Below, one piece after another: positions 1 to 42,529 of a stretch of DNA of 42,529 nucleotides. Every line of letters starts with the position of its first letter. The first letter of the stretch is position 1. The DNA is taken from IMG/VR virus record IMGVR_UViG_3300025668_000019, positions 1 to 42,529 of that record; one strand, written 5' to 3'. The notes under the pieces were generated by a model. It was not told the origin of the DNA, made no database searches, and was given only the letters and a program-made list of their open reading frames with translations. The DNA comes from a virus. A program made the position numbers and the translations under genes.

Positions 1-1237
1 AATTGAATCCTCTGTATCCAGTGGTTGCAGTAAGTTCTTGATCCAGTTCAAAATTTTCTACGGTATTACCGTCAGCGAAACCAATACGATTGTTTTGTAA
101 TTGTGTATTATCTACACCAACAGCAGCAATAGTTACATGTCCGTTGGCATCAACATCAAAATCTTCTTGTGCGAAAGAAGCAAGTCCTTTCTGCTCTGTT
201 GCTGCTGCACCGAGATATCTCCACCCACCAGCATCTGAAGCATCAGTGTGAGTTGGAGCACCACCACCTGCAGCGATTCCTGTAATTGATTGATATACTC
301 TACTACTATCTTCAATAATATCATATCTAACATATGTTGTACCTGCTGCATATGCCGCATACTTACTACCTTCGGTAGCAGTAGCAATAGGTACGTTTGT
401 TGAACTTGTCAGTCTGCCATAGGCATCTACTGTAAATTTTGTAGCATTTACAGTTTCTGTACCAAATGGTTCTGAGTTAGATCCAGCACCAGAAACTGAT
501 GTTAGTGATTCTGTATTATAATCTCCAGCAGTAACTGCTGTAGTGATCATATCAATGGTTGGGTTACCACTAATACCAGCACCTTGACTGATAGAAATTC
601 TAGTTGCAGTACCAGTAATAGTTCTGGTTTGCATATTACCACCAGAAGTTCTGGAAATAATACCAGTGGTGGTAAGACCTGCAATTGCTGCCAGGTCAAG
701 ATCATATGCCTGTGCTGATTGACCCTCTACTGTTCCATCCAGACCATATTCTGAAAGACTGGTTGGTGAAGATGCATTAGTAATTCTACCTTTAGAATCA
801 ACTACAACTTTTGTATATGTTGCACTTGACGTGTTAGTACCATCATAATGTGGAAGTGTTGGTACTAAATCTAAATCTGCTGAAATCGTGATGTTTGTTG
901 AACCATCAAAGATAGCAGATCCGTCAAGGTCACCACCAAGAGTAATCTGTCTAGATGATGCAAGACGAGCAGCAGTTGAAGCATTACCAATTAATGTTGC
1001 AGTAACTGTACCTGCTGAAAAATTACCATCAGCATCTCTTTGCACAAGAGTGTTTGCTGTGTTTGAAGTAGATTCAACAGGACGTTCATATCGTAATGTA
1101 TTCCAGGGAGAAACGCCATCACCAATCTTGATACGTCCAGTATCAAGTTCGATTCCCAATTCGCCTTGAGCGAGAGTTGGGTTCGCGTTCGCCCATTCTT
1201 GAGCACCACCCCTCCTTAATTGAATTCTATTTGCCAT
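1..1237 (-). CDS. Tail fibre / receptor-binding protein, Mtd_N-type N-terminus (partial, runs off left edge)
   Basis: An open frame of 412 codons starts at the ATG at 1237 and has no stop before base 1, so the C-terminal part is missing. The N-terminus (MANRIQLRRGGAQEW, then PTLAQGELGIELDTGRIKIG) matches the short domain that starts many phage fibre proteins, including the major tropism determinant; it normally attaches the fibre to the virion. The rest is low-complexity Ser/Thr/Gly/Ala sequence with repeated elements of the type 'V-D-GR(I/L)T-(S/N)' (VVVDSKGRITNASS, FTVDAYGRLTSSTN, FDVDANGHVTIAA), typical of beta-rich fibre shafts. It follows a strong terminator and its own late promoter, so it is probably a separate late transcription unit. 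The role in host recognition is inferred. No clear Shine-Dalgarno is visible before the ATG. Confidence 0.85.
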   Translation of the reverse strand, partial: MANRIQLRRGGAQEWANANPTLAQGELGIELDTGRIKIGDGVSPWNTLRYERPVESTSNTANTLVQRDADGNFSAGTVTATLIGNASTAARLASSRQITLGGDLDGSAIFDGSTNITISADLDLVPTLPHYDGTNTSSATYTKVVVDSKGRITNASSPTSLSEYGLDGTVEGQSAQAYDLDLAAIAGLTTTGIISRTSGGNMQTRTITGTATRISISQGAGISGNPTIDMITTAVTAGDYNTESLTSVSGAGSNSEPFGTETVNATKFTVDAYGRLTSSTNVPIATATEGSKYAAYAAGTTYVRYDIIEDSSRVYQSITGIAAGGGAPTHTDASDAGGWRYLGAAATEQKGLASFAQEDFDVDANGHVTIAAVGVDNTQLQNNRIGFADGNTVENFELDQELTATTGYRGFN

Positions 1238-1273
1238 TTTTTACGACAACCCGTACAGTTAATGCTTCTGAGT

Positions 1274-1281
1274 TATTTATG
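1274..1281 (-). promoter_or_regulatory. T4-type late promoter, CATAAATA
   Basis: On the minus strand this reads CATAAATA, one base from the T4 late promoter octamer TATAAATA. It lies 37 bases before the ATG at 1237 and directly after the terminator at 1287-1310. By T4 spacing the transcript would start near 1268. Three other NATAAATA octamers in the window lie at comparable gene borders. Confidence 0.7.
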
Positions 1282-1286
1282 CCATT

Positions 1287-1310
1287 AAAAAGGGAGGATT
1301 TCTCCTCCCT
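1287..1310 (-). terminator. Strong intrinsic terminator with GAAA tetraloop
   Basis: On the minus strand a perfect 8-bp stem (AGGGAGGA paired with TCCTCCCT) closes on a GAAA loop of the GNRA type and is followed by TTTTT and AAT. It lies 4 bases after the stop codon of the 79-aa gene, so it ends the transcript that carries gp8, the DUF4815 protein and the two small proteins. The next late promoter follows within 6 bases. Confidence 0.9.
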
Positions 1311-1314
1311 GGTA

Positions 1315-1554
1315 TTATTCGGTTAAACCGACCTGAAGATCCTCAGAATCTTCCTCTGGAGGAAGAGACATCGTTTCCTCTTCTTCTTCTGGATTATAGT
1401 ACTCTAGTGTTTCAATAGCACCTTGAAGTTTGAGTGCTGTTGTTTCATTTTCTTTGATTTTATTAGCAAGTTGCTGATTTTCTGCAATCAACTTAGAAAA
1501 ACGCTCTTTGAATTGAGCAAGCATCTCACTTTGAGAAACGGTTTCAACTGTCAT
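1315..1554 (-). CDS. Small acidic coiled-coil protein (79 aa), unknown function
   Basis: Residues 1-50 (MTVETVSQSEMLAQFKERFSK and onward) look like one long amphipathic helix with heptad-like Leu/Ile/Ala spacing, probably a coiled coil. The C-terminal third is very acidic: EEEEE near residue 56 and further Glu/Asp to the end. The start codon follows the stop of the 82-aa gene by 2 bases, which suggests translational coupling, and the stop codon is followed at once by a strong terminator. It is therefore the last gene of the gp8-DUF4815 unit. The position suggests a chaperone or accessory role for the large tail protein upstream, but that is only inference. Confidence 0.75.
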   Translation of the reverse strand: MTVETVSQSEMLAQFKERFSKLIAENQQLANKIKENETTALKLQGAIETLEYYNPEEEEETMSLPPEEDSEDLQVGLTE

Positions 1555-1556
1555 AA

Positions 1557-1805
1557 TTAACTATTTTGATTTTGGACTAACGTTAGTAGAAGCGATTTGA
1601 TATCGTTCATATCAGATTTTAACTCAGAAACCTCTTTTTGTAAAGCTTTCTTTTCTGTCAAATCCTTTTGGCGTCTATTATAGGACGCCATATATTTATC
1701 ATAGTCAGATTGACTGGCACTAACAATGGCATTAGAGGAGGGGTCTCTATACCACCCCTCCTTCCCCTCCACAGGGATTAACTTTTCTTCATTCAATTCT
1801 TTCAT
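1557..1805 (-). CDS. Small coiled-coil protein (82 aa), unknown function
   Basis: The first half (MKELNEEKLIPVEGKEGWYRD, then SNAIVSAS) looks like a compact segment with aromatic residues. From about residue 35 the chain is a charged helix (YNRRQKDLTEKKALQKEVSE...) likely to form a coiled coil. The start codon overlaps the stop of the 2442-aa gene by one base (TAATG), which indicates translational coupling. I have seen similar small proteins next to large cyanophage tail genes but know no function for them. Confidence 0.75.
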   Translation of the reverse strand: MKELNEEKLIPVEGKEGWYRDPSSNAIVSASQSDYDKYMASYNRRQKDLTEKKALQKEVSELKSDMNDIKSLLLTLVQNQNS

Positions 1806-4800
1806 TAGGTAGCAAGGGCGATACAGCGAAGGTCTGCAATTAATGGTACTCTTGCCTGATTTGAAGATCTCATTACAATTTTAATTTGGAATGCATTGAA
1901 ATTCAAACCACTGACTTCATAATAGTAATCCTTCCAAAGAATTTCTTCGTTAGGAGAAGCATCATATTGCAGTGGAGTGTCTATTAGAGTCCAACCAATA
2001 GAATCAAAATCATCATTTGTACCAGAACTAAATGCTCTGTAGTAGATTCTAACATCTGCCTCAGGAGGACGAGACATTTGTAAATCAATTCTCAGAGATC
2101 TAGATTCTCTGATCAATCTTGCAAGACGAGTGATATAAACCGCGTCATTACGATCACCGAAAGGCAGAGTAGATACATCTTGCGATGTGTCAATCTGTGA
2201 TTGCTGACCATATGCATCAGGACCACCAGGCCACTGATTGATTCTATTTGAAGTTGTGATTAATGAACATCTATCCAAATCAACTACAGGTGAAAGTGTA
2301 TTTTTTTCTGTAGAAAGATCTACCTTCATCGTGAATGATTTTTGACCACTCAATTTAGCAAGTTCATTAACCTCAGAACAAATCATTCTTGGATTATTGA
2401 ACAAGTTCAGATCATTTAATGTTACTGGAACATATGAACCATCATTAACAAATGATGCTTGATCTACACTGGTGCTTCCATCTCCAATAGATGTTGCACT
2501 AGTAGTATTTACCCTAGCAGTGATATCGGTTTCTGGAAGATCCATGACCGAGACACTAGGTGTCAGAGTTTCAAATTGAATATTCTGAGATGCATAAACA
2601 TTGATACCACCACCTCGGATTCCACTATTTGCAACACCAGTGATGTGTAGCATGTAAGTATCTAACCATGGGCAAGACACAGATGTATGAGTCTTATTAA
2701 TATCAATCAGTGGAATGCCATCCAAGTTGTAACATTCAACAACAGAACCTGATGGATGTGTAGTATCTGTAGTTGAATTTGAACCTCTACCAGAAGTTGC
2801 TACAGTGATTGTCTTACCATCACTAGAGATTGCCGAATACTGAATTAATTCACTATTAATACGAATGTATCCAGGATTTGAACCACTGACAACCGATCCA
2901 TTTACTGTAGTATGGAAAGTATTAGCATCAAGAACAGATATACTAGTAGCACCCGCTGCTAATGCACCTGTCAGAGTAGTTGGTGAAATTTCAGAAATAA
3001 CACCCTCAACACTTACATTATTAGATCTGTTGTACATTCCATGGTTTTGATGATAAACCAAGACTTCAGTTTGATCGGTATCAAATGTAGGTGCTGCAGT
3101 CAAATATGCGCCGTAAGAGTCACCACTCTCAGCAGAAGAAGTGACAGTAGCAGTCCATCCACCAGGTTCAGAAAGAGTTTCTGTATCCGTGAATGCGCCA
3201 GTAATATAATGAAGAACTAAGTTAGTAGAACCATCCCAAGTCTTAACAATACCGACTGAGTTTGAAGTTGCACCAGTAACAATATCACCAACTTCCAATG
3301 TTCCAGAAGAACTACCAGCAACAATTGTTGCTAATGATTCGGAAGATCTTACCAAATATGTATTGGCAGTTCCTTGTAACCAAGACCCAGATGCGTCATT
3401 GATAGTCAAAGTATCAGAAACGGAACTCGAAGTTGTCGTTGATATGATAGTAGCTTGAGCAGCAGTAGTTTGCTGTAGAAGACGAGCACCTTGACTAAAT
3501 GTGTATTGAGTTACAGCAGGTCCAAGAGACAGAACTTGTTTTGGTTTGATTGTTTGAATTGGATTTTCAATCAATCTATGAATACCATTGTTACCTTTAC
3601 CTTGAGGTGCGTTCTCTAAAGTTACTGTACCTGTAGTCGAAGTGAAGTTTGCACGATAAATCGTGAATTTCAAGTCTTCATACTGGTCAGCAGTCCAGGT
3701 AGATGCGTTCTGAGACTTAAACAGAACACCAGCATATGGTTGTTCGGAGATTGTTCTAGTTCCAGTTACATCAACATCACCCATTCTAGAAATCCAAACC
3801 TGATATTCATTTGAGTCGGAAAGTAGAACAAAACAATATTCTACTGAAGACTTAATATAAACAGGTGCTTTGAAAGAGAATCTACTAGGAACAGCAGCAC
3901 TTTCTGAGATCTCAATATTATCTGGTGTAATTGTTACATCAGAGAAAGGAAGGATAGTCTTAGTTGGATATCCATTTTCCATGGTACGAATCTGCATGGA
4001 GATAGGAATATTCGCATCCTTAGTATTGAAGAAAATATCAACACCAGTTAAGAACATACCACCTTCTTCTTCAATAATGAAGGACTGTGCCAGAGGGTCA
4101 TACCAACCAACCTGACGAGTCTCTGTTCTAGTTGTCTGGACAACTCTGTCTTCACTAACAGTATCGGTAACAATTTCAGCATTTCTAACTGCCAAAATAT
4201 TTTCACGAACAGTTTGAAGAGTACCTGTTGCAGAATACGTTGTTTGTGCAGAAGAATCTACAGTACCAGGTGTCTTCAGATTAGTTTCCGAAGTTGTGAA
4301 ACGCAAAGAGCGAGTACCTGTTGCCCAACGTGGGTTGGCATCATTCTTAGGGGAAGGAATGAATAATGTACCCTGAACATTACCAACGTTATCAGTGAGG
4401 ATGCGACGATCTTTTACCACCGCAATTGCACCTGACGTTTGACCAACTAAAAGTTCCCCAACCTGAACATTACCAAAATGATTTGGTGATATATTCTCAG
4501 AAATTTCAGTGATATCATGATTTAGATATACTGTTTGGGATGAGTATGAAGTTGGAAGAGTTTCTGTACCCTTACCATATGGATTAGTTTTATATCCATC
4601 ATCAGGTGCAACAACTTTAAGTTGGCAACCAGAGGTTTGTCCAGTAACAGTTTCACCTACAACAAAAGGAGTTTCGTTGGTTCTATTATCAGTGGTGGAG
4701 TTTTTGATAAGTTCAACAACTTTTGGTGTGATGTAGTTAGTGACATTATCACCGTCAAAGAATGCATAGAATCTTGTACGGGGTTTCATACGATCAACGT

Positions 4801-7800
4801 TGAAACCGATATTACGAGAGCGAATCCAAGGAATTACTGTACGTGACAGGATTGTATCTCCCAAAGACTTCTGTTCAATCTTAGGAATAACTCTAGTACG
4901 AATACCCTGACGTGCTTGGTTATTAACAACACGAATAGTGCGACGTTCGTGAAGATAGAATAGACCTTGACGACGCTGACCGTGACCTGCACGACCTAAC
5001 TGACGACCAACACCATATGTACCAGATCTAGATGTAAATCTATTTCTAGATTTAATTGTCTCACCCGTCCAAGTTGTCTGCCAAGACTGCCATTGAATAG
5101 GAGCAAAACCATTCTGATCAACATTGAGATCTCTAGAAACAGCAGAGAAATCACCTTCAACGTTTTCAACCCGAGCAGGAAGACGCTCAATATCAATCCA
5201 GTCATCAGATGCAGGTGTTAAATCAACACGACCAATAAAGGTAAATACGTTGAATGGATTGACATTCTCAGTTCTAGATGCATATGGTTGTGTAACAATT
5301 GCAACATCATCATAGGGAAGCATTACTACATTACCATTAGTCCTAACGACATTAGTAGATGCTGTAGGATTATATCTAAGTCCTACATTAGTAGTATAGT
5401 GCTGAGGACGCAACTGACCTTCTCTAAAGTCTAAAGAACACTTATAATCGACGTTTAATACATCGCCAGTGGTGTGATCAGTAAAGTCATCAACAACATA
5501 ACCATTTTTCAGACGGTCGAAACCATTTTCATCATAGGTCTTAGTATTATCTGCTTGAGACTCAAGCATAGACAATGATGTATAGTATTCAACATGAGTC
5601 AATCTCTGCTCAATATCACCAATGTCCTTCATTGTATAACGTCTGAGAACTTCTGGAGTAATCAGAATATCTCTTTCAGGATCAAAGACGTATGGTTTGT
5701 ATTCAATAGTCGCTAAAAGCATTGAATTTTGAACGTCTGATGGTGGAATCAAGTAGTAACCAGAAACACCCTTAGCAATTCTAAGTGCTCCATCATGCGA
5801 TAAGAATAGTTTGTCAATTCTAGGAAGATACCAAGCATAGTCTGCACGGAATGAAGAATTGACTTGCATGATATCGAAGATTGTTGATCCAGTATTATCA
5901 AATACTCTGGATACAAAATCAAACGTAGTACAATTTACAAAGTATGGAGCACTGATTGTGCCTGATCCATTTCTTAAGTTCTTAATACCAGGACGGAAAT
6001 CGATTTGATCTCTAATAAACTTAATAGAACCATCTAATTTATAGTTAGGAATCTCTTTGAAATTAATTCCACTATAAGATTGTGATGAGAAGTAATCACC
6101 AGAAGATGCATGTGCGAAATAATCAAAGATTACCAGCAGTCTTCTTGTCGGAGGTACAGCAGTACTTAATCTTCTTAATCGTGAAACATCATAGTAATTA
6201 GTTTTCTGTCCCGCTTCAAGTTCAAATTGATTTGTAACTACTTTACTACCAGCAAAAATTGAAGAATCCGAGTCATCAATAATACCAGTAATATCTTCAT
6301 TAGCAGAATTGAAACCATTAATAGTTTCACCCTGAACGAATGGAATCTCATTTAGTCCAACATAGTACAACTTCAAATCTGCATTAGAGAATGAAATTAC
6401 ACGACCTCTAGCACCAGAAGTCTTACCAATAATTAATGTTCCACCTGCAAAGAAGACTGATTCAGTTAAAACTACATATGGTGCCGACGCATCATTCTCA
6501 TCATACGATTCATATACTGCATGAACTCTATATACATCTTGAATACCAAACGAGAGATCTTCATCTTCAACTCTGGTTCCGTATAGAGCACTAAATGTAA
6601 GTCCTGTAGGTTGTTCTACTAAGTCTTCTACTGTTTTGAATACTTTTAATGCCTGCATCTTAGAAGCAGTCTTCAGTTTCTTAGAAACAGTGTTCTTAGA
6701 AACCAATGCGGTCAGAGTGACTGTTGCAACTGCACCTAATCCACTAACCGTAAATGATTGATTATTAGCACCAAAAGAAGCAGTTAGATTTGCAGCATCT
6801 ACCTCAGCATCAATATCAATATTTTGACCATTACTATATGTGCCAGAACCACCATTACTAACGACAGTTAAGACATAATTATCAGAAGATAATGCTGCGA
6901 AAGATTCGGTTTCAGGAACAGTAAAGGTAATAGAACCAGTGGTTACTGTTTTTGAAGAGAAGTTTCTATATACAAAGAATGATTCATCATCAAGAGACTT
7001 CATAGTATCTTCTGGAAGATCGAATGAAAGTTCTCCATTCTGATAATCTTTTTGGAAGATAAACGGACGCAATCTAATTAGTTCGCTATATTCTCCATCA
7101 GTTACTGTACCATTCAACAGACTGCCATCAATTTTTGCAGTTTGCTCTGCAAAATCAAAGATTTCATTTCCAGCACTAACTGTAGATTTCTTATTAGCTG
7201 CTGTTGTTGCAATAGCAGTAGGATCAACTCTTAAAATGCGATGAGTATTTACTCCCTCAAAATCAGAAATTGTTGGAGTAACAACGTCTCCAGGACGAAG
7301 ATCTTTTTCAAACCTAGTTCTGAAACCAGTAATTTCATCATCTGTTGTATCATCAATATCAACTGTAGATGCCTCAACAGGTCGAGAGTCATTCAGAATA
7401 AAATTAGAACCAAAGATAATATTACTGCCACTATCCTTACCAAAGCACGATCTAGTATCACTTAACTGATAAGACCATGCTGCTTCAAGAGTACCAACTG
7501 TTCTTCCATTTACTTCTAGAATTTCACTATTAATGAATACTCCATTGACCTGCTCAAGATAAATGTAGTGACTACCATTTCCAGTATCAGCAATGTAACC
7601 AGCTGCTCCAGATGTTTTACCTACAATTCTAGTTCCTGCTGTATATGGTGTTACAGCATTAGCAATGTTCAGAACGGTGAACATCTGAACATCAAATACC
7701 CATAGGTCATAAACACCACCAGTTATATTAGGACTAATTCCAAATGGTGACGTTGCAGCAAGAGCAGTAGAAGTCTTCTGTAACTGAACAGTTCTACATC

Positions 7801-9133
7801 TACCAATTCTATTAGCACCTGCCTTTACTGATGATGTTGCATTCGCAGCATAATCATCATAAAGATCTAGAATCTGATATGCGTCTGTTACTCCATCACC
7901 AGAAACTTCTGGCCAACCATAAACATCATAAACTTTCAGGAAATTGCCAAGGTTAAAGTTGATAATTCCATTTTGACGAGTATCGAAATCCCTTGGTTTA
8001 TCAACATCAACGTATTGAGGTGTAATAAACTCTGTTCTATAACCCCTAATATATGCAGTTCCAGGAGAAACTTCTAATGCTACCTTAGAATCTGTAGCAA
8101 GGTTTCCATTACTAGAAGTCTGGTTCGCACTATACACACCATTATTAAATCCGTCATTGAGATGCTCGCGAGGAGTTACATCAAAAGTATCAATGACATA
8201 ATCGCCAGACTCTTCATAAGTCCTACGAGCCATCGACTTCTCAAGTTCGCTATATGCTGTTCTCTCAACAAAACTTTCTACATTACTGTTATTGATCCTG
8301 AGAAGTTCAATAAAGTTTTTATCTGCCTCATCAGTAATTAATCGTTTTACAAACTGAGTACCAATTTTAAATCTATGGGCACCAGGTGCAGAATAATTTG
8401 ATGTTCCAGCAGCATTATCATTCAAAGATTCATCATCTTCGGGGGTGATAATAGATTCTAAAATTTCTAAACCAATTCTATAAGAAGGGTTAGTATCATA
8501 TTGATTCAGAATCAAATAACTAGAAGGTACATTAACAAAATGACCTCTAATGAAATAAACACCGTCGCTAATGTATGCTGTCGATCCGACTGCAGTTGCA
8601 TTAACAGGCAACAATTGAGCAAATGGAGTGCCAATTTCAATCAGCGTTGTACCAAAAGTAATTTCCTTACTTGCAATCAACTGTTCATTGATTTGGAAAG
8701 TCTTCAATGCAGATTCAGAAGTTGTATCCCCAGAATCAATATACTTTACATATAGTGTGACATATCCCCTCTCAGATTCAGAGGCAGAGATGCTATACAA
8801 TACTTTCGCCTTAACACCTGTCGTCAAACCCTCAATGATAGTACCAGTCAATTGAGTTCTGTATGTCTCAACATCACTACCAAGAAAAGATTCTTGCAGC
8901 AAAATTGCCTGTACATTTAAGTCATATCCCACTTGTCCAGGGATGACCATAGCACCATCTTTGAATAGATGAGAACCAACCGATTCGACTTGATTTTGCA
9001 GAATACTCTGCATTGTGCTAAGTTCTCTCGCCTGAATTGGAAATCCAGGGCGGAACAGAACTCGATAAAAATTCCTATCCTTATCGAAGTCGTCGTAATA
9101 AGGTGTAACGTTTAGATTGGTATTTTGTGCCAT
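1805..9133 (-). CDS. DUF4815-type baseplate/tail protein (2442 aa)
   Basis: The N-terminus (YYDDFDKDRNFYRVLFRPG, then QARELSTMQSILQNQ) is the signature of the DUF4815 family of marine T4-like phage structural proteins. Near residues 1423-1467 it has the block TVIPWIRSRNIGF followed by KPRTRFYAFFDG, and near 1673-1697 VGWYDPLAQSF; I know both from large cyanophage tail proteins. TSGA motifs (IVGKTSGAAGYI, IIGKTSGARGRV, VTGQTSGCQLKV, LVGQTSGAIAVV) recur along the chain, and near 2075-2122 there is an 'INSELIQYS...SGRGSNST' module. It is coupled to gp8 upstream (TAATG overlap at 9133) and to the 82-aa gene downstream. The likely location is the baseplate periphery or fibre attachment. Exact role is unknown. 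It is far longer than the DUF4815 domain alone. Confidence 0.88.
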   Translation of the reverse strand: MAQNTNLNVTPYYDDFDKDRNFYRVLFRPGFPIQARELSTMQSILQNQVESVGSHLFKDGAMVIPGQVGYDLNVQAILLQESFLGSDVETYRTQLTGTIIEGLTTGVKAKVLYSISASESERGYVTLYVKYIDSGDTTSESALKTFQINEQLIASKEITFGTTLIEIGTPFAQLLPVNATAVGSTAYISDGVYFIRGHFVNVPSSYLILNQYDTNPSYRIGLEILESIITPEDDESLNDNAAGTSNYSAPGAHRFKIGTQFVKRLITDEADKNFIELLRINNSNVESFVERTAYSELEKSMARRTYEESGDYVIDTFDVTPREHLNDGFNNGVYSANQTSSNGNLATDSKVALEVSPGTAYIRGYRTEFITPQYVDVDKPRDFDTRQNGIINFNLGNFLKVYDVYGWPEVSGDGVTDAYQILDLYDDYAANATSSVKAGANRIGRCRTVQLQKTSTALAATSPFGISPNITGGVYDLWVFDVQMFTVLNIANAVTPYTAGTRIVGKTSGAAGYIADTGNGSHYIYLEQVNGVFINSEILEVNGRTVGTLEAAWSYQLSDTRSCFGKDSGSNIIFGSNFILNDSRPVEASTVDIDDTTDDEITGFRTRFEKDLRPGDVVTPTISDFEGVNTHRILRVDPTAIATTAANKKSTVSAGNEIFDFAEQTAKIDGSLLNGTVTDGEYSELIRLRPFIFQKDYQNGELSFDLPEDTMKSLDDESFFVYRNFSSKTVTTGSITFTVPETESFAALSSDNYVLTVVSNGGSGTYSNGQNIDIDAEVDAANLTASFGANNQSFTVSGLGAVATVTLTALVSKNTVSKKLKTASKMQALKVFKTVEDLVEQPTGLTFSALYGTRVEDEDLSFGIQDVYRVHAVYESYDENDASAPYVVLTESVFFAGGTLIIGKTSGARGRVISFSNADLKLYYVGLNEIPFVQGETINGFNSANEDITGIIDDSDSSIFAGSKVVTNQFELEAGQKTNYYDVSRLRRLSTAVPPTRRLLVIFDYFAHASSGDYFSSQSYSGINFKEIPNYKLDGSIKFIRDQIDFRPGIKNLRNGSGTISAPYFVNCTTFDFVSRVFDNTGSTIFDIMQVNSSFRADYAWYLPRIDKLFLSHDGALRIAKGVSGYYLIPPSDVQNSMLLATIEYKPYVFDPERDILITPEVLRRYTMKDIGDIEQRLTHVEYYTSLSMLESQADNTKTYDENGFDRLKNGYVVDDFTDHTTGDVLNVDYKCSLDFREGQLRPQHYTTNVGLRYNPTASTNVVRTNGNVVMLPYDDVAIVTQPYASRTENVNPFNVFTFIGRVDLTPASDDWIDIERLPARVENVEGDFSAVSRDLNVDQNGFAPIQWQSWQTTWTGETIKSRNRFTSRSGTYGVGRQLGRAGHGQRRQGLFYLHERRTIRVVNNQARQGIRTRVIPKIEQKSLGDTILSRTVIPWIRSRNIGFNVDRMKPRTRFYAFFDGDNVTNYITPKVVELIKNSTTDNRTNETPFVVGETVTGQTSGCQLKVVAPDDGYKTNPYGKGTETLPTSYSSQTVYLNHDITEISENISPNHFGNVQVGELLVGQTSGAIAVVKDRRILTDNVGNVQGTLFIPSPKNDANPRWATGTRSLRFTTSETNLKTPGTVDSSAQTTYSATGTLQTVRENILAVRNAEIVTDTVSEDRVVQTTRTETRQVGWYDPLAQSFIIEEEGGMFLTGVDIFFNTKDANIPISMQIRTMENGYPTKTILPFSDVTITPDNIEISESAAVPSRFSFKAPVYIKSSVEYCFVLLSDSNEYQVWISRMGDVDVTGTRTISEQPYAGVLFKSQNASTWTADQYEDLKFTIYRANFTSTTGTVTLENAPQGKGNNGIHRLIENPIQTIKPKQVLSLGPAVTQYTFSQGARLLQQTTAAQATIISTTTSSSVSDTLTINDASGSWLQGTANTYLVRSSESLATIVAGSSSGTLEVGDIVTGATSNSVGIVKTWDGSTNLVLHYITGAFTDTETLSEPGGWTATVTSSAESGDSYGAYLTAAPTFDTDQTEVLVYHQNHGMYNRSNNVSVEGVISEISPTTLTGALAAGATSISVLDANTFHTTVNGSVVSGSNPGYIRINSELIQYSAISSDGKTITVATSGRGSNSTTDTTHPSGSVVECYNLDGIPLIDINKTHTSVSCPWLDTYMLHITGVANSGIRGGGINVYASQNIQFETLTPSVSVMDLPETDITARVNTTSATSIGDGSTSVDQASFVNDGSYVPVTLNDLNLFNNPRMICSEVNELAKLSGQKSFTMKVDLSTEKNTLSPVVDLDRCSLITTSNRINQWPGGPDAYGQQSQIDTSQDVSTLPFGDRNDAVYITRLARLIRESRSLRIDLQMSRPPEADVRIYYRAFSSGTNDDFDSIGWTLIDTPLQYDASPNEEILWKDYYYEVSGLNFNAFQIKIVMRSSNQARVPLIADLRCIALAT

Positions 9134-10665
9134 TAGAATTCGATGACGATTTTAATATCTTCTACCTGGTCGTTTGCACGACTAATTGATCTTCTATTAT
9201 CTATATAAACAACATTACCACTGTTGGATTCAATCTCGGGTTTTGCATAACCGTTATTGAATCTCATACCCAAATCATATTCAGTGTTGTTAATAGTCCT
9301 AGAAGCGGTATTTGGAATTGCTGGAAAATTCACATCTGGTTGTCCAGCAGCACCAGATGTTGCTCCACTGATAACATTGGATCCATCAAACTCGTTCTGA
9401 GTACCAGTAACTTCTGGGAAAATACCATCAATAGCATTCTGATAATACTTCAGAAGTTTAGTGGTGGGATTCCAAGAAATTACACGACCACGAGCAGTGA
9501 CGGTTTGACCACCTACTGTACGAGATTGAGTGATAATTTCATCAGGAACATAATTACCTTGGAACGTAGGAGAGAATATCACTGCCTTTGCAGCAGAAAC
9601 AGTCAAATCAGAAATTAATTCTGCCGTACCAAATTTTAATGGATTAGTAATCAAACCAATACGACGGTAATCATTATCAATTGGGAAGTCTCCAGCACCT
9701 TCATCATATGAAAGTTTGGCATTGATCATGACACGGAATGCGCCAATCTCAACAACTGCAACGGCACCATGACCACCTGGAGGAGGAATGATGACATCAA
9801 CTTGACCACCCGCACCAGTACCGATACCAGTGATGGAATCAATACTAATTTTACCGAAGGTATAACTAGTACCACCAGATGTAACAGTGGCAGAAATAAT
9901 TTTACCACCATCTACAACGATAGAAACACGACCACCCACACCATCGCCATTAATAGCAACATTATCGTATGTGCCATTATTATATCCAGATCCTGAAGCA
10001 TTAATAACTACAGTATCAATTTCACCAGCGACTGCGTTTGTCTTCACCGCATCATTGGTGAAAACTGGCATATACTCGTTAGAGAAGAATTTAAGAACCG
10101 ATGCTACGGGAATAGTGTACATATACTTCCAACGATATCCATCACCAGTAGTAATGATAGATGTGGAAGTTCCTGTAGGTTCTACAGTAGAGGGTTTTCC
10201 GTTAGGATCTGAAGGTGACGTGCCATTGTAAATACACTTATATACTTGATATTGTGAATTTACAACATAGAAGTCTGAGTCATATAGTTTTGTAGCACCA
10301 GACGCAGCAGTTTTACTTGGAGAATAATCATGACGATACATGTCATAAGTAAAACCCAATCCACCTGTAGTTTGTTCAGGTGAAACCCAATCAATGCGAC
10401 GAACAACTTGAACCGTATCCGCAGCAAGAACTCTTTTTAAAGAGATCATATCATCATATGATGCTGCAAATTCACTAAAAGAATCTACTGCTTGCGGGGG
10501 CGAGTTTTCGTTGTCCCAACTTTGAGGTCTTCCGATAAACAGATACAGTCGATCCCGATTAGCACCTGCCAGCGAATCGCTTTGAGTTGCGTCAGGACCT
10601 TCCAGTGCCTTAATGAATTTTTTCGCAGAAAAAATCCTAAATTGATCAGTTAATAGAGCTGCCAT
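9133..10665 (-). CDS. 8: Baseplate wedge protein gp8
   Basis: This 510-aa protein matches T4 gp8 (about 334 aa, from memory) in several places. These are an early IGRPQSWDNENSPPQ resembling T4 'FGRSEPWS', VVRRIDW resembling 'IPRRDW', a GDGYRWKYMYTIP segment resembling 'GDGYVWEYLFEIP', RRIGLITNPL resembling 'RQISIITNPL', and the end VVYIDNRRSI...DIKIVIEF resembling 'MIYMENRPPI...INILFTF'. In T4, gp8 dimers join the wedge with gp6, gp7, gp10 and gp53. The extra length comes from inserts. Residues about 215-305 carry two GSGY-type beta modules (ASGSGYNNG and SGGTSYTFG), and residues about 375-440 carry a TSGA module (VISGATSGAAGQ). A late promoter lies 28 bases upstream; the stop overlaps the next start by one base. 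Confidence 0.9.
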   Translation of the reverse strand: MAALLTDQFRIFSAKKFIKALEGPDATQSDSLAGANRDRLYLFIGRPQSWDNENSPPQAVDSFSEFAASYDDMISLKRVLAADTVQVVRRIDWVSPEQTTGGLGFTYDMYRHDYSPSKTAASGATKLYDSDFYVVNSQYQVYKCIYNGTSPSDPNGKPSTVEPTGTSTSIITTGDGYRWKYMYTIPVASVLKFFSNEYMPVFTNDAVKTNAVAGEIDTVVINASGSGYNNGTYDNVAINGDGVGGRVSIVVDGGKIISATVTSGGTSYTFGKISIDSITGIGTGAGGQVDVIIPPPGGHGAVAVVEIGAFRVMINAKLSYDEGAGDFPIDNDYRRIGLITNPLKFGTAELISDLTVSAAKAVIFSPTFQGNYVPDEIITQSRTVGGQTVTARGRVISWNPTTKLLKYYQNAIDGIFPEVTGTQNEFDGSNVISGATSGAAGQPDVNFPAIPNTASRTINNTEYDLGMRFNNGYAKPEIESNSGNVVYIDNRRSISRANDQVEDIKIVIEF

Positions 10666-10692
10666 ATCCTACGGGATTATTGTCCTCTTGTT

Positions 10693-10700
10693 TATTTATG
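10693..10700 (-). promoter_or_regulatory. T4-type late promoter, CATAAATA
   Basis: The minus-strand sequence CATAAATA lies 28 bases before the gp8 start, in the only gap (39 bases) between the 1381-aa gene and gp8. By T4 spacing the transcript would start near 10687. It would drive gp8, the DUF4815 gene and two small genes down to the terminator at 1287-1310. Confidence 0.7.
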
Positions 10701-10704
10701 TGTA

Positions 10705-13700
10705 TTACGAACGAACGATAGTTGAGTATTCAATTCTCTTTATTCTATATGATGCGCCAGCGTTTCCATTAACCTTTTCTCCGCCAATAATTGCGTATGC
10801 AACTGCACCCGATCCAGTACTATCTCCACCAGCATTGGTAAATGTGACTGTCGGATGAGTGTTGTAAGTTCCATCGACAGTTTGCTCAATTCCATAACCA
10901 CCATTAGTTATAGTTAAAGACTCAACCTGGTCACCAGCACTTGTCATATTAACAGTTGCTGTTGCGGCAATGTCTCCAATATTTTCAATTGCCACTGTTG
11001 GTGTTCCTGTATAGTTTGTACCCGCATCCTGAACAAAGAAATCAACGATAGTTCCCTTTTCAGAGAACTCATACAAGTACCCGCTAATACCAACATTGAT
11101 ATTACCAGTATTAAATCTGACAATATCTTTGACTTGTAACAAACCAGTTACAGAGTTCCAAGAAACAACCGTCCCCTGTACCCCAGAAATATCACCAGTT
11201 ACAACTTCATTCACACTATAGTTTTGACCATTACCACTTTCTAAGTATATATTGGCGATAGAAATATGCTCTACACCTTCACTCAATCCACCAGCAGAAG
11301 AAACTGTGGCGTACTTGAATGGGATAGAAGCATCTTTAACATTGTCACCAACTTGGAATAATGTAGTATTTTGACCACCTTGAGTTTCCTCAATGCCATA
11401 AAGAGAGTTGTAAATACCACCATCAAGATTGATTTGACTTTCATAATCAGTTCCTGTATTTACAAGATCTGGGATACCATCGCCAGCACCATCTTGTTCA
11501 TCATCATCTTGGAATGCTCTATCTACTAAAGTGGAGATAGGATTTGTCAGTAATGAAATGGTGCTTCCCGTAACAGTTTCGATAACATGAGGTTGGAATG
11601 CACTAGTAGTACTATTTGAAACTCCAGCATCAAATTGAACAATAGCATCTTCAGTAGAAGGAATGCCACCGTCAATAAATGCTAATTCATCAACCTCAAA
11701 TGTAACGAGAAGTTCTCTCGTATTTGGATTCCAGTCATAAACTTTTGCAATCTTATTGTTAGCATTTTCAATTCTACGAATTACTCTGTCGCCAACATTA
11801 AAATCATAAGTTGATACCCCTTGCGAATCATTTTGAGTATCATCAAGAATTACACGTTGATCATAATTGAAATTAACACCTCTAGATAGACCAGAGAATT
11901 TACTTCTAGATTTAGATGTATATGAAACAGTTTCATTATTGACAATAAATGATCCTGATCCAGGATATGCATCTGTGGAACTTACATAAATTTCCGAATC
12001 TGATGCAGTAACATCTGCTATAAGACCAGTGAGATAAATTTGGTATGAATTAAATGCTTGGCGAGCACGAGATTTTCTCTTTAAATTAACTAATTTTGTG
12101 AAGATGATATTGGGTTGGGATGTATAACCCTTCCCAGATTCAGTAACAGTAATCCCTGTAATTTGACCTTGATTAATATCTGCTACTGCTTTAGCACCAA
12201 GACCACCGCCACCAGTAATAAGAATATATGGAGGTTCTTGATAAAACTCTCCAGGATTGACAATATTAATACTAGCAATTTTACCAGCAACATCAATCTC
12301 TGCAGCACCTTGGGCACCTTGTCCGCCACCACCACCTTCAAAAATTAGTGTGGGAGGAGTCGCATAATCTCTACCATTATTAAGAAGGGAAAGACCAGTA
12401 ATTGTCTGAACAATAGCACTTCCTGTGGCACCAGTTCCTTCTCCACCAAGAATTTTTGCTTTTGCAGATCCAAAAAATCCATCCCCCTGTCTGGTCATCT
12501 TCACATAAGAAACCTGACCATTCTCATCTAGAACAACCTTGCCCTCTGCACCAGTTGGAAACTGAGATACAAGATCAGGAACAACATCATTCTCAAATAA
12601 AGGAGCACTGTAAAACTTAGGACCAATAGCATAAGGATAGACAGGATCTCCATTAGAATCCTCTGTCATGAAATATCCATATGTACCATTTGGGTATTCT
12701 GGAGTTACTGCAAACTTTCCATTAAATTCATCCAGAGTTCCAACTGAAGAATCATAAATGAAATCTTGTACAAGATCGCCTAAAATATATCCATCTTGAA
12801 CACTTCTAACACCTCTATTGGAAAGTGCGTATGAGAAAGAATACAAAATTCTTGGTGCATCTGCACGAAGTTCTATTCTTAATTCTCGTGTTGTTGCCGA
12901 AGCAAATTGAGATAGGTACTGACTATAAGTAACGCTACTACCATCAATTACATAGGTTACACCGAGACCATAAACATAACTGACATCTCCAATATTAGAA
13001 TTATCTCCTGTAGAATGCCAAGAATCTTCAGTTTCTGAGATAAGGAATGTGTCGGAATCTACACTAGCGTCATCACAATTAAAGATGTAAGTCTTACCTC
13101 GTTTTAAATTTAAGAAAGATGGACGAGATCCATCAAATAGATATTCATTATTTGATACTGTTACTGCATATGTAACAGTACTTGCTGTAATTACTTCTGG
13201 TCTGGCACCTGCTAATTCGGTAGTAGTTTTTAAACGATAAGAACTTGTCATTCTTACTGCAGAACCACCACTGTTATATCCATAAGGTCCATAGATTGGA
13301 TATCCATCAAAAGACATACCAATAACTTTGGAATGTCCATCTACATGTCTGGAATAATCAATAGTGGATGCATCATTTGCATCCGACTGATAATAATCCT
13401 GAACATAATAATTATTTTGAAGAGCAGTTGTATCACTAGTTGAATCTAGGGTTATATAACCTTCATCACCAGCATACCCTGACATATAACGGTGATATGC
13501 ACAATGATAGTAGATTCTATTTGTCTCACTACCATTCATAATGAATAGTGGTTGGAACTCGTTCTCGTAATCTGCAGAAGGTTCAGCATCTGCACCTGTA
13601 CTGTTATAGTACAAAGTTCCCAAATTCAGAGGACCATCTTGGGTCGTACTAAATCTGATAGGATGTCCTATTCCTTCTTGATTAGAAGAATCGACTTGAT

Positions 13701-14850
13701 TGAATGTAATTAAATCATTTGCTCTGACAGTAATATTTTCTGGAGCAAAATAATATTGACCAGGAACAAACGGACCAAAACGAAGTGCATCTTGACCGAA
13801 ATCAATATAATATACATTTAAACTAATCGGTTCGGCAGAAATAGCAAATGTAAATCCGTTAGATCCCAAACATAAATCCGTGATACTAAAAGTTGCAGTA
13901 GGGACTACATCTCTTAAGTATATCCTAATGACATCGCCGTTACCATCTCTGACAACTTTTGAGATTTCACCTCGGGCATTTCCACCAACTTCATCTACAA
14001 TCCTACCAACTTCAATAGAACCTAAAGTTTCATCAACATTAGTAACAGAAAGAAGTATATTTCCATATTCAACTTTTACATTCCAAGTATATTGCCTAAT
14101 CTTACCCCATTCAAATACACCATTCGGTAGTTTAAACTCTTCAATCGACTTACTAGATTGATAGTATTTGATATTATTTTCTACTACGGCATCATAGACA
14201 TCGTTATTCTTAATATACGAATACTTTACACTATCGATAGAAAATCCTACAGGTGCCCCAGCATCTTGTCCCCACTCAGGGGTGTGTAAAAGACCACCAT
14301 TTGATAAAATACCTACAACCTTATCATTTTGCTCTTCTCTAGCGGCAGGATTTGGGACATCCTTACCACCACGATAAATGAAAGTTTGATCAAACGTTCT
14401 ATCTACAAGAGGACCACCACCAGGAGCAGATTCTGATTGAGTCCAAGTTGGTTTAGGATGATTATCTGACTGGATTCTCAACCGATCATTAACACCATCA
14501 AAAATGCCTGAAGTTAAAGAATTAGGATGTCTCTGCCAAATTCTGTTAATATCAAAAGAATTAATTACATTTGGAGTTTCCTGTTCGGGAATAATTTGTA
14601 ATCTTAGTGGATCATAACCTCTTCCTTTTTCCAGAACACGAACGTGTGTGATTCTTCCTGCATCGGCATCAATTATAGGATATAGTAATGCGTCTTCATC
14701 TGGAGTCCCACACCCATCAACAGTCAATCTAGGAGGGTCTGATGGATCATATCCAGATCCGCCCTTAATTACTTTTACAGCACGAACACCAAAAATTTCA
14801 TCGAAGATTGGTTCGATGACAGCGCCAGATCCAGGAACAGTTCTTGCCAT
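10705..14850 (-). CDS. Modular virion protein with cupredoxin-like and split YHYH domains (1381 aa)
   Basis: Domains in order: GSGY beta modules near residue 20 (IKGGSGYDPSDPP) and 80. A cupredoxin-like domain spans about 340-465 with HPIRF near 399 and IYYHCAYHRYMSGY near 450, giving His, then Cys-x2-His-x2-Met. A YHYH domain starts near 500 (IGMSFDGYPIYGPYGY) and resumes near 706 (LDEFNGKFAVTPEYPNGTY). Between them an insert of about 125 residues (NEYLFDGSRPSFLNL, GKTYIFNCDD) looks like another beta domain. Three GSGY modules lie at 787-924, an 'IVNNETVSY...LSRGVN' module near 954-990, and further beta modules at the C-terminus. It follows the 408-aa gene by 3 bases. Likely a late virion protein at the baseplate or tail periphery; a specific role is not known. 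Confidence 0.85.
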   Translation of the reverse strand: MARTVPGSGAVIEPIFDEIFGVRAVKVIKGGSGYDPSDPPRLTVDGCGTPDEDALLYPIIDADAGRITHVRVLEKGRGYDPLRLQIIPEQETPNVINSFDINRIWQRHPNSLTSGIFDGVNDRLRIQSDNHPKPTWTQSESAPGGGPLVDRTFDQTFIYRGGKDVPNPAAREEQNDKVVGILSNGGLLHTPEWGQDAGAPVGFSIDSVKYSYIKNNDVYDAVVENNIKYYQSSKSIEEFKLPNGVFEWGKIRQYTWNVKVEYGNILLSVTNVDETLGSIEVGRIVDEVGGNARGEISKVVRDGNGDVIRIYLRDVVPTATFSITDLCLGSNGFTFAISAEPISLNVYYIDFGQDALRFGPFVPGQYYFAPENITVRANDLITFNQVDSSNQEGIGHPIRFSTTQDGPLNLGTLYYNSTGADAEPSADYENEFQPLFIMNGSETNRIYYHCAYHRYMSGYAGDEGYITLDSTSDTTALQNNYYVQDYYQSDANDASTIDYSRHVDGHSKVIGMSFDGYPIYGPYGYNSGGSAVRMTSSYRLKTTTELAGARPEVITASTVTYAVTVSNNEYLFDGSRPSFLNLKRGKTYIFNCDDASVDSDTFLISETEDSWHSTGDNSNIGDVSYVYGLGVTYVIDGSSVTYSQYLSQFASATTRELRIELRADAPRILYSFSYALSNRGVRSVQDGYILGDLVQDFIYDSSVGTLDEFNGKFAVTPEYPNGTYGYFMTEDSNGDPVYPYAIGPKFYSAPLFENDVVPDLVSQFPTGAEGKVVLDENGQVSYVKMTRQGDGFFGSAKAKILGGEGTGATGSAIVQTITGLSLLNNGRDYATPPTLIFEGGGGGQGAQGAAEIDVAGKIASINIVNPGEFYQEPPYILITGGGGLGAKAVADINQGQITGITVTESGKGYTSQPNIIFTKLVNLKRKSRARQAFNSYQIYLTGLIADVTASDSEIYVSSTDAYPGSGSFIVNNETVSYTSKSRSKFSGLSRGVNFNYDQRVILDDTQNDSQGVSTYDFNVGDRVIRRIENANNKIAKVYDWNPNTRELLVTFEVDELAFIDGGIPSTEDAIVQFDAGVSNSTTSAFQPHVIETVTGSTISLLTNPISTLVDRAFQDDDEQDGAGDGIPDLVNTGTDYESQINLDGGIYNSLYGIEETQGGQNTTLFQVGDNVKDASIPFKYATVSSAGGLSEGVEHISIANIYLESGNGQNYSVNEVVTGDISGVQGTVVSWNSVTGLLQVKDIVRFNTGNINVGISGYLYEFSEKGTIVDFFVQDAGTNYTGTPTVAIENIGDIAATATVNMTSAGDQVESLTITNGGYGIEQTVDGTYNTHPTVTFTNAGGDSTGSGAVAYAIIGGEKVNGNAGASYRIKRIEYSTIVRS

Positions 14851-14853
14851 TTA

Positions 14854-16080
14854 TCAATTTACAACGTTAATAGTTCCATTCATGAGAGCATGAATAGTGC
14901 ATTGATAATAAAGTGTTGCAGGGGCGTCCATAGGAACAGTCCAATAGAGAACACTAGTTCCACTACCAGATTGACCAGTTGTGTATGGAGTACCCGATAA
15001 TCCTTGTGTGCTTTGAATTCTAAATGGGTGTGCTCCACCTTGAACCGAATTGTCAAATGCGTAAGTGAAACCCCTATGCACATAGATTGTGGGATCATTC
15101 ACCGTGACTGGAAATCCAGGACCAGCGAATGTATAATCACTAGTTCCGCTAGAATTAAGTTCCCACCAAGTAATAGGACTATCAACTACAATCCAATCAG
15201 TCCCATTATAAAATAATGAATTTCCTTGAGTGATACCAGTTAAGTCAGTATCACTTAACCCCGCAAGAGTTGTGATTCCTGTACCTGTATAGTTAATAGT
15301 AACAACATCACCTGTGATAGAGGTGGTAATGTCAGTTCCGCCCGTGATCGTCAGAGTATCATTTGAAGCATTAGCAGTTGTGGATCCAGTATCAGCAGCA
15401 ACACTCTCGAATAAGTTTTGAGTAGTTCCACCACCATCTCCACCATCATCTGCAGGTGCCCAATTAGTACCGTTCCATTTCAGAATTTGGTTTGCTGTAG
15501 GTGCTACAGTCGTAGTATCTACATCAGAAAGGAGATCGATACTAGAATACTCAGTCACAACTTTCGCTGTAACATCTCCTGCACCACCTGCAGTGATGTT
15601 CATATTGACATATGGATTATCATCACCATCAACGGTGAAAAAGTATCCAGGGTATGTTCCTGATGCAGGAGCATTATTTAAAGCGGTATATTCATTCTTA
15701 TATTGAATTGTTGTAGGAAAATCTACAACACCTGTCGAACCGTTAAATGTATTGGTGATACTTCCGTTACTAATAGAAACATTACCAGTTCCATTAGGAG
15801 CAATAGCAATATTTCCGTTTGAAGCGGAAACGATTGAAAAACCATTAACGTCTAAACTAGCAGTTAGATTGGTATAGTCAGAGGGTAAAAAGGTCGATCC
15901 ATTGTATCGTAAAACTTGCCCAGAAGCAGGGTTTGTTGTAACGATTGATAGATCACTCCCATTACCCAATGCTGTATATAACTCGTTAAAGTTATCATTG
16001 ATCTTGTCTCCACCGACCCTTAAGGTATCACCAGTGTTGTCATTGGCGGCGGATCCAAGACCGAGTGTTTGTTTTGCCAT
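14854..16080 (-). CDS. Fibre-like virion protein with C-terminal plastocyanin-like cupredoxin domain (408 aa)
   Basis: The N-terminus (GSAANDNTGDTLRVGG, then KINDNFNELYTALG) is a common start of cyanophage fibre or structural proteins. The middle is Ser/Thr/Gly-rich with a repeat of the form 'Q-L-(Y/W)NG-(W/F)-P' (GQVLRYNGSTFLP, NQILKWNGTNWAP, GNSLFYNGTDWIV). Residues about 310-408 look like a cupredoxin: PTIYVHRGFTYAFDN, then AHPFRIQ, then LYYQCTIHALMNGTINV. The His and Cys-x2-His-x2-Met pattern has all four type-1 copper ligands of bacterial plastocyanin-like proteins. It has no signal peptide, so metal loading in the host cytoplasm or in seawater is open. The late promoter TATAAATA lies just upstream, giving a leader of only about 14 bases. 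Virion location is inferred from context. Confidence 0.85.
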   Translation of the reverse strand: MAKQTLGLGSAANDNTGDTLRVGGDKINDNFNELYTALGNGSDLSIVTTNPASGQVLRYNGSTFLPSDYTNLTASLDVNGFSIVSASNGNIAIAPNGTGNVSISNGSITNTFNGSTGVVDFPTTIQYKNEYTALNNAPASGTYPGYFFTVDGDDNPYVNMNITAGGAGDVTAKVVTEYSSIDLLSDVDTTTVAPTANQILKWNGTNWAPADDGGDGGGTTQNLFESVAADTGSTTANASNDTLTITGGTDITTSITGDVVTINYTGTGITTLAGLSDTDLTGITQGNSLFYNGTDWIVVDSPITWWELNSSGTSDYTFAGPGFPVTVNDPTIYVHRGFTYAFDNSVQGGAHPFRIQSTQGLSGTPYTTGQSGSGTSVLYWTVPMDAPATLYYQCTIHALMNGTINVVN

Positions 16081-16100
16081 TACTCGTAGGGATTTTTAGT

Positions 16101-16108
16101 TATTTATA
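16101..16108 (-). promoter_or_regulatory. T4-type late promoter, exact TATAAATA
   Basis: This is an exact match to the T4 late consensus on the minus strand. It overlaps the stop codon of the 6064-aa gene (16104-16106). By T4 spacing the transcript would start near 16095, about 14 bases before the ATG of the 408-aa gene. It lets the 408-aa and 1381-aa genes be transcribed without relying on read-through of the 18-kb gene. Confidence 0.8.
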
Positions 16109-19100
16109 GTATCTCTGGGTTAATTATTTCTTCCCCGTATTGAGAAAGATCTGGTGCAGTCCAATCATCAGGAACGCTAGTCTCAACATCAACAATAGGA
16201 TCTTGATATCCAGACCCAGTAGTACTGAGTTCAACACCAGCAACACCAACTAATGCTCGAATATTAGCATCGAAACCAGAGATAGAATCGAGTCTTACAG
16301 TAGGTCTGGATGTGTATCCAGAACCACCAGCGGTGATTTGAACATTCTTAATATAACCAGCGGTGATGTTTGCACTTGCCCGAGCATCTTGACCAAAAAC
16401 AGATCCGAGATAATCGAATGTGATTAGAGAATTTGAAGACTCAATTAGAGCAACCTCTCTATCCGAAGTCTCACCCTGAATGTCAATGAAATCACCAGGT
16501 TCTACTGGTGGTACAACTTCTGCAGCATCAACGTCAGCTTCAGAACCGACGTATGAGAATGCCACAAACGTGGAACCGAAGCGAGGAATTTCTGAGAAGA
16601 TAATCCTAGAACCAACAATCTCAAAACCAACACCAGGTTCTTGCAGAACACCATTGAGAGAAACAATGATATTATTTTCAGGTCGGATGACACTGGATTG
16701 AACACCGTCCGTTAATGTCAGTGAGTAGAATACATCATTACGCTTCAGGTTGAAAGATTGACGTAAAGAGTCAAACTCGAACGAAATATCATCAAGTTGT
16801 CTTAACTTACCGATATAGAATCCAGTGAATGATGCACCCAAATCGGGTGATTCTGTGAATTGAATTTGATCGGAGAATGCGGTAAATGCATTTGTAGCAC
16901 CAGGAGGTTGCAAGACGCCATTGATGAAGATAAGTAGGTGACCAGCGGGATCGGGAAGATACTGCGTACCATTACCAGTAGTAAGTTTAAAGTTGGTTTG
17001 AGTGCCATCAAATCCTCTAAACGCTCTCTTAACCCTTGCCTTGAGTTCTTCTTTAGCAACAACTACGGCTCTATATCCATCAATACTCTTAACAGAATCT
17101 TTAGAATTAAAGATTCCACGAATATCACTTAGATATAATCTCTTATAGAGTCCGACTAGGCGTATATCCTGTACGAGAGCAGCTGCAGCGCCAGGGGTTA
17201 TGACTTTAGTGCTGATAGATGCATAACCAACAGGGAAGTTAGCAGATAACCCATAATCACCAACTAGATCACCGTTATTGAATGTACCAACAACTTGACT
17301 TATGTAAATGTAGTTATTATCTAAATCAACCTCACTAACAATACCATAGACACTGCTGTCTTGATTACCGTTAGTGACCTTATACAATCTGTTGCCGACT
17401 GTAAATACATTCAATCCACTAACAACACTAACTCCAAGACGAATGTAACCTTCAGACGCAATCCTCTGTCCAACCTGAACATCGAGACCAGCATATTGTG
17501 AAACATCCAGATACTGTCTGGAAGATTCTGGATAAACAACAGAAGTCTCTTCAAATGTTCCAATGAGAGTTTCAGTATCAACTGTCAGAGTACCACCAGT
17601 GTTTGATAGTGTAGCAGCTTGAACTTTATTGAATACTGTTGGTTGTGCAGTTTCACCACTAGTATATCCTTTGAATGGAACATCTTCTTCAAACGAACCT
17701 TTCAGATCGATGATATGAAGTCTGTCTTCAATAGCACTGATTTGTGCAGTTGTGGAGTTTGTTGCACCCACGAGAGTGTCCGTGACTGCCCATGGACCAG
17801 CAGTGACTCTAACATCCAGATACTTGAAGTTTTCATCTTCGTAGAATCCATAAACCACACCAGTAACACTAGGAGCACCTTGCTTAGCAACAACCTCATT
17901 CATAGTGAATGGACCATCGGTAATATCACCATCGATACGGAATCTCTTATAGACCTGAACTACTTTACCTTCATTGACACTGATCTTTTCAAGTTCTGCA
18001 TAATTACCACTTAGGAGTCCGTAGATATAATCAGAATTATTCAATCCACCATCAATACCGACAGGAACATCTCTTGTTCCAAATGTCTTGGAAGGAACAC
18101 TAATACCATTAACTTGGATTAGGTTTGTGTAGTAAGAATCAGTAGTTAATTGCTGTCTGATAGTATTCAGACCATAACGAATGAACATCTGGATTGTGGA
18201 TTTTGTGTAGTCAGATGCTTTGGTTGAATCATAGAAACTATAGAATCCTGCATTAGTAGATGGAGATACCAGAGTATTATCAAGGGAATTGCCCATTAAT
18301 AATTCTAGTAAATCGATTGCATAATTCTTGATGTTGTATTCAGTATCGGCGTAGAAGATTTCACCACTGACTGCAGTGTATGGATCAAGAGCACCTTTAT
18401 TGAGTTTTGCACCCCAGAAATATGCACCTGTAGTTCCATCACCAGTCCAACTTGTTGTGCCAGTGGCAGAATTGACAGTAACTGATCCTCTGAGTGTAGA
18501 GAAACCAAATCCGAAGGTTGTTGTGATGTATGCTCTGTACCATCCGTCGCCATAAGGAACAGCACCAAATGCCCCACCTGTCATACCACCCTGAGGGATA
18601 AACAGAGATCCTGTGGTTCCAGCATTGAGATTGAGATCGAAGAAGATGTTCTGCTCAGAAGCAAGTCCAGGATCAAGAGTTATCTTATATCTGAGAGAAC
18701 TGGATCCAGCAGACTTAAAGAATATTGAGAATGTATATGTCTGACTAGCATCAATTCCGACAGCACCCGTGTCAAAGGTTTCATTAGAAGTGTCAAACTT
18801 AACTGTGCCTGAGTCAAACGTTTCAAATGCAGTCAGACTGTAATCTCTGAACGTATCATGAACGCCACCATTACTGTTTTGAGCGAAGAATTTCTCTGCA
18901 GTAACTGTGCCATCAGGAGCAGCAATACTATTATCTGCAATCAGAAGAGAATCAACACCACCATTAGAATTTGCCTGCCAATTGACTGCAAATGCCTCAG
19001 GATTAGTGAAGAAGTTAGTACCAGAAACTTGCCCAGTAACATTAGATGTAATATTCTGTGCTCTAGAAAGAATCTTAACGTTTGTAGGAGTGTCATACCA

Positions 19101-22100
19101 GTCATAGACAGAACTTACTCCACTAGTAGCGATTGTACCAGTTGCTGTAGAAGGAGCAGTCAGAGTATCTGCTGCTACCCATGCAGTACCAGTGAAAGCA
19201 CCGACATATAGAATCTCATCCTCAGCATCCCACTCAAGAACAGTTGCAGTTCCACCACCACTAGAAGTGACTGTTTCGCCAACAATGAAGTTTCCGCTGT
19301 TAGCACTCAATGTGATTGTATATGCACTAATAGTACTTGTGGTATCTGTTGTAATTAAATCATGAACAATGTCATCAACTAAATTATCAAGGAAATCATT
19401 ATATGTCCAAGAACCAGCACCAAATTGTGCTAAGGCAAGTGTAGAAATCTCTTCTTTATAGTAGTTCTTGTTATACAGAAGATTCTTAGCAGCACTTCTT
19501 GCTTCATCCTTACCTGGTGCAAGAATTGCAACAGAAATATCTACAAGATCTCTAATTCTATAAACTACTTCATCAATATCTGTAGGACTTTCAGAATCCC
19601 TAAACGTTGCTGTTGTAGAATATGCGCCTGCATACTGATCACCAGTTACAGCACTAAACTGATCGTATAGTAGATTTCTAGCTGCTCTTTCACAGAAGAT
19701 TTTAAGTTGCTCAATAGAATATAAAGTTGCAAGTAGTTCATTCTCAATGTGATTGATAGTGAGATTTGCATTTAAGTAGAGTTCAATAGCAGTAATTGTG
19801 CTATAACTTCCACCAGTTTGGAGATCTGAAATAATGCTAAGAATAATAAGTTTAAGATCTCTTTCACAAGTGGTTTGACCGTTAGAACCAGGGAACGTCA
19901 ATGCACTGAATGGAACTCCGTTCAGATCATAAGTAAATTCTGCTGTGGTTAATCCAGTAATTTCTTCAGCAATAAATGTTCTGTTGAAATACAGTCTATC
20001 TGCAGCAATTTGGAAATCCTGATTAGTAGGAGCAATGATGTCATTGACAGTTTCAACTAAAGTATCAATTGCAGTTTGAACGTTAGCACAATTACCAGCA
20101 TCATTAGTGATACCCCAATCACCAACAATAATTGAGTTGGTATTAACTTCTGTCAGATCTCCTGTAATTGCTTGCTTGGCGTAGAATGCCAGTCGCTCAT
20201 GTGCATATACAGACTGGAAGACTTGCAATCTGATGTGCTGTAGTACATCATTATTTCCAAGATAGAACTTGGCACCAGTTACAGTATTACGATTTCCTCC
20301 TTCTTCGAGGTCATTTGCTAGTGCATCGAGTAGCAGACCTAAGTCAGTCTTACAGCGAAGCGTACCGTCTGTACTACCACCATTGGCATTACGAGGCATA
20401 TCTTGAGCAAGTTCGGGATATCTCCCAATCATGTCGGCAGCTGCCTTATCAACAATAGGACCACGATTTGCACGAATGAGACCTGCAGCATCTCTGAATC
20501 GATACTGAGTATCTAAACCAATTTGATTTGTGTAAATTGTGTCTGATGTACCATCATGATAATCTACATTGAATCCTGTTTCTAGATATTCATCTACAGA
20601 TGCGCCAATAAATTCAATTGCAGGTTGTACTTTTGTAACTGACGCCAAATGATCTACAGGTGAAACTAGATCGGCATTAGTAAGAGTATCAGTAAGAATA
20701 TCAATTAAATTGCCAACTGTACCATAAACATCCGCACAATCTCCTGTTGTATAATCCAGTTCAGTGACTGCATTTGCTGCAGCACTTACGAATGTGTGTG
20801 CATATTGCTGACCAGCAGGAGATGCTCCAACATTAACAGTAATAGTAGTTGCTGTTGGTGAGGTTACTGCAAGAACTTGATCATAAGCAGTGGTATTACC
20901 AGCATCGGGATAAGAAATTTCTCTATCGTTACCGTCATCAGCACAAGTAAATACAATCGATTCTCTTGCTAAAGAAACTCTTGATGATGTTGTTAGTGAA
21001 TGAGATCCAATCTCCAGTACCAATAAACCAGTTGCAGGGTCATATGTTGTACCCGAAGCAGGGGTAAATGTTGTCAGTGATGAAGTGGAAGAATCTATAA
21101 GTGTGGTATCAGTTACCTGTGTCAATCCATGAGATCCAGAGACAGTCCAAAGAACATTGTTAATGATATATTGAAGCATATCATTAACCTTTTCATATGC
21201 CCATAAGGTTTCAGTAATCTCAGTATCGACATGACTGATAGTGATGGGTACAGATGTTCTATCAACATATAATGCCGAAGCATCCCACATATGATTATTA
21301 GAACCATTGCGAAGATCTTCTATCAGAGCAGACAAAATATCACGAATATCATCTTCGCAATTGACGTTACCACCAGGAATTACTAGTGATGGGTATTGCT
21401 GAGTCAGTAGATAAACTGTTTCTTTAGCAACAAAATCTTTATTGACTTCAATCAGATTTGCTGCATCATAGTATCTGTGGGTTTTGCCAGCGAATCCAGC
21501 AGGAGCACCTGTAACTTTAGATGTTGCAAAGATTGCATCATTGTTAAACTCTTCACCCTTAGTGAATGACTCGACGCCTGACCAATCCTCAGTATATGTC
21601 TGAGCATCAGCACCATCTAAGTGAAGTAAAAGTTTAGTGGTCGAATCGCCTTGGAAAATTCCTGTAGGTGCAGTGAATGTCTGTGTGTAACGATTGTTAG
21701 TTGAAACTCTAACTTCATCAATATGACCACTAAAACCGTCACTAGAAGTTATTGTGGCACCAATTCTAAGTGGTTTTGTAGATCCATAATCACTAGCATC
21801 ACTATAATCACCACCATCTTGTGTTCCATTCACAAACATCTTAGTTGTAGAACCAGATCTAGAAATCGCAACATGATACCAGGTATCTGCGACTAGACTT
21901 GCTGTACCAGTGATTGTGACCGAACCATTGACCAAATACTTAATGTTTGAACCATCCAGATACAGATAAGGAGAAACTTCAGTTCCAGCAGTTCTAAAAT
22001 CTAGAATTGCTTTAGCGCCAGTAACATTAGCAGGACGAATCCAACACTCAATTGTAAGTGCATTTGTACCAAAACCAAATTCAGTTGAAGTTGGAATGGA

Positions 22101-25100
22101 AAGATAATCGGTAGTTCCACTTGCTAATAGCAATGATGCAGTTCCAAACTGCTTTTGTGCTGTATCTAATTGAGCACTATTATTAAATGTTGCTGTATGG
22201 TAATCAGCACCAGTAGATTGACATCTACCAACTTTACCAAGGAACAAAGTACTCTTTGCTTGATTATAACCAACAACCTCTGCTTTAGTATCAGTGGATT
22301 TAATAACTTGACCTGCAGCAAAGAATCCTGTGCCGATGCGATCCTTCAAAGTAAGTTTCCTTACTACACCACCTTCATTTGGTGTAAATTCACCACTATT
22401 GTTACCATATTCTACTTTGTAATTACGAATAAACTCATCTTGTTGGATGTCACCACTTGCATTATCGTAAGGAATCACATAATTATTAATAAGTTCATTT
22501 GAAGGGAACTTAAGATTATATGCTGTATCTTTATCATCAAAATCAACAATGCTTACTTGTGATTTAGAAATATCATCAAGAACGATGTTTGGATATGTCT
22601 GAGATGCAATTCTGTTGAACAGGAGACCAAAGAACGAAGATCCATCGGAAATATTAACTTGTCCAATAGATTCGTTAGTAGTAGGATCTACATACACTGC
22701 CGTCGATGTGACACGAGCAACAACACCAGAAGATGCACCAATGATAATATCATTCAATTGAATGTCATATAGACCAGGTGTTGATTGATATGTACCAGCA
22801 GTCTTACTTAAAGTAAGATCATTCGTGATGGTAATAGTAGTGCTATAGATGGGAATATCTTCTTGTTGTGAAACCGCATTAGTACCATTTACTCCTCTAG
22901 TTACAGTAATACTAGTAGATTCAGAACCCTGAGTGATATTAGTAATGGTAAAGATTTCGGATCCTATTTGATAATCACTGCCAGAAACCAAAGTTCCATC
23001 TGCAATGGGTGAATCCGTAGCAGAAGTTGCATCAATAACCTCAAAAGTAGATGTTGCTGCACCAATGGTATAACGTAGTCTAGCTAAAGGCGTTTCTTGA
23101 CCTCTCTGTAAGTTGATTTGCTCAACTCTAGCAGTATCTCCATCTAAATTAGTAACAGTCTCATTAAAAGCAAACAATCCAATATTACTAATACTATCAT
23201 TCTGCTGAAGATTGCCAGAGAATCCTGTCGCACCAACGGTGCAAAGTTCATTAATAATAAATGTTCCTTCAGTAACAAATCCTTGAATAACTTGTCCAAT
23301 AACATTAGTGACCGTCAAACGTGCTGTCGAAGAGATGCCGATAAGTGTATTTCCGACATTAGGGAAAATACCACTAGTATTGATGAATGTAAATGCTACG
23401 ATAGAAATTGGATCTACTGAAATATTTACATACTTCACGCTAGCAGGGGGTTGTGGAGGTTCGCTAAAGACAATAGACTCACCCTGAATCTCAAATGATG
23501 TATTAGGAGTTTGAGCAACTCCATTGAGAATAATCATCAACTGATTCGAGTTGGCAACAACATTGATTCCATCGACAGTCAATGGGAATGCAATTCGTTC
23601 GCCATCAAACAGACTTGAAATATCATCGATACGTTGAACAACAGATGTCAAAATATTCTCAGAGGAAGTCAGTCTCTTCTGACGGAAAAGAACCTCAGTA
23701 TTATTAAACTCACTATAAATTGGTTCTACCAGAGCAAAACTTTGAATGTTAGGAACAACCGATTGTCTTGTAAGTTCGACAGATTTTGTTAATTGGAAAT
23801 CAATACCTTTGTTTGGAACAAAACCCTTTTCAACGAGGTTCAATTCACCAAAGACTTTGAACGAAGCGGGATGAACGTTCTTGATTAGAATATCTTTCCA
23901 ATCATCAATAGAAACAGAAGACTTAACTGCATATGAGAAGTCCTGATAATAATAGGAGTCTTGAATCTTCTGAATGATTTCCGAAGGCTTACCAACGTCA
24001 TCAATAAACTGACCTGTGGTTTTAGTGATAGAACCAATATCAAGAACACCCTTTGCAATTTTAAGATCGCTGATGATACCAGAGGATTTGGAAATCACAC
24101 CAGTAATCTTAGAGTTGGCAGTGAAATCTCCAACATAATTAACAATTTTAAGAACCCTAGGTCCAACTTGCCAACCATTATTAGTAGAGACATAACCAGT
24201 AGCAGTTGCAGTCTCAAATGCATCACCTTGATAAACCAACTCACCTTCAAGGAAAGTTGAAGTAACGACGTTTGCAGTTGCTGAAGCACCGAAAGATTCT
24301 GTCAAGAGTGATTGTCTTCCAGTTCCTGCATTGGCAAACGTGAGTGAGTCGCCAAGTTCTGCGTTAGCAGCAGTAATTGCAAGTTTTAACTGATCATTTT
24401 CTAGAGAGTTTGCAGCACCTGTAATAGCATAATAAGTTGTAGTAGAATTCAATCTACCGATAGCACCTGATGCTAAGGGGAACTCAATACCGTCTCCAGT
24501 ATCAGTTACATCTAGAGTAACCAAAGATCCATTTACGATTCCATGGGGGAAAGCAAATTGGAGTAATCCAAGGTCAATGTTAATTACATAATTGAAAGAA
24601 GACTTCAAAGAAACTGTTGGTTCAGAAGAATAACCCGAACCAGGATCTTTAACTAAGATTTGATCAATACGACCGTTTCTAATTGATGCTTCAGCAATAG
24701 CGTTAGTACCACCGCCACCTGTAATAACGACAGCAGGTGCCTGAGAATAACCAGAACCAGGATTAGTGACAGTGATACTATCAAGAATACTAGTAGATGT
24801 TAATTGTGCGTTGATCGGGAATGTGATCTCAGGACGTAATGTATAGTCATGAGGATAATCATAACCGAAGTTATTATTTTTAAGTTTCTTAATCTTACCG
24901 ACCTTATCGCCTTTGGTAAAGACCGATGCACCTGTGCCGAAAGGAGGAATGACAACTACCAACTCAGCACCAGATCCTGTCAATCCAGCACCAAGAATAC
25001 CATCAATCGCCTCAACATCAATTACTGCTGTTGTATATCCTTTACCAGGAGAAGTAACTGATACTTCTTGAATTTGACCTGGGATTACTCCACCTTCTTC

Positions 25101-28100
25101 ATCAGATCCATCTGCAACAGTGATGCTTACTAATCCACCTTCACCATCCCCACCAATAGGAACGCCAGTATAAACACCAACCGCATACTCTGTTCCTGGT
25201 GCATTGATATCCACTCTTTCAATTTTACGTGAAGATTGGATTCCTGTAACAACAGGTAATCTGGAATAAAATCCACCAGAACTTACAATTCTAATATCGG
25301 AGATAGGTCCAACTGCTTTTGTCGAACTAGTGCTGTATTGTGCTTGAGAAACTGTAGCTACACCTTCAGGTTCATTGGAAAGTGGGAATTTGAAGATTGT
25401 ATCACCTGTAGTAATTGTTCCTCCAGAAGTGCTGGAGACTACAAAAGTTCCAACATAAGGCGAATCAACAATATCAAGATAACTTCTAGTATCAATAGGA
25501 GAATCACTACCAGTCCTAGAAGGATCAAAATAGTATGAAATATTTGTTACTGTACCTCTACCAACTTTCAATTTGACTGTAGGAGTGGGTTGTCCCTCTC
25601 CAGTCAAACCAGGAGTACCAATTCTCTCAATTGAGTTGAAAGAATATTCTAGTTTGAACAGGTTATCTTTAGAGAATGATAGATTCGCACCCACCATAGA
25701 AGAGTGACTGAGATCAAACAAATACTGATGTCCATAGTACATTTTGAGTACGGGGGACTTAGCAAATATACTGACAGCAGATGCTGATGTAGCAGGATCT
25801 GATACTGCAGCAGCATCCAATTTATAAGTAAATTCTTTATTACTTACAACACTATTGACTGTGAAAGATCCATCATATTCATCATATAATGTGCCACTAA
25901 CCTCTCTTGTTGGATTTCCAGTAACAAAAATATTTTCTCCAACCGAGAAATAATGCCTATTGCCAGTAATTGCATAAACTTCATCAGTATTATTGACTGC
26001 AGTGCATTGTAAAATTTTATCTAAGGTAGAAATCAGGGTAATTTTCAACACACCCGTCAGGTTTGTGATCTGAGCGGTTGAATATGCAGAATTGAATGAA
26101 ATGTCACCAGTTTCAATAGAAACGACAGATCCAACAATAAACGTAGATGATCCAGAAACTTCTAAGATTTTTACACTATAGGAATCTGTATTAAATGGTG
26201 TGAATTTTGCAAATTCATCTAAATTATTTGTTCCACCGATTTCAGTTGGTGCATCATAAGTTGATAAATCAATATCAAATGTGCCAGGAGTTGTGTTGGT
26301 GATCTCGTTAAAGAAGTAATCACTGATTACATTTACATCATTAGGAATAGGACCACTGATTCCATAGGTACTCTGCTCTGAGAACTGTGATGTTACTAGA
26401 TTTCCAGTATTTAAATCATCAGACCAAGAGTTATTATTAACAGCACAATATACCTTATTATTGGTATCATCAACTCTTAGAATATATCCACTATTGATAA
26501 AACTTCCAGCATCATTGTTTAATTGCAGTTTTGCACCAATACTGAAGTTAAATGGTTGATTGATAACAAGTTCTTGAACATTATCAATTTTGATAGTGTT
26601 TGTAACTTTAATGTAATAACGATCTTTGACGATTGCATCAACCTTAAGTTTCTTAGACCCTGGGGATGGAACAGTAGAAGTTCTAGAACTCCAAGTATCT
26701 GATGCATAAGTAAGAGTTTCGGTATCTTGAAGGAATGTACTTGCGACATTATCATAATCAAGAGTTTGCAATCCAACACCACCTAGTGCCAAACCTGTAC
26801 TTGTTAATGTAAGGGTTGATCCGATTACAACAGGAACGTTTGTTCTTGCAAAACCAATTCCAGTATTACTTTGTGCTCCCTTATCACCCAATCTTACAGC
26901 ATCGGAGTTCTTATCAGTTTTTAGTGCCCAACCGATGTAATCAATATAATCATAGCGATTTGTATTAGTGCTAAACCAAGCAGTATCAGTCCAAGAGTAA
27001 CTGAATCCAAATGCAGCAGCAACAGGAAGAGCTGTAACATCACTAGGAACAGTAGGAGTAAGTGCTCTATTTCTTAAACGAACATTATCAACAAAGAATT
27101 GACCTTGCTCATTAGATCTATATGTTCCTAATGTACCGTCTCTACCAGCAATTTGACCAATATGAATATCTTTGTTTGAGAGAGCAGTATCTGCGATAGT
27201 TCCAGTAAATGCCTGAATGCCATTTACATATCCAGTAAATGTATCTCCTTCTTTTTTCAGTCCAATAAATTGCCAAGTGTCATCAGCATACATTGTTGTT
27301 GCTGTTGATTGCAAAGCAGTACCAGCAGAATTGATAGTAGTGGTATTATTGGTAACAACCAATTCTAAATTACCACCACTAATATCATAGTATAACCATA
27401 GACCACCAGTAGCAACTGTTGCATCACCAATGGATAATAAAGTCTGTTCTGTAGCAGAAACAGAAGTTACACTGGAATCCTTATAGACCATCATTTCAAA
27501 GGTCCAATTATCATCCAACTTAGTTCCTAATTGCTCACCTGTAACTTTTAAATTACCTTGTGTCCAAGTAGATTGACCTGTTTGATAACCATAGATCTTA
27601 GCAACATTATTCTCTAGAGTAACAGAACCACTTGTAGTGGTATTTGTTAATGTATAATGTGTAGTAGTATCAAGAATAGAACCTGATTCAAATCCATATA
27701 GGAATTCATTTCTATTCCAAGATGTTTGACCGAATGAGAATACATCACCAGAATTATCTACAGCAATACTATTGACTGTGATACCTTCAATATTATTGAT
27801 ATTGAATTCATTACTGGTCTGTTTCTTCATAATACCATCATATCCAATCTTGACGGTATCTACTGTTTTATATCCAGTTGTAGCATCAATAGAAGTATAT
27901 CCGACATTAAGATCGCCAAAGATATCAATAATTGTATTATTTGCTACCTGAATATTTTTTCCACTAGGAGCAATGTAACGATAATTCCAAATTAAGTCAC
28001 CATCAGTATCTAACTTTCCAACCCAGAAACTATCTTTGGTTGTATTATCAGATTTTAATCTGAGAGTAGATGTGATATAGCACTCATCAAATTCGTCACT

Positions 28101-31100
28101 AACAAGACTAACATCCAGGAAAGAATACAAAGTATTATTAATTTCTTTGATCCAATCGATGGTAATTACGCTCGTTCCGATCTGTGCCTTACCAAAAGAT
28201 AATCTAACGTCGGTAGCACTGCTTGTATCTGCAGTTTCTAGTACAAAATAAACAGAATCATCAAGAACAATAAGATCTATCAATTTTTCAGATTTGGAAG
28301 CAGTTGCAATCTTTCTTTTTGCTGAGAAATTGCCAGTAGAATCGACTGATGCAATGTAAGCATCATATGGATTCGACGAGTTAGTATTTGTATAACCACC
28401 GATAATATAACGTGTCTCAGAATATTTCCTGATGGCAGTTACTTTATCTGCACGAGTCGCACCAGAGATACCAGCAAATCCTCTTTGGAAGGAGAGAGTT
28501 GCACTCAGTCCATCAATTGATTGAACATATTTTGCAATAATTCCATCAGGATTATATGCAGTGAGAATTTGTGAGTTTGGTTTAGATTCTCCAACAACCC
28601 AAATATTGTCACCATCAACATCTAATTTAGTAAATTCAGTATAAGCTTCTCCACCTTGACTTTCAAGAGTTTTTTCCCACTCTTTAACACCAAGTTCAGA
28701 GAATTTAGATATGAAAGCAACTTCATTGCCAGAACTATCTAAAGTTTTTCCACAGAAGAATGATTCTTTTTGGTCATTGACAACTACATCATTGATTTTG
28801 ATATAGTTTTGATTAGCAATGGTAGCAACATAATAATCTGCTTTCTTAAAGACTTGAGGATGACTCAGAATAACTCTAGGGTTTTTAGTATATCCAGAAC
28901 CAGAATTAATAATATTAACAGTCTCAATAGCACCAACAGAATTTACAACTGCCTGTAAATCTCCAGATTCTCCATCACCATCAATAATAATAGTTGGAGG
29001 AATCTCAGCATCATATCCAGAACCAGTCTGAGTGATGGAAAGTTCTTCAATACCCTTCAATTGACGTACAACATACTGTTTGTTCGTATTGTCCATTACA
29101 GGAGTGTAATCAACAAAAACTGTATCTGCAGGTTGCAATTGATGGGGAGAATCTGTTGTAATTACACCAAAGTTTGAATCTGATACTGTTTCAAATCCAT
29201 ATGAAAGGAGACTCTCACCCTTAATTTTAGAGATACGAGCAGATACACCGATACCTTCAGTACCATCATTATCAAATGTCAGAATGTCATTTACTTGATA
29301 ACTCTTACCAGGATTTTCAACAATAAATCCAGTTACAGCAGCATCTTCAAACTTAGTGATAGTTTCAACTTCGATATCAACTTTAGAATCAAGTCTTACT
29401 GAAGGGAAATAATCAAATAGTTGTAAAGGAGATTCTTCAAACAGTTGATCGGGATCAGCAGTTTCTGCTGCATCAATGATACCGTCTCTATTCTCGTCTT
29501 CTACATCAAACAGGAGAATGTCTCCATCCTCAGTAGTTAGAGCGTTTGTAGAGGCATTTGGTGCCCTCTCAACGTCAATATCAACATTCTCATATGGATC
29601 TCTATAACGAACAACTCCAGTAGGAATATTTTGCTGAACAGCATCAGAATTGAGATTCCAAGGATCAACAACAGAGTTGAAATCTGTTCCCAAAACATAT
29701 GGGAATTGTGGATTACCATTTTCTGTGGTATCAATTGTTATGAAATAGCAATACCTACCTTCGGGGAAATCTGGAGTTTTGCAGAAACGACCGTTATATT
29801 GATCGAGGTCACCCAATCCAAAAACATACTGATAGTCTTCAATAAATCTTCCTACAGGTTCATCTAAAATAGAAGGTCCTGCAGTTCTAATTGGTGTTGG
29901 ATTAGTGATCGCATCTTCAATCAAGTTAGATTTCAATCTGTATGAAGTATCAAGTCTATTAACTGCAGAAGATTGATCTGTAGGATCTGTGTATCCATAA
30001 GGTCCGTAGATAGGATTACCATCAAACGCCCAACCAATAATAGGAGAGTGATCTAACTGATCTTCCTGTTCTAAGATTTGGTTATTAACATCTTCAAATA
30101 AGTTATCACCAAGAATATATCTCAGTCTTTGAGGATTAGAAAGGTGTGCATATTCACCACCGTACTGATTATTATATCCAGAGAATACAGCACCCTTTGC
30201 ACTATCAAATGAAGTGTTCTCTTGAAGATTATAAGTCCATTGGAATACATTAGAATTGAACGTAGCGCCCAATCCAACAGAATTCAAACTAATAATAGTT
30301 GTTCCTTGAACGTAGTTGATACCTCTATTGATAATATCAATACTAGTAACTCTTCCAGCATTTTCTCCATCAGTATCAATCGTTGCTTTAGCAACAGCAC
30401 CAAAACCATCACCTTGAATGACGACTTCGGGTGCAGTAGTGTATCCACTACCAGCAGAAATAATAGCAATAGAAATAATTCGACCATTATTGACAATTGC
30501 TTGAGCAACTGCTCCAGAACCAGAACTCAAAGAGATTGTAGGTTTGGATGTATATGATTCTCCACCACTAAGGATAGTTGTAGATTGAATTGGTCCGCGA
30601 ACAGAAGCAGTTGCAGATGCTCCAGAACCACCTCCACCAACAATGGTGATGCTTGGTTGAGACGTGTATCCACTACCACCAGAATTCATTAAAATTCTAG
30701 AAACGACACCCTTAGTAACAATTGCTGTTGCAGCTGCTCCAGAACCGCCTCCACCGACGATAGAGACCAAAGGGGATGTTGTGTATCCAGTACCACTTTG
30801 ATCCACTGTGATCGCTGTAATAGATCCATCAACGGTTACGCTTGCTGATGCTCCAGAACCGCCGCCACCTTCAATAGTAATGTTAGGAGGAGATGCTGCG
30901 TCATAGTCCTGACCAACATTTGTAATGTCGATAGATGTTACAGGTCCAAATGTTTTTGTTAAACTTGATTTATATGACCAAATAGACACACCATTCACCC
31001 ATACACCAATAGGTCCAGGATTAATGGCATTTTTAGTAGAGATTGTATTTGGTACTAACGGGAATCTATTTAATTTACGTTGGTTACCAGGAATAAGTGC

Positions 31101-34100
31101 AGATCCAGGGAAAGGTCCAATATTATAATTGGGAATACCAGTAGATGCAACATACACATACTCTTCATTAAAGAATGAGTTCTGAATATTAGTTGTATAA
31201 GGTCCAATAGAATTCAAAACTGCAGAATTTGTCGATTTTCCCTTATTCAAATCAACAGATACTAAGATATTGCCCTGAGGAACAACACTAGCAGGTTGTG
31301 GGAGTTGATATTGGAAAACAGTTTCACTGTCTCTGGAGGTGACGAAGAAAGAACCGTTATATAAAATTGGATTTGCACCATAAACAGTAACTTGATCGCC
31401 AACTAACAATCCATGTGGGTTGGAGCAAGTAATGGTTGCAAACCTGTTATCAATACCACCAAAAGTAACTTCAGTAACTTCGACTAACTTTTTGACATTA
31501 TACAACCAAGTTCTTAGTTCTGGTTTTGTTGAAGTACCACCAAGTTTAGAAACTGTTAATTTATCACCAGGTAGGTAATAAGATCCAGTATCAGTCAATA
31601 CCGTCTGCTGAGCATCAACGATACCAACAACATTTAAAACTACCTCTTGAGTAGTTCCCCTATTAATATAAACCGTAAAGTTAGAAGATACTCCTGTTGC
31701 AGAATCCCAATCCTCAACAATATTATTAACAGAGCGAGTACATTCGATAAACTGATTCAGTGATTTTTCTTTATATTGAACTAACTCCGAACCACCGATT
31801 AAAAATTCACCATTTCTTTCTGGCCATCCAATAGTAGAATCGACTGTGATAACAGTATCATCTACACCAAGAGGTTCTGCAAGTTTTGTTTTGTATGGAA
31901 CTGTAAAAGAACCTACAATTGTCTCTTCAGACAAGACTAGTTCATAGATTTCAACATCAGATGTTTTGATTGAAATGTAATTTTCTACCAGTGCTGATGC
32001 TGCTCTAATGCTAGGATCTGCAATATCTTCTTCTTGAGTTAAGAGACCGTCTTTGATATTTGTAGGATCACCACTTACTAATGTGGCACGAAGAATCGTA
32101 TCAATAGACCAAGTTGCCGCAGATGGTTTTACGATCTGATCTTTTGGATATGTGATTGATACTTGCTCTCCATACAACAGTTTGAACAAATAAGCAACAC
32201 TAAAAGATGTACCCTTACTAGAATAAAAATCTTTTACAGATTTAATTGCTGTACGGACATCAATTTTAGTAAAATCAAGTTCAGGAACGTCTGGTAGGAA
32301 CTGTTCTGTATATTTGTCGAGAAGACGTTTTACAAATAATGCATCTAGACATTTGACATTAGCATCAATGACAGCAGGCATTGCCATTGTATTATTTGAG
32401 AAAATGGCATTACCACTTTGAGTATATTCTACAATACCACTAGCAGCTCTCGCACAACCATTAAATGTTGCTTTAGTATATCCACTACCACTCCTATTAA
32501 CAACGAATCCAGTAATTTCTTCTAAACCAGATTCTACTGATGCTTCGGCTTGAGGAGGACTTTGAATTACGACTGTAGGTGGCGTTGCAGCACTATATCC
32601 TGTACCAAAATTAGAAACATTGATATCAGTAATTCTACCATTAAAGATTGATGCCGTAGCAGCAGCTCCACTGCCGCCATCCTCTCTATTATCTACAATA
32701 TAAACAGATGGAACATCTTCATATCCACTGCCACCACTAAGAAGTTCAATACCAATAACACGTCCATCACCATCAACTTGAGTCTGGAGGACTTGTGCTC
32801 CTGTTGGATCGATTATTGCAATTCTAGGAACGGAGGTATAACCTTGTCCAGGATTAAGAACATTTATTGAAGTAACTACTCCATTAGTGATAACTGCTTG
32901 GAGATTTGCTCTAATCGCATTATCACCAAGAGGTTCATCGACATAAATTGCTGGTGCCGTTGTATATCCTTGCCCACCATCAGTAATAGTAATACTACCA
33001 CTAATACTACCACTAACAATAGTTGGTACTCCTATTTTTGCTCCACCAGGTTGTAAAAAACTAACTCTTGGAGTAAATGTATATCCACTACCAGAACTAA
33101 TAATATCAATACTGGAGATCGATCCATCAACTACAGTTGCTTTCAATTCTGCATTCTTAGATCCTTCAAGAACTGAGTCTTGAATTACTACGGTAGGGGG
33201 ATTTGTATCACTATATCCTTTACCACCAGAGAGAAGGGTCGCATTCTTGATACCATTTACTAAGGCAGTAGCAGATGCAGAAGAACCGATACCATTAGAA
33301 TTAATAGTGACTTTTGGTGGATATTGGAATCTATATCCACTTCCATTATTGTTAATGGAAATTGAAGTTAATTGATTGTCATTGATTCTGGCATATCCCA
33401 AAGCACCAGATCCAAAAGATGGGATAGGTGCTTCAATGGAATATACAGATAAGAATCTTCCATTCAAAGGTGCTGTATTAAAAATGAAAATATCACCATC
33501 AATGAAAAAATCTACCTTAGGGGTTAAAAATTCATTATCATAAACTGCTACGACATATTCATCAACAATGGGTTCATATTTTTCACCATTCCTAGTAAGT
33601 TTAAATTCTGTCTTACCTTCACCAAAAGAGTTAGAAATATTATCAACACCGATAATGGTATCTTCAATAAAACCACTCAAAAATGTGATGGATGTACTTG
33701 CATTATCATCTGATGCAATTCTTGCTCTAGGTGCAACAGTAAATACAACATTTGTGCCATCAATAACATAATCAATGTTTGGAATTAAAACTTGTCCAAA
33801 GACAGTGACAATTAGATGCTGTGCAGAAGGCGGGGCAATAGGATTTGACTGGGAAGTCAAAGGAAACGAACGCTCTACTCCATCAAAGGAATTGATAATT
33901 TGAGCAAGACTCGTCCATTTGAGTTTTACTTGCTCAAATGAAATTCCAGGACTTAGAGCAATATTAGGAGCATCTGTCGTGCTCTCATAATAGATTACTT
34001 CATCACCAATTAAGATAGAACCATTAGTATCTAAGAACTGATCAACAGATTCTACAACAATAGTATTACTAGTTGTAGAAATTGCTTCTACGACTTTAGT

Positions 34101-34298
34101 GGCACCATTCAAGATACCAACATCTAACTTATCAATATCTAGATATTGTAAGAAATTATTGACCAAGTTTTGACCAAGACCCGTTTTTTCCTGGGATCTA
34201 TAGTAGTACTCGATGAACTTATTGAATAGTGGATATTCAGATCCAATAAAATCTGGAGTCTGACTTGCAATCGACTGAGAGACCTTGTTTATATTCAT
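16104..34298 (-). CDS. Giant modular baseplate/adhesin-like protein (6064 aa) in the gp7 position
   Basis: One uninterrupted frame follows gp6 by 5 bases, where T4 has gp7 (about 1030 aa). I see no clear gp7 similarity. Segments in order: a helical N-terminus (PLFNKFIEYYYRSQEK); GSGY beta modules at about 305-615, 1123-1340, 1750-1820, 3003-3230 and 5987-6030; a cyanophage-typical block at 652-743 (DFTKIDVRTAIKSVKDFY, KPSAATWSIDTILRATLVSG); a YHYH domain at 1380-1537 (GWAFDGNPIYGPYGY); an EF-hand loop at 1601-1612; a beta-propeller-like region at 1843-2193; LamG-like domains near 2197-2430 and 4023-4238; helical repeats at 4273-4983; a carbohydrate-binding-like jelly roll near 5063-5320 (GTNFFTNPEAFAVNW...GDGWYRAYIT); 'NGVLQ-PG' elements near 5783 and 5875. 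No signal peptide. Probable role: wedge-linked receptor-binding or sheath-like periphery. The exact function is unknown. Confidence 0.85.
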   Translation of the reverse strand: MNINKVSQSIASQTPDFIGSEYPLFNKFIEYYYRSQEKTGLGQNLVNNFLQYLDIDKLDVGILNGATKVVEAISTTSNTIVVESVDQFLDTNGSILIGDEVIYYESTTDAPNIALSPGISFEQVKLKWTSLAQIINSFDGVERSFPLTSQSNPIAPPSAQHLIVTVFGQVLIPNIDYVIDGTNVVFTVAPRARIASDDNASTSITFLSGFIEDTIIGVDNISNSFGEGKTEFKLTRNGEKYEPIVDEYVVAVYDNEFLTPKVDFFIDGDIFIFNTAPLNGRFLSVYSIEAPIPSFGSGALGYARINDNQLTSISINNNGSGYRFQYPPKVTINSNGIGSSASATALVNGIKNATLLSGGKGYSDTNPPTVVIQDSVLEGSKNAELKATVVDGSISSIDIISSGSGYTFTPRVSFLQPGGAKIGVPTIVSGSISGSITITDGGQGYTTAPAIYVDEPLGDNAIRANLQAVITNGVVTSINVLNPGQGYTSVPRIAIIDPTGAQVLQTQVDGDGRVIGIELLSGGSGYEDVPSVYIVDNREDGGSGAAATASIFNGRITDINVSNFGTGYSAATPPTVVIQSPPQAEASVESGLEEITGFVVNRSGSGYTKATFNGCARAASGIVEYTQSGNAIFSNNTMAMPAVIDANVKCLDALFVKRLLDKYTEQFLPDVPELDFTKIDVRTAIKSVKDFYSSKGTSFSVAYLFKLLYGEQVSITYPKDQIVKPSAATWSIDTILRATLVSGDPTNIKDGLLTQEEDIADPSIRAASALVENYISIKTSDVEIYELVLSEETIVGSFTVPYKTKLAEPLGVDDTVITVDSTIGWPERNGEFLIGGSELVQYKEKSLNQFIECTRSVNNIVEDWDSATGVSSNFTVYINRGTTQEVVLNVVGIVDAQQTVLTDTGSYYLPGDKLTVSKLGGTSTKPELRTWLYNVKKLVEVTEVTFGGIDNRFATITCSNPHGLLVGDQVTVYGANPILYNGSFFVTSRDSETVFQYQLPQPASVVPQGNILVSVDLNKGKSTNSAVLNSIGPYTTNIQNSFFNEEYVYVASTGIPNYNIGPFPGSALIPGNQRKLNRFPLVPNTISTKNAINPGPIGVWVNGVSIWSYKSSLTKTFGPVTSIDITNVGQDYDAASPPNITIEGGGGSGASASVTVDGSITAITVDQSGTGYTTSPLVSIVGGGGSGAAATAIVTKGVVSRILMNSGGSGYTSQPSITIVGGGGSGASATASVRGPIQSTTILSGGESYTSKPTISLSSGSGAVAQAIVNNGRIISIAIISAGSGYTTAPEVVIQGDGFGAVAKATIDTDGENAGRVTSIDIINRGINYVQGTTIISLNSVGLGATFNSNVFQWTYNLQENTSFDSAKGAVFSGYNNQYGGEYAHLSNPQRLRYILGDNLFEDVNNQILEQEDQLDHSPIIGWAFDGNPIYGPYGYTDPTDQSSAVNRLDTSYRLKSNLIEDAITNPTPIRTAGPSILDEPVGRFIEDYQYVFGLGDLDQYNGRFCKTPDFPEGRYCYFITIDTTENGNPQFPYVLGTDFNSVVDPWNLNSDAVQQNIPTGVVRYRDPYENVDIDVERAPNASTNALTTEDGDILLFDVEDENRDGIIDAAETADPDQLFEESPLQLFDYFPSVRLDSKVDIEVETITKFEDAAVTGFIVENPGKSYQVNDILTFDNDGTEGIGVSARISKIKGESLLSYGFETVSDSNFGVITTDSPHQLQPADTVFVDYTPVMDNTNKQYVVRQLKGIEELSITQTGSGYDAEIPPTIIIDGDGESGDLQAVVNSVGAIETVNIINSGSGYTKNPRVILSHPQVFKKADYYVATIANQNYIKINDVVVNDQKESFFCGKTLDSSGNEVAFISKFSELGVKEWEKTLESQGGEAYTEFTKLDVDGDNIWVVGESKPNSQILTAYNPDGIIAKYVQSIDGLSATLSFQRGFAGISGATRADKVTAIRKYSETRYIIGGYTNTNSSNPYDAYIASVDSTGNFSAKRKIATASKSEKLIDLIVLDDSVYFVLETADTSSATDVRLSFGKAQIGTSVITIDWIKEINNTLYSFLDVSLVSDEFDECYITSTLRLKSDNTTKDSFWVGKLDTDGDLIWNYRYIAPSGKNIQVANNTIIDIFGDLNVGYTSIDATTGYKTVDTVKIGYDGIMKKQTSNEFNINNIEGITVNSIAVDNSGDVFSFGQTSWNRNEFLYGFESGSILDTTTHYTLTNTTTSGSVTLENNVAKIYGYQTGQSTWTQGNLKVTGEQLGTKLDDNWTFEMMVYKDSSVTSVSATEQTLLSIGDATVATGGLWLYYDISGGNLELVVTNNTTTINSAGTALQSTATTMYADDTWQFIGLKKEGDTFTGYVNGIQAFTGTIADTALSNKDIHIGQIAGRDGTLGTYRSNEQGQFFVDNVRLRNRALTPTVPSDVTALPVAAAFGFSYSWTDTAWFSTNTNRYDYIDYIGWALKTDKNSDAVRLGDKGAQSNTGIGFARTNVPVVIGSTLTLTSTGLALGGVGLQTLDYDNVASTFLQDTETLTYASDTWSSRTSTVPSPGSKKLKVDAIVKDRYYIKVTNTIKIDNVQELVINQPFNFSIGAKLQLNNDAGSFINSGYILRVDDTNNKVYCAVNNNSWSDDLNTGNLVTSQFSEQSTYGISGPIPNDVNVISDYFFNEITNTTPGTFDIDLSTYDAPTEIGGTNNLDEFAKFTPFNTDSYSVKILEVSGSSTFIVGSVVSIETGDISFNSAYSTAQITNLTGVLKITLISTLDKILQCTAVNNTDEVYAITGNRHYFSVGENIFVTGNPTREVSGTLYDEYDGSFTVNSVVSNKEFTYKLDAAAVSDPATSASAVSIFAKSPVLKMYYGHQYLFDLSHSSMVGANLSFSKDNLFKLEYSFNSIERIGTPGLTGEGQPTPTVKLKVGRGTVTNISYYFDPSRTGSDSPIDTRSYLDIVDSPYVGTFVVSSTSGGTITTGDTIFKFPLSNEPEGVATVSQAQYSTSSTKAVGPISDIRIVSSGGFYSRLPVVTGIQSSRKIERVDINAPGTEYAVGVYTGVPIGGDGEGGLVSITVADGSDEEGGVIPGQIQEVSVTSPGKGYTTAVIDVEAIDGILGAGLTGSGAELVVVIPPFGTGASVFTKGDKVGKIKKLKNNNFGYDYPHDYTLRPEITFPINAQLTSTSILDSITVTNPGSGYSQAPAVVITGGGGTNAIAEASIRNGRIDQILVKDPGSGYSSEPTVSLKSSFNYVINIDLGLLQFAFPHGIVNGSLVTLDVTDTGDGIEFPLASGAIGRLNSTTTYYAITGAANSLENDQLKLAITAANAELGDSLTFANAGTGRQSLLTESFGASATANVVTSTFLEGELVYQGDAFETATATGYVSTNNGWQVGPRVLKIVNYVGDFTANSKITGVISKSSGIISDLKIAKGVLDIGSITKTTGQFIDDVGKPSEIIQKIQDSYYYQDFSYAVKSSVSIDDWKDILIKNVHPASFKVFGELNLVEKGFVPNKGIDFQLTKSVELTRQSVVPNIQSFALVEPIYSEFNNTEVLFRQKRLTSSENILTSVVQRIDDISSLFDGERIAFPLTVDGINVVANSNQLMIILNGVAQTPNTSFEIQGESIVFSEPPQPPASVKYVNISVDPISIVAFTFINTSGIFPNVGNTLIGISSTARLTVTNVIGQVIQGFVTEGTFIINELCTVGATGFSGNLQQNDSISNIGLFAFNETVTNLDGDTARVEQINLQRGQETPLARLRYTIGAATSTFEVIDATSATDSPIADGTLVSGSDYQIGSEIFTITNITQGSESTSITVTRGVNGTNAVSQQEDIPIYSTTITITNDLTLSKTAGTYQSTPGLYDIQLNDIIIGASSGVVARVTSTAVYVDPTTNESIGQVNISDGSSFFGLLFNRIASQTYPNIVLDDISKSQVSIVDFDDKDTAYNLKFPSNELINNYVIPYDNASGDIQQDEFIRNYKVEYGNNSGEFTPNEGGVVRKLTLKDRIGTGFFAAGQVIKSTDTKAEVVGYNQAKSTLFLGKVGRCQSTGADYHTATFNNSAQLDTAQKQFGTASLLLASGTTDYLSIPTSTEFGFGTNALTIECWIRPANVTGAKAILDFRTAGTEVSPYLYLDGSNIKYLVNGSVTITGTASLVADTWYHVAISRSGSTTKMFVNGTQDGGDYSDASDYGSTKPLRIGATITSSDGFSGHIDEVRVSTNNRYTQTFTAPTGIFQGDSTTKLLLHLDGADAQTYTEDWSGVESFTKGEEFNNDAIFATSKVTGAPAGFAGKTHRYYDAANLIEVNKDFVAKETVYLLTQQYPSLVIPGGNVNCEDDIRDILSALIEDLRNGSNNHMWDASALYVDRTSVPITISHVDTEITETLWAYEKVNDMLQYIINNVLWTVSGSHGLTQVTDTTLIDSSTSSLTTFTPASGTTYDPATGLLVLEIGSHSLTTSSRVSLARESIVFTCADDGNDREISYPDAGNTTAYDQVLAVTSPTATTITVNVGASPAGQQYAHTFVSAAANAVTELDYTTGDCADVYGTVGNLIDILTDTLTNADLVSPVDHLASVTKVQPAIEFIGASVDEYLETGFNVDYHDGTSDTIYTNQIGLDTQYRFRDAAGLIRANRGPIVDKAAADMIGRYPELAQDMPRNANGGSTDGTLRCKTDLGLLLDALANDLEEGGNRNTVTGAKFYLGNNDVLQHIRLQVFQSVYAHERLAFYAKQAITGDLTEVNTNSIIVGDWGITNDAGNCANVQTAIDTLVETVNDIIAPTNQDFQIAADRLYFNRTFIAEEITGLTTAEFTYDLNGVPFSALTFPGSNGQTTCERDLKLIILSIISDLQTGGSYSTITAIELYLNANLTINHIENELLATLYSIEQLKIFCERAARNLLYDQFSAVTGDQYAGAYSTTATFRDSESPTDIDEVVYRIRDLVDISVAILAPGKDEARSAAKNLLYNKNYYKEEISTLALAQFGAGSWTYNDFLDNLVDDIVHDLITTDTTSTISAYTITLSANSGNFIVGETVTSSGGGTATVLEWDAEDEILYVGAFTGTAWVAADTLTAPSTATGTIATSGVSSVYDWYDTPTNVKILSRAQNITSNVTGQVSGTNFFTNPEAFAVNWQANSNGGVDSLLIADNSIAAPDGTVTAEKFFAQNSNGGVHDTFRDYSLTAFETFDSGTVKFDTSNETFDTGAVGIDASQTYTFSIFFKSAGSSSLRYKITLDPGLASEQNIFFDLNLNAGTTGSLFIPQGGMTGGAFGAVPYGDGWYRAYITTTFGFGFSTLRGSVTVNSATGTTSWTGDGTTGAYFWGAKLNKGALDPYTAVSGEIFYADTEYNIKNYAIDLLELLMGNSLDNTLVSPSTNAGFYSFYDSTKASDYTKSTIQMFIRYGLNTIRQQLTTDSYYTNLIQVNGISVPSKTFGTRDVPVGIDGGLNNSDYIYGLLSGNYAELEKISVNEGKVVQVYKRFRIDGDITDGPFTMNEVVAKQGAPSVTGVVYGFYEDENFKYLDVRVTAGPWAVTDTLVGATNSTTAQISAIEDRLHIIDLKGSFEEDVPFKGYTSGETAQPTVFNKVQAATLSNTGGTLTVDTETLIGTFEETSVVYPESSRQYLDVSQYAGLDVQVGQRIASEGYIRLGVSVVSGLNVFTVGNRLYKVTNGNQDSSVYGIVSEVDLDNNYIYISQVVGTFNNGDLVGDYGLSANFPVGYASISTKVITPGAAAALVQDIRLVGLYKRLYLSDIRGIFNSKDSVKSIDGYRAVVVAKEELKARVKRAFRGFDGTQTNFKLTTGNGTQYLPDPAGHLLIFINGVLQPPGATNAFTAFSDQIQFTESPDLGASFTGFYIGKLRQLDDISFEFDSLRQSFNLKRNDVFYSLTLTDGVQSSVIRPENNIIVSLNGVLQEPGVGFEIVGSRIIFSEIPRFGSTFVAFSYVGSEADVDAAEVVPPVEPGDFIDIQGETSDREVALIESSNSLITFDYLGSVFGQDARASANITAGYIKNVQITAGGSGYTSRPTVRLDSISGFDANIRALVGVAGVELSTTGSGYQDPIVDVETSVPDDWTAPDLSQYGEEIINPEIL
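19345..21482 (-). repeat. Degenerate helical repeats with a conserved Cys-x-x-Asp inside the 6064-aa protein
   Basis: Three full copies and one shortened copy of a roughly 110-130-residue helical unit lie at about residues 4273-4395, 4599-4715, 4759-4890 and 4935-4983. Each opens with an 'AA-L---N' helix (YYDAANLIEVNKDF, FRDAAGLIRANRG, QIAADRLYFNRTF, RSAAKNLLYNKNY). The first three continue with 'C-x-x-D-(I/L)-x-x-(I/L)L-x-x-(L/I)-x-x-DL-x-x-G' (CEDDIRDILSALIEDLRNG, CKTDLGLLLDALANDLEEG, CERDLKLIILSIISDLQTG), then a Tyr-containing strand and an 'I-H-(I/V)' or 'I-L' helix. They are divergent, so duplication is old. I do not recognise the fold. Confidence 0.7.
30510..30862 (-). repeat. Nucleotide-level tandem repeats encoding GSGY beta modules
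   Basis: The plus-strand 12-mer TGCTCCAGAACC recurs at 30510, 30618, 30735 and 30849, with spacings of 108, 117 and 114 bases (36, 39 and 38 codons). On the coding strand it encodes the Gly-Ser-Gly-Ala element of each module, followed by strands such as GGSGYTSQPSITI and SGTGYTTSPLVSI. Unlike other GSGY clusters, the DNA itself is still alike here, so these copies duplicated or converted recently. Confidence 0.85.
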
Positions 34299-34303
34299 CT
34301 AAT

Positions 34304-36340
34304 TTAGAAGCAACTTGTGTTACTAATTGTACCTTGGTTTGTGATGTCTGGAATTTCAATAGTTGTTGGGACTTGATTGAAATCCGTTGGCGTCAAACTA
34401 TTTAGAGGGATTGTAGGAGGAGCAACTACTCCAATAGGAACAACTGTAATAACAGGTGTAACTATGTTAATAACTGTTCCTGGAGTAGTAGCAGGAATGG
34501 TTGAATTGTTAGCAGGGATAAAGGAAACAGGAATTTCAATATTGACTGGAAGTGTCGTGGTATCTATTACAGTACCAATTCCAGTAGTAACATCTTCAGG
34601 ATTTATCTGAACTGCTGAATCTGGAGGAACATTAGTTCCAGATCCAATAACATTGATAGGTCCGAAACAAATTTGACCTGTATCATAATTTACAGTTCCT
34701 GCAGTATCATTAGTATAAATTTTTCTCGTCCCTGTATTATAGAACGTCCTCAGATTGCCAAACCCGTCATCTTCAAACTGTTGATCAACTCCAGGTCTAT
34801 TGGCGGTTCTAAAGGTTCCTGAGAGGAGTACAGGTTCTTTTTTGCAACTGCCATCACCACCATCTTGACTAGGAGCACTGTTATAAAGATCAGATCCTGT
34901 AGAAATACAATAAGTATTAGTCTGATTTGTAGTTGGTTTAATATATTTTAAAATTGTTGTCTGTAGAGAGATATCACTAACACATTTGTTTGACAGTGTT
35001 ACTGCTTTCTCAAAATCAGATGCCCTAAACGTAGAATTGAAATTATTGATATTAGTTTGTGTCGCCCAATCAACAATTGCAGAATTGATATCTGTTTCAA
35101 TTTCATTAGGATTGGATCCACATCCAGTATCATATGTTACAAACAACTTCAAGTTGATGTACATGTCATCTGGATCTGTAATAACAGGATCAATAGATGC
35201 CATTGAATATTGTCTTAGATTCGCTTGAATCTCATTTTTAGTAGCATCATTCAGTACTGTTCCTGTTTTCGTTTTGATAGCAATATAAACTTTTCCGTAA
35301 ATAGGAGGATTTAATGCATCACCACCATATGCAACAACAGAAGATGCATTAGCGTAAATATTTCTTGTGATTACAGCATAATCTTGCGCTGTAACTGCTC
35401 TATACTGAGCGGAGTAATATCGTGGAGCGTTATACTTAATAGATTCGATAGATTCGGCAGGAGCTCCTTGCTGAGACTTATCCTTTACCGTAAGTTTCGC
35501 TAAACCTGGAGAGTATGTCTGTCCATTACTATCAGTAAGTCTGCCGATAAACGTGAATTTGGAGACTTCATTTGCTTCATTACCAGAAGTTACAATATAC
35601 TCAAACTGTACAACTTCACCATCTTTCAATGCACGCCCTACACTATCATCACCAAATTTAATTTCATATCGCATATCTTCCCCTTCAGAAAGAAAATATG
35701 CTCTAGTAGTAGGAGTAAGGTTAGTAACAACCTCAACCTTATTATAAAGATCGAATGTGGTAGAAGATTCGTTGGGTTTTACCTTTACGGTAAGTGTTGA
35801 AATATCAGCATCTTCTGTAGGAATTATATAATTTTGAGTTGCAAACGTATTTACAATATATTCAAATTTGATAATGGCACCTTCATACACTAACAAACTA
35901 TCAAATACTGCTAATCCAGTAGAAGCATTGACATTTGCAGTGATATTCTGTAAAGTATTCCATACATAACCACCACCAGTCGCTACAGAACCTCTTCCAA
36001 GGGTGACAGTGGATGGATATACTCCATTTGATTGTGTTGTTTGAATAGTTAGATATAAACAAGCCTTAGACGTGCTAACCGACCTTGGAGTGTAATTTAA
36101 CAGTTTGGCAATATTGACAACATTATCCCTTACCGTAGCAGACGGCAAAAATACTTCATTCAATGCCATGTTAGCATTAAACGAAGTATAATAAGTATTA
36201 TATGCTAGGATGTCAATTAAGTAGGATAAAGACGATCCATCAAAATCGTAATCTGTAAATTCTTGTCGAGTTCTCAGATATGATTTGATTGAAGCTTTTA
36301 TATCCTCAAAATCTAATGCTGTTAAATTATTCGGTTGCAT
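34304..36340 (-). CDS. 6: Baseplate wedge protein gp6 (baseplate J-like)
   Basis: At 678 aa it is close to T4 gp6 (about 660 aa). The N-terminus (FEDIKASIKSYLRTRQEF, then DGSSLSYLIDILAYNTYY and NMALNEVFLPSATVRDNV) is characteristic: gp6 starts with a helical region ending in the 'A-NE-FL--A--R-NV---A-LL-Y-PR' pattern shared with baseplate J proteins. The motif RYYSAQYRAVTAQDYAVI in the middle is another J-family mark. gp6 forms the ring that joins the six wedges around the hub and interacts with gp25 and gp53. The start codon overlaps the gp25 stop by one base (TAATG), so the two are translationally coupled. The C-terminal 100 residues are Pro/Thr/Ile-rich and poorly conserved to my eye. Confidence 0.93.
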   Translation of the reverse strand: MQPNNLTALDFEDIKASIKSYLRTRQEFTDYDFDGSSLSYLIDILAYNTYYTSFNANMALNEVFLPSATVRDNVVNIAKLLNYTPRSVSTSKACLYLTIQTTQSNGVYPSTVTLGRGSVATGGGYVWNTLQNITANVNASTGLAVFDSLLVYEGAIIKFEYIVNTFATQNYIIPTEDADISTLTVKVKPNESSTTFDLYNKVEVVTNLTPTTRAYFLSEGEDMRYEIKFGDDSVGRALKDGEVVQFEYIVTSGNEANEVSKFTFIGRLTDSNGQTYSPGLAKLTVKDKSQQGAPAESIESIKYNAPRYYSAQYRAVTAQDYAVITRNIYANASSVVAYGGDALNPPIYGKVYIAIKTKTGTVLNDATKNEIQANLRQYSMASIDPVITDPDDMYINLKLFVTYDTGCGSNPNEIETDINSAIVDWATQTNINNFNSTFRASDFEKAVTLSNKCVSDISLQTTILKYIKPTTNQTNTYCISTGSDLYNSAPSQDGGDGSCKKEPVLLSGTFRTANRPGVDQQFEDDGFGNLRTFYNTGTRKIYTNDTAGTVNYDTGQICFGPINVIGSGTNVPPDSAVQINPEDVTTGIGTVIDTTTLPVNIEIPVSFIPANNSTIPATTPGTVINIVTPVITVVPIGVVAPPTIPLNSLTPTDFNQVPTTIEIPDITNQGTISNTSCF

Positions 36341-36759
36341 TATTCAGGTCTCTGTAAAACAAATTGGATTGTTTCAACAATAGGTAACCCAACAACTTTG
36401 TATTCAATAGTAACATTTAATTTGTTACCCTCATAAACTGGAGTCACAATAACATTTGTAAGTTGTACTCTAGGTTCGTACTGGTTAATGGTATTTATGA
36501 TCTCTTCCTTGAGAGAATCTGCAGTAAATGGATCTAGAGGTTCAAATAGTAAGTCATTTACTCTAGATCCAATTAAAGGTTGGAATGGTTTTTCGCCAGG
36601 TGTTGTCAAAATTAGGTTTTTTACTGATTGTTTGATAGAATTATCGTTTTTTACGACAGATGCATCATCAGTAAAAGGATTTTTAGCAAACGAAATTGCC
36701 AAATCTACGAATCTTCGTGATTTTTTAAAATCCTTACCTGCAATTTTTCTTAACGCCAT
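36340..36759 (-). CDS. 25: Baseplate wedge protein gp25
   Basis: This 139-aa protein has the gp25/GPW family pattern: VDLAISFAKNPFT near residue 20, VKNLILTTPGEKPFQP near 46-61, GSRVNDLLFEPLDPFTA near 64-80, and the diagnostic EPR in NQYEPRVQLTNVIV near 92-105. T4 gp25 is about 132 aa, sits at the inner wedge and nucleates sheath assembly together with gp6 and gp53. The first 10 bases overlap the end of the 52-aa gene, and the stop overlaps the gp6 start, so the three genes form a tight cluster under the late promoter at 36960-36967. Confidence 0.95.
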   Translation of the reverse strand: MALRKIAGKDFKKSRRFVDLAISFAKNPFTDDASVVKNDNSIKQSVKNLILTTPGEKPFQPLIGSRVNDLLFEPLDPFTADSLKEEIINTINQYEPRVQLTNVIVTPVYEGNKLNVTIEYKVVGLPIVETIQFVLQRPE

Positions 36760-36908
36760 TGTTTTTTGCTATCGGAACCCATTTTTTCCATATTTTCCCG
36801 ATATTTGTCCAAATAGTAGTCAGATTTGGTATCTGTGATTAGTACAGAAGTGCCAAAATCCCTCTTCATTAACTCTGGTACGTTATCAGGAACGTGATTT
36901 AAAGCCAT
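36750..36908 (-). CDS. Small protein (52 aa) upstream of gp25, unknown function
   Basis: Reading the minus strand from the ATG at 36908 gives 52 codons (MALNHVPDNVPELMKRDFG, then TSVLITDTKSDYYLDKYREN) and a TAA at 36750-36752. It overlaps the gp25 start by 10 bases. It fills an otherwise empty gap between the late promoter and gp25, and its last codons run into gp25 in the way coupled phage genes do. The ribosome site is weak (GTGGGG close to the ATG). The C-terminal half is a charged helix. Its place suggests a baseplate assembly factor, possibly a reduced relative of gp53, but I see no sequence support for that. Confidence 0.75.
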   Translation of the reverse strand: MALNHVPDNVPELMKRDFGTSVLITDTKSDYYLDKYRENMEKMGSDSKKQWR

Positions 36909-36928
36909 AACCCCACTAATAAATTAAA

Positions 36929-36952
36929 ATAGAACTTTTAGAGGGGTTCTAT
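36929..36952 (-). promoter_or_regulatory. 5' leader hairpin at the gp25-gp6 transcript start
   Basis: On the minus strand a perfect 7-bp stem (ATAGAAC with GTTCTAT) encloses a 10-base loop. T4 spacing from the late promoter at 36960-36967 places the transcript start near 36954, so the mRNA would begin with this hairpin within two bases of its 5' end. This could protect the transcript from decay. It is followed by a U-rich stretch, so it may instead act as a weak terminator for the PAAR-48-aa transcript coming from upstream. Confidence 0.55.
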
Positions 36953-36959
36953 CCCTTAT

Positions 36960-36967
36960 TATTTATC
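36960..36967 (-). promoter_or_regulatory. T4-type late promoter, GATAAATA
   Basis: The minus-strand sequence GATAAATA keeps seven of the eight bases of the T4 late consensus. It overlaps the stop codon of the 48-aa gene (36963-36965) and lies 52 bases before the start of the 52-aa gene. It would drive the 52-aa gene, gp25, gp6 and the 6064-aa gene. Confidence 0.65.
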
Positions 36968-37109
36968 GTCCTTGGCCACGATAACGTTTTTTGGCATTAT
37001 TTCTACTAGTAGAACCATACTTTGTGTGCTGACCAGATCCCTGACGTGATTTTTTGGGTTGGGATTCGATCATATTACCGCCGCTAAGCGATTTTTTCAT
37101 TTTTGCCAT
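36963..37109 (-). CDS. Small basic protein (48 aa), unknown function
   Basis: I chose the start at 37109 rather than an upstream ATG at 37163. A clean GGAGG lies at 37116-37120, 6 bases before the 37109 ATG, and the longer version would run 52 bases into the PAAR gene. The product (MAKMKKSLSGGNMIESQ, ending RNNAKKRYRGQGR) is Lys/Arg/Gly/Ser-rich with no hydrophobic core, so it is probably disordered and may bind nucleic acid or an acidic partner. It starts 2 bases after the PAAR stop codon. Small basic proteins of this look occur beside PAAR genes in cyanophages as I remember them; no function is known to me. Confidence 0.75.
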   Translation of the reverse strand: MAKMKKSLSGGNMIESQPKKSRQGSGQHTKYGSTSRNNAKKRYRGQGR

Positions 37110-37111
37110 AA

Positions 37112-37663
37112 TTAACCTCCAATAAAAACATTCTTGCTTGATCCTGTTATCACAGACAAGCAAGGAAAAGCAGTGGTTCCATCTCCGAGTGGATCACCGA
37201 AACGTGTTGCACGTCTTCCTCCAATCCAAACCGTCTTACTAGTTGCAAATGCCTTCCTAGCATGTCCAACAGAAGGTTCCCTGCCACCAACTACTCCCTG
37301 AGTACAATGCCATGCAGGGGTATTTAATGTAGTAATACAGTCATTACGAACAGATGTCGTAGAAAACTGAGTAGGTGTTGGATGAGTAGTCAGAAGATCC
37401 TGATCTACTATGGGTACTTGAAGATTAATGAACACTCTAGCAGCTGCTGAAAGAGCAACACCAAAGGGTAGTTGTGATAATGGTGGCCAGATTGCAACTG
37501 CATTAACTGCAGGAAGAGGAACAGCATTGACTGTTAGAGTAAGTGGTTGATGAGGACAATCGGGTAGAGTTCCTCCTCCAAGACCAGGGTGATGAGATGC
37601 TCCAACACCAGTTCCATGACCACTGCAAGTGCCCATGAATATTCCCGCCATAGTTCCAGGCAT
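37112..37663 (-). CDS. PAAR-repeat spike-tip protein
   Basis: The 183-aa product ends with a PAAR-type sequence: SKTVWIGGRRATRFGDPLG near residues 142-160, a Cys in AFPCLSVITG and the end SSKNVFIGG. PAAR proteins form a small metal-bound cone that caps the central spike of contractile tails; the T4 counterpart is gp5.4 (about 97 aa). The first 40 residues are Gly/His-rich (CSGHGTGVGASHHPGLGGG) and carry extra His and Cys residues that could take part in metal binding. A further Cys/His pair lies in TPAWHCTQG. It follows the 1003-aa gene by 3 bases and is coupled to the 48-aa gene. It is longer than a bare PAAR domain because of a hydrophobic middle (NAVPLPAVNAVAIWPPL), which may contact the spike. 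Confidence 0.88.
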   Translation of the reverse strand: MPGTMAGIFMGTCSGHGTGVGASHHPGLGGGTLPDCPHQPLTLTVNAVPLPAVNAVAIWPPLSQLPFGVALSAAARVFINLQVPIVDQDLLTTHPTPTQFSTTSVRNDCITTLNTPAWHCTQGVVGGREPSVGHARKAFATSKTVWIGGRRATRFGDPLGDGTTAFPCLSVITGSSKNVFIGG

Positions 37664-37666
37664 AAT

Positions 37667-40600
37667 TCAATCGTCGAATGGGTTACCGTATGCTTCAGTT
37701 GCCAGTATAACAGTTTGTGCATCCCTAGTCAAGTCATGGAACATTGTGATTGTTCCAGTTGCTGTCCATTCTTGTGCTCCAGGTCCAAGTAATGGTGACA
37801 TCAAATACGAATATGTGGATGTAGAGTTAATGGCAGCACCATTTTCATCTACTTCCCCTGTAGGATCTTGTGATGTCGATCCAGGAGTAAGAGCTGGAGG
37901 AGCACATGTGATATGAGCACATCCAATATCTTGAGGGATGCAATTTAAAGAAACTTCAATTGAAGTTTGCTTCGCAGGATCTGGACGATACTGTCGCATA
38001 ACATATTTAGTAAATGCAGACGATGTTGGTAGATTCGTAAAACTTCCATTACACGTTTCGATAAAAACTTCATCTTTCACAGAATACTCAGGAATTACTT
38101 TTTGTGTGATAGTATCAATATCACTATTAATCCTTTTTTTAGTAGATTTCTTATTGTCTCTAATTACATTCTTACGCTCACTATCAATATCAGTATCTTT
38201 AAGATAAGAAAGATCATAATCAACTATCATAATCTCTTTCAATGGTTCTGTAGCATCCGAACTATATTTTTGTTGAGATAACTGTCTAATACGTTCCCTA
38301 TCCTTATCATATTTGGGTTCCAATTTTGGTTCTGAATACTTAATATCAGTTTCCTTTGGAATCTGACTATATGAATCATCTATAGCTTGTAAATCCTCTG
38401 CTCTTACAGTAACTTGACCTTCAACGTCAGATTCACTCGTAGGAAGACTTTCTAACACCTCTTGAAATTCAGGAACTAAATCACCACGATATCCCTCATT
38501 AGGATGTGTCAAACTAACAGTTTCAAAAATATTCTTTACAAAAACATTAGGAGGATCATCTGCATTATACCCAGAACCACTTCTCTTAATTACTACAGAT
38601 GACAAAGAACCCCCTGTAAAAGTACCTTCAATTACAGCATCTCTCTCGCCACTACTAGCATCCTCTTCACTAGGAGTAGATGCTGCTTCCTGGATGACAG
38701 CAGGATTGCCATCAGGATCTTGCCACTGATTATCTACCCATGAATAAACAACGCCGTTAAATGTATATATAAATGACCCATCAAGTGCTTCACCAAAAGT
38801 ATCGGGGAAGTTAATCTCCACCTCTAGACCATCAGAAAATGTAGGAGTTGCACTTGATGGAGATCCATTAATTTCAAGTATTGGTTTTACTTTTAAATCA
38901 ATAAATCCACTACCAGGATTTGCTGCGTCCAATACTCTAATTGTTGCATTTGTTGCAGTTCCTGAAGGTTTCGTCGCGCCAGGAATTGTAAGTAAATCCC
39001 CTGATTGATATCCAGATCCAGGATTTGAAATAATAACCTGACTAATGCTACCATCATCACCAGTTCTGATGTTTGCAGTAACACCAGATCCATTACCTCC
39101 ACTTAATGATACATTATCTGCATCACTATAAGAGTCTTCTAAATTATCCTCAATTGAATTTATATCAACTTTGAGGACTTCTCCGTTAAAAGATAACCCA
39201 CTTACGCCTCCATTAGTTAAAGTTACAAATGCACTCGGTTGAATAATAGTATTAAACGCATTTTCCGTATTTTTATTTAAATCAGCAGTACTGAACTGCA
39301 ATGATTTATTTAAAAATTCATATAATCCAACTAAACATGCGCGATCTTTAATACCATATCCCGCAACTACAGTGACAACGTGGTTCCTGTCGGATGTATA
39401 TTGCGTATCTTTAGTAAAATCAGATCCATTACCATCAACGTATATTACATGATACTGAAAGTTATCAACATCAGTATGAAATACGCGGGTAACTGTATGT
39501 CCATTGAGTGTATCATTAACTCGTAAGATATCAAATCCCGTTTGACCTGTTACATTTGTAATTGGACCAACACTCGTAACTTTTATATTTAATGTAAGAA
39601 CACTATCTGTACCATCATCATGTCTATGAGAATATGATAAGGTAAAGACATCATTTACTGCATACCCAGTTCCAGGATTTATTAACTCATCTATAATCCA
39701 TCGAGTACCTGAAAAGACTGTGGTTGCCCCAGTATCATCAAAAATAGGTCTGATCTTTGCCTTGACAACAAAATTAGACTTTGTTACCCCAGAAGTAAAA
39801 TCAAAGATTTCAAAATCATCTAATGATTCATCTCCTGTTTTCCATGGATTTTGTGATGACTCGTATATAATACCTGTTGAATTCTTCTTGTCCCATGCTT
39901 CAGCATAAGTAACGCCGTCATAACTTACCTCAAAATCTGTAACACCATTAGGTAGAATTGTTGATAATTCATCATATGATACTACAATCTTTTTTGAGTC
40001 AGTATCAACAGCAAATAATGTTGGATGAGGACAATCAACGTCGCCCGTTAAATCTTCTTCTGCTGTATATGTTAGTAATGTCTTTTCTGGTGTTGATGTA
40101 AATGCTGTACAAGGACGACAAATCTGACGACTACCACCACTTGACGTACTAGTAGATTGTCCCGTTCCTGGATCAGGAGGACCAGGTGTTGTCGTACTTC
40201 GAGTCTCAGTCTCAATATAAAAACATGGAATTCCTATAATTCCACTATTAACTGAGGTATCATACAAATATGAAAACCAAGTATCTGAAAAACAATAGTC
40301 GAATGATAATTCATTCGGAAAATAATCTAGTATAGTCTGTGGAGTTTCGGATATACCATCAGGACGTGTAAATACACTCCTACAACTACTTGGTTTTGAT
40401 ATCTTTCCACAATTTGCAGACGATGATCCAGTTCCTGATCCTGATATTCCTGCCGTTCCAGTGGAAACATCAGCATCGGTGAATGGATACATCACATTGT
40501 TATCTTCTCGACCAGGTATATTATACTTCCCTGCTCGAATAGCATTTACAGGATACTCTAGAAAACTAAATGTAACTCCTGATCCAGCTGGTGCTGTGTA

Positions 40601-40678
40601 ATTATAACAGTGGTCTGGGTTTGCTCCTAAACCACTACAAATCCCAAAGTCATACCCACCGCGAGTCTTACACCCCAT
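37667..40678 (-). CDS. Modular virion structural protein (1003 aa), upstream of PAAR
   Basis: I do not recognise the N-terminus (MGCKTRGGYDFGICSG). The first 240 residues hold many cysteines, several in pairs close in sequence (CRPCTAF, and CNG and CIPQDIGCAHITC near the C-terminus), which is unusual for a cytoplasmically made phage protein. The middle has GSGY modules (SNPGSGYQSGDLLTIPG near 552; KRSGSGYNADDPPNVF near 693) as in the other large proteins here. Residues about 790-880 are highly charged and helical (KYDKDRERIRQLSQQK, NKKSTKKRINSDIDT). The ribosome site GGGAG lies 9 bases before the ATG. It overlaps the 77-aa gene by 11 bases and sits directly upstream of PAAR, which suggests a spike- or hub-proximal virion protein. 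Confidence 0.75.
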   Translation of the reverse strand: MGCKTRGGYDFGICSGLGANPDHCYNYTAPAGSGVTFSFLEYPVNAIRAGKYNIPGREDNNVMYPFTDADVSTGTAGISGSGTGSSSANCGKISKPSSCRSVFTRPDGISETPQTILDYFPNELSFDYCFSDTWFSYLYDTSVNSGIIGIPCFYIETETRSTTTPGPPDPGTGQSTSTSSGGSRQICRPCTAFTSTPEKTLLTYTAEEDLTGDVDCPHPTLFAVDTDSKKIVVSYDELSTILPNGVTDFEVSYDGVTYAEAWDKKNSTGIIYESSQNPWKTGDESLDDFEIFDFTSGVTKSNFVVKAKIRPIFDDTGATTVFSGTRWIIDELINPGTGYAVNDVFTLSYSHRHDDGTDSVLTLNIKVTSVGPITNVTGQTGFDILRVNDTLNGHTVTRVFHTDVDNFQYHVIYVDGNGSDFTKDTQYTSDRNHVVTVVAGYGIKDRACLVGLYEFLNKSLQFSTADLNKNTENAFNTIIQPSAFVTLTNGGVSGLSFNGEVLKVDINSIEDNLEDSYSDADNVSLSGGNGSGVTANIRTGDDGSISQVIISNPGSGYQSGDLLTIPGATKPSGTATNATIRVLDAANPGSGFIDLKVKPILEINGSPSSATPTFSDGLEVEINFPDTFGEALDGSFIYTFNGVVYSWVDNQWQDPDGNPAVIQEAASTPSEEDASSGERDAVIEGTFTGGSLSSVVIKRSGSGYNADDPPNVFVKNIFETVSLTHPNEGYRGDLVPEFQEVLESLPTSESDVEGQVTVRAEDLQAIDDSYSQIPKETDIKYSEPKLEPKYDKDRERIRQLSQQKYSSDATEPLKEIMIVDYDLSYLKDTDIDSERKNVIRDNKKSTKKRINSDIDTITQKVIPEYSVKDEVFIETCNGSFTNLPTSSAFTKYVMRQYRPDPAKQTSIEVSLNCIPQDIGCAHITCAPPALTPGSTSQDPTGEVDENGAAINSTSTYSYLMSPLLGPGAQEWTATGTITMFHDLTRDAQTVILATEAYGNPFDD

Positions 40679-40901
40679 CTTCTAACTCCCTTAACCTTTT
40701 ATAAATTTCATCATAATTCTCTTTAGTATTCAGATACTCTGTATGACCTTCTGGTTTGTAGTATGTCTTGTCAGGGGTAGGTAACTCATTCACATGGTTT
40801 TCTACCTGTTCTAGACGCTTGTGGATCGCTAGGAGACACTCATTGATTGCTTGGAGTGCTTCGTTAAGTTCATATTCAGTTGCTGGAACGGGATTAGTCA
40901 T
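40668..40901 (-). CDS. Small coiled-coil protein (77 aa), unknown function
   Basis: Residues 8-38 (EYELNEALQAINECLLAIHK and onward) form a strong heptad-like helix, then a Pro/Tyr-rich linker, then a second short helix at the C-terminus (YDEIYKRLRELEDG). The start codon overlaps the stop of the AbrB-like gene as ATGA, and the last 11 bases overlap the 1003-aa gene, so it bridges the early-type small genes and the structural block. Confidence 0.75.
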   Translation of the reverse strand: MTNPVPATEYELNEALQAINECLLAIHKRLEQVENHVNELPTPDKTYYKPEGHTEYLNTKENYDEIYKRLRELEDGV

Positions 40902-41068
40902 TCTTCAGTAATTTCTCGTAAAATAAATCCTTCTTGGTCTGGTGTTAAATCGTACCCTAATACGGTCCCTATATCCCATCCCAATTCTTCACATAATTCG
41001 TAGGGTATCGTGAGAGTAAGATCTCCATAATCATCCTCTTCTAACATTGTTGTGAATCTCTGGGACAT
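40898..41068 (-). CDS. AbrB/SpoVT-like small DNA-binding protein (56 aa)
   Basis: The ATG at 41068 opens 56 codons ending in TGA at 40898-40900, which overlaps the next start as ATGA. The core (YGDLTLTIPYELCEELGW, then DIGTVLGYDLTPDQEGFILREI) follows the swapped-hairpin AbrB pattern 'G-L-(L/V)-IP-EL---LGW--G--L----- ---- I-LR'. Such proteins dimerise and bind DNA as transition-state regulators or as antitoxins of the MazE type. No toxin gene is visible next to it. Gene context (small genes under sigma70-type promoters) suggests an early or middle regulator, perhaps of host or phage transcription; this is inference. Confidence 0.75.
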   Translation of the reverse strand: MSQRFTTMLEEDDYGDLTLTIPYELCEELGWDIGTVLGYDLTPDQEGFILREITEE

Positions 41069-41072
41069 ATCT

Positions 41073-41291
41073 TTATAAGCGGTTGCGTATTTGTGGATTG
41101 TCTGTGGGATTGTCTTCTTTCCACTCCTTCCATAATTTATATAGATCTTTCTTGTCTTTTACTAAACCTGCTGATGCTGCATAGTCTGCACACTCGTACA
41201 TCCTGGGATCTAACATACCCTCCAATCTTATCAATTGCTCTAAACACCATACACGCTCATCTTGACGCTCTACACGAGTCTTGGGATCCAT
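41073..41291 (-). CDS. Small helical protein (72 aa), unknown function
   Basis: The product is Glu/Lys/Arg/Trp-rich and probably all helical (RVWCLEQLIRLEGMLDPRM, then KKDLYKLWKEWKEDN). A ribosome site GAGG lies 9 bases before the ATG. The gene ends 4 bases before the AbrB-like start. It lies downstream of the sigma70-type promoter at 41522-41550. I do not recognise the family. Confidence 0.7.
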   Translation of the reverse strand: MDPKTRVERQDERVWCLEQLIRLEGMLDPRMYECADYAASAGLVKDKKDLYKLWKEWKEDNPTDNPQIRNRL

Positions 41292-41294
41292 TTT

Positions 41295-41411
41295 TTACCT
41301 CAGAAAATTTTTTAAGTTTATCTTGATTATCTTTACACTTTCCTTTATACACATCCAAATATATTCAACCTCCTCCTCTCTTGTAACTCCTGAAAAATTT
41401 TTTGAATTCAT
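41295..41411 (-). CDS. Possible 38-aa open frame before the 72-aa gene
   Basis: An ATG at 41411 opens MNSKNFSGVTREEEVEYIW and runs to TAA at 41295-41297, 3 bases before the next ATG. It has no convincing Shine-Dalgarno; the GAGGAGG stretch inside it is better placed for a start further on. Its two ends are copies of the same DNA repeat (41304-41338 and 41394-41427), which may create the frame by chance. It could be a leader peptide, a decayed gene or simply untranslated leader. Confidence 0.3.
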   Translation of the reverse strand: MNSKNFSGVTREEEVEYIWMCIKESVKIIKINLKNFLR

Positions 41412-41427
41412 CTCGATAACTTTCAAG
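41304..41427 (-). repeat. Imperfect 34/35-bp direct repeat
   Basis: Copy one at 41394-41427 and copy two at 41304-41338 share AAAATTTTTT followed by an A/T-rich stretch with ATCTYGAT and CTTT blocks, about 80 percent alike with one indel. On the minus strand each is followed by a purine-rich ribosome-site-like element (CAGGAG, TGAGG). Copy two lies directly before the 72-aa gene. The pair may be a duplicated leader or translation start region. Confidence 0.6.
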
Positions 41428-41521
41428 CGATTGGGAACCTTTGTAGGTTAGGGTAGTGGCTTATTTTATATTTAAGGGGGCCCATTTTAACTGCTAATTA
41501 ACATTAATCCACTGCCCTCTA

Positions 41522-41550
41522 AGTATAATCGAAGAACCTCAGAATGTCAA
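41522..41550 (-). promoter_or_regulatory. Sigma70-type promoter, TTGACA-17-TATACT
   Basis: On the minus strand a perfect -35 TTGACA (41545-41550) and a -10 TATACT (41522-41527) are separated by exactly 17 bases. The -35 overlaps the stop codon of the 71-aa gene. The transcript would start near 41515 and carry a leader of about 100 bases before the next open frame, then the 72-aa, AbrB-like, 77-aa and possibly structural genes. The stretch 41412-41521 holds no other gene I can support; it contains a short AACCT/AGGTT hairpin and a GGGCCC palindrome. Confidence 0.8.
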
Positions 41551-41762
41551 GGAGTAAGGTACATTGACTTCTCTGTAGATTCCTCTACTATTGTCATAAT
41601 CCATCCGATGTGTTTGAGATAGTCAAAGGGAGACATTCTCTCAGTATTTGGGTATCTCTCTCCCCTACCTTCTCTTACACCGTCGAGGAATACTTCTAGG
41701 TCATAGACTGATGCGAATGACCCTACAATCTCCTGAGAGTCATTGTGAATTAAGTAGTGCAT
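41547..41762 (-). CDS. Small protein (71 aa), unknown function
   Basis: The sequence (MHYLIHNDSQEIVGSFASVYD, then LEVFLDGVREGRGERYPN) looks like a small alpha/beta protein with an initial beta hairpin and a helix, and a second half near FDYLKHIGWIMTIVEES. A consensus sigma70-type promoter lies upstream (41817-41845), giving a leader of about 47 bases. No strong ribosome site is visible (CTAAG before the ATG). I do not recognise the family. Its downstream edge overlaps the next promoter. Confidence 0.7.
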   Translation of the reverse strand: MHYLIHNDSQEIVGSFASVYDLEVFLDGVREGRGERYPNTERMSPFDYLKHIGWIMTIVEESTEKSMYLTP

Positions 41763-41816
41763 TTCTTAGAGGGGAATGATAGTTACTTAGAGGTTGTTCT
41801 GAAACCCTACAGTGTT

Positions 41817-41845
41817 ATTGTACCATCTATTTGATAGTTTGTCAA
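41817..41845 (-). promoter_or_regulatory. Sigma70-type promoter, TTGACA-17-TACAAT
   Basis: On the minus strand a perfect -35 TTGACA (41840-41845) and a -10 TACAAT (41817-41822) are separated by 17 bases. The transcript would start near 41809, about 47 bases before the 71-aa gene. The -35 lies at the end of one arm of the inverted repeat 41840-41924. The surrounding stretch 41763-42004 has no gene I can support on either strand. Confidence 0.8.
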
Positions 41846-41924
41846 GTCCCTCTGAGTGACACTGTGAGACGAATGATTAGCAATGGTGATGATAAGATTC
41901 TCCGAGTATTCAGAGGACTTGACA
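41840..41924. repeat. 15-bp inverted repeat whose arms end in TTGACA
   Basis: Left arm TGTCAAGTCCCTCTGA (41840-41855) and right arm TCAGAGGACTTGACA (41910-41924) are inverted copies with one extra C in the left arm; the spacer is 54 bases. The left arm holds the -35 of the promoter above. The right arm puts TTGACA on the plus strand, pointing right, but without a good -10. A direct repeat TGAGTGAC (41853-41860 and 41931-41938) lies across it. It may be an operator or a remnant of a duplicated promoter. Confidence 0.6.
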
Positions 41925-42004
41925 GATCGTTGAGTGACGTGCTAAGAGTACAACAGCAGAGGACATTAAAGGTAGATAAAGAACACTAATAGATTTATTA
42001 ATAG

Positions 42005-42036
42005 TTTTCCACAATTTCCGCATTATCTGTGGAAAA
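42005..42036. other. Inverted pair of cyanobacterial-type DnaA boxes / hairpin
   Basis: TTTTCCACA on the plus strand (42005-42013) and again on the minus strand (42028-42036) form a perfect 9-bp inverted repeat around a 14-base spacer. TTTTCCACA is, from memory, the DnaA box consensus of cyanobacterial oriC. The structure lies 6 bases after the stop of the 70-aa gene, so it may also work as an RNA hairpin that ends that transcript, although no U-tract follows. Confidence 0.45.
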
Positions 42037-42042
42037 GTAATA

Positions 42043-42255
42043 TTAACTGTCAGAGGGGTTTAGATATACGTCTTTCCAGTAATGTCGATATACGCATAGA
42101 TTAACCTGATTAGTATTACGTTTAGCATTAACTTGTTCCTGCGGTAGTTTGTCCCACTCTCTGATAGTAATTGTGATGTATTGATCCCCTATAAAATTAA
42201 CTCTACCAGAGTAATGTTTATATGATACATGTTGCCCTTGAGAGAAGTCTTTCAT
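42043..42255 (-). CDS. Small conserved cyanophage protein (70 aa), possible SH3-like barrel
   Basis: The pattern (GQHVSYKHYSGRVNFIG, then DQYITITIREWDKLP, then VNLCVYRHYWKDVYL) resembles a family of small cyanophage proteins I remember with the same 'G--V-Y----G-V-FI---YITI-I' strands and a final 'C-VYR--W--V' strand. This suggests a small all-beta SH3-like barrel, perhaps RNA- or protein-binding. No function is known to me. TTTTCCACAGAT occurs both over its start (42254-42265) and just after its stop (42025-42036). No clear Shine-Dalgarno precedes the ATG. Confidence 0.75.
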   Translation of the reverse strand: MKDFSQGQHVSYKHYSGRVNFIGDQYITITIREWDKLPQEQVNAKRNTNQVNLCVYRHYWKDVYLNPSDS

Positions 42256-42256
42256 C

Positions 42257-42265
42257 TGTGGAAAA
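42257..42265 (-). other. DnaA-box-like TTTTCCACA
   Basis: A third TTTTCCACA on the minus strand, one base before the 70-aa ATG and in the gap between two genes. The neighbouring CTTTAGTAAAG (42265-42275 region) is a perfect palindrome around one base. With the pair at 42005-42036 it makes three boxes in 261 bases. Confidence 0.4.
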
Positions 42266-42290
42266 CTTTAGTAAAGAGATGGTGTATTAC

Positions 42291-42521
42291 TTAGGGTTGA
42301 TAATATTCCCCGATTGATTTACTAAGAGTAATAAGTTGTTCATGAATAGTATCAATAATAGACCTTACATTATCTTCTTCTCCTAATAGTGAAAGATGAT
42401 CAACTTCAATCCAATCATGTATATTAATTGTACTATCTGTATATTGTGGTGTAAAGAATAAGGTGCCTTCTGAGTCAATAGAGTAAGCACAACCGAGGGA
42501 ATCTTCAGAGAGGATGATCAT
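42291..42521 (-). CDS. Small acidic protein (76 aa), unknown function
   Basis: The first half is beta-like (MIILSEDSLGCAYSIDSEG, then TLFFTPQYTDS) and the second half helical and acidic (NVRSIIDTIHEQLITLSKS, ending EYYQP). The start codon lies 8 bases from the right edge, so upstream signals are not visible and a longer N-terminus cannot be excluded. I do not recognise the family. Confidence 0.7.
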   Translation of the reverse strand: MIILSEDSLGCAYSIDSEGTLFFTPQYTDSTINIHDWIEVDHLSLLGEEDNVRSIIDTIHEQLITLSKSIGEYYQP

Positions 42522-42529
42522 AAGAGGAT

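Follow-up and report, generated by a model that had tools for sequence, protein, structure and literature searches.

T4-type phages are generally regarded as starting replication by their own means. Whether a T4-like cyanophage might instead call on the initiator of its host is the question raised by a 42,529-nt stretch of viral DNA (the window), which belongs to a Synechococcus phage ACG-2014a-like Kyanovirus (99% match; family Kyanoviridae) and carries three copies of the 9-mer TTTTCCACA within 261 bp. A sequence-only reading had described these copies as cyanobacterial-type DnaA boxes and had offered three functions without choosing among them: a host-DnaA-assisted origin, a decoy that titrates DnaA, or a DnaA-controlled promoter. 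The composite layout of the locus favors the origin, and both gene control and a decoy effect could coexist with it. Prior knowledge of where T4-like cyanophages begin replication is limited to the single theta origin predicted for Syn9, as reported in PMC2984593. In the open-access papers searched, there is no earlier mention of cyanophage DnaA boxes.

Table 1. Features of the candidate origin region and its surroundings (positions in the window)
Feature	Position	Strand	Remarks
DnaA box, first arm of convergent pair	42028..42036	-	exact TTTTCCACA; invariant in the 16-phage alignment A1
DnaA box, second arm of convergent pair	42005..42013	+	exact TTTTCCACA; invariant in most of A1
Possible degenerate box ATTTCCGCA between the arms	42014..42022	+	from sequence and alignment
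Outlying DnaA box TTTTCCACA	42257..42265	-	exact match; abuts start codon of ORF 42043-42255
AT-rich tract between pair and motif	41960..42004	.	76% AT over 45 bp
Conserved motif CGTGCTAAGAGTACAA (minus-strand sense TTGTACTCTTAGCACG)	41938..41953	+	
-10-like TAAGAG	41943..41948	+	TG at 41940-41941
-35-like TTGACA	41919..41924	+	18 nt before TAAGAG; points at AT-rich tract and boxes
Sense sigma-70-like promoter TTGACA-N17-TACAAT before ORF 41547-41762	41817..41845	-	11/12; conserved in A1
Small gene upstream, phrog_522, unknown function	42043..42255	-	
Small early-type gene downstream, phrog_718, unknown function	41547..41762	-	
Late baseplate block: wedge protein (phrog_719), PAAR protein, gp25-like, gp6-like	34304..40678	-	

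All three copies are exact matches, and the rarity and AT-rich neighborhood claimed for them were both borne out (Table 1). The window has four copies of TTTTCCACA compared with a mean of 0.69 per 42.5 kb in shuffles of the window, and in KJ019138, a 171-kb relative, seven copies are seen where a first-order Markov model expects 3.3. Under the same model about 4e-5 triples within 261 bp are expected in that genome, and only the window's three sites cluster among its seven copies. The three-box cluster is not a product of chance. The fourth copy in the window is isolated (28746-28754) and falls within a giant ORF at 16104-34298 on the minus strand; with 6064 codons, this ORF is the window's longest and lies in the structural gene block. 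The boxes had also been placed outside coding frames. This stands for annotated genes, all three being outside them, although a 37-aa ORF (41910-42023, minus strand) overlaps the 42005 box. We rejected this ORF as a gene, probably a spurious one, because it is broken or has no start in the relatives of alignment A1. A small annotated ORF over the element in S-SM1 (L016:2017-2130, T4-GC 1414) has a frame that is not conserved, and is probably not a gene either. The outlying box reads TTTTCCACAG-ATG at the start of ORF 42043-42255.

The sequence-only reading would have been weakened had the boxes not been kept in relatives; they are kept. We aligned this region in 16 relatives (alignment A1) and searched 25 genomes whole, 16 picked by similarity to the region and nine irrespective of boxes. 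The unit TTTTCCACAgataATGCGGAAattGTGGAAAAC occurs at the same place in the 16 aligned relatives, and the pair at 42005-42036, with a gap of 14 bp between its arms, is near-invariant across many genera. In Syn19 and S-SM1 the second arm has moved by 8 bp, and S-SZBM1 has ATTTCCACA at the position equivalent to the possible degenerate box between the arms. An extra box near the pair is frequent in relatives, at variable places and in either orientation. In 21 of the 25 genomes the exact boxes are clustered in one place only (2-8 boxes per phage genome), and among the nine box-independent genomes five have such a single-region cluster (P-SSM7, S-ShM2, ACG-2014d, S-PM2 and Syn9). The element of S-PM2 has other neighboring genes and lies beside a tRNA cluster, the boxes and the motif described below having moved together. 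The whole-genome search found no exact cluster in the remaining four genomes (P-SSM2, P-SSM4, P-RSM4 and metaG-MbCM1), so not every one of these phages requires the boxes; nor is there a TTWTCCACA cluster in T4 or in the SAR11 Kyanovirus HTVC008M. P-SSM4 (L185:11054) and MbCM1 (L194:6641) keep a TTAGCACG-type motif and the AT-rich tract, with the exact boxes missing, which may have been lost or altered along with the host.

The protein that reads these sites can be sought through the 9-mer itself, which is the published cyanobacterial DnaA box, studied by gel shifts with domain IV of Cyanothece DnaA (PMC4674748). Across 28 full-length Cyanobiaceae dnaN loci, every one of the 25 exact copies sits within 450 bp upstream of dnaN (20 of the loci contain them), with zero copies elsewhere in the loci (~3.7 kb each). 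This identifies the 9-mer as the DnaA box of the host, and its assignment as cyanobacterial in the sequence-only reading survived the two checks run from that reading, on conservation in relatives and on a covarying RNA stem. Host oriCs mostly have one or two perfect boxes together with degenerate copies over ~200 bp, and the dnaN boxes of the laboratory host WH7803 are degenerate only, with no exact TTTTCCACA. Upstream of dnaN in WH7803 (L363/L369), a tandem TTTTCCACG TTTTCCCCA is followed by the DnaA-trio-like TTTAGTAGTT. TAGTAG-like letters can be found by eye beside the pair in some phages; the host layout would place them on the other side, and we do not claim a DnaA-trio. A DnaA encoded by the phage was ruled out in 14 genomes, none of which has a DnaA_C DNA-binding domain, while the domain was found in both hosts tested. 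We also rejected the idea that the phage copied the pair from host oriC: none of 201 host-family genomes contains the exact convergent pair, which is therefore not a host oriC fragment. Some cyanobacteria replicate their own DNA without needing DnaA (PMC7198777).

The spacing of the boxes also fits DnaA. A scan of viral contigs covered convergent pairs separated by 6-24 bp, with relatives collapsed approximately. Convergent boxes are 14-16 bp apart overall, and the gaps of TTTTCCACA pairs have a sharp peak at 14-15 bp (22 of 42 independent clusters among the matches listed). For TTATCCACA, the other common DnaA box, gaps of 13-15 bp were found in 29 of 65 independent clusters among the matches listed. 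These TTATCCACA pairs occur in many unrelated viral contigs (L491-L610 among the matches listed), a spread which suggests that pairs of host DnaA boxes are a widespread phage feature. In a control scan with the reversed 9-mer, a single family with gaps of 10 bp dominated; with relatives removed there was no 14-15 peak among the 19 clusters listed, a number that makes the scan a weak control. Same-strand spacing is a property for which the scan did not select. Among the matches listed, neighbors on the same strand within 60 bp are 11-12 bp apart from start to start in 21 of 52 independent instances, and distances of 21-23 bp form a further group. The 11-12 bp period leaves 2-3 bp between boxes, which is the gap that E. 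coli DnaA prefers under its measured double-box rule (PMC11317965). No exact same-strand pair occurs in the window. In ACG-2014d four boxes on one strand repeat every 11 bp, two with a single mismatch, and there is no palindrome. The box geometry is DnaA-like.

The boxes are one part of a conserved composite of ~120 bp (41919-42036), which further includes the AT-rich tract and a promoter-like TTGACA-N17/18-TAAGA. The tract, in the top 2.7% of the genome for AT content, is a candidate unwinding element. The motif TTGTAnTCTTAGCACG adjoins the pair in genome after genome, and in 29 of 48 distinct elements among the matches listed 51-52 bp separate the motif from the pair. In the same 48 listed elements, TTGACA with at most one mismatch is present in 40, compared with 5% expected at random positions; its spacing to TAAGA is 17 nt, rarely 18, and TG precedes TAAGA in 40. 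The -10-like hexamer TAAGA[C/G] is atypical, having no final T of a normal -10, and we therefore call the motif promoter-like, with an unusual -10. It is directed across the AT-rich tract at the boxes, antisense to all flanking genes. The element is located upstream of the PAAR, gp25 and gp6 genes, with the wedge gene also in the late block that follows. As an origin mark, GC skew is confounded: it shifts near the element, also at third codon positions, and the late-gene block begins there as well.

Candidate initiator sites and a tract of 76% AT, both features of origins at the sequence level, are thus found together, and we lean toward the element being a host-DnaA-assisted, transcript-primed phage replication origin, a reading with somewhat better than an even chance of being right. 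The boxes are best explained as putative host DnaA sites making up the initiator-binding half of this ~120-bp origin, and the outlying box at 42257 probably helps it. In the proposed mechanism, host DnaA would be borrowed by a phage that encodes none and would bind the pair early in infection. RNA polymerase starting from the antisense promoter-like motif would then cross the AT-rich tract toward the DnaA-bound boxes, and the opened DNA, or the RNA held as an R-loop, could serve as the entry point and primer for the phage replisome, as at T4 origins. If so, T4-type phages can depend on the host initiator DnaA, as the element suggests. Convergent DnaA-box pairs of this kind, of TTTTCCACA or TTATCCACA, are widespread in viral contigs. 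With a ~120-bp element conserved across many genera, the question of where replication starts becomes directly testable.

The closest known layout is that of T4 oriE, which consists of repeats and an early-type promoter (PMC3016281), and which is annotated immediately upstream of 5.4 (PAAR), 6 and 7, with a primer RNA in antisense orientation to gene 5. Both have a cluster of short repeats, the antisense promoter of oriE may have a counterpart here in the conserved promoter-like motif with its atypical -10, and both lie beside the PAAR-gp6-gp7 baseplate block, except that the S-PM2 element is beside a tRNA cluster. In contrast to the 12-nt direct iterons of T4, the repeats here are 9-nt DnaA boxes, and no repEA or repEB is annotated near the element. 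It resembles oriE in layout and place and is not a member, given the different repeats and the failure to find repEA/repEB. In T4 at least five origins are active and TTWTCCACA forms no cluster, whereas here there is one cluster per genome. The R-loop origins oriF and oriG of T4 span ~100 bp, with a promoter followed by an AT-rich unwinding element (PMC3016281). This order of promoter or promoter-like site and then AT-rich DNA is shared, but the T4 promoters are MotA-dependent middle promoters with no DnaA boxes described, while here DnaA boxes follow the AT-rich DNA; the review of T4 origins does not mention DnaA (PMC3016281). The cyanobacterial oriC beside dnaN shares the clustered 9-mer TTTTCCACA (PMC4674748) and differs in its mostly degenerate boxes over ~200 bp and in having no exact convergent pair among the 201 host-family genomes. 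At lambda pO/pR, host DnaA protects box-like sites downstream of the promoter and affects origin activation by transcription (PMC3985674). This too is a phage origin region with DnaA box-like sites near a promoter, but in lambda the initiator O, with its iterons, is the phage's own and the DnaA sites are only consensus-like, in contrast to the perfect boxes here and no known phage initiator. A more specific version of the origin reading, a single DnaA-dependent, transcript-primed origin at the oriE position with host DnaA boxes replacing the iterons, is one we hold tentatively, as a real possibility on the lesser side of even. Were it true, phage replication would be tied to the level of host DnaA, and hence to light and the cell cycle, and host oriC would be starved of DnaA.

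A gene switch is the first alternative, and we consider it rather unlikely. Here host DnaA would repress or activate the antisense promoter-like site, the sense promoter at 41845-41817 or both, linking early phage expression to the host cell cycle with no replication start at this locus. DnaA is a known transcription factor (PMC11317965), two promoter-like sites are present within ~190 bp of the pair, and extra boxes are often found at the start codons of small genes (42257 here, and in KBS-M-1A and S-RIM50). However, the antisense site faces away from every flanking gene and so has no obvious gene to serve. The neighboring genes vary between phages, as in S-PM2, while boxes and motif stay together, and for 9 of 48 elements among the matches listed no sense promoter was found within 260 bp.

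An improbable alternative is titration, in which boxes on the multiplying phage genome would compete DnaA away from the weaker host oriC boxes and halt initiation in the host, in the manner of datA. The datA locus and other DnaA titration sites are known as host chromosomal sites. The likeness lies in grouped strong DnaA boxes away from oriC, and the phage boxes are indeed perfect next to host oriCs with mostly one or two perfect copies plus degenerate ones, and none perfect in WH7803. A decoy, however, needs neither motif nor fixed geometry, and scattered copies would do, whereas the phage genomes have only 2-8 boxes in one place, with a promoter-like motif and AT-rich DNA added at near-fixed distance. 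Titration could instead be a side effect of the origin.

It is decidedly improbable that the 9-mer is read by a phage-encoded DNA-binding protein other than DnaA and serves as an operator or in packaging or recombination. The absence of the exact convergent pair from the 201 host-family genomes, and the motif TTAGCACG kept in P-SSM4 and MbCM1 without exact boxes, would agree with such a protein, but the 9-mer and the host oriC box have the same sequence, the same-strand spacing obeys the DnaA rule, and viral contigs with TTATCCACA have the same convergent spacing among the matches listed. A hairpin of the inverted pair in RNA or DNA, acting as an attenuator, a processing site or a cruciform, is disfavored and very improbable: the window sequence folds into a 10-bp stem (-8.7 kcal/mol, z -2.6), but flank pairing is not above that of independent columns (0.56 vs 0.61 outside, 0.68 vs 0.71 inside), a terminator-like tail was looked for at the locus and none was found, and an RNA element is further opposed by the lack of a credible Rfam match, the lack of arm covariation in A1 and the same composite in ACG-2014d with four direct boxes and no stem. 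The pair is therefore not retained as a covarying RNA stem, the other outcome that would have told against the boxes. Together, the spacing peaks, the direct boxes of ACG-2014d and the flank pairing without excess point to DnaA on double-stranded DNA rather than to an RNA stem.

Other viral contigs carry larger arrangements of these boxes. The densest regular arrays among the matches listed are in two contigs of one group (L082:374-704 and L039:581-890), with 7-8 exact boxes at spacings of 11, 21 and 22 bp and one convergent pair. A second group (L026:6609, L032:4186, L090:5428 and L140:9091) has 4-5 boxes with a gap of 15, and some of its contigs carry T4-type gp25/gp6 baseplate genes. In L026 and L090 a promoter-like TTGACA-N18-TATAAT or TATACT is followed by GCTAAGATNACAA, and L090 and L108 also have a flanking GCGAG...CTCGC repeat.
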